From Deltaproteobacteria bacterium (lineage in GTDB: Bacteria; Desulfobacterota; Desulfuromonadia; Desulfuromonadales; Geopsychrobacteraceae), in assembly GCA_024280485.1 (NCBI GenBank), contig JAJRQB010000080.1, positions 1 to 44,950 on the forward strand: 44,950 bases of DNA, read 5' to 3'. Below are positions 1 to 44,950 of this stretch, one piece after another. The position numbers were made by a program, and so were the translations under genes. Below the pieces are notes generated by a model. That model made no database searches. It saw only the letters and a list, made by a program, of their open reading frames with translations, and was not told the origin of the DNA. The number at the start of each line of letters is the position of its first letter. Positions within the stretch are counted from its first letter, which is position 1.

Positions 1-1795
1 ACAGACCGTCGATCAGATCATTCATATCGCGGCTTCCATCCTGCAAATAACGCAGATAGGTTTTACCCTCCTCATCTAGCTTGTCCGCGTAATCCTCCAG
101 CAGCGCCGCGCTGAAACCGTCGATGGCCCGCAGAGGCGCCCTCAGGTCGTGGGAAACCGAGTAGGTGAAGGCCTCCATCTCCCGGTTAGCTAGTTCCAAC
201 TCTCTGGTACGTTCGATAACCCGCGCCTCCAAATCACGGTTCAACTCATGAACCTCTTCCACCGCCCGTTTACGTTCGGTAATATCCTGGATGGTACTTA
301 TAAATAAATGCCTATCAAACATAGGGATATCAACAGCCAAAACATCAACCTTCTCCCCATTTTTTTTTGTAAGTTGGTATTCATCGACGAAATTTTCATG
401 GATCTCACTACGAAAGGTGCGATCTGCCCAGATCTTCATTTTCTTTCGATAAGCCGGATCGGGAAAGGCGCATTTAAAAAAAGCCTCCATATCAGGCCAA
501 TACTCCTTTGGCCAACCCGAAATCTCTTCCATTTTTCGATTTATATAACGCACTTTTTGCCCTGAAAAGGAAACCTGTTCAATCGGGCGGCTATCGAAGG
601 AGGTAACGGCAAGACCGATGGGCAAGTTGTCCATAACCGTTTCAATGAAATCGTTTCTCTCCCGCAACTCTTCCTCGGCTTGCTTACGCTCAGTAATATC
701 CTGAACCGTAAATATCAGCTGGTTTCTCTCAGGCAAGGGAATTCCAGCAAGTAGAATCTGGGCAACTTCACCTGAACTTTTGACAATTGGAAATTCCCAT
801 ACCATGCGCGCTGGATCGCCACTCCTAAGATCGACAGGAATATTCTCTCTAATCTTCTTGCGGAATTCAGGATCGAGAACGGCCAAGTCCCAAAAAGCAT
901 TTAGGTCCGGGATTTTTCCAAAAGACCAACCGGTTATCTTTTCAAATTTGGGGTTCAGATACTGAACTCTGAGATGATCGTAGGTGAGCACGACAAGACC
1001 GATCGGAAGGTAAGTCATGATGGCCTCAATGAATTCATTCCTTTCCTCAAAAGACTCCTCTGCCAGTTTGCGCTCAGAAATGTCGGTAATTGCCCCAACA
1101 TACCTTACCAATTCTCCGCAATTGTTCCTTTCTGCCTCTACCTGACCATAAACCCAGACAATAGAGCCATCGGCGTGCCGAATCCGGTACTCTGACTTGA
1201 CAGGCAGCCCCTCCCCTGTAGCCTGATACCACTCATTGAGGACAGGTTCCCGGTCTTCGGGGATAAGCCCAAAAGTCAGCCCCTCACTCAGGACCATTTC
1301 ACGTGATAACCCGACAATCTCACACCATCGCTGGTTAACATATTGAAACTTGCCTTTAGCATCTGTATGAAAAATACCGATCGGTGAGACCTCTGTCAAA
1401 GTGCTATATAGCGTCCTTTCCTTGCCGCCCTCCTGCTCAAGTCGCTCAGCTTCAGTAATGTCACGCATGCTGATCAGCAGAACTGTTTCATTGTCGATCT
1501 CGATGGGCTTCATCGAGATCTCCACATTTATTAAGATTTCATCAATCCGTTGAACCTGCCATTGAAATACTTGTGGGGTTCCTGAAAGAGCAGCCTTTAT
1601 ATGTTGTTGCTCGGCATCCGTCGAATCCTGCCCGTCCGACTGCACCGACGGTGAGAACTCCAACAAGGAATGGCCAACAATCTCTTCACGCCGCCGCCCC
1701 AAAAGAAGACAGGCCTGCTCGTTACACTCCCGGAACACGCCCTGAAGCAGAAATATTCCAGTGAAAAATCTCTCAAAAATACTGAGGTATTCCAT
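1..1795 (-). CDS. Multi-PAS sensor histidine kinase, C-terminus beyond the window
   Basis: Read on the minus strand from an ATG at 1795, the frame stays open to the left edge for about 598 codons, so this is the N-terminal part of a larger kinase. An in-frame TGA (1799-1801) just upstream and a GGAG-type ribosome site fix the start. About four PAS modules are visible, each closing with a D-I-T/S-E-R-K or similar PAC signature (near residues 110, 245, 385 and 520). A short coiled linker follows, then the DHp domain with the H-box [11 protein letters not shown] near residue 553, where the His is the phospho-acceptor. The ATPase domain is missing because of the edge. There are no evident transmembrane segments, so it is probably a soluble redox or ligand sensor. 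No response regulator is visible here. Family assignment is secure; the signal is unknown. Confidence 0.88.
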
Positions 1796-2470
1796 GAATC
1801 ACTCCACTCTATCCAACTCATCAAAAAATAACGGATAAAATAATTCTGTTAGCAGTTCAATCCTATCAAAATATTGAGTCGCCATCCCAGATCTTCACAC
1901 CAGCCAGTACAATACCAATGAGTGAGAGCGGGGCAAAAACCCTGACCAGTCAGAAATTGATTAGAGGAGAAAACGACTATTAGGAGGTGAAGCGTATCGG
2001 GACACTACGTAAAACGTTGGATAAGAGAGGTGAGGGGCCGTGTGAAAATGTCTTGGAACTTGGCCATGCCAAAGGTCACTAAATATCCCCCAATCAAACT
2101 GAGGGATTGACGATTGCTAGCCCCTCAAAGGGGCTTTAACGCAATCGTTAAGTCAAAAAGATTAAAACCGTAATGCCTGGGTGGTACACATTCCTGAAAA
2201 CGACATACCTTCAGGGGCCACCATCAAAACTGGGGGTGGCTGTTGTACTAAATCTTATTCATCACATAAAAAAATCCACGGGACGGCCGAAACTGCAGGA
2301 GAGAGAACAACTACAGCCTTTGTAAGGAGGATCTACCGCCCCGTGGCAATTCAAACTTTGACAGATTTAAACGTTCACCAATACTTCTGCGATATCCTGC
2401 AGACGTTGATACCTGCTAGTCTTCTTAACCAAAACCATACAAATGAACAGCACCATCTATCAGCCTCCGT
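1796..2470. other. Intergenic region with a nested hairpin, no gene supported
   Basis: This 675-base gap separates the histidine kinase from the end of the fatty-acid operon. It contains the nested hairpin at 2110-2148 and further short inverted repeats around 2181-2240 (for example GCCACC/GGTGGC). A plus-strand reading frame at 2181-2507 has no family resemblance and overlaps the end of the acyl-CoA dehydrogenase gene, so it is not called. No convincing sigma-54 promoter was found for the kinase. Confidence 0.6.
2110..2148. repeat. Nested perfect inverted repeat
   Basis: The outer stem ACGATTGC (2110-2117) pairs with GCAATCGT (2141-2148). Inside it AGCCCCT (2119-2125) pairs with AGGGGCT (2129-2135) around a CAA loop. 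Both stems are perfect. Neither side has a run of U, so it is not a typical intrinsic terminator. It could be a bidirectional transcript-end structure, a small-RNA element or a protein site. Confidence 0.6.
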
Positions 2471-4168
2471 CTATGGTTCGCTGGAGTACCGCCCCTTCAA
2501 CGCATAAACATGCTCATGCCAGATTTTGTCGAAACGCTCAGCGTCGGCAATCGGAGCACGGATGATCTCTAGAGCCAGACGCTTCTGTTCTGCGCTACTG
2601 CTCGGTTTGCTGTAGATGTTCAAGGCGTAACGGGACATGTCACGCACCTTGAAGTCGAAGATCTGATCGAGCAGCGCGTCCTCGACCGCGAAGTGCGGTG
2701 CGTTTTCTAGAATGAGCTGCCCGTAGGCGATGAGACAGAAGCACTCCCCCAGAGCCAGCAGGTAGTCGATGTCCTTGGACTGAGATTCGTCCGGGCCGGC
2801 CTGAACCAGCAACTGCCGAAAGGCCTCAATCTGCTCCTTGAACAGGTTGACATTGGGCAAGTCGACTGCGTCGTAGGCGAGTCGGTAGGCGTGGAAACTG
2901 ATCTTGCCCAGGCCGCGGGTCGGTCCCTGATCGAACAGGAAGCTGTCGTCGGCCGCATCATTCTGCTTGCCGATCTCAGGGTACTCGGTGGGGGCGAAGA
3001 GGAAGTTCTTCATAAACTTCACCACCAGCGCCATGTTGACGTGGACCGTGCCCTCCAGTTTGGGCAGCATACCTATCTCATGGGCGACGACCTCGAAGAA
3101 GGGCTCTTTCTCAAAACCCTTGGCGGCGATCACCTCGTGGAGCAGACGGACCACCTCTTCACCCTGGGTGGTCACCTTCATCTTGACCATCGGGTTATAG
3201 AGCAGATAGCGCCGATCCTCAGCAGAAGCCGAGCGCATGTAGTCAGTGGCACGGTCGGCGAACAGACGCATCGCGACCAGACGACAGTAGGCATCGGTCA
3301 GCATCTGGCGGACATGGGGGAAGTCGGTAACATAACCGCCGTAGAGTTTGCGGTTGGCGGCATGATCGAGGGCTTCGTATAAAACATGGGTACCCATGCC
3401 GATCGAGCACCAGCCAAGGTTGAATTTACAGACGTTAATGGTGTTGAGCATGTTGTCCCAGGCCTTTGGCCCGCGCTCCATGATATCTTCATCGCTGATC
3501 GGGTAGTCGTGCAGTGCGATCTCCGCGACGTAGTTCTGCTCGTTAACGGTATTCTTCACACACTCGTAAGTTTCATGTTTTGAATCGGTGGCGAAAAACA
3601 CGTACTCGCCGCTCTCTGCCTGCTTGCCGAACATTGAGGTGATGGCGGCCTCGTTGCCGTTGCCGATATAGTACTTGTGGCCCTTGGCCAGGTAGTTGCC
3701 ATCCTGCTGGGCATGCAGTTCCATTTCGGAAGAGTAGATGTCGGCCCCGTGCTCCTTCTCGGAGAGACCGAAGGCGAAGACCCCACCCTCCTCCAGCAGC
3801 TTCGCGGTTTTATGCTTGAGCGCTTCATTATCGCCCATCCAGACCGGGCAGACCCCGAGCATCGAGACCTGAAAGGTGTACCAGTAGGTGAAGCCGTAGA
3901 ACCCGGCGATTTCAGCGAATGCGGTGTTGCGCGTGGTATCCCAGCGGGAATCTTCAGCGCCGTAGCCGGCCGGGGTCATCAGGGTGGCGAGTACCTGATT
4001 CTCCTGCATAAACTCGACGAAATCGTGGTTCCAGACTTTATCGTGCCAGTCAGCCTTGATCTTCTCCAGTCCCTTGGTCTCGAAGAAGTCGATGACCTTC
4101 TGCATCATCTCGCGGGTTTTGGGGTCGGCGTAGGTACGCTTGTGATTTAAGGGGTTCAAGAGCAACAT
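2471..4168 (-). CDS. Acyl-CoA dehydrogenase family protein, 565 aa
   Basis: This is a flavoprotein of the acyl-CoA dehydrogenase superfamily, which forms the alpha,beta double bond of an acyl-CoA with FAD as acceptor. The central FAD/substrate-binding part includes F-G-L-S-E-K-E-H-G-A-D near residue 134. The segment K-L-E-G-T-V-H-V-N-M-A-L near residue 375 sits where the family's catalytic base region lies. At 565 residues it is longer than short-chain family members (about 380) and resembles the long forms with a helical C-terminal extension. It follows fadE after a 142-base gap in the same direction, with a GAGGAG ribosome site, and is probably the last gene of the fadN-fadA-fadE operon. 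It is clearly different in sequence from fadE, so it may serve another chain length or an unusual acyl-CoA. The exact substrate cannot be read from sequence. Confidence 0.85.
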   Translation of the reverse strand: MLLLNPLNHKRTYADPKTREMMQKVIDFFETKGLEKIKADWHDKVWNHDFVEFMQENQVLATLMTPAGYGAEDSRWDTTRNTAFAEIAGFYGFTYWYTFQVSMLGVCPVWMGDNEALKHKTAKLLEEGGVFAFGLSEKEHGADIYSSEMELHAQQDGNYLAKGHKYYIGNGNEAAITSMFGKQAESGEYVFFATDSKHETYECVKNTVNEQNYVAEIALHDYPISDEDIMERGPKAWDNMLNTINVCKFNLGWCSIGMGTHVLYEALDHAANRKLYGGYVTDFPHVRQMLTDAYCRLVAMRLFADRATDYMRSASAEDRRYLLYNPMVKMKVTTQGEEVVRLLHEVIAAKGFEKEPFFEVVAHEIGMLPKLEGTVHVNMALVVKFMKNFLFAPTEYPEIGKQNDAADDSFLFDQGPTRGLGKISFHAYRLAYDAVDLPNVNLFKEQIEAFRQLLVQAGPDESQSKDIDYLLALGECFCLIAYGQLILENAPHFAVEDALLDQIFDFKVRDMSRYALNIYSKPSSSAEQKRLALEIIRAPIADAERFDKIWHEHVYALKGRYSSEP

Positions 4169-4310
4169 GAGTGGAGTTCTCCTCTAGGTAAAAACCGAAG
4201 CAATAGTTTATAGACAAACGTTAGATCTGCCAGCAGTCCCCTTCTTCATCACCGGGGAGGCCGGGTATGGTGAGCAGTACGGCCCGGATCGCTCATCGCA
4301 TATCTAATTC

Positions 4311-6083
4311 TCAGAAAATATACTTTTCGCTGTCGATGGCCGCTTTAGCCAGGGACCGTTTAGCCCTCAACAAACCGGTCGCATCGTAACTGCCCAGTTT
4401 ATGGATGCCTTCTATAACTGCAGAAACAGAAACAGCTTCGGCCATAAAATATGTGGCTTTCTTAGCTGCCGTGATCAGTTTCTCACTGGCGTCAAATGCA
4501 CAAATTTTAACTATGGAAACAAGATTTCCCTGTTTGGCAGCACTGACTTGTGCATAGGTCTTTTCTGCTCTGAGAACTACACTCTCCAATGCATAGATCT
4601 GTATGGCAACATCGGCAACCGCCATGAGAACTTCCTGCTCGTTCTGCAGCTCATTCTGATAAGTCTGAACAGCAGTGCCGATCACAACAAGGAATAGTCT
4701 CTTCAGATCAACCAACAATGCGTTTTCTTCAGCAAAGACGCCATCACCTGTTGAGGTGTTGGGACCGGCAGCAAGATCATTGAATGCGGCAACAGCGGCC
4801 TCCTGTAGTGGCAGTTCGCCCTTCATCTCCTTGCGCAGGAAAACGCCCGGAATCAGTATCCGGTTGATTTCGTTAGTTCCTTCGTAAATCCGCTGAATTC
4901 GCTCGTCACGGTAGAATCTCTCGGCCGGGTATTCGCTGACAAAACCATAGCCACCGAAGACCTGAAGGACTTCATCGACAACCTCGGCCAGAACTTCACT
5001 GCAATAGACTTTAGCGATAGCGCATTCGGCAGCGTACTCCTCGATCCCTTTCTGATACTCGGCGTAGTAGTTGTCAGACCCTTTGTCGAGGGTGGCCAAT
5101 CGATCATCAATCTGCCCCGCCAAACGATAAACCAGCGACTCCGAAGCGTAGGTTGCTGCAGTCATGTCGGCCAGCTTTTGCTGAATGGCTCCGAAACTGC
5201 TGATCGGGCGGTTAAACTGCTTGCGCTCGTTCGCGTACTTGATCGCTTCGCCGATGGCGTGCTTGGCCATCCCGGTCACCAGGGCTCCCAACTTGAACCG
5301 ACCGACGTTGAGGACGTTAAACGCGATCTTGTGCCCCTTGCCGATTTCACCGAGCAGGTTCTCGACGGGAACCTTGACATTGTCGAAGATTACCTGGGTC
5401 GTCGAAGACCCTTTGATTCCCATTTTCTTTTCTTCGGGCCCGATCGAAACACCTTCAACGGTGCGCTCAACTAGAAATCCGGTGAAATGCTCTTTGTCGA
5501 CCTTGGCAAAGACGGTAAAAAGATCGGCAAAACCAGCGTTGGTAATGAACTGTTTGGTGCCGTTGAGGATATAGTGCTGTTCATCCTCTGAAAGAACCGC
5601 ATTCGTAGTTGCGCTTAAGGCATCACTGCCAGAACCGGGCTCGGTCAGACAGTAGGCGGCCATCCACTCCCCGGAGATGATTTTTTCAAGATATTGCCTT
5701 TTCTGCGCGTCGGTGCCGTAGTAAACCAATGGTAGAGTACCGATCCCGTTGTGTGCCAGGTAGGCAACAGCAAAGGAACCGCCTGGTGCAATCTTTTCCG
5801 TCACCAGCATACTGGTCGCCTTATCCAGATCGAGACCACCGAATTCCTCTGGGGCATCGATCATCAACAGACCCAACTCTCCGGCTTTTTTCAGGGTCTC
5901 GACCACCAGAGCAAAGTTCTGCTGATCGATTTCTTCTATCTTCGGCAGCACTTCATTGGTTATGAACTGCTCAGTGGTCGCGGCGATCTGCCGCTGCTCA
6001 TCGGAAAAATCTTCCGGGGAAAAGATATCCCCACACACGCTCTCGCTGACCAGAAACTCGCCACCCTTGTAGACTTTTGCCAT
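4311..6083 (-). CDS. fadE: Acyl-CoA dehydrogenase FadE, 590 aa
   Basis: This enzyme catalyses the first step of beta-oxidation, acyl-CoA to trans-2-enoyl-CoA, passing electrons to electron-transfer flavoprotein. Recognisable signatures are C-L-T-E-P-G-S-G-S-D-A near residue 145 (FAD/acyl-CoA binding), F-I-T-N-A-G near 175 and Y-E-G-T-N-E-I-N-R near residue 410, the usual family active-site region. The length and C-terminal helical extension match the FadE partner of FadN and FadA known from Bacillus subtilis (about 590 residues). It lies 36 bases after fadA and is therefore probably cotranscribed from the sigma-54 promoter ahead of fadN. A GGGG ribosome site precedes the ATG. Confidence 0.9.
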   Translation of the reverse strand: MAKVYKGGEFLVSESVCGDIFSPEDFSDEQRQIAATTEQFITNEVLPKIEEIDQQNFALVVETLKKAGELGLLMIDAPEEFGGLDLDKATSMLVTEKIAPGGSFAVAYLAHNGIGTLPLVYYGTDAQKRQYLEKIISGEWMAAYCLTEPGSGSDALSATTNAVLSEDEQHYILNGTKQFITNAGFADLFTVFAKVDKEHFTGFLVERTVEGVSIGPEEKKMGIKGSSTTQVIFDNVKVPVENLLGEIGKGHKIAFNVLNVGRFKLGALVTGMAKHAIGEAIKYANERKQFNRPISSFGAIQQKLADMTAATYASESLVYRLAGQIDDRLATLDKGSDNYYAEYQKGIEEYAAECAIAKVYCSEVLAEVVDEVLQVFGGYGFVSEYPAERFYRDERIQRIYEGTNEINRILIPGVFLRKEMKGELPLQEAAVAAFNDLAAGPNTSTGDGVFAEENALLVDLKRLFLVVIGTAVQTYQNELQNEQEVLMAVADVAIQIYALESVVLRAEKTYAQVSAAKQGNLVSIVKICAFDASEKLITAAKKATYFMAEAVSVSAVIEGIHKLGSYDATGLLRAKRSLAKAAIDSEKYIF

Positions 6084-6119
6084 AATTTAAACCCCGACAC
6101 GCTAAATGAATTGTTTGTT

Positions 6120-7292
6120 TTAAATTTTTTCAAAAATTCCGGCTGCACCCATACCGAGACCGATACACATGGAGACCATGCCGTACCGGGTGTCCGTACG
6201 GCGCATCTCGGAGAGCAGCGTGGCGGTGAGCTTGGAACCGGTCGCTCCCAGTGGATGCCCCAGGGCGATGGCGCCACCGTTGACATTGATGATTTCCTTG
6301 TTCAGCCCCAATTCCTTGGCGACCGCCAGTGCTTGTGCAGCGAAGGCTTCATTGAGCTCGTAAAGACCAATATCTTCCTGCTTGAGGCCAGCGGCCTTCA
6401 GAGCGGCGGGAATCGCTTCGACTGGGCCAATCCCCATGATTTCTGGCGGCACACCGCAAACGGCAAACCCGGCAAAACGAGCGATGGGATCCTTGCCGAT
6501 TCTCTTCAGGTAAGCCTCGGAAACTACCAGTACTGCGGCAGCACCATCGGTCATCTGCGAGGTATTGCCAGCGGTGACTCTGCCTTTAAGTTTAAAAACC
6601 GGCTTGAGTTTGGCCAAAGATGCAGCGGTGGTAGCAGCGCGAACGCCGTCGTCGGCAGAGACCAGTCCGGTCTTCTTCTGCATGACCCCATCCACCAGAG
6701 CGGCATACTCAACTTCAACCGGAATGATTTCGTCGCTGAATTTGCCTGCGGCGATCGCTACGGCAGCTTTCTGGTGACTGGCGGCGCCGAAGGCATCCAT
6801 TTCCTCACGTTCGATGCCGTATTTCTCCGCCACCAGCTCGGCGGTCATTCCCATACCGGTGAAGGCTTCAGGATAGTTCGCGACCAGATCCGGGTTGGGG
6901 GCAAACTTGTTGCCACCCAAAGGAACGCAAGTCATCGACTCGGTACCACCGGCGATCAGGCAGTCGGCCTGACCCGCGTTGATCTTCTCGGCTGCCAGAG
7001 CGATGCTCTGCAGACCGGAGGAGCAGAGACGGTTGATGGTCATACCGGGAACCTGATAGGGCAGTCCCGCTTTAAGCGAAGCGACTCGCGCAACGTCCCA
7101 ACCCGCTTCTGCTTCGGGGAAAGCGCAGCCAAGGATCACATCCTCGACATCCATGGGATCGATCGCGGTACGCTCGACCAACCCCTTGATTGCCGCAGCA
7201 GCCAAATCATCGGGACGCACGCTCTTGAAATTACCTTTATAAGCCCGGCAGGCGGGTGTTCTGAAGGCAGCCAGAATATATGCTTTACTCAT
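6120..7292 (-). CDS. fadA: Acetyl-CoA C-acyltransferase (3-ketoacyl-CoA thiolase), 390 aa
   Basis: Thiolase carries out the last step of beta-oxidation, cleaving 3-ketoacyl-CoA with CoA to give acetyl-CoA and a shortened acyl-CoA. The nucleophilic cysteine is Cys90 in N-R-L-C-S-S-G-L-Q-S. The His of G-G-A-I-A-L-G-H-P-L-G-A near residue 346 and the Cys of S-M-C-I-G-L-G-M-G near residue 376 complete the catalytic set, so the enzyme should be active. Length is normal for the family. It starts 15 bases after fadN with a strong AAGGGGAG ribosome site. The gene order fadN-fadA-fadE is that of the classical multienzyme operon. Direction (degradative rather than biosynthetic) is inferred from these neighbours. 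Confidence 0.95.
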   Translation of the reverse strand: MSKAYILAAFRTPACRAYKGNFKSVRPDDLAAAAIKGLVERTAIDPMDVEDVILGCAFPEAEAGWDVARVASLKAGLPYQVPGMTINRLCSSGLQSIALAAEKINAGQADCLIAGGTESMTCVPLGGNKFAPNPDLVANYPEAFTGMGMTAELVAEKYGIEREEMDAFGAASHQKAAVAIAAGKFSDEIIPVEVEYAALVDGVMQKKTGLVSADDGVRAATTAASLAKLKPVFKLKGRVTAGNTSQMTDGAAAVLVVSEAYLKRIGKDPIARFAGFAVCGVPPEIMGIGPVEAIPAALKAAGLKQEDIGLYELNEAFAAQALAVAKELGLNKEIINVNGGAIALGHPLGATGSKLTATLLSEMRRTDTRYGMVSMCIGLGMGAAGIFEKI

Positions 7293-7307
7293 GTTTATGT
7301 TCTCCCC

Positions 7308-9677
7308 TTAGTTTCTTAGGACCTTGCCGGTCTTCAGCATGTTTTCGATCCGTGCGACGGTCTTGTCATTGCCACACAGTTTGAGGAAATTCTCACGCTC
7401 CAGATCGAGCAGATACTGCTCGCTGATCAGGGTGCCTGCAGGAACATCGCCGCCGGTGATCACTTCGGCGATGCTGCTGCCGAGTTCCATCTCGTACTCG
7501 CTGATAAAACCGCCAACCTGCATAGTGTAGAGCTGGCTCTTGAGCACCGCACCAACGTCACGGCCGGGCGCTTTGAGGTTTTGCGGTGGCTGCGAAGGAC
7601 GATATGTGGCAGACAGCGACAGTACCCTCTGCTTGGCATCGGCGATCAGTCGGTCGATGTCCATGGTGACCGCATCGCCGGGGCGCATATAGTTCATCCC
7701 TTCGAGTTCGGCGGCCGCTCCGGAGACTTTGCCCATCAAGATGTTCTGGAAGTGTTTGCTGATAAAGGGGGTCACATCAGTGCGATAGGCAGACGCTTTT
7801 TCAATGGCGCGAAGCGCAAGCTCCTTGGTGCCACCACCGGCCGGCAGCAGGCCGACCCCGATCTCGACCAGGCCCATGAAGGTTTCCGCGTGGGCGTTGA
7901 TTACATCGGCATGCAGCGCTACTTCGGCACCGCCGCCCAGAACCATACCGAAGGGCGCGGCGACCACCGGGACGCTGGCATATTTCATCCCCATCAAGGC
8001 ATTCTGCAACCGGATGATCAGTTCTTCGATCTTGTTCAGTTCTTTGGCCTTGATCGCCTCGAGGAAGTAGGCCAGGTTGGCGCCGGCAGAGAAGGCACTG
8101 CCTTGGTTACCGACCACCAAGCCAACCCCACCTGCTTCGGCGCGTGCAACTGCCTTTTCGATCATCTCGATGGTGCCCAAGTCGATGGCGTTCATCTTGG
8201 AGTGGAACTCAAGGCAGATGACGCCATCACCGATATCGTGAATCGACGCGTCCTGGTTGCCTTCCAATACCGAACCGGCCTGACGCAGTCTATTCAGGTT
8301 AATCTGGCTGGCTGACACCGGGATCTCTTCATACTTGCCGGAGACCAGATTCAGTGCGAACTTTTTGCCTCCTTCACTCTTGTAGAAGGACTCGATCTCC
8401 CGCATAGCCGCAGGAACAACAACACCGTCGCTTTCGGCGCGTACGACGAACTGCTGCACACCGATGGCGTCGAGCATCTCGAAGGGACCAATCTCCCAAC
8501 CGAAGCCCCACTTCATAGCGTTATCGACATTAATCACGTCGTCGGAAATTTCCGGGATCCGGTTGAAGCTGTAGATCAAGGTATCGCGCAGGTTGCGCCA
8601 GACAAACTCGGCCGCTTTATCGTCACCGTTAACGGCAGCCTTAACCTTGGCAGCCGCGTCACCAGCCTTCTTCGCCACTTTAACCGAGCCGAATTTTGGG
8701 ACCTGGGGAGCCCGATACTCGCCGGTTTGATAATCGTAGTAGTGGATGCCGTCCTTCTCCTTCTTGAAAAAACCCTGTTTGGCTTTCTGGCCAAATAGAC
8801 CTTTTTCGATCATCGCTGAGTAGAAATCGGGGACTTGGAACATCTGCCGTTCTTCGTCGTTCGACAAAAGTTCAAAGCTATTCCTGCAGACGTGCGCCAT
8901 GGTGTCGTTACCGACCAGGTCGCAAGTACGAAAGATGGCGCTCTTGGGTCGCGCACTCGAAGGACCGGAAGCAGCGTCGGCCTCTTCGACGGTCAGGTCG
9001 AGATCGACCAGGTGTCGCATGGCATTAAACATGTTGTAGACACCGATTCGGTTGGCGACGAAGTTCGGGGTGTCCTTGCCGTAGACGATCCCCTTGCCGA
9101 GTCGCTTGCTGCCGAACTCGGACATGAAGGAGACAACCTCGGGATCGGTATACCTTGAAGGGACGATTTCCAACAGGCGCAGGAATCGCGGCGGATTGAA
9201 AAAATGGGTGACGAGGAAATTCTTGCGATGCTGCTCAGGCAGCAGTTCGGCCATCTCGTTGACCGACAGACCGCTGGTATTGGTCGAAAGGATGGTCCCC
9301 TCGGTCAGGTTAGGCAGGATCTTTTCGGTGATCAAACTCTTCTTGATCGCCATGTTCTCGACCACAACCTCGACCACCCAGTCGCAGCTACTGATTTTCT
9401 CCATGTGGTCTTCGAAGTTACCGACACTGACCTGTGCAGCAAAATCTTTGAGATAGAAACCCTTGCCCTTGATGGCTCCTTGCTTACCCTGGATCGCATA
9501 TCGGTTACGTACTTCCGGACTTCCAAGAGTCAGACCTTTAGCTTGTTCCGCATCACTCAGTTCCTTGGGTACCATGTCGAGCAGTAGAACATCCAACCCA
9601 GCATTTGCTAGATGGGCAGCTATTGTTGCCCCCATTACACCTGCACCGAGCACAGATACCCGCTTAATCTGTTTCAT
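7308..9677 (-). CDS. fadN: Fused 3-hydroxyacyl-CoA dehydrogenase / enoyl-CoA hydratase, 789 aa
   Basis: This bifunctional protein performs the two middle steps of beta-oxidation, hydration of enoyl-CoA and NAD-dependent oxidation of 3-hydroxyacyl-CoA. The dehydrogenase comes first, as in Bacillus FadN and opposite to E. coli FadB: a Rossmann motif G-A-G-V-M-G at residues 11-16, T-H-F-F-N-P-P near 175, then the helical dehydrogenase C-terminal domains. The crotonase-like domain occupies about residues 480-660, with F-S-A-G-A-N-L and the oxyanion-loop-like G-M-V-L-G-G-G-A-E. The length (789) is that of FadN. It is the first gene of the operon, with a GGAGG ribosome site 7 bases before the ATG. 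A -24/-12 promoter at 9830-9846 and a tandem dyad at 9962-10000 lie upstream. Confidence 0.93.
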   Translation of the reverse strand: MKQIKRVSVLGAGVMGATIAAHLANAGLDVLLLDMVPKELSDAEQAKGLTLGSPEVRNRYAIQGKQGAIKGKGFYLKDFAAQVSVGNFEDHMEKISSCDWVVEVVVENMAIKKSLITEKILPNLTEGTILSTNTSGLSVNEMAELLPEQHRKNFLVTHFFNPPRFLRLLEIVPSRYTDPEVVSFMSEFGSKRLGKGIVYGKDTPNFVANRIGVYNMFNAMRHLVDLDLTVEEADAASGPSSARPKSAIFRTCDLVGNDTMAHVCRNSFELLSNDEERQMFQVPDFYSAMIEKGLFGQKAKQGFFKKEKDGIHYYDYQTGEYRAPQVPKFGSVKVAKKAGDAAAKVKAAVNGDDKAAEFVWRNLRDTLIYSFNRIPEISDDVINVDNAMKWGFGWEIGPFEMLDAIGVQQFVVRAESDGVVVPAAMREIESFYKSEGGKKFALNLVSGKYEEIPVSASQINLNRLRQAGSVLEGNQDASIHDIGDGVICLEFHSKMNAIDLGTIEMIEKAVARAEAGGVGLVVGNQGSAFSAGANLAYFLEAIKAKELNKIEELIIRLQNALMGMKYASVPVVAAPFGMVLGGGAEVALHADVINAHAETFMGLVEIGVGLLPAGGGTKELALRAIEKASAYRTDVTPFISKHFQNILMGKVSGAAAELEGMNYMRPGDAVTMDIDRLIADAKQRVLSLSATYRPSQPPQNLKAPGRDVGAVLKSQLYTMQVGGFISEYEMELGSSIAEVITGGDVPAGTLISEQYLLDLERENFLKLCGNDKTVARIENMLKTGKVLRN

Positions 9678-9829
9678 AATTCATCCTCCAGATTGTTCCT
9701 AATTTGTGTACTTCTATTCGCGTTAACGGATTAAATTAATGCTAATTGGCATCAAGCCACTTCTTCCCCTTCAAAAAATCTCTATTTGAGACATGGGAAC
9801 CCCATAGAGTCAGATACAGACAGCTACCT

Positions 9830-9846
9830 TAGCAAGAAGCGTACCT
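9830..9846 (-). promoter_or_regulatory. Sigma-54 promoter of the fad operon
   Basis: On the minus strand the sequence reads AGGTACGCTTCTTGCTA. GG and GC are 12 bases apart, as in the -24/-12 consensus (TGGCACG-N4-TTGCW). The fadN start lies about 150 bases downstream. Confidence 0.75.
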
Positions 9847-9961
9847 CACTGAAACAATACCCGTACACATCACCAAGTAGCTGTTATATATGGATTTTCT
9901 GGTAGCGCCGAGACATTCAGACGCGACAAAATAGACCTGACACACTCAAGAGCAGGCATGC

Positions 9962-10000
9962 CGATGATAGTTTTCATCAGTTTGATTGACGATGGCATTG
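9962..10000. promoter_or_regulatory. Tandem activator dyad upstream of the fad promoter
   Basis: The first dyad is CGATGATAGTTTTCATCA (9962-9979). A second, weaker copy beginning TGATTGACG starts at 9983, with a 3-base spacer here instead of the usual 4. It lies about 118 bp from the -24 GG, a normal distance for a sigma-54 enhancer. It matches the elements at 15258, 22761, 30000, 35305 and 42308. Confidence 0.65.
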
Positions 10001-10138
10001 CGCAACTACTATTCCACGTGGTTACCAGGACAATAGAAACGAGCTAGACAGTGGGGGGGGTGTCACATAAGACGACAGTAAATGCAGTAGAGAGATTCAA
10101 CCAAAGGAGGTAGGGACTATTGAGAGGACGCCCAAAGA

Positions 10139-10169
10139 GACCGTCTGAACAATAACTGTCCTGACGGTC
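10139..10169 (-). terminator. Possible glyA transcript-end hairpin
   Basis: GACCGTC (10139-10145) pairs with GACGGTC (10163-10169), about 30 bases after the glyA stop on the minus strand. There is no strong U run, so this is only a weak terminator candidate. Confidence 0.35.
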
Positions 10170-10196
10170 GATCGAAATTATTTACTAATAAAAGGG

Positions 10197-11450
10197 TTAC
10201 TTCAAACGATGAGCGTACAAGGGGAAAGTCCGACAAAGCTCCTTAACTTCACCTCTGATCTTGGCCAGTTCATTCTGGTTACCGATATTTTGGAGGGCCC
10301 GATCGATCCATTCCGCTACCTGAACCATCTCTGTTTCCTTGAGACCACGGGTCGTTGTTGCCGGAGTACCAATACGGATTCCACTGGTTACGAAGGGGGA
10401 ACGGGTATCGAAGGGGACGGCATTTTTATTAACAGTGATTCCCGCCTCTTCCAGAGTCGCCTCGGCAATTTTACCGGTAATTTCGCTACCCGTAAAATCA
10501 ACCAGCATCAAGTGGTTGTCAGTCCCACCTGAAACCAGGGTAAAACCACGACTAACCAATTCTGCCGCCAAAGTCTGGGCGTTTTTCACAACCTGTCCGG
10601 CATACGTCTTAAATTCTGGAGACAAAGCTTCCTTAAAAGAAACAGCCTTGGCAGCGATCACGTGCATCAGGGGCCCACCCTGGATGCCGGGAAAGATATT
10701 GCTGTTCAGTTTCTTACCCCATTCTTCGGTGCAGAGAATCATGCCACCGCGAGGACCACGCAGAGTTTTATGCGTTGTCGTGGTCACAAAATCTGCATGA
10801 GGCACTGGGTTGGGATGCAGACCGGCTGCAACCAGTCCGGCGATATGAGCCATATCGACCATTACCACGGCGCCAACTTCATCGGCAATCCGGCGAAATG
10901 CCTCGAAATCGATAATACGTGGGTATGCGCTGGCACCGACGACGATCAGCTTCGGCTTGTGCTTTTTAGCCAACTGCCTGACTTCGACATAATCGATAGT
11001 GCCAGTCTCTTGTGTAATACCGTAAGGGACAATATTGTACAGCTTGCCAGAAAAATTGACTGGGGACCCGTGGGTCAGATGTCCTCCATGTGCCAGATTC
11101 ATCCCCAGCACGGTATCTCCAGGCTGACAAACGGCCATGTAAACCGCCATATTAGCCTGGGAGCCTGAATGGGCCTGCACGTTGACATGCTCGGCTCCAA
11201 ATAATTCCTTGGCCCTGTCAATAGCCAACTGCTCGGCCTCATCGACCACCTCACAGCCGCCGTAGTAACGCTTGCCAGGATAACCCTCGGCGTATTTATT
11301 GGTCAGAACCGAACCCTGAGCCTCAAGAACTGCCTCGCTGACAAAGTTTTCCGAAGCGATGAATTCCAGGCTATATTCCTGGCGTTCAGTCTCCCGGACC
11401 AGGATGTCGGCAATTGCGGGATCGGATGCGGCAAGATCTAATTGTGCCAT
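10197..11450 (-). CDS. glyA: Serine hydroxymethyltransferase, 417 aa
   Basis: This PLP enzyme interconverts serine plus tetrahydrofolate with glycine plus 5,10-methylene-tetrahydrofolate in the cytoplasm. The signature [10 protein letters not shown] lies near residue 26, A-H-S-G-S-Q-A-N near 95, and the PLP lysine in [13 protein letters not shown] near residue 230. The length is normal. The start is placed at the ATG at 11450 because it has a GGAGAA ribosome site 5 bases upstream; an upstream in-frame start at 11480 would add ten residues unlike the family. It follows the sulfur-carrier gene after 110 bases, a gap that contains the inverted repeat at 11482-11507, so it may be cotranscribed with glutamate dehydrogenase or have its own control. 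Confidence 0.96.
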
Positions 11451-11481
11451 ATGTTTTCTCCAGACTGTTTGCGGATTCAAC

Positions 11482-11507
11482 CAGCAGGTATAAATAATGA
11501 CCTGCTG
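11482..11507. promoter_or_regulatory. Inverted repeat upstream of glyA
   Basis: CAGCAGGT (11482-11489) is an exact inverted repeat of ACCTGCTG (11500-11507), separated by 10 A/T-rich bases. It lies 30 bases before the glyA start. It could be an operator or a small hairpin in the 5' leader; no U run follows. Confidence 0.45.
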
Positions 11508-11560
11508 ACAAAATCTCGTTAATTATTTGACCCCCCAGCCTCTTTCGAGACCGTTATTGC

Positions 11561-11785
11561 CTACCCTCCTCCCACCAGAGGGAGCAGAGAGACCTTGTCC
11601 CCCTCGTTCAGCGACTGTTCCAGGGTGCTATGGGTCCCATTCAGCAAAATGACACCAAGGCTTCTTTCCGATAGTTGAAGCTCTTCCACTATTTGGCCAA
11701 TGGTCGCTCCTGGCGGGTAGTCCCGGATTTCATTCTTGAACCGCCCGATGCAAAAGGAGGCAAAAAACGTCACCTTAATTTCCAT
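11561..11785 (-). CDS. MoaD/ThiS-family sulfur carrier protein, 74 aa
   Basis: This is a small beta-grasp protein ending in Val-Gly-Gly-Gly. The C-terminal di-glycine is the end that is adenylated and thiocarboxylated in MoaD and ThiS. The central P-P-G-A-T-I-G-Q-I-V-E-E-L and E-G-D-K-V-S-L-L-P-L-V segments fit the family, and the length is typical. It lies 56 bases after glutamate dehydrogenase and ahead of glyA, in the same direction. No MoeB/ThiF partner is nearby. Because the window also encodes an aldehyde:ferredoxin oxidoreductase, which needs a tungstopterin, a role in pterin cofactor synthesis is reasonable but unproven; thiamine synthesis is the alternative. The ATG has a GGGGGA ribosome site. 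Confidence 0.8.
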   Translation of the reverse strand: MEIKVTFFASFCIGRFKNEIRDYPPGATIGQIVEELQLSERSLGVILLNGTHSTLEQSLNEGDKVSLLPLVGGG

Positions 11786-11840
11786 ATCGCACTTCCCCCA
11801 ATGGTGAAAATCCTGGTAAAGAAATCCTTGGCGAAATCGT

Positions 11841-14837
11841 TCATAAAAGTCCTATACCACTCAGGTGCCTCTCGACCCTCTGTTGGTAATCCTCATGCCC
11901 GTTCCCCTGATAGACCATCGAAGAAGCAATTTCACTGGCCAGAATGGCAAACTTGATCTTCAGGGGCAGGCCGTCGATCCGCTTGCTGAAGCGCTCCTCC
12001 ATGGCGAGGATCCGCGGCAAATGATGCAGGATCACCTTGCGGTAGAGTGGTCTATTGCAAAGATCTGGATTGCTCTGAAAAAAATCGAACAACCGGGAGT
12101 AATGCTCATTTATCTCCGTGCTGATGGCATTGGAAATCTCGGTATAGAACTGACTGCCCCCCGCGTGACGATGCCGCTTGAAGATCAGCCGCGCCTCCTC
12201 CTCAGCCCGCCGATTCAGAATATAAATAACATCATCGACATACTGTGTTTTATTGCCCAGAAACTCCTGATCAGTCAGCAGCAGATTGGCGATGATTTCG
12301 TAAGAAGATGAGATGACGCCGCACTTATTGGCCGAGGCATCACGCAGGATGACGATGCCCTTCTTCTGCAGTTCGACCCTTGCTTCAGGGGTGATAAATG
12401 AATTGGCCCCTTCCACTATGACACGGGTGTTGGGGTAGCCATCCTTGGATAAGAATCGATGGCAATTGTCTTGATTGACGGACTCCGGCCGTCCGCCGGA
12501 AGGAATGAACAGGTCGGCAGGGACGGTAAAGATGAGGTTGTTATACTCACGGTAGAAATCGTCATTGGAAACCCACGACTCTACAATTCCACTTTCTGTG
12601 CTCACCAGCTTCTGGAACAACTCGCGCACCCCTTCTCGTCGAGTCTGGTCGCGGTAAATGATAAAGCCGCCGGGATGCAAAGCCTCTGGGTTAAAGGCTT
12701 CCAGATCCTCCTTCAGCACGATGCGTGAAAGAGCCTCCCGGTTGATCCCTGCGGGGTCGCAGAGTGCGCCGGTTCCATCCACGATAAGATTGATCCTGAC
12801 CTGCGGACAACGTTCGAGAAGTAAACGCATGGCATTGCCTGCCACATCACCGTTAGGGCCGCCGGTAAACTTGACGGTGAAAGGGTCTTGGTGCATATCA
12901 ATGCCAAGTTCCTGCATGGCAACCTCGGCAAACTTGACGACGCCAATCGAGGTGACACCGAATTCCCTGTGATTGATCCCGACCTTTTTGCTCGACATAA
13001 TCCCGGCGCCAAGCAGGTATCCCTGCTTGACAGCCTGGCGGGCGATCAGCTCGACCATAGTATCGTGCATGTTCTCGTCGGGACCCAGTTCGATCGGCTC
13101 ATCCTCCCCATAGTAGTCGATCACCAACGGGTCCTTGGCCTTTCCGTCTTCGGTAACGTAGATGTTCAGGAAGGCATTGATGAAACCATATTGAAGTTTG
13201 TATAGACGCTGTTTGACCGCTTCGGGGTTCTTCTCCCCTCCCGCGTCAAGAACCGCCACCATTTTTGAACCGCCCTCGTAAATATCCTTATTCTTGAGGT
13301 GCTGGGTATGGGCAAGAACGTAGGTCTCCCTGAAGAGAGTATTGGTACAGGAAAAGTAATCATCACGTCCTTGAGTGATCAGAGTTCGCCAGCCACCCCG
13401 GGCAATATCTGAAAAACCAATGTGGTAGCCTGACCCAAAGCGTCCAAAAAAATAGGTGATACGAAAAGGCCGCTCGGGCGGCAGGTCGCCGGTGAACTCT
13501 TCATCCAGATCATCCAGATAGGCAGGATCGATTCGGAAAGCCAAGGCATGTTTTTCCGGAACGAAGAAGTTGGTCTTCAGGGTATGCCGAATAAAGGAGA
13601 GACAGCAGCGAAAAATCGTCCTGCGAAACTCATCCAGAAAGCATCGGCCGGTATTGTAGTTCTCCACTACCCCGACTGTCTCTTCCAAGGCCTTCCGGTA
13701 CAGGTCCTGACGCTCGCCGATGGCAGGATCAAATCGGGTTCTGAAAAGCTTAACGAACTGAAGAGCGATGTCGGGATGGTGGAGAAAGGCTCGCCTGACC
13801 CCTTCCAGATCGGAACTTTCGGGATAGGCGTGCGCCAGATTGGTGTGGCAGAAACCGATAAAGGCGTTGATCAGTGAAGCATCCGCCCCACTGGTAATTC
13901 CCGTGGTAACCAATTGGTCATAACTTGGGGAAAAGGTTGACAGAATCTGAGTATTGTAGAGCTCTTCCTTGAGTCGCTGAAAGAGACAAGAGCCCTTTTC
14001 CACCCTACCACCACCTGATGCATTTACGTAAAAGGTCACCAGAAAATAAGGATGTATTCCATTACTGATGGTCAGGCAGTAGGTGCGTTTGACAAAGATA
14101 TCGAGTCTCTTGAACACCTCCAGTGTCTGCTGCAAGAAGCCTCTTTGGGGAGGATTTCCGACCCCGAACAGAATCCGGGATTCTTGCATGCCATCAGGAC
14201 CGTTGGTCGGCTCATCATCGAGGTATACCCCCTCATGCATAGTCGTCTGCTTGTAAAGTCGGAGGATACGCGCAACACGCTCAGGGGGTGAAATTCGTAC
14301 GTACTTTTCATTGTTGAGCCACAACAAATGCAGCAACGGATCGACATCGTCGAGATCGAATCCCGGATAGTTTTTTTTCAAAGCTTTCGTGACAGCAGTT
14401 TTAACCTGCGGTGGAATCTGCGTGTTGCCCATCTGGGCAATCTCCTGGTCTTCCTTGCGATCAAAAGCAAACCTCAAGACCTCAAGCGCATGAGAAGTCC
14501 CGGGGATGGGAGCATATGAGGTCGTAAACTGGACATAGGAAGCTTCTCTCTCTGGAAGACTCCGAAGAGTCTCGTAAAAAGAACCCGGCAGTCCCAACTG
14601 GGCAGTCATAAGAAGCTTTTCGCGGTCGCATAAGACAATTCTGCGATTCTGCTCCAGACGGTGAAGACCGGAAGCCAGGGTTGCAATTGCCTCTACCTCG
14701 TCCTTATTGGCAAGGAAGAAGTAATGGTGCATCTGCTCTTTGAGCCAGGTCAAATTAGCCTTAGCCTTTGTGCTGTTAAGACTAATACTCTCCTGAATTT
14801 GATTGACTAAGTTTTCTGTTGAACCGTTCAACGTCAT
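11841..14837 (-). CDS. Large NAD-type glutamate dehydrogenase, 998 aa
   Basis: The protein belongs to the large (about 115 kDa) NAD-dependent glutamate dehydrogenase class, which deaminates glutamate to 2-oxoglutarate and ammonium, usually in catabolism. The catalytic core is in the second half: Y-E-G-G-S-K-M-V near residue 535 carries the substrate-binding lysine region, and K-F-T-G-G-P-N-G-D-V-A-G-N near residue 665 is the family's core signature. The N-terminal 450 residues are the regulatory extension of this class. The start is set at the ATG at 14837, preceded by AGGTGG; an in-frame GTG at 14843 overlaps that ribosome site. A strong hairpin with a U run (14873-14917) lies between the sigma-54 promoter (15092-15109) and this gene, which suggests attenuation. 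Confidence 0.92.
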   Translation of the reverse strand: MTLNGSTENLVNQIQESISLNSTKAKANLTWLKEQMHHYFFLANKDEVEAIATLASGLHRLEQNRRIVLCDREKLLMTAQLGLPGSFYETLRSLPEREASYVQFTTSYAPIPGTSHALEVLRFAFDRKEDQEIAQMGNTQIPPQVKTAVTKALKKNYPGFDLDDVDPLLHLLWLNNEKYVRISPPERVARILRLYKQTTMHEGVYLDDEPTNGPDGMQESRILFGVGNPPQRGFLQQTLEVFKRLDIFVKRTYCLTISNGIHPYFLVTFYVNASGGGRVEKGSCLFQRLKEELYNTQILSTFSPSYDQLVTTGITSGADASLINAFIGFCHTNLAHAYPESSDLEGVRRAFLHHPDIALQFVKLFRTRFDPAIGERQDLYRKALEETVGVVENYNTGRCFLDEFRRTIFRCCLSFIRHTLKTNFFVPEKHALAFRIDPAYLDDLDEEFTGDLPPERPFRITYFFGRFGSGYHIGFSDIARGGWRTLITQGRDDYFSCTNTLFRETYVLAHTQHLKNKDIYEGGSKMVAVLDAGGEKNPEAVKQRLYKLQYGFINAFLNIYVTEDGKAKDPLVIDYYGEDEPIELGPDENMHDTMVELIARQAVKQGYLLGAGIMSSKKVGINHREFGVTSIGVVKFAEVAMQELGIDMHQDPFTVKFTGGPNGDVAGNAMRLLLERCPQVRINLIVDGTGALCDPAGINREALSRIVLKEDLEAFNPEALHPGGFIIYRDQTRREGVRELFQKLVSTESGIVESWVSNDDFYREYNNLIFTVPADLFIPSGGRPESVNQDNCHRFLSKDGYPNTRVIVEGANSFITPEARVELQKKGIVILRDASANKCGVISSSYEIIANLLLTDQEFLGNKTQYVDDVIYILNRRAEEEARLIFKRHRHAGGSQFYTEISNAISTEINEHYSRLFDFFQSNPDLCNRPLYRKVILHHLPRILAMEERFSKRIDGLPLKIKFAILASEIASSMVYQGNGHEDYQQRVERHLSGIGLL

Positions 14838-14872
14838 ATCCACCTAGAGGCCTCTTGTTTTCTGACTGCTCC

Positions 14873-14917
14873 ACAAAAAAATGCCCGGGGAAGCAAGGAG
14901 GTTGGTCCTCCCCGGGC
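14873..14917 (-). terminator. Leader terminator / attenuator ahead of glutamate dehydrogenase
   Basis: On the minus strand GCCCGGGG (14917-14910) pairs with CCCCGGGC (14890-14883), and the hairpin is followed at once by A and seven U (14881-14875). This is a textbook intrinsic terminator. It sits downstream of the sigma-54 promoter and 36 bases upstream of the coding start. Confidence 0.75.
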
Positions 14918-15091
14918 GAAGTATGCGTATTCAAGCCCAACCAGAGCTTCATGGGCTTGAGAAGGATAAAGGCCTTTCCTGTAACATCGAATCAGCCAAG
15001 GCGCAACATCCTCCCTCTTACCTATACTCGATAGATATTCGGCAATAAAACCTTCTATCTACCAGCCATGGATAAGAACATTTATCTGAAT

Positions 15092-15109
15092 GAGCAATAT
15101 ATATGCCGC
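15092..15109 (-). promoter_or_regulatory. Sigma-54 promoter of glutamate dehydrogenase
   Basis: The minus strand reads GCGGCATATATATTGCTC, with GG and GC 12 bases apart. The predicted transcript would have a leader of about 240 bases. Confidence 0.75.
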
Positions 15110-15257
15110 TTGCTGATCAATCTACGCAGGGCCTCAGGGTGGAGCTTGCGCTAGGAAGTTTATGTCGTTTTTTAAGCATGTTACACACCAGAGCCCGCGG
15201 CTCAACAAATTCCCTAAGGAGTCTTTGACAGCTCTTCGAGCATGAACATCAAGCGAC

Positions 15258-15297
15258 TGATGATAACTTTCATCAATGCCGATTATTGCCATCATCC
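15258..15297. promoter_or_regulatory. Tandem activator dyad for glutamate dehydrogenase
   Basis: TGATGATAACTTTCATCA (15258-15275) is a clear dyad. After a 4-base spacer a second copy, CGATTATTGCCATCATCC (15280-15297), follows. The first dyad is 151 bp from the -24 GG. Confidence 0.7.
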
Positions 15298-15340
15298 TCC
15301 ATCTCCCACGAACCTTTCCGGGAGATTTAGCCTAAGAACG

Positions 15341-15378
15341 CAGGAAGCCCTGCACTTACATAAGTGCAGGGCTTCCTG
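15341..15378. repeat. Perfect 18-bp inverted repeat
   Basis: CAGGAAGCCCTGCACTTA (15341-15358) is exactly complementary to 15361-15378, with only two bases between. It lies about 70 bases after the stop of the DMT transporter on the minus strand and may end that transcript, although no U run follows. Confidence 0.6.
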
Positions 15379-15446
15379 GCAATCATTTTGAGTCTAGGTT
15401 CAGCGTCTCATGGTTATCATGTAACAAAGGTCAAATATGGATGAAG

Positions 15447-16319
15447 TTACTCAGCATGCAGCCGCAGATTTGACAAGGTTTGAACAAGCAAAGTGCCCAA
15501 GATCAAGGTCCCTGCGGCGACAGTCGTAACAGGTGGGACCTCGCTCAAAACAAACCAGACCCACAAAGGGGCAACAAGGGTTTCAAGCATCATTATCAAG
15601 CTGGCTTCAGGCGCAGGAAGATAGCGAGGACCAAGAATAATCAGACCATAAGAGACTGGCGCGACAAAAAGACTGAGCAACAGTAGATACCCGATATCAG
15701 CCTGCGCAACAGCACCGAGTTGAGCACCCGACAATAACATCGTCAGAGCCATAATAAAGCCGTAGAGACCGGTCGCTGGCACCATATCAACATGACGGGC
15801 TTTCCGCGCCAAAACGAAACAACCCGCACCAAGACAGGCAGCAATCAGGGTAAGGATGTCCCCCACCGGAGCTCCGTCACCAAGGCGCCCCATAAAGAGT
15901 AATAAAATACCGAAGAAACCAACAACAACAGAGATCCATGTCTGACGGCTGATCCGTTCGCCAAGAAATAAGCGGCTGAAGATAGCAGCAAACAATGGGG
16001 TCGCCGCAAAAATAACAAAAATATTGGCTGTAGCTGTCAGGTGCACGGCAACTGTAAATAGAATGGTCTGCAGAGCTTGAAAGACAGCGATAACGATGCC
16101 GATCCTGCCTATATTCATCACATAGGACCAGATTAAACCTCGCTTCAGAAAACCCAGATAGGCAAAAACCACAAACCCTGAAAGCAAACCGCGCCAAAAG
16201 AGCCGCGTCTTGAGCTCTGTCCCGATCAAACGAATCAACAAGGCCTCAGGGCCCAAAATCATCACACCGCCAAAAATGAGCAGTGCCCCACGCATATAGT
16301 CAGATCGAATGCCCTTCAT
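15447..16319 (-). CDS. EamA/DMT-family transporter, 290 aa
   Basis: This is an integral membrane protein with two EamA repeats, about ten hydrophobic helices, of the drug/metabolite transporter superfamily. Members usually export amino acids or other metabolites, or take up nucleotide sugars; the substrate cannot be told from sequence. The start is placed at the ATG at 16319 (M-K-G-I-R-S-D-Y), after a GAGAGA ribosome site. The frame extends upstream to 16460, but that extension is composed of remnants of the glycine cleavage genes read in the wrong frame (see 16336-16517). The C-terminal repeat carries the typical P-A-P-E-A-S-L-I-M-M-L-E segment. Confidence 0.85.
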   Translation of the reverse strand: MKGIRSDYMRGALLIFGGVMILGPEALLIRLIGTELKTRLFWRGLLSGFVVFAYLGFLKRGLIWSYVMNIGRIGIVIAVFQALQTILFTVAVHLTATANIFVIFAATPLFAAIFSRLFLGERISRQTWISVVVGFFGILLLFMGRLGDGAPVGDILTLIAACLGAGCFVLARKARHVDMVPATGLYGFIMALTMLLSGAQLGAVAQADIGYLLLLSLFVAPVSYGLIILGPRYLPAPEASLIMMLETLVAPLWVWFVLSEVPPVTTVAAGTLILGTLLVQTLSNLRLHAE

Positions 16320-16335
16320 TTGTCTCTCAAATACC

Positions 16336-16461
16336 CTATTCGCCCGACACCCAGCAGAGACACGGCTGCCTTGCCGCGGCCGTTTCGTCCAGGCGGCCCA
16401 TGCGGGCCACAGTCGGTGCTGCGTGCAGTAACTCTGGAGTCTCTTTGGCTTCATTGGCATC
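16336..16461 (-). pseudogene. C-terminal remnant of glycine dehydrogenase subunit 2 (gcvPB)
   Basis: In the minus-strand frame starting at 16461 there are 41 codons before a TAG at 16336-16338. They contain T-P-E-L-L-H-A-A-P-T and R-L-D-E-T-A-A-A-R-Q-P-C-L-C-W, which closely resemble the C-terminal end of the GcvPB subunit of glycine decarboxylase (N-P-E-L-...-A-P-...-R-L-D-E-...-A-A-R-...-W). It is joined directly to a gcvT N-terminal remnant, so everything between was deleted. This reading is from memory of the family's C-terminus; confidence is moderate to good. Confidence 0.65.
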
Positions 16462-16517
16462 TCTCAGCCGCCGAAATCGACCATCCGGGCGCCCAGCTCT
16501 TTGTGGATTCTGTTTAA
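16452..16517 (-). pseudogene. N-terminal remnant of aminomethyltransferase (gcvT)
   Basis: In the frame beginning at 16517 the codons read L-N-R-I-H-K-E-L-G-A-R-M-V-D-F-G-G-stop-E-M-P-M. This is the N-terminal signature of the glycine cleavage T protein (H-x-x-L-G-A-R-M-V-D-F-G-G-W-E-M-P), with the tryptophan TGG changed to TGA. It then runs without a gap into the gcvPB remnant. The window has no other gcv gene. Confidence 0.68.
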
Positions 16518-16584
16518 CCTAGAAACCGCAGTTGAGCGCGAAAAAGATGTGCAGCATATTGATGTGCATAGGTAATTTGAAAAA

Positions 16585-16610
16585 CTCGTGGTCACCTTAT
16601 TGGTGATGAG
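16585..16610 (-). terminator. Possible terminator of the 2-oxoacid dehydrogenase operon
   Basis: On the minus strand CTCATCACC and GGTGACCACGAG form an imperfect hairpin followed by TTTTTC. It lies about 145 bases after the tautomerase stop. Confidence 0.4.
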
Positions 16611-16754
16611 AGCTTTTTCGAATTATCTTGGTGCATCAAGAGGTTGTGCAGACTTTCGTGATCCAACTGCAGTTTCTAGGTTTAAGGGTGTTTTTTTCAA
16701 CATCGTTCCTTCCCCAAAAATGGCAGTCCATATGAACGTTATTAGTTAAATAAC

Positions 16755-16988
16755 TTACTCAAAAGGGTTATAACCTGGTTTTTTATATAGGTTTTCTTCA
16801 TTGTTAAGAATTTCTGGTTTATAAATCTTCTCGGCCCAATCCTTCTGATCAACTTCCTCAAAAGCGACAGACACCTCTTTTTCATCGCACTTAGCAATTG
16901 CAACAACATTTTCAGCAATTTTGTCGGCAAGTTGCTTTTTCTGTTCCTCGGTTCTCCCAGGATAAAGTTTTATTGAGATATGAGGCAT
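16755..16988 (-). CDS. 4-oxalocrotonate tautomerase-family protein, 77 aa
   Basis: This small protein starts Met-Pro-His-Ile-Ser. The proline exposed after removal of Met is the catalytic base of the tautomerase superfamily, and the following K-L-Y-P-G-R-T-E-E-Q-K-K-Q-L-A is the usual beta-alpha segment. It is a few residues longer than typical 60-75 aa members, with a hydrophilic C-terminal tail. It lies 31 bases after lpdA with a good AAGGGG ribosome site, as the last gene of the 2-oxoacid dehydrogenase operon. Its substrate is unknown; keto-enol isomerisation of a 2-oxoacid would fit the neighbours, but that is inference. Confidence 0.82.
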   Translation of the reverse strand: MPHISIKLYPGRTEEQKKQLADKIAENVVAIAKCDEKEVSVAFEEVDQKDWAEKIYKPEILNNEENLYKKPGYNPFE

Positions 16989-17019
16989 TATCTTTTCCCC
17001 TTAAGTCCTGATTATCATT

Positions 17020-18417
17020 CTAAACGTGAATCGCCTTTTCATAGGCGTCGAGCACTGACTCATGCATCATTTCGGAGAGGGTTGGATGAGCGAAGATGGT
17101 CTGCATCAACTCCTCTTCGGTTGTTTCCAGATTCATGGCGATTCCATAGCCCTGAATCATTTCGGTCACCTCAGCGCCGATCATGTGTGCACCCAAAAGT
17201 TCTCCGCTATCTGCGTCGAAGATGGTCTTGACCAGCCCCCCGGTTTCACCCAAGGCAATCGCTTTGCCATTTGCGGCAAAGGGGAAAGAACCGACTTTGA
17301 TGTTACCGCCGCGTGCTCTGGCCTGTTCTTCAGTCAGTCCGATATTGGCGACCTGGGGATGTGCATAGGTACAGTAAGGTATTTTGTCGCGATCCAGGGG
17401 GTGGACATTTTCCAACCCGGCAATCTTCTCGACACAGATAACGCCTTCGTGGCTAGCCTTGTGGGCCAGGCAGGGTGTCCCGACTACGTCACCGATAGCG
17501 TAGATTCCTGGTTCATCGGTCTCCAGCCACTCATTAACCTTGATGGTGTTTTTCTCCACTCTAACCCCGGTCTTTTCCAAACCCAGTCCTTCGACATTCC
17601 CGACCACTCCCATAGCCAGTAAAACCCGATCAACAGTAATTGTTTCTGCCTTGCCATCGCATTCAATGGTCGCAGTAACTGAATCGGCTCCCCGCTCCAT
17701 CCCTTTAAGGAAGGTGGAGGTGCGGATTTCGATCCCCTGCTTGCCCAGATCTTTCTGCAGAATCCCCGAGATTTCCTGATCCCCGGCTGGAAGGACCTGT
17801 GGAAGTGCCTCGACAACGGTGACTTCAGCACCTAACTCATTATAGAAACTGGCAAACTCAAGTCCGATGGCACCAGCACCAACAACCAACAGACACTTGG
17901 GGAAGCTATCGGGTGTCATCGCTTCTTTGTAAGTCCAAACCAGTTTACCGTCAGCCTCCAGCCCTTTAAGCTGCAGTGGACGTCCACCGGTTGCGATAAT
18001 AATATGCTTGCCGGAAATGGATGTCGTTTTCCCGTCCTTCTCCACACTCAGCCTGCCCGGCCCTTCAATCTTGCCGGTACCATCGATAACCGTGACATTG
18101 TTCTTTTTCAGCAGAAACCCGACGCCTTTCTGCAGTTTGGTGGAAACACGGCGAGAACGTTTGATGACTTTGTCGAGGTCAAAGCCAAAGTCACCGGCAC
18201 TGAGGCCATAGCTCTTCGCCTCTTTCATATATCTGAAGACCTCGGCGCTACGGAGCAGCGCTTTGGTCGGGATACAACCCCAGTTGAGACAGATCCCGCC
18301 AAGGTGCTCACGCTCCACCAGAGCAGTCTTGAGGCCAAGTTGGGCGCCTCGGATAGCCGCTACGTACCCACCAGGGCCGCCACCGACAATAATAAGATCG
18401 AATGTTTGATCCTTCAC
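17020..18417 (-). CDS. lpdA: Dihydrolipoyl dehydrogenase (E3), 465 aa
   Basis: This flavoprotein reoxidises the dihydrolipoyl groups of E2 with NAD. The FAD-binding motif V-G-G-G-P-G-G-Y lies near residue 12, the redox-active disulfide is in G-G-I-C-L-N-W-G-C-I-P-T-K near residue 40, the NAD-binding V-V-G-A-G-A-I-G is near residue 175, and the active-site His-Pro of H-P-T-L-S-E-M-M-H-E is near the C-terminus. The start is taken as the GTG at 18417, because GAGGAG lies at the right distance; an in-frame GTG at 18432 overlaps that ribosome site. It is the fifth gene of the operon, after lipB, and serves the complex encoded upstream and possibly other lipoyl enzymes. The glycine cleavage system, which would also use it, is only a fossil here. 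Confidence 0.95.
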   Translation of the reverse strand: MKDQTFDLIIVGGGPGGYVAAIRGAQLGLKTALVEREHLGGICLNWGCIPTKALLRSAEVFRYMKEAKSYGLSAGDFGFDLDKVIKRSRRVSTKLQKGVGFLLKKNNVTVIDGTGKIEGPGRLSVEKDGKTTSISGKHIIIATGGRPLQLKGLEADGKLVWTYKEAMTPDSFPKCLLVVGAGAIGLEFASFYNELGAEVTVVEALPQVLPAGDQEISGILQKDLGKQGIEIRTSTFLKGMERGADSVTATIECDGKAETITVDRVLLAMGVVGNVEGLGLEKTGVRVEKNTIKVNEWLETDEPGIYAIGDVVGTPCLAHKASHEGVICVEKIAGLENVHPLDRDKIPYCTYAHPQVANIGLTEEQARARGGNIKVGSFPFAANGKAIALGETGGLVKTIFDADSGELLGAHMIGAEVTEMIQGYGIAMNLETTEEELMQTIFAHPTLSEMMHESVLDAYEKAIHV

Positions 18418-18507
18418 AGTTTTTCTCCTCACAGGGCTCAGTATCAGTTCTGACCTGTTAAGTCGCTGACAGTTACAACCCCGTTGATGCTAAACAAATT
18501 GAATTGA

Positions 18508-19173
18508 TCAAAAAAATCGCTCCCCAAGCGGGTTTCGATAATCAAACGCTTCACAGAACCTGCTTACAAATCGCTCTTTCACCTCGGCAAGGTCAACAGG
18601 TTGGCCAAGTTCCCGCTCCATCGAAGTGACAATCTCGGTCGGTTTACCGCAGGGGACGATAAGATTGAAGGTGGAAAGGTCATTACTGACATTCAGGGCA
18701 ACACCATGGGAGGTAACCCACTTTTTGACCGCAATCCCAAAACTGGCAATCTTACCGCCATTGACCCACAACCCCGGCTCACCTTCTTTGAACTCGGGGT
18801 CAAGACCGTATTCGCGTAGTACCTTGGCCACAGACCCAAGAAAGGTCTGAACGTAACAATGCAGATCTTTTTTCTGCAGTGACAGCACAGGATAGGCCAC
18901 CATCTGTCGCGGTTCATGGGCGGTCGCCTGACCACCACGGTCGATGCGATACAGCGCAACGCCCTGGCTCTTAAGCAGGTCTTCTGCTATCCGCAAGTCA
19001 GTCTCATTGCCCCTGCGTCCCAAGGTCACTGATGGCGGATGCTCGACAACGACTAAACAGTCAGATGCCGCGCCGGATTGGCGTTTTTGAACCATGACAT
19101 TTTGTCGATCCAAGGCCTGTTGATAATCGAGCAGTCCCCAATCAACGACGTCTATCTTCTGATTGCCTGTCAT
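18508..19173 (-). CDS. lipB: Lipoyl(octanoyl) transferase, 221 aa
   Basis: LipB moves octanoyl groups from acyl carrier protein to the lipoyl domains of enzymes such as E2. Recognisable motifs are V-V-E-H-P-P-S-V-T-L-G-R-R, R-G-G-Q-A-T-A-H-E-P-R-Q (usual form R-G-G-x-x-T-x-H-x-P-G-Q, with the Gly replaced by Arg here), G-G-K-I-A-S-F-G-I-A-V with the catalytic lysine, and I-V-P-C-G-K with the catalytic cysteine. Both catalytic residues are therefore present. The start is placed at the ATG at 19173 with a weak GGGT ribosome site; a TTG at 19185 is possible. It lies between E2 and E3, so it is probably made together with the complex it modifies. Confidence 0.9.
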   Translation of the reverse strand: MTGNQKIDVVDWGLLDYQQALDRQNVMVQKRQSGAASDCLVVVEHPPSVTLGRRGNETDLRIAEDLLKSQGVALYRIDRGGQATAHEPRQMVAYPVLSLQKKDLHCYVQTFLGSVAKVLREYGLDPEFKEGEPGLWVNGGKIASFGIAVKKWVTSHGVALNVSNDLSTFNLIVPCGKPTEIVTSMERELGQPVDLAEVKERFVSRFCEAFDYRNPLGERFF

Positions 19174-19197
19174 CGTGCTACCCAAGAACCCCGTTCA

Positions 19198-20460
19198 TCA
19201 CGCAATCAACAAACCAGGATTTTCAGCCAATTCACGAACTTTTGAGTAGAAGCGCGCAACGGGTACGCCCTCTACGGCCCGGTGGTCGTATGTCATACTA
19301 AAATCCATGATCGGGCGTACCATAATTTCACCATTGATGACTCTCGGTTGATCAAGAATTGCCCCTATTCCGACAATCAGCGATTGAGGTTGGTTCAATA
19401 TTGGCGTACCGGTCAGAGGCCCATTCAGGAAGCCGCCGACATTTGTCAGGGTAACGGTTCCACCTTCCATATCGGCTGTGGTCAGCTTCCCTTCCCTACC
19501 GCGTAGGATCAGATCTCTTGCGCATTTGCTGATTTCCACCAACGACATTTGATCTGCGTTTCTGATCACCGGCACCATCAAGTTCAACTCACCTCCGCTA
19601 CCCTGGACAGCGACAGCAACACTGACGTTGACATCTTTCCAGACCTTGATTTCCTCTCCAATCACCGAGGCGTTGAGAGAAGGTTCATAGCGAAGCGCTC
19701 GCGACATGAGATAGACCATAATATCGGTGTAAGTGACACGCACGCCCAACGATTCTTCCTGCTTTAGCAAAGCTTTTCTCAGACGAATCAATTCGGTCAT
19801 GTCAACTTCGCCCATATTGCTGACCTGGGCAGAAACAGCAAGGCTCTGCTGCATATGGTCGGCGATTGCCTTGCGGATGCCTGCAAGTGGGATCGTCTGG
19901 GCAACTCGAATGCCGTTAACCACCTCACCGTCAAATGCCGCAACAGCAAGGACATTTGCAGGTTTCGCTGTCCGAGCCTTTTCAACATCGCGCTTCACGA
20001 TCTGACCACGAGAACCGGTACCGGCAAGTGATGAGATATCCACGCCATACTGCTGGGCCAACCTCCTCGCCAGCGGAGAAGCAATGACCCGGCCACCCTT
20101 GGGCGGCGTTAGCGGTTGAAGTGCACTATCTTTTTCCTCGACGACCTCCTCAGTTTCCAGAACTGTCGCCGATGAAGATCCAGCAGGCGCCGTGATCTGG
20201 CTCGCCAGAGAGGCTAAATCTTCCTCGTTTTCTGCCAGCATGGCGATCACATGTTCAACAGGGACCGTTTCTCCATTCGGCACAACAATATGCAGATATC
20301 CTGAGCCGTCGGCTTCAACTTCGTAATTAACCTTCTCAGTCTCTATTTCCAGCAGGATCTGCCCTTTTGTTACATAATCGCCCTGACTCAGGAACCAAGA
20401 AAGAATTGTCCCCTGGCTCATTGCCATGGCGAGTTTTGGCATAATAATCTCAAGTGCCAT
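19198..20460 (-). CDS. 2-oxoacid dehydrogenase E2 (dihydrolipoyl acyltransferase), 420 aa
   Basis: This is the core acyltransferase of a pyruvate- or acetoin-type dehydrogenase complex. There is a single N-terminal lipoyl domain (residues about 1-78) with the lipoylated lysine in E-I-E-T-E-K-V-N-Y-E. An Ala/Glu-rich linker follows, then a peripheral subunit-binding domain (about 125-160; A-S-P-L-A-R-R-L-A-Q-Q-Y-G-V-D). The catalytic domain ends in the signature D-H-R-A-V-E-G, where the usual form is D-H-R-x-x-D-G. The ATG has a GGGAGG ribosome site and follows E1beta by 23 bases. Pyruvate versus acetoin or a branched-chain acid cannot be settled from sequence. Confidence 0.92.
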   Translation of the reverse strand: MALEIIMPKLAMAMSQGTILSWFLSQGDYVTKGQILLEIETEKVNYEVEADGSGYLHIVVPNGETVPVEHVIAMLAENEEDLASLASQITAPAGSSSATVLETEEVVEEKDSALQPLTPPKGGRVIASPLARRLAQQYGVDISSLAGTGSRGQIVKRDVEKARTAKPANVLAVAAFDGEVVNGIRVAQTIPLAGIRKAIADHMQQSLAVSAQVSNMGEVDMTELIRLRKALLKQEESLGVRVTYTDIMVYLMSRALRYEPSLNASVIGEEIKVWKDVNVSVAVAVQGSGGELNLMVPVIRNADQMSLVEISKCARDLILRGREGKLTTADMEGGTVTLTNVGGFLNGPLTGTPILNQPQSLIVGIGAILDQPRVINGEIMVRPIMDFSMTYDHRAVEGVPVARFYSKVRELAENPGLLIA

Positions 20461-20483
20461 TGTTCAGTTCCTCCCTTATTCCC

Positions 20484-21446
20484 TTACACGGCCACACTAC
20501 GAATGGCTGCTTCGATTTTTTCGACACTCGGCAAGACATGCTGCTCCATATAGCCACCAGGAATCGGATAGTTACCAGCGCAAACCCGCTTGATCGGCTC
20601 ATCCAGCAGAGTAAACCCTTTATCGACAACCTGCGCTGCCAATTCAGAAGCGAAGCTGCAGCGCTCAGTATCCTCATCCACAATTACCAGCCTGTTGGTC
20701 TTCTCCACCGATTTCAGAACGGCATCGAGATCGAATGGCTCCAGAGTGCGGGGATCGACAACTTCTACGCTGATCTCACCCTCCAGTTTCTTCGCAACCT
20801 CAAGGGCCAGTTGAACCATATAGGAATAGGCCACCACTGTGACATCTGTTCCCTCGCGCTTGACATCGGCAACACCGAAGGGAATCGTATAATCCTCTTC
20901 GGGAACCTCACCGGTAACGGCCATCAGCTGTTTATGCCAGAAGTACATCACCGGGTTGTTATCCCGAATGGCTGTTTTCATCAAACCCTTGGCATCGTAG
21001 GGCGTAGAAGGCACCGCAAGCTTGATACCCGGTGAATGCAGAATTATCGAAGAGGGTATTTGCGAGTGCTCGTTGGCCAGCTTCATGCCGCCACCGGCAG
21101 CGCCCATAAACACGACTGGCACATTCACTTTGCCGCCGTGCATGAAGCGCCACTGTGGAGCTTTGAGCAAAATCTCATCGGCCGCCGTGTACATAAAATC
21201 GATGAACATAAGATCGACGATGGGCCGGTAGCCAGTCATGGCTGAAGCAACCGCCGCGCCGCAGAATGCAGCTTCACAGATCGGGGTATCCAGCACACGC
21301 TGGTCACCAAAACGCTTCGCCAGTCCTTCTGAATGGGGATAGTTAGCGCCACGAAGGCTCTCTCCCATCAGATAAACCGTCTCATCCCGCTCCATCTCTT
21401 CAATAAAGGCCTCGTTAATCGCCTTGTGATACTGAATTTCTCGCAC
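20484..21446 (-). CDS. 2-oxoacid dehydrogenase E1 beta subunit, 320 aa
   Basis: This is the beta subunit of the thiamine-diphosphate-dependent E1 component. It opens with the typical R-E-I-Q-Y-H-K-A-I-N-E-A-F and contains M-G-E-S-L near residue 27, D-T-P-I-C-E-A-A-F-C-G near 54, and the C-terminal transketolase region with V-V-D-P-R-T-L-E-P-F-D near 233. The start is a GTG with GAGGTG eight bases ahead. It lies 21 bases after the E1alpha stop. The length and motif set are those of PdhB/AcoB proteins; no lesion is visible, unlike its E1alpha partner. Confidence 0.93.
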   Translation of the reverse strand: MREIQYHKAINEAFIEEMERDETVYLMGESLRGANYPHSEGLAKRFGDQRVLDTPICEAAFCGAAVASAMTGYRPIVDLMFIDFMYTAADEILLKAPQWRFMHGGKVNVPVVFMGAAGGGMKLANEHSQIPSSIILHSPGIKLAVPSTPYDAKGLMKTAIRDNNPVMYFWHKQLMAVTGEVPEEDYTIPFGVADVKREGTDVTVVAYSYMVQLALEVAKKLEGEISVEVVDPRTLEPFDLDAVLKSVEKTNRLVIVDEDTERCSFASELAAQVVDKGFTLLDEPIKRVCAGNYPIPGGYMEQHVLPSVEKIEAAIRSVAV

Positions 21447-21467
21447 GTTTCACCTCAATTTCTTGAT

Positions 21468-22444
21468 TTATTTCGCGTACAGGTAGTCATCCAGAACGGA
21501 TGGGTCGGGAGGCGAACCCGCATCGGCAAAAGCCTCTGCAGCGTCAATCTCAACCGCAATCTCCTGATCGATTCTCTCCATTTCTTTCTGGGTCAGAACG
21601 CCCTCTTTCAGCAACTTCTCCTGAAACAGGACAACCGGATCACGTTTTTTCAACTCGACATAATCGTCTTTGGTGCGATCTTCCAGATCGATCCTGTCCG
21701 GCAGACCAATAGAATGGGTGACGAAGCGCTCGGTCTTGCATTCGATCAACGATGGACCTTCACCAGCCCGAGCCCGTGCCACCGCCTTATCTACAGCTTT
21801 TGCTACGGCGACGACATCCTGTCCGTCCACCACCTCCCCGGGCATGCCATAACCAAAGGCAAGATCGGCAATATTTTCAACCGGGTGGTGATCTTTCACT
21901 GGGACATACATACTAAGCTGATTATTTTCACACACCCAGACAATGGGCAGTTTCCAGTTAGCTGCCATCAGGAAGGATTCATGCAGGGTCCCCCGATTTG
22001 AAGTCCCATCGCCAAAGCAGGAAACAACCACCTGCTGCTTTCCGTTCCACTTGGACGTCATGCCGTATCCGACGGAGATCGGGAAACCGGTCCCGAGGGT
22101 CCCGGCGAGGCCAAAAAAACCGTGTTCGGTATCGATATTGTGATAAGTAGACACCCCACCACAGGACCCTGTGCTCTTCCCACAATGTTCCGCCAGATAG
22201 TACTTAGGATCTACACCCTTGGAAATCAGGTGCGGCAGTCCGTGACCGCGAACTGCAGGAAAAACAAAGTCATCGTCGTTCAAAATGAGCAAGCCCCTAC
22301 GCCTGGAGCCTCTCCCCCCTCTGCCGGGTGCCAGAACCCTAATAGTTTCCCCAGCCCCAATCGCCTACTGAAAAGCTGATCAAACGCCCGGGTGCGAACC
22401 AGGTTGCGATAGAGCGTGAGCTTTTGTTCCTTTTTCAATCTCAT
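21468..22444 (-). pseudogene. 2-oxoacid dehydrogenase E1 alpha subunit, frameshifted near codon 54
   Basis: The gene starts at the ATG at 22444 after a GGAG ribosome site and encodes an E1alpha N-terminus (K-K-E-Q-K-L-T-L-Y-R-N-L-V-R-T-R). It then hits a TGA right after G-A-C-S-F. The remaining part continues at once in the -1 frame with N-D-D-D-F-V-F-P-A-V-R-G-H-G and the thiamine motif G-D-G-T-S-N-R-G-T-L-H-E. Adding one T to the four-T run (plus-strand A run 22282-22285) restores S-F-L-N-D-D-D and a 325-residue protein of normal length. The rest of the gene has no other lesion. It is either a recent one-base deletion or a homopolymer sequencing error; a functional start at the TTG at 22292 would drop the first 50 or so residues and is unlikely. 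Confidence 0.85.
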
Positions 22445-22593
22445 GTCTCAACTCCGTATTAAACATAGATAGATTTGCGGCAACTAGCAGCGGACACCCA
22501 GGGCATCCGCAACAAAAATGCCATGATCGGTCTTTCCAAAATCTCAAAATTCAAAACGTTAAACGCTGATGTACTGTACTGCTTCGATACAAA

Positions 22594-22612
22594 TAGCAAC
22601 ATGCATGCCGCC
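22594..22612 (-). promoter_or_regulatory. Sigma-54 promoter of the 2-oxoacid dehydrogenase operon
   Basis: The minus strand reads GGCGGCATGCATGTTGCTA, with GG and GC 12 bases apart. It is nearly identical to the promoter at 29832-29850. Confidence 0.8.
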
Positions 22613-22760
22613 TTTTTTAAGTCTTAAATACGCACAGTCTCATAAATACCGACACAACAAATACATTCAATAAAATCAGCATGTTCCGAGTTAACCAATG
22701 TCCGACTTGCCCAAAAAACTAAGTCCATTCCCAAGGTAAAAGCGAACCACAACCAGCGAC

Positions 22761-22800
22761 TGATGACATTTTGCATCAGAGCTGATTTCCATTGTCATTC
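22761..22800. promoter_or_regulatory. Tandem activator dyad for the 2-oxoacid dehydrogenase operon
   Basis: TGATGACATTTTGCATCA (22761-22778) is followed, after the spacer GAGC, by TGATTTCCATTGTCATTC (22783-22800). The first dyad starts 152 bp from the -24 GG. Confidence 0.72.
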
Positions 22801-23130
22801 AAAACCGCTCGCCACTAGCAAGCATCACTCAAATAATAGCTTAACGATCTTGAATTTAACCTGACCCTTTAAGGCCGAAATAAAGGTTAAAAACCAAATA
22901 ACTATCTAATCATACACTGTAAAAATCGTAACAAGGAATCGCCGAAAATGTTAACGCTAAAGATTATTTTCGAAAGGCTCAAGACCTGCATAAACTACCC
23001 GTTAACCTGAGAATATGAGGGGCAATAGCAAGTTAAGAAAGAGGTACTTTCTCTGGTAGGAATACACATTTATGCCATAACAAATATAACCAGCTAACAG
23101 CAGAAGCTCTAGCTGCCCAGCCCTCCGATT

Positions 23131-23168
23131 AAAAAAAAAGGGGTCGACATCATTCGATCGTCGACTCC
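23131..23168 (-). terminator. Intrinsic terminator of the M20-to-aminotransferase operon
   Basis: On the minus strand GGAGTCGAC (23168-23160) pairs with GTCGACCCC (23148-23140), followed directly by nine U. It lies 25 bases after the aminotransferase stop. Confidence 0.85.
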
Positions 23169-23192
23169 CTGCACCCTCTACCCATTGAGACT

Positions 23193-24512
23193 CTACTGCG
23201 CCATCTTCTTAAACGCCTCTTCCGCACGCTCGACAACCATGTCAATATCCTCTTCCGTATGAGCAGCCGAGATACAGAATCGCAACAGAGTCAATACTCC
23301 TTGCTCTTTTAGCAGGTTACCGAACTCATTCGCCATTGGAAGACTATTTGGCTCAGACAAGCTATCCAAATGATTGACAATCTTATCCTTGTGGGTGAAG
23401 TTGAAGGTCCACGCCCCCGGGAAACCCTGCAGCAGCAGATTCGCCCCTTGTCTTTCGGCAGCGCCATCGAGTCCCCCCCTGAGACGATTTCCCAGGGCAT
23501 TGATGTGATGATAAACGGCGCCACCGTCCTTTTCCAACTCCTCGATTGTTGCCACTACGGCAGCCATCGCCATTGGATGCCCATTATAAGTCCCGCCGGC
23601 GGTCACTTCGGTACGGGTGATGACATCCATGATCTCGCGCTTGCCACAAAATACGGAGACCGGAAATCCACCGCCGACAGCCTTGCCAAAGGTCGTCATG
23701 TCGGGCGTGACACCGAAATAACCCTGAGCACTCTTGAGGCCGATCCGAAAACCGGTCAGAACTTCGTCAAAGATCAGCACTACACCATACTGATCACACA
23801 GCTGCCGGACACCTTCCAGGTAACCTGGTTCCGGCATGCAACCGGAGAAGTTGACCATCACCGGCTCCATAATGACAGCGGCAATATTATCGGCCTTGGA
23901 GGAGAATAGTTTCTCCATGGCTTCAAGATCATTCCACTCAATCATGTAATAATCGGAGAAGGCATGAGCGGCACGGCCACCGGTATTAGCGATATCTGAC
24001 AACAGATCACCCTCGCGGACAGCAGCGATCGGAACCGGGTTATCTGTGTCGGTCACGATTCCACCAATCAGGCTGTCCGTTGACCCGTTGTACTGACCAT
24101 TGAAGCGAACCACCATATTCTTACCAGTGTAGGCTCTGGCAACGCGCAAGGCATTTAAGTTCGCCTCTGTCCCTGAATTGGCAAATCGCACCAACTCGGC
24201 GCAGGCGACATGATCTACTATCTTTTGCGCTGCCCTGACCTGAAGCTCAATCGGCTCGTTGGCATAAAAACCTTTAGCCGCATCCACCATCGCGCTACGC
24301 AGGTGTTCGTTGCTGTGTCCCAAAATCGCCGGACCCATACTCAGGCTGAAGTCGAGGAACTCATTCCCGTCGGCATCCCACAAGCGGCCAGCTTCGCCCC
24401 GCGCCATGAATGTAGGATGATAGCCTTCAGATTTCTTCCAATTACTCATCACTCCGCCAGGAATAACCTTCCGGGCTGCCGCTTCAATCTGTTGTGATTT
24501 TATGTGCTTCAT
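23193..24512 (-). CDS. Class III (omega) aminotransferase, GSA-aminotransferase-like, 439 aa
   Basis: This is a PLP-dependent fold-type I enzyme of class III. F-A-N-S-G-T-E-A-N near residue 110 binds the PLP phosphate, L-I-F-D-E-V-L-T-G-F-R near 245 provides the ring-binding Asp, and the PLP lysine is in T-F-G-K-A-V-G-G-G-F near residue 275. The overall pattern is close to glutamate-1-semialdehyde aminomutase, but no heme-biosynthesis gene is nearby and the operon looks catabolic, so a role as omega-amino acid or diamine transaminase is more likely. The start is the ATG at 24512 with AAAGGTGG upstream; an in-frame GTG at 24521 overlaps the ribosome site. It is the last gene of its operon, before a strong terminator. 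Confidence 0.87.
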   Translation of the reverse strand: MKHIKSQQIEAAARKVIPGGVMSNWKKSEGYHPTFMARGEAGRLWDADGNEFLDFSLSMGPAILGHSNEHLRSAMVDAAKGFYANEPIELQVRAAQKIVDHVACAELVRFANSGTEANLNALRVARAYTGKNMVVRFNGQYNGSTDSLIGGIVTDTDNPVPIAAVREGDLLSDIANTGGRAAHAFSDYYMIEWNDLEAMEKLFSSKADNIAAVIMEPVMVNFSGCMPEPGYLEGVRQLCDQYGVVLIFDEVLTGFRIGLKSAQGYFGVTPDMTTFGKAVGGGFPVSVFCGKREIMDVITRTEVTAGGTYNGHPMAMAAVVATIEELEKDGGAVYHHINALGNRLRGGLDGAAERQGANLLLQGFPGAWTFNFTHKDKIVNHLDSLSEPNSLPMANEFGNLLKEQGVLTLLRFCISAAHTEEDIDMVVERAEEAFKKMAQ

Positions 24513-24587
24513 AGATACCACCTTTATCTTTAGTGTATTTGGTCGCGTAACCTTACGCCTGCGGAAGCACGCGAATACAAAATACTG

Positions 24588-25385
24588 CTAACAGGTCTCC
24601 CCACCATCCACGGTGAGCGTTGCACCCGTGACATAACTGGCCTCATCTGACGCCAGGAATGTGATCGCTCTGGCAACGTCATCAGGTAAAGCAAACCGCC
24701 CGAGCGGATATTCGGTAACCAGTGTCGAACGAGCCTGATCTGCAGTTTCGAAGAGGCCTTTCTTGACGGCCTCATCAATACTCCGCTCAAACATGGGGGT
24801 CTCGATGATACCAGGATTAACGGTATTGACCCGAATTCGGTAGCTTTTTGCGCCAAACTCGCGTGCCAAGGCTCGCGACAGAATTTGAAGTGCGCCCTTG
24901 GTGGCAGAGTAGATGCTTTCGTCGGCCGCCGATTTCAGTGCAGCGCCGGATGAGACGTTGATCACCGCTCCGTGCTCCTGCTCTGCCAAGGTCTCGCGAA
25001 TGAGCGGCACGGCGAGTTGGGTGCCGACAAAAACCCCGCGCAGATTGATATTAAACAACTGATCGAAGTCCTCCAGGGAGGTCGCCATGAAAGGCTTGGC
25101 TAGATGCGCACCGGCGTTGTTGACCAAGACATGAAGCCCGCCGTATATCTCACGGACGCCACCCAGAACCTCGGACCAGGATTCGGCCTCGGTGACATCA
25201 TGGCAAAAAAAGGTCACCTCACCACCTGCGGCAGAAATCTCTTGAACCACCGCACGTCCACGTTCTTCATTGCGGGCTGTGATTGCCACCCGAGCTCCGA
25301 CCGCAGCCATTTTGTATGCGGTAGCAAGCCCGACGCCCATGGTGCCGCCGGTGACTAATGCGACTTTGCCTTCAAGACAGTTCAC
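24588..25385 (-). CDS. Short-chain dehydrogenase/reductase, 265 aa
   Basis: This is a classical NAD(P)-dependent SDR. The cofactor motif T-G-G-T-M-G-V-G is at residues 12-19, N-N-A-G-A near residue 88, and the catalytic Ser, Tyr and Lys are in V-S-S-G-A-A-L and Y-S-A-T-K near residues 143-162. The C-terminus V-D-G-G-E-T-C is typical. The start is a GTG with GAGGAGG at the right distance. Substrate is unknown; in this operon it could oxidise or reduce a hydroxy or semialdehyde intermediate formed by the aminotransferase that follows 75 bases downstream. It lies directly after a degraded SDR fragment and may be the surviving member of a pair. Confidence 0.9.
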   Translation of the reverse strand: MNCLEGKVALVTGGTMGVGLATAYKMAAVGARVAITARNEERGRAVVQEISAAGGEVTFFCHDVTEAESWSEVLGGVREIYGGLHVLVNNAGAHLAKPFMATSLEDFDQLFNINLRGVFVGTQLAVPLIRETLAEQEHGAVINVSSGAALKSAADESIYSATKGALQILSRALAREFGAKSYRIRVNTVNPGIIETPMFERSIDEAVKKGLFETADQARSTLVTEYPLGRFALPDDVARAITFLASDEASYVTGATLTVDGGETC

Positions 25386-25425
25386 GAGTCTGCCTCCTCT
25401 TCACCCAAGAGCAGGTCTAACAGCT

Positions 25426-25611
25426 TCATGGATGAACCGCATGTCCAGCCGCCATCGCATCTTTGACGCTCTGCTCAGAGGAGACATCGACATAAACGAA
25501 TTCAGCTCCTATCTCCTGTGCTGCAGATGAAGCGTCCTTCAGATCTGCGATCATCACCATAGCGCCGGTAATAAATGCTTTTTGGGCCTCAAGAGAAAAC
25601 ATAAGCGCCAT
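25426..25611 (-). pseudogene. Truncated SDR fragment lacking the nucleotide-binding glycine motif
   Basis: The frame begins M-A-L-M-F-S-L-E-A-Q-K-A-F-I-T-G-A and then jumps to M-V-M-I-A-D-L-K-D-A-S-S-A-A. In a normal SDR about 20 residues with the glycine-rich G-x-x-x-G-I-G motif and first helix stand between these two segments. After V-Y-V-D-V-S-S-E-Q-S-V-K-D-A-M-A the frame stops at residue 61, before the N-N-A-G and catalytic parts. The start overlaps the stop of the ureohydrolase gene (TGATG), so the gene was once translationally coupled in the operon. Function is not expected. Confidence 0.8.
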
Positions 25612-26792
25612 CAATCCTTTTCATCCCAGTCCACGTTCTCCCCGACGTAACCGCCAGAGGTGGACATATTATTGGGCCAGGTGGTCGGTTTCCACTCACC
25701 GCTATTGAGCCGGACCTTGGTGTCGACCAGCATGCAGAGGTACTCGAAGCCGAGGTTGACAATGTTGGCCGCGGTGGTGCTGTTGGGATCGTGTGCAGGT
25801 GCGTATTCGACGATATTCGCGCCGATCAGGTTCTTGCCCTTGAAGGCACGGCTGATGATGCGGTAGTCCTGCCAACGCAGACCGAAGCCATCCATGGTGG
25901 ACAGACCGCCGCCGCTCTCCACAGGGTCAAGTCCATCGAGGTCACATTCGATGATGCAGGGCGCATCACCCACCCGCTCTGCGACCATATCGGCATAGTA
26001 CTGCGGCCCCTTCTCGAAAACCTGCAGCGGACTGACGATAGTGATGCCCATCTCCTGAGCGGTCATCCGCCCGGAAAGCGCACTGGAACCCATCTCCTTG
26101 ATGCCGAACATCAGGAACTTCTCGGGATCGATAATCCCTTGAGCGAAAGCCCGGGTCAGGAAATTTGCGTGTTCCCGCTCTTCCGTTGTGAAGCCTGCAA
26201 CATCCTTCATGGTTAAAGCGTCCGGATGACCGTCAAACAGGACTCCTCCCATCGGTTCTCCGTCAAAGTATTTTTCGGAAATACGAGCGCAGGCAGGCTC
26301 AAAGGCATGAGCCGTACTATGCTCGCCGCCGAAATTAAGGAGGAGATTGCCGGCATCCACGGCCTTCATCAGCCAGGATTCCAAATGGTCGATGGCCTCG
26401 GAATAGTTCATCGTCCATACGTCAATATCGCCCATATCGATGATCCGGGCCATCTCCAGCGGCGCCATAGCCCACTCATGATGTAGCGGGATCGGGTAGC
26501 GTGATCGAAAGCGCAGATAAGCGGGAGCATGACGCATGTTTCCCGTTTCGCTCAGGGTCCCGTAGTCGATCCCGCAACCGGAGATAGCAATATCGGCGTT
26601 GGCGAAATCGTGAGAGAACGGCGTCTTGTAGAAACCCATCCAACTCACATTTTGCGTGCTGATCCAACTGATCTTTTCGTCGGCCATGCGCTTGATGAAT
26701 TTGCGAATGGCCTCTGGCTGTTCTTTCATGTTCGAAAGGTTTTCATTGATATGCCGGTACTTTTTCAGTTTTTCCTCAGATATTTTGGCCAC
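25611..26792 (-). CDS. Ureohydrolase (agmatinase/arginase-family) protein, 393 aa
   Basis: Members of this manganese hydrolase family cleave guanidino compounds (agmatine, guanidinobutyrate, arginine) to urea plus an amine; a few cleave formimino groups. The metal-binding set is visible: N-F-G-G-E-H-S near residue 157, F-D-G-H-P-D-A near 190 (usual D-A-H-x-D) and E-C-D-L-D-G-L-D-P near 290. All six metal ligands therefore seem present. It is longer than most agmatinases (about 300), because of N-terminal and internal additions. The start is a GTG after AAAGGA. It is third in the operon after the M20 and M24 proteins, but a 359-base gap with a gene remnant separates it from the M24 gene. The exact guanidino substrate is unknown. 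Confidence 0.85.
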   Translation of the reverse strand: MAKISEEKLKKYRHINENLSNMKEQPEAIRKFIKRMADEKISWISTQNVSWMGFYKTPFSHDFANADIAISGCGIDYGTLSETGNMRHAPAYLRFRSRYPIPLHHEWAMAPLEMARIIDMGDIDVWTMNYSEAIDHLESWLMKAVDAGNLLLNFGGEHSTAHAFEPACARISEKYFDGEPMGGVLFDGHPDALTMKDVAGFTTEEREHANFLTRAFAQGIIDPEKFLMFGIKEMGSSALSGRMTAQEMGITIVSPLQVFEKGPQYYADMVAERVGDAPCIIECDLDGLDPVESGGGLSTMDGFGLRWQDYRIISRAFKGKNLIGANIVEYAPAHDPNSTTAANIVNLGFEYLCMLVDTKVRLNSGEWKPTTWPNNMSTSGGYVGENVDWDEKD

Positions 26793-26929
26793 GGTTCGTC
26801 CTTTCCTTCGATTGAATTGCCCCTAGTGTCCCGGGGAAGACCAGCATGCCTAAAACATAACTAAACGAGTCAAGATCCAAACAAAATTAATGGATGAGAA
26901 AAATCAGAGGAGGAAATCAGAGCCAACAA

Positions 26930-27060
26930 TCCGTGAACGTTGGTCTGCCGAGCAAGACTACTTAAAGAGCTAAAAATATTCAGCTCGGCTTTCGATTTGT
27001 TGAAACCCCATCGTGGGTTCCAAAGACCTTTAATGCTTGAATTAATGGCCGCCATTCCTT
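26930..27060 (-). pseudogene. Remnant matching the 3' end and downstream flank of the sigma-54 activator gene
   Basis: On the minus strand the segment encodes A-I-N-S-S-I-K-G-L-W-N-P, against [13 protein letters not shown]-stop at the end of the activator gene (30247-31764). The homology continues past the activator stop: both have AACCC-N5/6-GGGTT, then a run ending CGAAA-x-C-x-GAGCT-x-AAT, then a CAAC/GTTG hairpin. By eye about three quarters of bases match over 80-100 positions. The stop codon is lost in this copy. It is a duplicated and decayed piece. Confidence 0.7.
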
Positions 27061-27084
27061 GTGGTTCGCGTAGAAAATGTGGTA

Positions 27085-27125
27085 GTGGAAGTGCCCGCAT
27101 GTCTCGCTTCACTGAGCACTTCCAC
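27085..27125. repeat. Perfect 10-bp inverted repeat after the M24 gene
   Basis: GTGGAAGTGC (27085-27094) is exactly complementary to GCACTTCCAC (27116-27125). It lies 27 bases after the M24 stop on the minus strand. There is no U run, so it may be an RNA-processing or protective hairpin rather than a terminator. Confidence 0.55.
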
Positions 27126-27151
27126 CTCAAGCCAACGGCGCCTACGGTGCT

Positions 27152-28447
27152 TTACCAGTTCACATCCTGCGGTACTCGCACCAGCCACGGGAACTCGCCG
27201 GTGCTGAGCAGCTCGCCACCCTGCTCAGTTACCCGCACGGTTTCGCTTAACTCAATGGCCCATTTTCCAGGGGAATACACATAGGTGATGGTGTGGAACA
27301 CCATATTGGGGACAAGCACAATGTCGCAACCCTCAATAAATGCCAACGGCGCATCGGGGCACCAGGAGGGTGGCATGCTGAAGCCCACCGAGTAGCCGAA
27401 GCAGTCACCGGGCAAGACATCATCGGGCAACTGATAAGACTCCAGTATATGCCGTGAGGCCTCAGCCACATCAGTACACAGAACACCGGGTTTCATCATG
27501 GCGATAGTGTTTTTCATCACCGCCTGCAGCGCCTCATCGGCCTTTTTCTGTACAGCAGTGGGCTCGCCCAGAATGGCGGTGCGCATCTGCGGGCAGTTGT
27601 AGTTATTGTGAACACCTGCATGCTCGACATAGACGGTATCCCCCGTCTGGATAACATGGCGTTTCCAGGGGATATGGGGTGCAAAGCCGGATTTATCGCC
27701 AACGGCTACCAGACCCTGGTTGCCGATCGATTCTCCGCCAGCGGCAAAGGTGGCGCCATAAGCCAAGCCAGCGATCTCCGCCTCGGTCATGCCAGGCTTC
27801 AGTGCCTTGAAGGCCGCCTTGTGGCCGGCCACAGTATAGAGACCCGCCTGCCTCAGTGCCTCGATTTCCAGTTCGGTTTTAACAGTACGGGCTTCATTAA
27901 CCAGCCCCGATGCGTCCACAAAGCGGGCCTTGGTCAAGCCTTTCTTGAGGGTCTCATAGTCGCGGATGGTCATGGAGCGCCCATTCCCCCAGGTGGCCAT
28001 ATCCAGTTCCACTCCAATAGCCAGATTACCCTGCCCATACTTATTGACACAGGCCATCAGTTGTTCGCCGGGGGCCACATGTTCACCTCGTTCCGGGCCA
28101 ACCATATATTCGTAGTTTTCCAGATAGGTGAAGTATTGGGCGCAGGTGAGTTCGATATCGGCGCCGATCATCCAGGGCTCCCCATTGAGAGGCAGGCCCA
28201 GATACACCCAGCAACCGGGGAAGATTGTATCGTACCCGGTCAGGTAACCAATATTAACCGCCTCGTTCACTAACAATAGCTCAATGCCTCTCTCGCGCAT
28301 CATCTCGCGCACACGATCCTGGCGGAGCTGAAATTCCTCCCGGGGAAAGGGCTTTTCTCCATTTTTCAGGCTGCTGTCAGAAGCCTGAAGAATTCGTTGG
28401 AATTCGCCCTCAAGCAAGGCCTTTGGTCTGTCTGTGATTGGATTCAT
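27152..28447 (-). CDS. M24-family protein of the creatinase / ectoine-hydrolase type, 431 aa
   Basis: The protein has the creatinase N-terminal domain (about 1-190) and the pita-bread M24 domain (about 200-420). The five metal ligands of the aminopeptidases of this fold are mostly absent: the D-x-G/S-D pair is replaced in Y-V-E-H-A-G-V-H-N-N-Y-N-C-P-Q-M-R-T, the G-H-G position reads G-Y-S-V-G-F-S-M-P-P-S-W, and the E-P Glu is gone. This pattern is that of the metal-independent branch (creatinase, ectoine hydrolase DoeA/EutD), which hydrolyses C-N bonds in amidine-like compounds. Neighbouring M20, ureohydrolase and aminotransferase genes suggest catabolism of a guanidino compound or an ectoine-like compound. 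GGAG at 8 bases supports the ATG at 28447. Confidence 0.85.
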   Translation of the reverse strand: MNPITDRPKALLEGEFQRILQASDSSLKNGEKPFPREEFQLRQDRVREMMRERGIELLLVNEAVNIGYLTGYDTIFPGCWVYLGLPLNGEPWMIGADIELTCAQYFTYLENYEYMVGPERGEHVAPGEQLMACVNKYGQGNLAIGVELDMATWGNGRSMTIRDYETLKKGLTKARFVDASGLVNEARTVKTELEIEALRQAGLYTVAGHKAAFKALKPGMTEAEIAGLAYGATFAAGGESIGNQGLVAVGDKSGFAPHIPWKRHVIQTGDTVYVEHAGVHNNYNCPQMRTAILGEPTAVQKKADEALQAVMKNTIAMMKPGVLCTDVAEASRHILESYQLPDDVLPGDCFGYSVGFSMPPSWCPDAPLAFIEGCDIVLVPNMVFHTITYVYSPGKWAIELSETVRVTEQGGELLSTGEFPWLVRVPQDVNW

Positions 28448-28516
28448 CGTGTACTCCTAATAGTGGGAAGAATTACCTGAAACGAACTTTTTCTTTACTG
28501 GGAATTCGGGCTGACT

Positions 28517-29641
28517 TTACGAAAGTTCGCACCAGCGCATTGCAATCTCTTCGTAGAGATCCGCCGCCTCTTCAATCTTGTCGACCAAGCAATACTCATC
28601 GGTCTGGTGTGCCTGTTCTTTGATGCCGGGACCGATAATTACTGTCGGCGGATAACCGCAGCCCTGCGTCAGCGCCGATGCATCGGTAAAATAAGGTGCG
28701 CCCCGACGTTCGGGTCTGGTGCCAAGTCGCGGTTCTACGATGTCGTAGACAGTCTGTACCCAGACGTTCTCCGCATCCGTGAGCACAGCGTCGGCGCGAA
28801 CTTCGGGAATAATCTCTACCTCCTCCCCAAACAGCTTGGAAAGTTCGGCGAGAATATCGATGTGGGAGTGACCGGGAATCGTGCGTATATCAACGCTGCA
28901 CTCGGCACGATCCGGTACCGAGTTACGGTTAATGCCACCGTGAAAACTACTGACGCAAAGGGATGTGGTGCCGAGCAGTTTATCGGGGGCGATATTAAAG
29001 CGATGCCGCTCCAGTTTTGCTACTGCACGTGCCAGCTTGTAGACAGCATTGTCCCCCTCCTCGGGCATGGAACCGTGTGCGGTCTTGCCGGTGGTGACAA
29101 GTCTAAGCCAAAGTGCTCCCCGATGCCCCAGAATCGGATAGTTGGAAGTGGGCTCGGCAATCACTAGGGCACCGGCCCGGTCCAGCTCCCCTTCGCTCGC
29201 CAGATGGTGAGTGCCCAGGCAACCATGCTCCTCGCCTGCCGCCATGATGATAACAATGTCCGCATGACCCCGTGGACGGGTAGCCATTCGCAGCCCCATT
29301 TCCACACATGCGGCAATCCCGGCCTTCATATCGCTGGCACCACGACCATAGAGTTTGCCGTTGAGTATCGCGCCACCAAAAGGCTCCACCGACCAGGGTT
29401 TGGCACCCAGTGGCACCACATCTATATGCCCACCAAAATAGATCGGCAACTTACCCCCCTCACCCTTCAAGCGAGCCACGGCGGTGGTGCGTCCCTCCTC
29501 GAATTCATGGTAAGAAACCTCAAAGCCAGCCTCTCCAAGAAGAGCACCCAAATAGTGAGCGCATTCTCGCTCCCGAGTCATCGTATCAATGCGAACAATC
29601 TCCTGAGAGATTTTTGTCGCTGTGATTCTTTCTGGCATCAT
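28517..29641 (-). CDS. M20-family deacylase/peptidase (ArgE/DapE-like), 374 aa
   Basis: This is a dinuclear zinc hydrolase related to acetylornithine deacetylase and succinyl-diaminopimelate desuccinylase. Metal ligands are visible: His in G-G-H-I-D-V-V-P near residue 71, the bridging Asp in G-A-S-D-M-K-A-G near 103, the catalytic Glu pair in A-A-G-E-E-H-G near 137, Glu/Asp in I-A-E-P-T near 162, and the C-terminal His in Q-A-H-Q-T-D-E near 350. All needed residues are present. It is the first gene of an operon with M24, ureohydrolase, SDR and aminotransferase proteins, so an N-acyl amino or guanidino compound is a likely substrate. It is read from a sigma-54 promoter (29832-29850) that is a copy of the one ahead of the 2-oxoacid dehydrogenase operon. 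Start 29641 or 29638 (tandem ATGs). Confidence 0.9.
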   Translation of the reverse strand: MMPERITATKISQEIVRIDTMTRERECAHYLGALLGEAGFEVSYHEFEEGRTTAVARLKGEGGKLPIYFGGHIDVVPLGAKPWSVEPFGGAILNGKLYGRGASDMKAGIAACVEMGLRMATRPRGHADIVIIMAAGEEHGCLGTHHLASEGELDRAGALVIAEPTSNYPILGHRGALWLRLVTTGKTAHGSMPEEGDNAVYKLARAVAKLERHRFNIAPDKLLGTTSLCVSSFHGGINRNSVPDRAECSVDIRTIPGHSHIDILAELSKLFGEEVEIIPEVRADAVLTDAENVWVQTVYDIVEPRLGTRPERRGAPYFTDASALTQGCGYPPTVIIGPGIKEQAHQTDEYCLVDKIEEAADLYEEIAMRWCELS

Positions 29642-29714
29642 GTTCTCTCTTCATATTTTAAAAGATGAGGCCGCGTTCCCCAAACCCACCCATTACGGCC
29701 ATATCGTGCCACCA

Positions 29715-29812
29715 ATTTCCCAAGCCCCTATCGCCGACTGAAAAGATGATCAAACATACGACTGCGAATCAGGTTTCGAGAACCTGGGCTTTTGATCCAA
29801 GTTCAACCTCAT
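29715..29812 (-). pseudogene. Remnant copy of the first ~33 codons of the E1 alpha gene
   Basis: Starting at the ATG at 29812 the minus strand aligns with the E1alpha 5' end from 22444: both begin ATGAG-x-TTGAA, share CAAAAG, and later TTTGATCA-x-CTTTTCAGT-x-GGCGAT-x-GGGGCT. The copy has a stop near codon 21 and small indels, so it is not coding. Relative to the original, about 130 bases between promoter and start codon are missing. Confidence 0.78.
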
Positions 29813-29831
29813 GCCCTGCACCACCAAGCAA

Positions 29832-29850
29832 CAGCAATATGCATACCGCC
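29832..29850 (-). promoter_or_regulatory. Sigma-54 promoter of the M20 operon
   Basis: The minus strand reads GGCGGTATGCATATTGCTG, with GG and GC 12 bases apart; it is a near copy of the promoter at 22594-22612. Confidence 0.78.
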
Positions 29851-29999
29851 TTCTTTCAACCTTAAACCTTCAGCACCTAGTATTCACCATACACGCAATT
29901 ATCTTCAATAAAATCAGCATGTTATATATCAACAAATGATCTCATCGCACTAAAACAAAAGTATATTTATCAAGGGGAAAGTCCACCAAAATCCATCAT

Positions 30000-30039
30000 T
30001 GATGACGTTCAGCATCGGTGTTGATTTACGCTGTCATTC
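30000..30039. promoter_or_regulatory. Tandem activator dyad for the M20 operon
   Basis: TGATGACGTTCAGCATCG (30000-30017), spacer GTGT, then TGATTTACGCTGTCATTC (30022-30039). The distance from the -24 GG is 152 bp, identical to the copy at 22761. Confidence 0.7.
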
Positions 30040-30246
30040 AAGAATCGCTAAACCCAAGCGACATCAGAAATATCCATTTTTGTATCAAGGGAATGATCCA
30101 GAGGGAAAGAACTTGCGGGAAGAGTGGAATAAAAGAACTACACGGGAAACCAGAATCAACAACCTGCAGATTGTTGGATCAGGTGAGACAAACTAGAGGA
30201 AAAGCTGAAAAGGATTAAGCTCTGTTTTCGGTGTGTTAAAACCCTG

Positions 30247-31764
30247 TCAAGGGTTCCACTGGCCTTCTTCTTTGAGCCGATTTATCTTCTTAACCACCGT
30301 CGACTGGTCCAGCTCCAGGACCTCACCAATCTTACGGGTGGTCTTATATTTACGGTAAGCCATCTCAAGCAACTGCTTCTCGAGCTGCAGGGTCGCCTGT
30401 TTTAACGGCACGATTCCCTGCAAACTAAAAGCTTTATTAGCCCCCGGATTAACAACCTCACGGACATGCAGATCGGTGATAACAGTTTCCTGGCAAGTAA
30501 TAACCAGCCGCTCTACTGCATTTTCAAGTTCTCGCACATTACCGGGCCAGTCGTGAGCACTCAAAAGATCGTAGGCCGACTGCGACATCTGCCGGTCGGT
30601 TCCGTACTTCGAATTGAACTTTTCCAGAAAATGACGAACAAACAGGGGAATATCACCAACCCGCTGGCGTAGCGACGGAATCTGTATCGGAACCACGTTG
30701 AGACGATAGTACAGGTCTTCGCGAAAGCCCCCCTCCTCCACAAGTTTTTTCAGATCCCTGTTGGTCGCTGCAATAACCCGGGCGTTGACCTCGGTTGGCG
30801 TCGAACTCCCCACCTTGTAAATTTTGTTCCCCTGAAGAACATGAAGTAGCTTGACCTGCAGATCCATGGGCATCTCGCCGATTTCGTCCAGGAACACGGT
30901 CCCATTATTGGCGATCTCGAACATGCCTTTTTTGCCCTTGGCACTCGCCCCGGTAAACGCCCCCGACACGTAGCCAAAAAGCTCGGACTCCATCAGATCC
31001 TTAGGGATGGCGCCACAATTCACCGGAATCAACGGCCCCTCTCTGCGACGGCTTATCTGGTGGATCATTTCAGCGAAAACACCCTTACCAACCCCCGTCT
31101 CACCAAGAAGCAGGATGGTGACCTCGGTATCCGCGACATGATTGATCAGGTTGATAATTTTATCCATTTCAGGATTGTTACCCCTGACGAACCCCTCGGC
31201 CAGGACCTTCGTGCGGAGTAACTCGCCCCGGTACCATCCTAGGATATCCTCTGTACTCTTCAATTGCTCATTGAGCTTTTCTATTTCGGTGATATCCCGG
31301 GCGATGTTAATAATCCTGAACAGGTTCCCGTTTTCATCGTGCATGGGAATCCCTGTGACCACCAATCGACGTCCCGACAAAGTGGTCTGGACCACGGTCT
31401 CAGTCTTATTGCTCTGGAGGACCTTAACCGTACTGGAATTCGAAAAGATGCCACGCTCTTCTAACTCCCGCGCAGTTATGCCAAGAAAAGACTCTGAGGG
31501 GACCCCGAAAACCTCCTCACAGTTTTTGCTCACCATCAAAAAGCGACCATTGCCATCCGCGATAGTTATCTGGTCGAAGGTCTGGTCTAGAATCATCTTC
31601 AGCTCTTCATAGTGCTGTTGATAGGCAAGCAATCTATCTGGCATTTCGGAGGGAGCAGTTTTTGTAGTCACGGAAGGCACCTCACTACGGCAAGACCGAA
31701 TATTCAAATCAATGTGTTCGAAAAAAACTATTCGTATAGGATTAATCAAATTAAGCATTATCAT
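30247..31764 (-). CDS. PAS-AAA+-Fis sigma-54-dependent transcriptional activator, up to 505 aa
   Basis: This is a bacterial enhancer-binding protein. A single PAS domain (about 50-165) ends in R-D-I-T-E-I-E. The AAA+ domain has Walker A G-E-T-G-V-G-K-G at 221-228, the sigma-54-contacting loop G-A-F-T-G-A at 268-273 and Walker B F-L-D-E-I-G at 291-296. A Fis-type helix-turn-helix occupies the last 50 residues ([14 protein letters not shown]). There is no receiver domain, so it probably senses a ligand or redox state through PAS, like RocR- or PrdR-type regulators of amino-acid catabolism. The start is uncertain: ATG 31764 lacks a ribosome site, while a GTG at 31671 has GAGG ahead of it. It is the only sigma-54 activator in the window and the likely ligand of the dyads listed here (inference). 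Confidence 0.93.
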
Positions 31765-31925
31765 CCATTTGGACGAGAGTCAACGACGCTAAGCGCTAAA
31801 GAAGAATTACAGACCACCACTCTTCAAATCGATTGAAGCAAATCGTATATATGCTTAATTTTCCCACAACAAACAATGCCTTTAAAGGTGACAATGTCTA
31901 TAAATATAAGAATAAAAAGCAGTAA

Positions 31926-31952
31926 ATCCCGGAGGATAAAACCCTCCGGGAT
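31926..31952 (-). terminator. Terminator of the GPH symporter genes
   Basis: ATCCCGGAGG (31926-31935) pairs exactly with CCTCCGGGAT (31943-31952) around a 7-base loop. On the minus strand TTTACTGCTTTTT follows. It lies 37 bases after the stop of the second symporter. Confidence 0.7.
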
Positions 31953-31988
31953 ACAGATATAAGTCAACAGACAACAAGGTATATTTTT

Positions 31989-33407
31989 CTACAAAAGTTC
32001 TTCAAAACCTTCTGTGCTGTATGCTCTACCAGCCCTTTTTTCTTCAAGTGCTTTATTTAATGCTGAATGTCGCTCTCTTGTCATAGGATTACTGAGTGCA
32101 ATAATTATCGAGATTGACACCGGGATTGCGGTTCCTACGCCAAACAAGATCTTCAACCATTCGAGAGTCTCAGGGGATTGAACTGAAAGTTTGGCATCAT
32201 ACCCGATGTGTTCCAGCGCAAGACCGACAACAAGCAAAGCAATGGCAGCACTGACTTTTTGTATCAAAGAGACGACACCGTAGAACATACCTTCCCTACG
32301 CTTTCCAACTTTAAATTCGTCAACCTCAACACAGTCCGGAACTTTCGACCAGATCAACTGCCAGTAGCCACCAGTCCCGACTCCAACCAGCACAGCAAAA
32401 GATTCGATCACAAGCCATCCGCTGTCGGGGGTAAATATTAAAATCGTATAGGTAAACATTGAGCCGGCGAATAAAGACATAACAATGGCCCAACTAACTT
32501 TTTTCGACATATGCCTTGACATGAAGTTGATAAGCGGGACCCCCAACAACCCGCTGATCGATACGGACATCAGGAATACTGTCAGTTTGAATTCATCGAA
32601 CTGCATGTAATTTAACAAATAATATATTGCTGTTGCGTTCATGATTGAAACGCCCAGGACAACAGACACGAACATCCCGGTCACATAACGAAAAGGCTTT
32701 ACATTAAAGGGCTCCACAAGCAAGGATTTCAAGTTGAATTTATGGATTTCACCAACTTCCTTCAACTCGTAACCTTTCGTATATTTAACAACCACAACCA
32801 GAGAGGCCACAACTAAAATCCCGTAAAGCAAACCAGTGACTGACCAACCAATGTTCCAGTTGCCACCGAACACGCCCGACAAATAGGCAACCAGAATAAA
32901 CATTGCATTACTTGCGATCAGGTTAATTGTGAAGAAAGCACCACGAAACGCACTTAAAGAGCTTCGCTCATCATAGTCCTGCGTCATTTCAGTTCCAAGA
33001 GCCGTATATGGAACATCAATGCATGTTTGGAAGGTGTAGAAAGCTAGAATAACAACGACGAAATAAATCTTTTGCCAGAGGTCTCCCAGGAAAGAAACAT
33101 TAGTAAAAATAAGCATTGAAGTAATCCCGAGCGGAATCGCAAACCAAACAATAAAGGGGATCCTCCTGCCTTTTTCAGGATCTCTCTTATCGGATAAATA
33201 CCCAATTGTCGGGTCTGTTACAGCATCCCAAAGCGTTCCCAACGCGATAACCATACCGGCAAAAGCAGGGCTAAAACCAACATAATCAGTAAAAAATATC
33301 ATTCCCCAAAAGATAAAATTGTTATATACCATTTGAGAGCCAAAACCACCGACTCCATAACCAATCTTAGCTCGCAAGGGCAATTTTTCAGTTCTTACAT
33401 GCTCCAT
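31989..33407 (-). CDS. GPH-family (MelB-like) cation symporter 2, 472 aa
   Basis: This is a 12-helix major-facilitator protein of the glycoside-pentoside-hexuronide:cation symporter family. The first loop signature D-A-V-T-D-P-T-I-G-Y-L-S-D near residue 60 contains the Asp residues used for cation binding, followed by R-R-I-P-F-I. A second family motif, R-R-E-G-M-F-Y-G, lies near residue 373. It is paralogous to the protein encoded just upstream (33549-35042), and the two share termini as well as core. No sugar-metabolism gene is nearby, so the true substrate may be an organic acid, a peptide-like compound or whatever the M20/M24 operon degrades. AAGGAG precedes the ATG. Confidence 0.88.
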   Translation of the reverse strand: MEHVRTEKLPLRAKIGYGVGGFGSQMVYNNFIFWGMIFFTDYVGFSPAFAGMVIALGTLWDAVTDPTIGYLSDKRDPEKGRRIPFIVWFAIPLGITSMLIFTNVSFLGDLWQKIYFVVVILAFYTFQTCIDVPYTALGTEMTQDYDERSSLSAFRGAFFTINLIASNAMFILVAYLSGVFGGNWNIGWSVTGLLYGILVVASLVVVVKYTKGYELKEVGEIHKFNLKSLLVEPFNVKPFRYVTGMFVSVVLGVSIMNATAIYYLLNYMQFDEFKLTVFLMSVSISGLLGVPLINFMSRHMSKKVSWAIVMSLFAGSMFTYTILIFTPDSGWLVIESFAVLVGVGTGGYWQLIWSKVPDCVEVDEFKVGKRREGMFYGVVSLIQKVSAAIALLVVGLALEHIGYDAKLSVQSPETLEWLKILFGVGTAIPVSISIIIALSNPMTRERHSALNKALEEKRAGRAYSTEGFEELL

Positions 33408-33548
33408 AATACGCTCCTTCGGTCATACATTCCGTTGACATTATATTACCTGATATTTTCTTATTCAGAAATCCGTTACAACTGCCACGACAGTCCTTAC
33501 CTCTGGAGTCATGGGTCCCATCCATACCCATCGCTCCCAATGAAGCCC

Positions 33549-35042
33549 TCAATCATCACCCATTTCAGATCTATCGGATACCTGTTTGGTTTCATCAGAA
33601 TAAACCTCGGCCACAACCAGGTCTGAATGATTGAGAAGCGAGCGGAAGCCATCGATCGCGTATGGTTTCTGCGCGTTTTTCAACTGAATTGCCTCGCAGA
33701 GTGCCGCATGATTATTGCGGGTCAGTGGATAGAAGTAGCCGATGCCCAAGGTAATTGCCAGCGGAACGACCTGCCCATACACCCACAGATTATTGATCCC
33801 CTGCAAAGTTGGCTGGGATAACTCCGTATCCCCCACGTATCCAACCCTGGTCAGAAGCCAACCGCAGACAAAATAACCGATCGCCATGGCAAACTTCTGA
33901 ACAAAAGTCACGCAACTGTAGTAGAGCCCTTCGCGCCGATGTCCAGTCCGAAACTCATCCAATTCGATACAGTCCGGGATCATGGCCCATGACAACTGGT
34001 ATTGAGCTGTGATTCCCATGGCAAGAAAAATTGTAAACGCAACGACTCCCCAATACATGTCCGGGCTGTCCAGGATATAGAGCGGAAAGATGAATGCACT
34101 GAGTGCCCAAGCTAACATGCTGACATTCCAGGTTTTTTTCTTTGAAGTCCGGTGAGCCATAAAATCGAGGATAGGGACAAAAGCGATGCTAAAAATCCAG
34201 AAAAAGGCCAGGATTGAAGTCAACTGGGCATCGCTCATCTGCATGTTCTGCATCAGCCAGTAGATGGTCACGACATTACTGAACGCCTGTGCAACTGTAG
34301 ACATGGCAAACATGGCGGCGATAAAAACAAACGGCTTGTTCTTGAAGACGTCGAGATAGTCCTTATAGCGGGTCCGTTGTACATTCTCGATCTCCTTTAG
34401 TTCATAACCTCGCGTAGCTCGCCAACCGATTAAAATGAAAACCGTCGACAGTATGGCCAGAATCCCTACGGAGACTGACCAGCCAACTTTAATATTGCCG
34501 AAAAGTTCCCCGAAAAATCCGGCAAACAAGAGCATTCCTGAGCCGACAACCAGACCGGCGACATTGCCAAAGAAGTTCCGATAGCTGTTCAGGCTGCTGC
34601 GCTCATCGTAACACTTGGTCATTTCAGCGCCGAGGGCCGTGTAGGGGATATCGAGCAGCGTATGCGCGGTCTTATAGGCAAGGATCATCACCGTGAAGTA
34701 AATCATTTTAGCCGTGGGCCCGAAGCCGAAGTCGGTGTAGAGCAGCCAGAGGACGATACCGAAAAAGAACGCGTTGAACAGTAGAATCGGGCGCCGGCGA
34801 CCTTTTTGAGGGTCACGATTATCTGAATACATCCCGACTATCGGATCGGTCACAGCATCCCAGAAGGTACTCAATGCAGTAACTATCCCTGCAAACGCAG
34901 CGGTCAAAAACACTACGTCCGTGAAAAAGTACATGCTCCAGGATGCAAATAGCGAGTAGCCGACAAATTCTGCAAATTGGGGGGCACCGTATCCAATCTT
35001 CACTCTTCTTGGCAGGCTCTGCCGGACTCCCTCAATCATCAT
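33549..35042 (-). CDS. GPH-family (MelB-like) cation symporter 1, 497 aa
   Basis: This is a second 12-helix GPH symporter, with D-A-V-T-D-P-I-V-G-M-Y-S-D near residue 62 and R-R-E-G-L-Y-Y-S near 375. It is followed 141 bases downstream by its paralogue in the same direction, and both probably belong to one transcript ending at the terminator at 31926-31952. A -24/-12 promoter (35115-35132) and an upstream dyad (35283-35322) place it in the same predicted regulon as the catabolic operons. The start could be any of two adjacent ATGs (35042, 35039) preceded by AGGGAG. A gene duplication with different substrate preference is the simplest explanation of the pair. Confidence 0.88.
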   Translation of the reverse strand: MMIEGVRQSLPRRVKIGYGAPQFAEFVGYSLFASWSMYFFTDVVFLTAAFAGIVTALSTFWDAVTDPIVGMYSDNRDPQKGRRRPILLFNAFFFGIVLWLLYTDFGFGPTAKMIYFTVMILAYKTAHTLLDIPYTALGAEMTKCYDERSSLNSYRNFFGNVAGLVVGSGMLLFAGFFGELFGNIKVGWSVSVGILAILSTVFILIGWRATRGYELKEIENVQRTRYKDYLDVFKNKPFVFIAAMFAMSTVAQAFSNVVTIYWLMQNMQMSDAQLTSILAFFWIFSIAFVPILDFMAHRTSKKKTWNVSMLAWALSAFIFPLYILDSPDMYWGVVAFTIFLAMGITAQYQLSWAMIPDCIELDEFRTGHRREGLYYSCVTFVQKFAMAIGYFVCGWLLTRVGYVGDTELSQPTLQGINNLWVYGQVVPLAITLGIGYFYPLTRNNHAALCEAIQLKNAQKPYAIDGFRSLLNHSDLVVAEVYSDETKQVSDRSEMGDD

Positions 35043-35114
35043 CTCTCCCTGACCTCAAACAACAACTCACTGGCTTATCGATACTGCTCAGCTATCGTGA
35101 ACAATGACATTATT

Positions 35115-35132
35115 AAGCAAGCAACATGCCTT
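35115..35132 (-). promoter_or_regulatory. Sigma-54 promoter of the symporter genes
   Basis: The minus strand reads AAGGCATGTTGCTTGCTT, with GG and GC 12 bases apart. Confidence 0.75.
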
Positions 35133-35282
35133 AGTCTTCCCTGCCCTAACGATGTCAAAACAATACGCAATGGATACCACTCAAAGCTCTGTAAATGTTA
35201 GACTATTTCAGGTTCGATGAAGTGGATTGAATCTGGCCCGATTCGGTAAGCCCCTTTTGGTGCACAGGCTGAAATGCTGCTC

Positions 35283-35322
35283 GTCGGCAAACAATAATCA
35301 CCCTTGATGCAGATTGTCATCA
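35283..35322. promoter_or_regulatory. Tandem activator dyad for the symporter genes (inverted orientation)
   Basis: TGATGCAGATTGTCATCA (35305-35322) differs at only two positions from the dyad of the 2-oxoacid operon read on the opposite strand. The weaker partner, beginning TGATTATTG on the minus strand, follows with the same 4-base spacer. Here the element is flipped relative to the gene, as enhancer sites allow. It lies about 175 bp from the -24 GG. Confidence 0.7.
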
Positions 35323-35400
35323 CCACTAACGCAACCATTCCTCTTACGAGTTCCATCTGTTCTTGCCAATTGATGCCAGGCCGCCTGATTAATCATCCAA

Positions 35401-35439
35401 AAAAAATATGCCGCGGTGCGCAAGGCACCACGGCATATT
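35401..35439 (-). terminator. Intrinsic terminator of the envelope operon
   Basis: On the minus strand AATATGCCG-x-GGTGC pairs with GCACC-x-CGGCATATT, followed by an eight-U run. It lies 31 bases after the DUF1329 stop. Confidence 0.85.
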
Positions 35440-35469
35440 CAAACAACAGCCATACAACCTGTCTTGTTA

Positions 35470-36924
35470 CTATTTCACTAAGCGCGACAGGGTCTTAGGG
35501 GTAAAAGCACTACGCTTCATCCCCTCAGTAAGCCACTGCCAACCCACATCAAAGGTACTGTGAGTATCGAGATGGTCGCGCATCCAGGCCTGCCAGTAGG
35601 AGTAGGTCGCGGTTTCTGGCCAGAAACCATGCAGAATATTTTCAGAACGGTACAGACGCCCTTTCTGGTCGTACATCTCCTGAAGGATCATGATGTTGGT
35701 TTCCTTGTCGATATAACAAATCCGCTTAGAGTAGATGTAGGTCGGATCTTTCTGTTTCATTTCAATCACGTACATGGGCCGACGTTCCAGCTTCAGATTC
35801 TGCCAGAGCATATCACCAGACTTGGTATCCAAGTACTCGGCGCCATCCCACGAATAGGCCGGCAATAGAAATTCCCGCTCTTCCAACAGCGTAACTTCAT
35901 AGGGATAGATATTGGGGATATATTTCTGATCGAAACCCATAACGGCATCGTCAAAGGCGATATCGGTGCCAACAGCTTGATCCTGGGTATCAGCACTCGA
36001 CATCTTCCGTACCCGACGGGTAAAGGTCGCGTAGAGGAGCAGGTTGTTCATTTTATCCGGAGAGTAATACTTGGTATTGAGGTAGGCATTGCCATACAGA
36101 TCACGCGGAGCGGTAGCGATATAGAGGTAAGAGTACTTCTCACCCTTTTTCTCTGTCCGGCTGTCGTACCACCCCAAAGGAGCTTGCTTCACGCGGCGAC
36201 CGAGTCTCATGAAGTACCATTTTGCCGCACCTCTGAAATCGATATTTAACTTCTTATCAAAACCCCAGGTAGCAACCTGTTGAGCATACTCTTCAGGATA
36301 ATGCTGATACTCTATCAGTGCATTGTAGACAATCTGGTCGGCCTTCTGGTCACCAGAAGGTGCAGCAAATGGATAACCACCTTCATAGGTTGCATAGTCC
36401 AGATAACCATCAGCATCCAACTTCGACTTACCGCGGCCGGCCTTAGTTGCTTTGCTCACTCCCGGATGTTGAAAGTACTGACGGGTCGGCACAATCTCAA
36501 ACTCGGTAAAATTTCCTCCGTGCTTTTTGCCCTTCTCAGAGGGCTTACTGAACCGATCATAGATCACCTTGGGCATCAGCTTGTCGAAAGCATATTTGTC
36601 CTTATCGGCAATAGTGTATTTACCGGGTTTAATTTCAGGCGCAATCTTACCAACCACGTCGGGGGCTTTAAAACCGACGATCTCAGCCCATTGCTCTTTA
36701 GCCGCATCGACATCGATGAGAGCCTCATTCCATCCCTCTGCAGACATGAGTGCCTTGCCGTTTTCAATCACCTCGAAGAACGGCGTGGGATCATCCAGAA
36801 AGCTCTTCATCTTTTTCAGCTTAGACATTGAAACCTGATTATCAATAATTTTTGCCGCCATTACCGTCTGGGACATTGCCAGGACAGCCATAACAACGAC
36901 AGCAGACCACAATATTTTTCGCAT
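35470..36924 (-). CDS. DUF1329 outer-membrane-associated protein, 484 aa
   Basis: The N-terminus (M-R-K-I-L-W-S-A-V-V-V-M-A-V-L-A-M-S) is a signal peptide with a cleavage site after V-M-A-A. The mature part is the DUF1329 family, soluble periplasmic or outer-membrane-associated proteins with a LolA-like fold. Family features are the many tyrosine/tryptophan-rich strands (Y-V-I-E-M-K-Q-K-D-P-T-Y, Y-I-D-K-E-T-N-I-M). It is the last gene of a four-gene operon with a DUF1302 barrel, an RND permease and a YCF48-like protein, a set that recurs in many proteobacteria and is thought to move hydrophobic compounds across the envelope. A GGAG ribosome site precedes the ATG. Function beyond the association is unknown. 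Confidence 0.85.
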   Translation of the reverse strand: MRKILWSAVVVMAVLAMSQTVMAAKIIDNQVSMSKLKKMKSFLDDPTPFFEVIENGKALMSAEGWNEALIDVDAAKEQWAEIVGFKAPDVVGKIAPEIKPGKYTIADKDKYAFDKLMPKVIYDRFSKPSEKGKKHGGNFTEFEIVPTRQYFQHPGVSKATKAGRGKSKLDADGYLDYATYEGGYPFAAPSGDQKADQIVYNALIEYQHYPEEYAQQVATWGFDKKLNIDFRGAAKWYFMRLGRRVKQAPLGWYDSRTEKKGEKYSYLYIATAPRDLYGNAYLNTKYYSPDKMNNLLLYATFTRRVRKMSSADTQDQAVGTDIAFDDAVMGFDQKYIPNIYPYEVTLLEEREFLLPAYSWDGAEYLDTKSGDMLWQNLKLERRPMYVIEMKQKDPTYIYSKRICYIDKETNIMILQEMYDQKGRLYRSENILHGFWPETATYSYWQAWMRDHLDTHSTFDVGWQWLTEGMKRSAFTPKTLSRLVK

Positions 36925-36993
36925 CTCGATCTCCTTTTTATATTTAAAACAATATTGCTGTACTCTTTAGAGAAAACACTCTCAAACTCTGGT

Positions 36994-38520
36994 TTAGTTG
37001 AAGTTATAGTTGATTTTCAAGACAACATTGTCTTTGTTGCCGAGACCCCAAGCATCGATTTCGGGACCAACGAAAAAGTTCGCTTTCACCTTGGCGCTCC
37101 AGCGCTCATTGAAGGTATAGCCGACAATAGGTGTCCAGATAGCAACATTGGTATCTTCCAGAGCATAATAATCCAGCTCCGTCAACAGCCTGCCTCCCAT
37201 GTAGGTTGTTGAAGCGAAGGCAAAGAAGTTCCAGTAATCCTCCGGCCCTTCCCAAAGATCCCACGAATTATCGTAATCCATGAGCTTGTTATATTGAGCC
37301 TCGGCGAACAGGGTCAGGAAACCGCGTTGCCAAGGGAGGCGAATCTTGGTTTCCAGGTTCGTGCCAACAACAGCCTGATCAGATTTGACGAAACCACGAT
37401 CCGGCTCGCCAGGCACGGCAAGACCCTGGTTGAGGTCATAGTACTCGTTATCGAACTGATACGAGCCTTCCAGCCGAAAGATCGGGGCGAAACCACCAAT
37501 GGCACTAATTCGAATTGGCAACTCAGTCGCCATGGCGGCACCCACGTATTTCTGACGGGCGAAGTGCCCCTGATCCTTGAGGTTGATAATATCAACACCT
37601 GAGTTGTCTACCCTGGTAAAGGAATCAGCGGCAAGATCTGCAAAGACGGTAGTGACCGGTTTGTTGTTCCGACCATAAAAACCCATAACCGATAGCAGGG
37701 TATTGTCACCCAGGGTTGCGAAGGCCCGGCCGCCGATTTCCATATCGTCAGGATCAAGACTCTCGGTCTCGTCCATAACCACATCCTGACGCCCAATCCG
37801 CACCGGAAAACCGATATCCTCAATGACATCGGCAGCCCAGATGCCAGCGGCATCGTTACCGAAGGCCGTGCCGGTATTGGCGATATGATCGATGTTAGGG
37901 TTGTAGACCAGCTGGACCCCAAGACCTGACAGCGGACCGAGTTCGGCGGAAGAATCGTACTGGGCTCGAACTAGCGGAATTGGGATAAACAGAGTTTCCA
38001 GCTCGATATCGGAGAGTCCGCGGGTTTGATCAATGGGGTTGATCAAATCATTGACTCCGAAAACTTCCATTTCGCCCCAGGATACCCTCTGCTTCCCGAC
38101 CCGGATTGTCCAATCCCCAGGGGTATAGGTGAGGTGAGCCTCCTTCAGAATCTGCCACCATTCGTCATCGAGGAACAGGCTGCTGCGGGAGTCATCGAAA
38201 TTTCTGGCCTTCCAACTTGTGTCATCCGTGGCCTCCTTGACCGGATAGATCAAGTCGGCACTCAGCATCAGTGCGCCGTAAAGGGCGACGTTATCAGACG
38301 GAGAATAGTCTGCCTCCAGGTAAATATTTGCGAGAGCTGCGTTCGGACCAGGTTCGGTATCGTACTCGTCCTGCAACCCGTACTGAAGCGTCTGGGAATA
38401 AAAACCGACCACGGTCATCGGATTACCGTTGATATCAAACTCAACAGCAACTGCCTGCCCTGCGGCTAACACCATCGCAAGGATGCTAGCTATCATCACC
38501 AATAAATGCTTTTTCTTCAT
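36994..38520 (-). CDS. DUF1302 outer-membrane beta-barrel protein, 508 aa
   Basis: A clear signal peptide (M-K-K-K-H-L-L-V-M-I-A-S-I-L-A-M-V-L-A-A, cut near A-V-A) precedes a long protein with alternating aromatic strands and a C-terminal strand ending K-I-N-Y-N-F-N, as expected of a barrel. W-T-I-R-V-G-K-Q-R-V-S-W-G-E near residue 137 and the following N-D-L-I-N-P match the DUF1302 family. It probably forms the outer-membrane channel of the system encoded by the operon. GGAGGA lies at the right distance before the ATG, 62 bases after the RND gene. Substrate is unknown; long-chain fatty acids or other hydrophobic molecules are plausible given the beta-oxidation operon in the same predicted regulon. 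Confidence 0.87.
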   Translation of the reverse strand: MKKKHLLVMIASILAMVLAAGQAVAVEFDINGNPMTVVGFYSQTLQYGLQDEYDTEPGPNAALANIYLEADYSPSDNVALYGALMLSADLIYPVKEATDDTSWKARNFDDSRSSLFLDDEWWQILKEAHLTYTPGDWTIRVGKQRVSWGEMEVFGVNDLINPIDQTRGLSDIELETLFIPIPLVRAQYDSSAELGPLSGLGVQLVYNPNIDHIANTGTAFGNDAAGIWAADVIEDIGFPVRIGRQDVVMDETESLDPDDMEIGGRAFATLGDNTLLSVMGFYGRNNKPVTTVFADLAADSFTRVDNSGVDIINLKDQGHFARQKYVGAAMATELPIRISAIGGFAPIFRLEGSYQFDNEYYDLNQGLAVPGEPDRGFVKSDQAVVGTNLETKIRLPWQRGFLTLFAEAQYNKLMDYDNSWDLWEGPEDYWNFFAFASTTYMGGRLLTELDYYALEDTNVAIWTPIVGYTFNERWSAKVKANFFVGPEIDAWGLGNKDNVVLKINYNFN

Positions 38521-38582
38521 ACTTCCTCCATTTGCTCGATTGAGAGTTTTGTTATTTAAAACGCATCAAACCAACCCTGTAC

Positions 38583-40961
38583 TCAGTTTCCTCCTTGCTT
38601 ATTCGAAATGAACTTAGGCTTGATCAGGTAAATCATTAACGGGTGCAGAGTCATGGCCAGAATCACGTTAGTTGTGAGAATCATCGCCAGGAACATGCCC
38701 ATCTGTGCTTGAAACTTCAGGTCTGAGAGCACAAGCCAACTGATAATCGGGAACACCATCGTCATCCCGGTGAAGACCACCGCTTTACCCGATGTGCGCA
38801 CCGAGATCAAAATCGTCCGGATCCAGTGTTCATTACTCCCATCACCATCACCAAACTCCTCCATGCAACGATTGTAGATATAGATGGCGAAGTCGACCCC
38901 AACCCCGACTCCGACGGCTGCCACGGGCAGGGTGTTGATTGAGAGGCCGATGCCGTTCATGGACATGTAGGCAAAGGCGACAGCATTTCCCAGAATCAAC
39001 GGTCCGGTGAGCATCAATCCGGCGACAAGCGAGCGGTAGAACAATGCGCAGAGGATCAGAATCGTCCCGAGCACCATCATGTCGATCATGGCGTGGGTCC
39101 GCTTCATCTCCTGGTTCACCGCAATTTCCATCCCTACGGCACCCCCCGCCAGCTGGAACTCCCCAGAATTGATCTTCATCGGGTGCGTTTCAAAAAAGCC
39201 GGTCGCAGCCTGATAGATCCTGGCCAGGTTGTCTGAAGTGTGGTCGGTAAAAAAGATGGTGAGCTTTGTTTTCTGCAGTCTGGAATCCATATACAACTGG
39301 CGTATAGCGGTCTGGACATTTGACTTGGCCAACCCGAATAATCCATCCAGCTCTGACGACTGGTAAGGCAACTCTTGATAAATAGGATCGCCGTCACGAA
39401 ACAACATGTTCAGAGTGGTCATAACGTTGATGAATGAGTCCGACGACTTATAGATGTCCGGAAGTGACTGCCGCATGTGACGGTCAAAAGCCGCAAACTG
39501 GTGAAACACCTCTGGGTCGTAAACTGCTTCAGGCTCATTGCCACTGAAGTAGAGCACCAGGTCGTCGGCCGAAGCCCCGAAGTTTTGGTTAACGTAGCCC
39601 ACAGCCTGATTGAAAGGATGATCGGGGAAAAACAGCGAGGATCCCGGAGTTGGGTCGCCGATCTTGAGATTAGTGGCCTGGTAGATGCAAAATGTGAGTC
39701 CTCCTAAACAGGCCGCGATAACCACAAACTTGCCAGATGTCACCGAAAACCTGGCAGCTCCCTCGCACAGCTTGTCCATGAAGGTCGCCTGGCCTTTCTT
39801 TTTTCGATATGACTCAGCGGCCTTTTTCAATGGCATGAAACTGCAGATGATCGGGGTCAATGGGCCGCACAGGGCCACAGTGAACATCCAGAAGCTCATC
39901 AGTATCGCAACCTGCTGCATCAGAGCGATCTTGACCAGAATCAGGATCAGAAAGCCGGCACCGTCGGTTGTCACCCCTGCCCAGTTGGGCATCATCATCC
40001 GACGCATGGTCTCGTATGTTGCCTCCTTCCGGTGTCCTCGCTCCGCGTACTCTTCCATATAGCGGTGGGTAATCTGCACCGCATGACTCACAACGCGAGC
40101 ACCTACCAAAAACGCCAACACATACAGCAACGGGCTGAAGTTGATTCCAGTCCAACCGATAAATCCCAACCCCATGCAGGTGGAGATAATACCGAAGGCT
40201 ACCGGGGCTGCCATGCCGACAAAGCTCCGAAAAATGAGGAATAACAGAAGCACGATCAGGGCGATTGAGACCATCATTACGAAAATGATCTGCGAACCGT
40301 AACTGTAGATCCAACCCATCAGCACCGGAAATCCGACCACCTCTATCGTCGTCTCACCATCGGTATACTTCTCCTTGAGCTGGCTCAGAAGTTCGAAAGC
40401 GCGTTCGTAGGTGACATCGGGCTTAAATTCAGTCTGAATGAGCGTCGCCTCGCCCCCTCCAGAGACAATGGAACTGATGGCCGGGTCGGAGAAAATATCT
40501 TTTCGCAATGTGGCAAGCGCTTCCGTGCCCTCTGGTGCCTTCGGAAACATCACTGGTTCAAAACCAATCTCACCAGTACCAGTAACCCGCGCCAGTTGAG
40601 CCGAACGGCTGCCGAGAGAGAATGTCAGGGCTCGGTAGGTCTCCGACCAGGTAGCAACCTCATTGTCCATCTCGAGCACCTTTCCCAGCACGCTCGATTT
40701 AAACATGTCGCCGTCATTGGCCTTGACAAGTATCCCGGCCCATGACCCGCCGGTTCCAAAGTCCTCAGAGAAGGTCGCAATAATCTGCAGAAACGGATGC
40801 TCGTGAGGCAGCAGGTCCTCAAGGTAAACTTTGCCCTGGATACGAAACACACCCACTGCAAAAATGGCAGTAATAAGTATCGTTATCAGAAGAGTTGCCA
40901 GCCGATAACGGGTAAGAAAACGGCTCAATCTATCGATCATGTTAGTTTCATTAGTGTTCAT
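38583..40961 (-). CDS. RND/MMPL-family permease, 792 aa
   Basis: This is a large inner-membrane transporter with two copies of a six-helix unit. The first helix is at about 15-37, a periplasmic loop of about 190 residues follows, then five helices (about 225-385), and the same layout repeats in the second half. The G-V-G-V-D-F-A-I-Y segment near residue 695 is the family's proton-relay region (G-x-x-x-D). The size (about 790) and sequence fit the MMPL / hopanoid-transporter branch rather than the trimeric drug pumps, and no membrane-fusion protein is encoded nearby. In the operon it probably energises transfer of a lipid-like substrate to or from the DUF1302/DUF1329 proteins. The ATG has AGGTGG upstream. 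Confidence 0.88.
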   Translation of the reverse strand: MNTNETNMIDRLSRFLTRYRLATLLITILITAIFAVGVFRIQGKVYLEDLLPHEHPFLQIIATFSEDFGTGGSWAGILVKANDGDMFKSSVLGKVLEMDNEVATWSETYRALTFSLGSRSAQLARVTGTGEIGFEPVMFPKAPEGTEALATLRKDIFSDPAISSIVSGGGEATLIQTEFKPDVTYERAFELLSQLKEKYTDGETTIEVVGFPVLMGWIYSYGSQIIFVMMVSIALIVLLLFLIFRSFVGMAAPVAFGIISTCMGLGFIGWTGINFSPLLYVLAFLVGARVVSHAVQITHRYMEEYAERGHRKEATYETMRRMMMPNWAGVTTDGAGFLILILVKIALMQQVAILMSFWMFTVALCGPLTPIICSFMPLKKAAESYRKKKGQATFMDKLCEGAARFSVTSGKFVVIAACLGGLTFCIYQATNLKIGDPTPGSSLFFPDHPFNQAVGYVNQNFGASADDLVLYFSGNEPEAVYDPEVFHQFAAFDRHMRQSLPDIYKSSDSFINVMTTLNMLFRDGDPIYQELPYQSSELDGLFGLAKSNVQTAIRQLYMDSRLQKTKLTIFFTDHTSDNLARIYQAATGFFETHPMKINSGEFQLAGGAVGMEIAVNQEMKRTHAMIDMMVLGTILILCALFYRSLVAGLMLTGPLILGNAVAFAYMSMNGIGLSINTLPVAAVGVGVGVDFAIYIYNRCMEEFGDGDGSNEHWIRTILISVRTSGKAVVFTGMTMVFPIISWLVLSDLKFQAQMGMFLAMILTTNVILAMTLHPLMIYLIKPKFISNKQGGN

Positions 40962-40997
40962 ACAAGGCCACCTGTCGGAATATTATGTCCGTTCATT

Positions 40998-42044
40998 TCA
41001 GTAGATAACTCGCTTCCAAGGGTTGTTCGGGCCACTACGATAAATAGCGCCCTCTGCTCCGACTGCCACGAACTCCGAATTCCCCCTGGTGCCAAATTCA
41101 TAAAGCCACCCAAACTCCATTGAGGGTTGCATACTGATCGGTTGCCAGGTTCGCCCTTGGTCTTTGGATTGCGCGTAGAGCCCCTTGCCACCGATCACGA
41201 TGGTCCCGTCTCTCTGCGTCACCACCCCATAGAACGGAACCTTGCCAAATCCTGTTTGTATTTTCCCCCATGTGGAACCGCCATCCACAGTTTTGACCAC
41301 GACTCCGTCGGCTCCGACCGCGATGGCCGTAGCAGCGTCAATGGCAGTCACGTCATACAAGAAAATTTCGGTTTCAAGCTCCCCGGTTTCATCGTTGAAT
41401 TCCCATTTTCCGGCCTGATGCTCCCAGGTCACACCCCCATCCCGTGTTCCGTAAGTGAAGCCATACTCCCCAACAGCCCAACCGTTTTTCGCGTCGGCAA
41501 AAGCAATCGCCTTTAACTTGTAATCCTCATCTGAGAACTGAACGTCCCAAGTCTGTCCCCCGTCAACCGTGTGAAGAATGTGGGTCATCTCTGAGACAAT
41601 CCAGCCTTCACGTAGAGACACGAAACAAACGTTCATGTGAAAAAAGGGCACTGGACTCTTCTGTTGTTCCCAGGTGTTCCCACCATCAGCCGTATGCAGG
41701 ATCGTCCCACCATTGCCGACAATCCAGCCGGTCTTCGCATCAGCAAAGAAGACAGAACTGAGTGTCATTGTCGTCCCGCTCTCCTGCCGAGCCCAACTCT
41801 GACCACCGTCGGCGGTATGCAAAATAGTCCCCCAACGTCCGCACGCCCAGCCATCATTTTCATTAGGAAAACTGACCGAGAACAGGTCATCATGCTGCTC
41901 CCATTCGGATTGAGCGCGGCTCGGGCCGACTATGGACAGACAGATAAGCAGCACAAGTGCCAGAATTCCAAGTACACGGTCCAGGCGGCTTCCCGCTCTC
42001 CTACGCGGGCTCTTGCTTTGTATCTCTAAGAGATTTTCTTGCAT
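40998..42044 (-). CDS. YCF48-like / BNR-repeat exported protein, 348 aa
   Basis: A basic N-terminus is followed by one hydrophobic helix (about 26-44, ending S-R-A-Q-S), a signal peptide or anchor. The remainder has about six repeats of the BNR/Asp-box and YCF48 type, each with G-W-x-V/C-G near the start and T-x-D-G-G-x-T-W near the end, which together form a beta-propeller. Such proteins accompany DUF1302, DUF1329 and RND genes in proteobacterial operons and may act as a periplasmic assembly or binding factor; the name from photosystem II assembly does not imply photosynthesis. It is the first gene of the operon, read from the sigma-54 promoter at 42127-42144. Confidence 0.87.
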   Translation of the reverse strand: MQENLLEIQSKSPRRRAGSRLDRVLGILALVLLICLSIVGPSRAQSEWEQHDDLFSVSFPNENDGWACGRWGTILHTADGGQSWARQESGTTMTLSSVFFADAKTGWIVGNGGTILHTADGGNTWEQQKSPVPFFHMNVCFVSLREGWIVSEMTHILHTVDGGQTWDVQFSDEDYKLKAIAFADAKNGWAVGEYGFTYGTRDGGVTWEHQAGKWEFNDETGELETEIFLYDVTAIDAATAIAVGADGVVVKTVDGGSTWGKIQTGFGKVPFYGVVTQRDGTIVIGGKGLYAQSKDQGRTWQPISMQPSMEFGWLYEFGTRGNSEFVAVGAEGAIYRSGPNNPWKRVIY

Positions 42045-42126
42045 CGTTTCGTACCCCTACATTTTTCAAAGTTAATAGCTAATACTTGCCTAGAATAATG
42101 TTTTACAGCTGACTAATGGACGATAT

Positions 42127-42144
42127 TAGCAATTAGCATGCCTC
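42127..42144 (-). promoter_or_regulatory. Sigma-54 promoter of the envelope operon
   Basis: The minus strand reads GAGGCATGCTAATTGCTA, with GG and GC 12 bases apart. It is about 85 bases before the first gene's start. Confidence 0.77.
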
Positions 42145-42283
42145 GTCAAAAAAAAGTGCCTCCACCTGTCCCGCCAACCATTGCTATCCCCTTAATTCTA
42201 GTCGCCTTTCTTGATAATTAGAGACTTCACAATATAACAACTCAAACATATTTCTATTGTTTGGCGCGCCATCACTATCCGAA

Positions 42284-42325
42284 GACGATGGTAGCAAGCA
42301 TCGTGGCCGATTCCATGCGTCATCA
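42284..42325. promoter_or_regulatory. Tandem activator dyad shared by the divergent promoters
   Basis: On the plus strand GACGATGGTAGCAAGCATCG (42284-42303), a 4-base spacer and CGATTCCATGCGTCATCA (42308-42325) reproduce the spacing of the other elements. It is about 142 bp from the leftward -24 GG and 232 bp from the rightward one. The match is weaker than at 22761 or 35305. Confidence 0.55.
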
Positions 42326-42555
42326 CTTTTCTCGAAACAACATCAGAGATAAATGCAACAGCTGTCGAATAGGTTGTTGATGTTTCTAAATTGAGGACAG
42401 GCTACCGTTGAAACCCGGAACCAGCCAACCTGCGGCCTTTAACGGCCCAGCACTACTGCAAAAGATGTTCGGGACATCCAACAGAGCCCTCATATTCTTG
42501 CCCCTATATTCTTGAAATGCACCAACCCTGACCGATCATTACCTTGTAAATGAAC

Positions 42556-42571
42556 TGGCATGCAGCTTGCT
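42556..42571 (+). promoter_or_regulatory. Sigma-54 promoter of the aldehyde oxidoreductase
   Basis: TGGCATGCAGCTTGCT fits the -24/-12 consensus with GG and GC 12 bases apart, the best match in the window. It is 87 bases before the coding start. Confidence 0.8.
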
Positions 42572-42658
42572 CACACAAAGAGAAGAACCAGCATGATATG
42601 AATTATACCTGAGGACATCTTCACCCTACTTGACACTTACACAAGGAATAATAAATCA

Positions 42659-44557
42659 ATGACTAACGAATACAGCGGCAAGATTCTTCACATAAACCTC
42701 ACTACCGGCCAATTTGAAGTTGAATATCCCGGAGAAGATTTCTTCCGAAAATTCCTTGGCGGAGGCGCCCTGGGTGCTTACTACGCACTTAAACTCATCC
42801 CGAAAGGCGCCGATGCTCTGGGTCCTGATAATGTGATGGTGGTCAGTACCGGGGTCACCACCGGCGCACCGATTTCGGGCCAAAGCCGGGTGTGTGTTAC
42901 GGCGAAGTCACCCCTCACCGGGGCAATCGGCGATTCTCAGGCTGGTGGTTTCTGGCCGACCAGATCGAAAGCGACGGGCTTCGATGCCTATGTTTTCACC
43001 GGTAAATCCGAAAAACCGGTCTACCTGTGGGTTGATAACGGATCCTTCGAACTCCGGGACGCCTCGCACCTGTGGGGCAAAACCACGGCTGACTCCCAAA
43101 CGGCCATCCATAAAGAACTGGGGGATCCCAAGATTGAAATCATGCAAATCGGTCCCGCCGGAGAACGTTGTGCTCGCATCGCCAACATTATGAATATGAG
43201 TAACCGGGCCAACGGACGCACTGGCCTGGGAGCAGTGATGGGCTCCAAAAATCTCAAAGCAATTGCAGTGCGGGGCAAGCTGAAGACAGAAGTCGCCGAC
43301 AAGGAGGCTCTCCGCGAACTGGCATAGTGGGGCGCAAAGAATTTAGTCGGCTCTATAAAAGTTGTCGGTGAGTATGGGACCTCCAGCCAGGTCGGGGCAC
43401 AGCATGGAGCCGGTGGCCTCGCTACACGCAACTGGGAAAGTGGCGTGTTCGAGGGCAACGAGAAAATAAATGGCTTCACCATGGCCGACACAATCCTGAA
43501 GAAGCGTGAGACCTGCTTCGGTTGTGTCGTGCGCTGCAAACGTGCGGTGGAAACCACATGGAAAGGTAAACCGGTCACCGAAAATTACGGTGCTCCTGAA
43601 TTTGAAACCATCGGCACCTTCGGTTCCTACTGTGAGGTTAATGATCTCGATGCAATTTCATATGCCAACCAGCTCTGTAATGCCTACGGCATGGACACTA
43701 TTTCTGCCGGAGCAGCCGTCGCCTTTGCCATGGACTGCTATGAGAACAAACTACTCGGCAAAGAAGAGACGGACGGTATCGAATTACGGTTCGGTAATAC
43801 TGATGCCATGGTCGCCATGGTGGAGAAGATGGTCAAAGGGGAAGGCCTGGGAAAGGTGCTGGCCGATGGTCCGGCGGCACTTATTGAGCTGCTTGGCAAA
43901 GAAGCAGAACAATATTGTGTCGCGGTCAAAAACCAGTATCTCCCCGCTCATATGCCGCAAATCAAACGAAGTCTGGGACTTATCTATGCCGTAAGCCCGA
44001 TCGGGGCAGACCATCAATCCTCTGAGCATGACGGTGCCTATGAAGAAGGAGCATTCAAACTCTTCAAAAATCGTCTCTCTCCATTGGGATTGCAGGACCC
44101 CCAGCAGCAATACAGCCTTACCGACGAGAAGGTTCGCTTCGCGTACTACACGCAACTCTTCTTCAGCATGATGGACAGTATCAGTTGCTGTCAGTTCGTT
44201 TACGGGCCTTCATGGCAGCTTTACGATACGACTCAGTTTGTTGAGATGGTTCGCGCCGTCACTGGCTGGAATGTGAGTCTGTGGGAACTTATGAAGGTCG
44301 GAGAGCGGCGCCTCAATCTGATGCGCGCCTTTAATGCCCGCGAGGGGTTCAGTCGAGACGACGACTCGCTGCCAAAGAAACTGACCCGCCCACTTAAGGG
44401 TGGGCCGACTGACGGGCTGGCAATTTCAGCAGAGGAGATAGAACGCGCCAAGGACTGCTACTACGCCATGTGCGGCTGGGACAATCAGGGTACCCCCTCG
44501 CGAGGCAAACTTGTGGAGTTGGGTCTGGAATGGGCCGCTGACGCAATAGATGCCTGA
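42659..44557 (+). pseudogene. Aldehyde:ferredoxin oxidoreductase, 632 codons, with an in-frame TAG at codon 223
   Basis: This tungstopterin/[4Fe-4S] enzyme family oxidises aldehydes to acids with ferredoxin (or reduces acids). The first part (N-E-Y-S-G-K-I-L-H-I-N-L, then T-A-K-S-P-L-T-G-A) is a normal N-terminal AOR domain. At 43325-43327 the frame has TAG, where a one-base change from AAG, CAG or GAG would restore ...E-L-A-x-W-G-A-K-N. The same frame then stays open to 44557. The cluster ligands C-x2-C-x3-C are codons 286, 289 and 293, and the late Cys near codons 510-511 is present, matching the family layout. Length is normal. Without readthrough only 222 residues are made, so this is called a pseudogene, but everything else is intact. 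Confidence 0.85.
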
Positions 44558-44843
44558 CAAGCGTACTGATTACCTACATGAACTGTCAGCTCAATATGAT
44601 TCTACCGACCCACACAGGTCAGGCATGCCCAAAACACTCAAATTGATATTTACTGCCGTCGGGGTACTTGTGGTACTCCCCGAAATCATCCCCATCGGCC
44701 TGATTTGTTTATTGGCCTGGGGTGTAAAAAAGCATGGAAGACCATTTTGTGAAGACAAAAATCGCATAACGGGACTTACTCACAAGCAAAATATCCCGAA
44801 ATATTTTGGAAACCCCCTGTGTCAGCATAGTTGTCGCCTCTAA
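44550..44843 (+). CDS. Small membrane protein overlapping the aldehyde oxidoreductase stop, 97 aa
   Basis: I do not recognise this protein. Its ATG overlaps the end of the aldehyde oxidoreductase gene by 8 bases (ATGCCTGA), which suggests translational coupling. It has a hydrophilic N-terminus of about 28 residues, one long or two short hydrophobic segments (about 29-58; L-I-F-T-A-V-G-V-L-V-V-L-P and I-G-L-I-C-L-L-A-W-G), and a basic C-terminal tail with two Cys. It might anchor the oxidoreductase or be a chance frame; the overlap and the clean membrane segment favour a real gene. Confidence 0.5.
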   Translation: MPDKRTDYLHELSAQYDSTDPHRSGMPKTLKLIFTAVGVLVVLPEIIPIGLICLLAWGVKKHGRPFCEDKNRITGLTHKQNIPKYFGNPLCQHSCRL

Positions 44844-44950
44844 CTAAACTCAATAAAATTGGGGGCAGTTGGGAGGCACATGTATACCAGATCCTTCAAA
44901 GCTCTTATGGTCCGTAAGACTGCGGACCCAAACGGAGCAAGCACATCTTC
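44844..44950. other. Right-edge intergenic bases
   Basis: Nothing clear is seen in these 107 bases. Confidence 0.5.

Follow-up and report, generated by a model that had tools for sequence, protein, structure and literature searches.

A candidate guanidino-compound cassette in a putative sigma-54-type catabolic island of a Geopsychrobacteraceae bacterium

To our knowledge, few routes by which bacteria handle guanidino compounds, those for arginine derivatives apart, have been worked out. In ectoine degradation a hydrolase, a deacetylase and a transaminase act in series, and the DoeB protein of this route belongs to the M14 family (both according to PMC3187862). The nickel-dependent metformin hydrolase system, MetCaCb/MfmAB, includes a nickel chaperone, MetAB (PMC11271267). 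The AmeABCD proteins, encoded in the monoterpene island of Castellaniella defragrans, are DUF1302, DUF1329, photosystem II assembly-factor-like and RND proteins (PMC6394551). A pathway joining an M24 hydrolase to a ureohydrolase was not named in the titles or displayed abstracts of the open-licence papers retrieved.

The locus described here lies in a stretch of 44,950 nucleotides (contig JAJRQB010000080.1 of assembly GCA_024280485.1), the whole of which is referred to as the window. The genome measures 4.1 Mb and its assembly is 96% complete; a search for SSU rRNA gave 0 matches. The host is kin of Geopsychrobacter, a genus of anaerobic sediments. An earlier note on this DNA had proposed a degradation operon for a guanidino- or ectoine-like compound at positions 23193 to 29641, and these limits were found to run from the stop codon of an aminotransferase gene to the start of an M20 gene, with the whole set on the minus strand. 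The genes named in the note are real apart from the plural "SDRs", which resolved into one intact SDR and a truncated relic:

23193..24521, minus strand: class III aminotransferase, glutamate-1-semialdehyde-aminomutase-like, 442 aa (PF00202)
24588..25385, minus strand: intact SDR oxidoreductase, 265 aa (PF13561/PF00106; TGGTMGVG and YSATK motifs)
25429..25605, minus strand: second-SDR relic, Gly-rich loop missing, stop after about 60 residues
25611..26792, minus strand: arginase-family ureohydrolase, 393 aa (PF00491, 129.2 bits, cut-off 22), with all six metal ligands
27152..28447, minus strand: M24 hydrolase of the metal-free DoeA-like group, 431 aa (Pfam PF00557, Peptidase_M24, and PF01321, Creatinase_N)
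28517..29641, minus strand: M20 metallo-deacylase, ArgE/DapE family, 374 aa (Pfam PF01546, Peptidase_M20, and PF07687, M20_dimer)

Comparison with family models upheld the M20 deacylase, which matched both Pfam domains, scored 220.3 bits against the NCBIfam ArgE/DapE subfamily model TIGR01910 (cut-off, 217.6 bits), contained five motifs that we take to be the M20 metal motifs and was the sole match in the genome at an E value of ≤1e-10. The PF00202 match likewise agreed with the proposed class III aminotransferase. This protein scored 328 bits against the HemL model TIGR00713 (cut-off, 527.3 bits), was also under the GntE cut-off and shared 62% identity with a protein encoded in a related locus, L044. 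Further aminotransferase homologues occur in the genome, for example one on contig C11 at 37%. The intact SDR was 53% identical to the SDR of a cluster on contig C178. Truncation of the relic was detected in a by-eye alignment to an intact SDR on contig C132 (94084-94851); it had no Pfam match and matched one NCBIfam SDR model at an E value of 1.5e-4. Of the cassette enzymes, none reached the cut-off of a family of known guanidino substrate.

The complete set of ureohydrolase ligands claimed previously was present. The six residues, which we equate with the arginase metal ligands, are His158, Asp187, His189, Asp191, Asp284 and Asp286, and were conserved in 34, 34, 34, 34, 33 and 34, respectively, of 34 aligned homologues. 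An AF2 model with a mean pLDDT of 90.3 had guanidinopropionase (3niq, ∼27% identity) as its best PDB match, followed by agmatinase and guanidinase. The fold and the six ligands are shared with guanidinopropionase, guanidinobutyrase and agmatinase; the window enzyme differs in its low identity, in having a longer loop behind the DxHxD motif, in ∼53 N-terminal residues that the match does not cover and in scores under the family cut-offs. It formed its own clade, shared with one Desulfobacterales protein, in a tree of 67 of 82 rows (near-identical rows having been removed) for which the tool warned of long branches meeting. The earlier note had held that clades with unrelated known substrates would speak against its proposal; neither the ureohydrolase nor the M24 protein grouped with any member of known substrate. 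Metformin hydrolase belongs to the same superfamily, and an adjacent pair of arginase-family proteins is encoded in locus L021; unlike metformin hydrolase, the window enzyme is unpaired and has all its ligands, and no nickel chaperone was seen among those window genes that were compared with Pfam.

The genome encodes five ureohydrolases, spread over four clades. Two of the other four stand by SDR and MFS genes in one locus (L011), a third by an aminotransferase and an SDR gene (L012), and the fourth (L013), which is near guanidinobutyrase (523 bits), by a class III aminotransferase gene as in the window. Apparent stops inside these paralogues were the terminal stop codons of their ORFs, and read-through was rejected. 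No match at an E value of ≤1e-10 was obtained for 58 of the 59 other relatives in the ureohydrolase search, and when 291 genomes were searched from the class to which G449 (the carrier of L021) belongs, the sole match at ≤1e-45 was G449 itself.

Occurrence of the cassette was examined in 80 related loci by tblastn and by profile detection in ORFs that do not overlap and span at least 150 aa. The full set was found in 0 of 80 loci, several of which were cut by contig ends. A ureohydrolase with a class III aminotransferase was detected in 15 of 80 and a ureohydrolase with a different type of M24 protein in 2 of 80 (L021 and L027, both metal-keeping types); counts from profile detection are lower bounds, because aminotransferases seen by tblastn in L044 and L089 were missed and the ureohydrolase itself was classed in 73 of 80 loci. 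Most neighbours in L021 to L117 were named by reading the sequence and some by family search. In plasmids, tblastn matched 749 and 330 records, and the cassette was present in 0 of the 12 neighbourhoods examined (10 of M24 matches and 2 of ureohydrolase matches). When the M24 protein was searched for in 398 genomes from the phylum to which G450 (the carrier of L044) belongs, one match at ≤1e-48 was obtained, with no cassette around it. The lack of conserved linkage that would have weighed against the earlier proposal was seen for the full set and not for partial sets, which recur; a single locus therefore ties the M24 and M20 genes to the ureohydrolase.

Breakdown of acylated arginine, arginine opines or arginine-containing peptides is an explanation that we consider unlikely. 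The M24 and M20 proteins would then serve as peptidase and deacylase, the ureohydrolase would be arginase- or agmatinase-like, and the aminotransferase would act on ornithine- or putrescine-like amines. The ArgE/DapE score of the M20 protein agrees with this scheme, as do the marine relatives of the ureohydrolase, which stand with class III aminotransferases and with a PLP decarboxylase (by Pfam in L026; in L025 and L038 by resemblance of the sequence), as in an arginine-to-putrescine route. The window ureohydrolase, however, was far under both the arginase model (35.8 bits; cut-off, 227.6) and the agmatinase model TIGR01230 (70.5 bits; cut-off, 174.3), and the Pfam-tested window genes included no amino-acid decarboxylase. 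Moreover, M24 peptidases need their metal ligands. The genome's other M24 protein, a single, aminopeptidase-like match with 24% identity, has D, D, H, E and E at positions that we presume from their motifs to bind metal; these align to E275, P286, Y352, V379 and S401 of the window protein (the fourth uncertain), which thus keeps 0 of 5 and is metal-ligand-free, as had been proposed.

The surroundings of the cassette were compared with a second region of the genome. The flanking features are as follows:

11841-14843: large glutamate dehydrogenase
17020..22447, minus strand: 2-oxoacid dehydrogenase E3, LipB, E2, E1-beta and E1-alpha (E1-alpha and E1-beta by Pfam; E2, LipB and E3 named from sequence)
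22595-22610: promoter-like site of the 2-oxoacid dehydrogenase operon
29716..30041, minus strand: diverged, decayed copy of the E1-alpha upstream region and about the first 33 codons of E1-alpha, heading the cassette
29833..29848, minus strand: sigma-54-type -24/-12-like site upstream of M20
30000..30016, plus strand: putative activator site, TGATGAC-N5-GCATC
30247..31764, minus strand: PAS and sigma-54 activator, PrdR-like, likely regulator (PF00158, PF13426)
31989..33407, minus strand: GPH-family symporter 1 (PF13347; TIGR00792 at 228.3 bits, just under the cut-off of 231.35)
33549..35042, minus strand: GPH-like (MFS_2) symporter 2 (PF13347)
35116-35131: promoter-like site of symporter 2, with TGATGAC-N5-GCATC at 35306-35322
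35470..42044, minus strand: Ame-type quartet of DUF1329, DUF1302, MMPL/RND and YCF48-like genes (Pfam)
42128-42143: promoter-like site of the Ame-type quartet
42556-42571: promoter-like site of the aldehyde ferredoxin oxidoreductase (AOR) gene
42659..44557, plus strand: AOR (PF02730 in its first part), reading frame containing a TAG at 43325

The quartet resembles the AmeABCD exporter in that DUF1302, DUF1329, YCF48/BNR and MMPL genes are adjacent in a catabolic island, a likeness of composition; it differs in that it adjoins a ureohydrolase cassette and occurs two times in the genome. We presume that YCF48 corresponds to COG4447 of AmeABCD. The second copy is part of a supercluster on contig C132, where homologous outer modules surround two other ureohydrolases; the quartet paralogues there share 59, 51, 71 and 59% identity with those of the window, and E2 and E3 also have homologues.

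Seven sigma-54-type -24/-12-like sites, which are consensus matches only, were detected in the window. All seven were located 74 to 250 bp upstream of gene starts (P = 0.00014 versus random intergenic sites with a 250-bp limit); at a limit of 100 bp the figure was 3 of 7 and was not significant (P = 0.08). The genes downstream of these sites include the cassette, the two GPH symporters, the Ame-type RND quartet, the lipoyl 2-oxoacid dehydrogenase and AOR. The word TGATGAC/GTCATCA was found 157 to 237 bp upstream of five of the seven, the FadJ and glutamate dehydrogenase sites being without it. The PAS/sigma-54 activator scored 415.6 bits against the NCBIfam PrdR model (cut-off, 795). By blastn, the E1-alpha head copy matched at E values of 3e-20 (100 nt, 79%) and 3e-13 (225 nt, 68%), so that the cassette is located between two copies, seen as direct repeats. 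Judged by sequence, the cassette is headed by a predicted promoter that is a diverged copy of the one of E1-alpha; this duplicated promoter region is common to the M20 and E1-alpha operons. The new point of this analysis is that the cassette seems to form part of a sigma-54-type regulon and would apparently be induced along with the transporters and the enzymes that act downstream. No Rfam family was matched in the window at the gathering threshold, and there is therefore no known guanidine riboswitch there.

The same duplication allows for chance: unrelated genes without a common pathway could have been joined through the two E1-alpha head copies that flank the cassette. Three genes in the window are broken (the SDR relic, a frameshift in E1-alpha near 22283 and the AOR stop codon), so that part of the island may have lost its function or the assembly may contain errors, and the full set is unique so far. 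Against this, five reading frames of the cassette are intact, point the same way and have GC3 values of 0.58 to 0.68 that are inside the range of the window; its promoter type is common to the rest of the island; and a homologous supercluster carries other ureohydrolases. We regard a chance assembly as quite improbable.

The best PDB relative of the M24 protein was ectoine hydrolase 6twk (E value, 1e-39), and a variant of the ectoine/hydroxyectoine operon was considered, with M24 as ectoine hydrolase, M20 as deacetylase and the aminotransferase acting on diaminobutyrate. The window shares with the doeABCD route a hydrolase, a deacylase and a class III aminotransferase together, in keeping with the serial reactions of that route, and a metal-free M24 protein whose E275, P286 and Y352 are the residues of both DoeA (DoeA/EutD) rows of the alignment; in locus L113 an M20-like gene, read off the sequence, stands near a DoeA-like gene. 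The M24 protein nevertheless scored 191.1 bits against the DoeA equivalog model TIGR02993 (NCBIfam; cut-off, 613). In a tree of 26 rows, from which two partial copies were left out, it fell outside an eight-row clade (support 100/100) holding the Phaeobacter and Salinivibrio DoeA proteins and within a four-row clade (100/98) with proteins of L017, L120 and L128, on an end branch of 1.39; a smaller, 20-row tree gave the same placing. An M20 protein replaces the M14 deacylase, DoeB, TRAP transporter and EutABC were absent from the Pfam-tested window genes, and the added ureohydrolase, which has no role in the ectoine route, is accompanied by an SDR and a lipoyl dehydrogenase. An ectoine operon was rejected as very unlikely. 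A structure prediction for the M24 protein from a three-row alignment (mean pLDDT, 40.6) was not used, and a close-relative scan of genome contigs with M24 gave 15 stretches, none confirmed. A creatine-type route, in which the M24 protein would be a creatinase releasing urea and the ureohydrolase a side enzyme, was rejected as hardly credible: DoeA is noted as creatinase-like inside the M24 family (PMC3187862), but a profile of the window protein's relatives gave DoeA 281 bits and the best creatinase, 1chm, 135 bits, under several prolidases, and no sarcosine oxidase was found among the Pfam-tested window genes. Of the "creatinase/ectoine-hydrolase type" suggested earlier, membership of a metal-free DoeA-like group stands, outside the DoeA clade; the creatinase half is not supported.

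We favour the reading in which the cassette forms the centre, specific to the substrate, of a sigma-54-type catabolic island that acts on a guanidino (or amidino) compound, and consider the balance on it about even. The full ureohydrolase ligands, a model nearest guanidinopropionase and the four further ureohydrolases by SDRs or class III aminotransferases point to this substrate class. The reading also agrees with a marine locus, L042, in which a neighbour protein belongs to the dimethylarginine-hydrolase/arginine-deiminase family. We infer the order of reactions, the direction of transport and the role of the regulator, as well as the substrate class, in the following scheme. The GPH symporters would import the guanidino compound. 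The metal-free M24 protein may hydrolyse a C-N bond as in DoeA, by ring opening of a cyclic amidine or guanidine or by amide cleavage, and the M20 protein would remove an acyl group. Urea would be split off by the ureohydrolase and probably excreted; consistent with the earlier claim of no urease, urease alpha (PF00449) had 0 matches and no urea carboxylase was over the cut-off in the 96% complete genome assembly. The SDR would oxidize a hydroxyl group and the aminotransferase would remove the freed amine, with glutamate recycled via the large glutamate dehydrogenase. The lipoyl 2-oxoacid dehydrogenase, AOR and beta-oxidation genes would finish the carbon skeleton, and the Ame-type RND quartet may handle a lipophilic substrate or intermediate.

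A bolder version, which we put forward as doubtful, takes the substrate to be a guanidine natural product, lipophilic or cyclic, and the pathway to be new. A metal-free DoeA-like M24 protein would open the cyclic guanidine and a ureohydrolase of a new clade would remove urea, as an exchangeable "guanidino" middle module set in a standard island of RND exporter and lipoyl 2-oxoacid dehydrogenase, with at least two such islands in this one genome carrying different ureohydrolases.

If the guanidino reading is right, the two superclusters of one genome would provide a defined set of enzymes and promoters for finding substrates. They would also give a handle on deep ureohydrolase branches, met repeatedly among marine Gammaproteobacteria, Vibrio, a spirochaete and Desulfobacterota, and would widen the known range of reactions for metal-free M24 hydrolases.

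The cassette was located on the minus strand, and Pfam upheld the families of all five intact genes, in agreement with the set that the earlier note had placed there:

29641-28517, minus strand, M20 family protein
28447-27152, minus strand, M24 family protein
26792-25611, minus strand, ureohydrolase
25385-24588, minus strand, intact short-chain dehydrogenase (SDR)
24521-23193, minus strand, class III aminotransferase

What we take to be the M20 motifs, the aminotransferase lysine region and the SDR motifs were present in the encoded proteins. Of the several SDRs that had been claimed, one was intact; the other, between the ureohydrolase and SDR genes, was a relic that lacked the glycine-rich loop and ended early. 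Visual alignment matched this relic to an intact SDR encoded in the cluster on another contig of the genome (C132).

The ureohydrolase had been described as having complete metal ligands, and all six were found, each of them shared by at least 33 of the 34 homologues. Its AF2 model (mean pLDDT, 90.3) was closest in structure to guanidinopropionase (27% identity), followed by Escherichia coli agmatinase and Nitrospira guanidinase, and its NCBIfam score was under the agmatinase cut-off. In a 67-row tree its sister was a Desulfobacterales protein (locus L021; 47% identity, support of 100/99), a pair on a long stem to which a long-branch warning applies. The genome encoded five ureohydrolases at an E value of ≤1e-10, spread over four clades of this tree: that of the window; one of contig C132; the other of C132 with that of contig C178; and that of contig C47 (L013). 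Matches among 60 searched genomes were confined to this genome and a related one listed as the same genus. The C47 protein was near guanidinobutyrase (523 bits) and exceeded the agmatinase cut-off (207.4 versus 174.3). The ends of C47 and C132 had in common a 587-bp stretch of 91% identity (L013 1-587 and, in the C132 locus, L130 9411-9997), which could mean that the guanidinobutyrase-like locus lies next to the C132 supercluster or that the assembly broke at a repeat. As no urease alpha gene was found in the 96% complete assembly, in keeping with the earlier reading of the window, and no urea carboxylase scored above its cut-off there, urea is probably excreted, subject to that completeness.

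Alignment of the M24 protein with the genome's own M24 aminopeptidase bore out the absence of metal ligands: all five (D, D, H, E and E) were replaced, by E275, P286, Y352, V379 and S401, the fourth position being uncertainly aligned. The ectoine hydrolases (DoeA) of Phaeobacter and Salinivibrio carry E, P and Y at the first three of these positions, Q or R at the fourth and T at the fifth, compared with E, P, Y, V and S here (the fourth again uncertain). Ectoine was judged an unlikely substrate of the cassette. DoeA was the top NCBIfam model, but the score of 191 bits fell well short of the model's cut-off (613). The protein was placed by a 26-row tree inside a 19-row group with DoeA and relatives (100/99), but the 8-row DoeA clade (100/100) excluded it; its own clade (100/98) otherwise comprised two proteins from rhizobial plasmids and one further protein, and it was placed alike in a smaller tree without five of the rows. 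A profile from eight non-DoeA members of the group scored DoeA structures at 281 bits and creatinase at 135. This type of M24 protein was rare in the sampled genomes, with matches in 1 of 394 genomes of the phylum sample besides its own (E ≤ 1e-40) and in 1 of 398 from the phylum to which locus L044 belongs (E ≤ 1e-48). By sequence reading, DoeA-like genes in a Desulfobacterales MAG (L113) and a spirochaete MAG (L115) adjoined TRAP-transporter-like ORFs, and an M20-like gene was also near that of L113.

Linkage was examined in the best 80 of 331 relatives from a scan of one genome per species. The full set was seen in none of these 80 loci, several of which end at contig ends. Ureohydrolase flanks contained a class III aminotransferase in 15 loci (13 by profile; L044 and L089 by tblastn alone), Ldh_2 in 10, carbamoylase-type M20 in 4 by profile plus L026 by tblastn, DapE/ArgE-type M20 in 2, and M24 in 2 (L021 and L027), both of another, metal-keeping type. 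The aminotransferases of L044 and of the window shared 62% identity, and locus L044 also carried lipoyl 2-oxoacid dehydrogenase E2 and E3, SDRs, MFS and ureohydrolase. Marine Gammaproteobacteria carried a ureohydrolase with SDRs, Ldh_2 and MFS in a related cluster, which in L026 included a PLP decarboxylase and in L042 a member of the dimethylarginine hydrolase/arginine deiminase families. These counts are only suggestive of linkage, since genes for SDRs, MFS and aminotransferases are widespread. In six loci with SDRs, Ldh_2 and MFS (L025, L026, L038, L040, L042 and L067), from marine Gammaproteobacteria and a Sphingorhabdus, the ureohydrolase had Asp in place of its relatives' HG-motif His. 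Locus L027 (2783-11071) had a class III aminotransferase near the ureohydrolase and metal-keeping M24 genes, and two short ORFs resembling, by sequence reading, microcompartment shell proteins. Overall, catabolism of a guanidino compound was the best reading of the cassette, one to which we give about an even chance.

Scanning with a general sigma-54 consensus pattern yielded seven matches in the window at ≤1 mismatch (shuffle mean, 2.56; seven reached in 1 of 100 shuffles). All seven were intergenic, 74 to 250 bp upstream of a same-strand gene start: FadJ, glutamate dehydrogenase, E1-alpha, M20, the second GPH symporter, YCF48 and aldehyde ferredoxin oxidoreductase (AOR). For random intergenic sites, the chance was 0.00014 for 7/7 within 250 bp, 0.0008 for 7/7 within 300 bp, 0.0016 for 6/7 within 200 bp and 0.08 for 3/7 within 100 bp. 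TGATGAC or its complement lay 157 to 237 bp upstream at five sites and was absent upstream of those of FadJ and glutamate dehydrogenase; of its 10 copies in the window, 6 were inside genes and the 4 intergenic ones were all upstream of such sites. TGATGAC-N5-GCATC occurred seven times in 4.1 Mb, three of them in the window (reversed control, 1), a count that shows rarity only, the pattern having been derived from these three copies. The AOR gene was otherwise open but had an in-frame TAG at 43325-43327.

The ∼330 bp before M20 were a diverged copy of the E1-alpha upstream region together with the start of E1-alpha, which now contains stops there (blastn E values, 3e-20 and 3e-13), and the cassette sits between the two copies of this head. 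The simplest reading is that the E1 operon head was duplicated and that the cassette in between acquired one of the promoters; how these steps followed one another is conjectural. The E1-alpha frame (22280-22447) was itself broken by a frameshift near 22283, at a short T run, which may reflect either a sequencing error or genuine damage to the gene.

Homologues of both cassette flanks were present at 80 to 115 kb of C132. Identities to the window were 51% (E1-alpha), 62% (E1-beta), 47% (E2) and 80% (E3) for the dehydrogenase and 59% (YCF48), 71% (MMPL), 51% (DUF1302) and 59% (DUF1329) for the quartet. The modules were ordered differently, and the genes between them were others: two ureohydrolases, SDRs, two Ldh_2, MFS and a glyoxalase-family protein. 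C178 held a third set (carbamoylase-type M20, LipA, ureohydrolase, aminotransferase and SDR). The window quartet (DUF1302, DUF1329, COG4447 and RND) has the composition described for AmeABCD in a monoterpene island, where deletion of AmeABCD lowered monoterpene tolerance (PMC6394551); here it may serve a lipophilic guanidino compound. The C132 and C178 stretches had one promoter match altogether, near chance, and the window and C132 superclusters therefore appear to be regulated differently. Promoter-like sites of one type ahead of the transport, cassette, dehydrogenase and AOR genes would make these a single island, and another, similarly built, stands elsewhere in the genome. This island, with its one promoter type and its counterpart in the genome, is the most useful new fact of the analysis.
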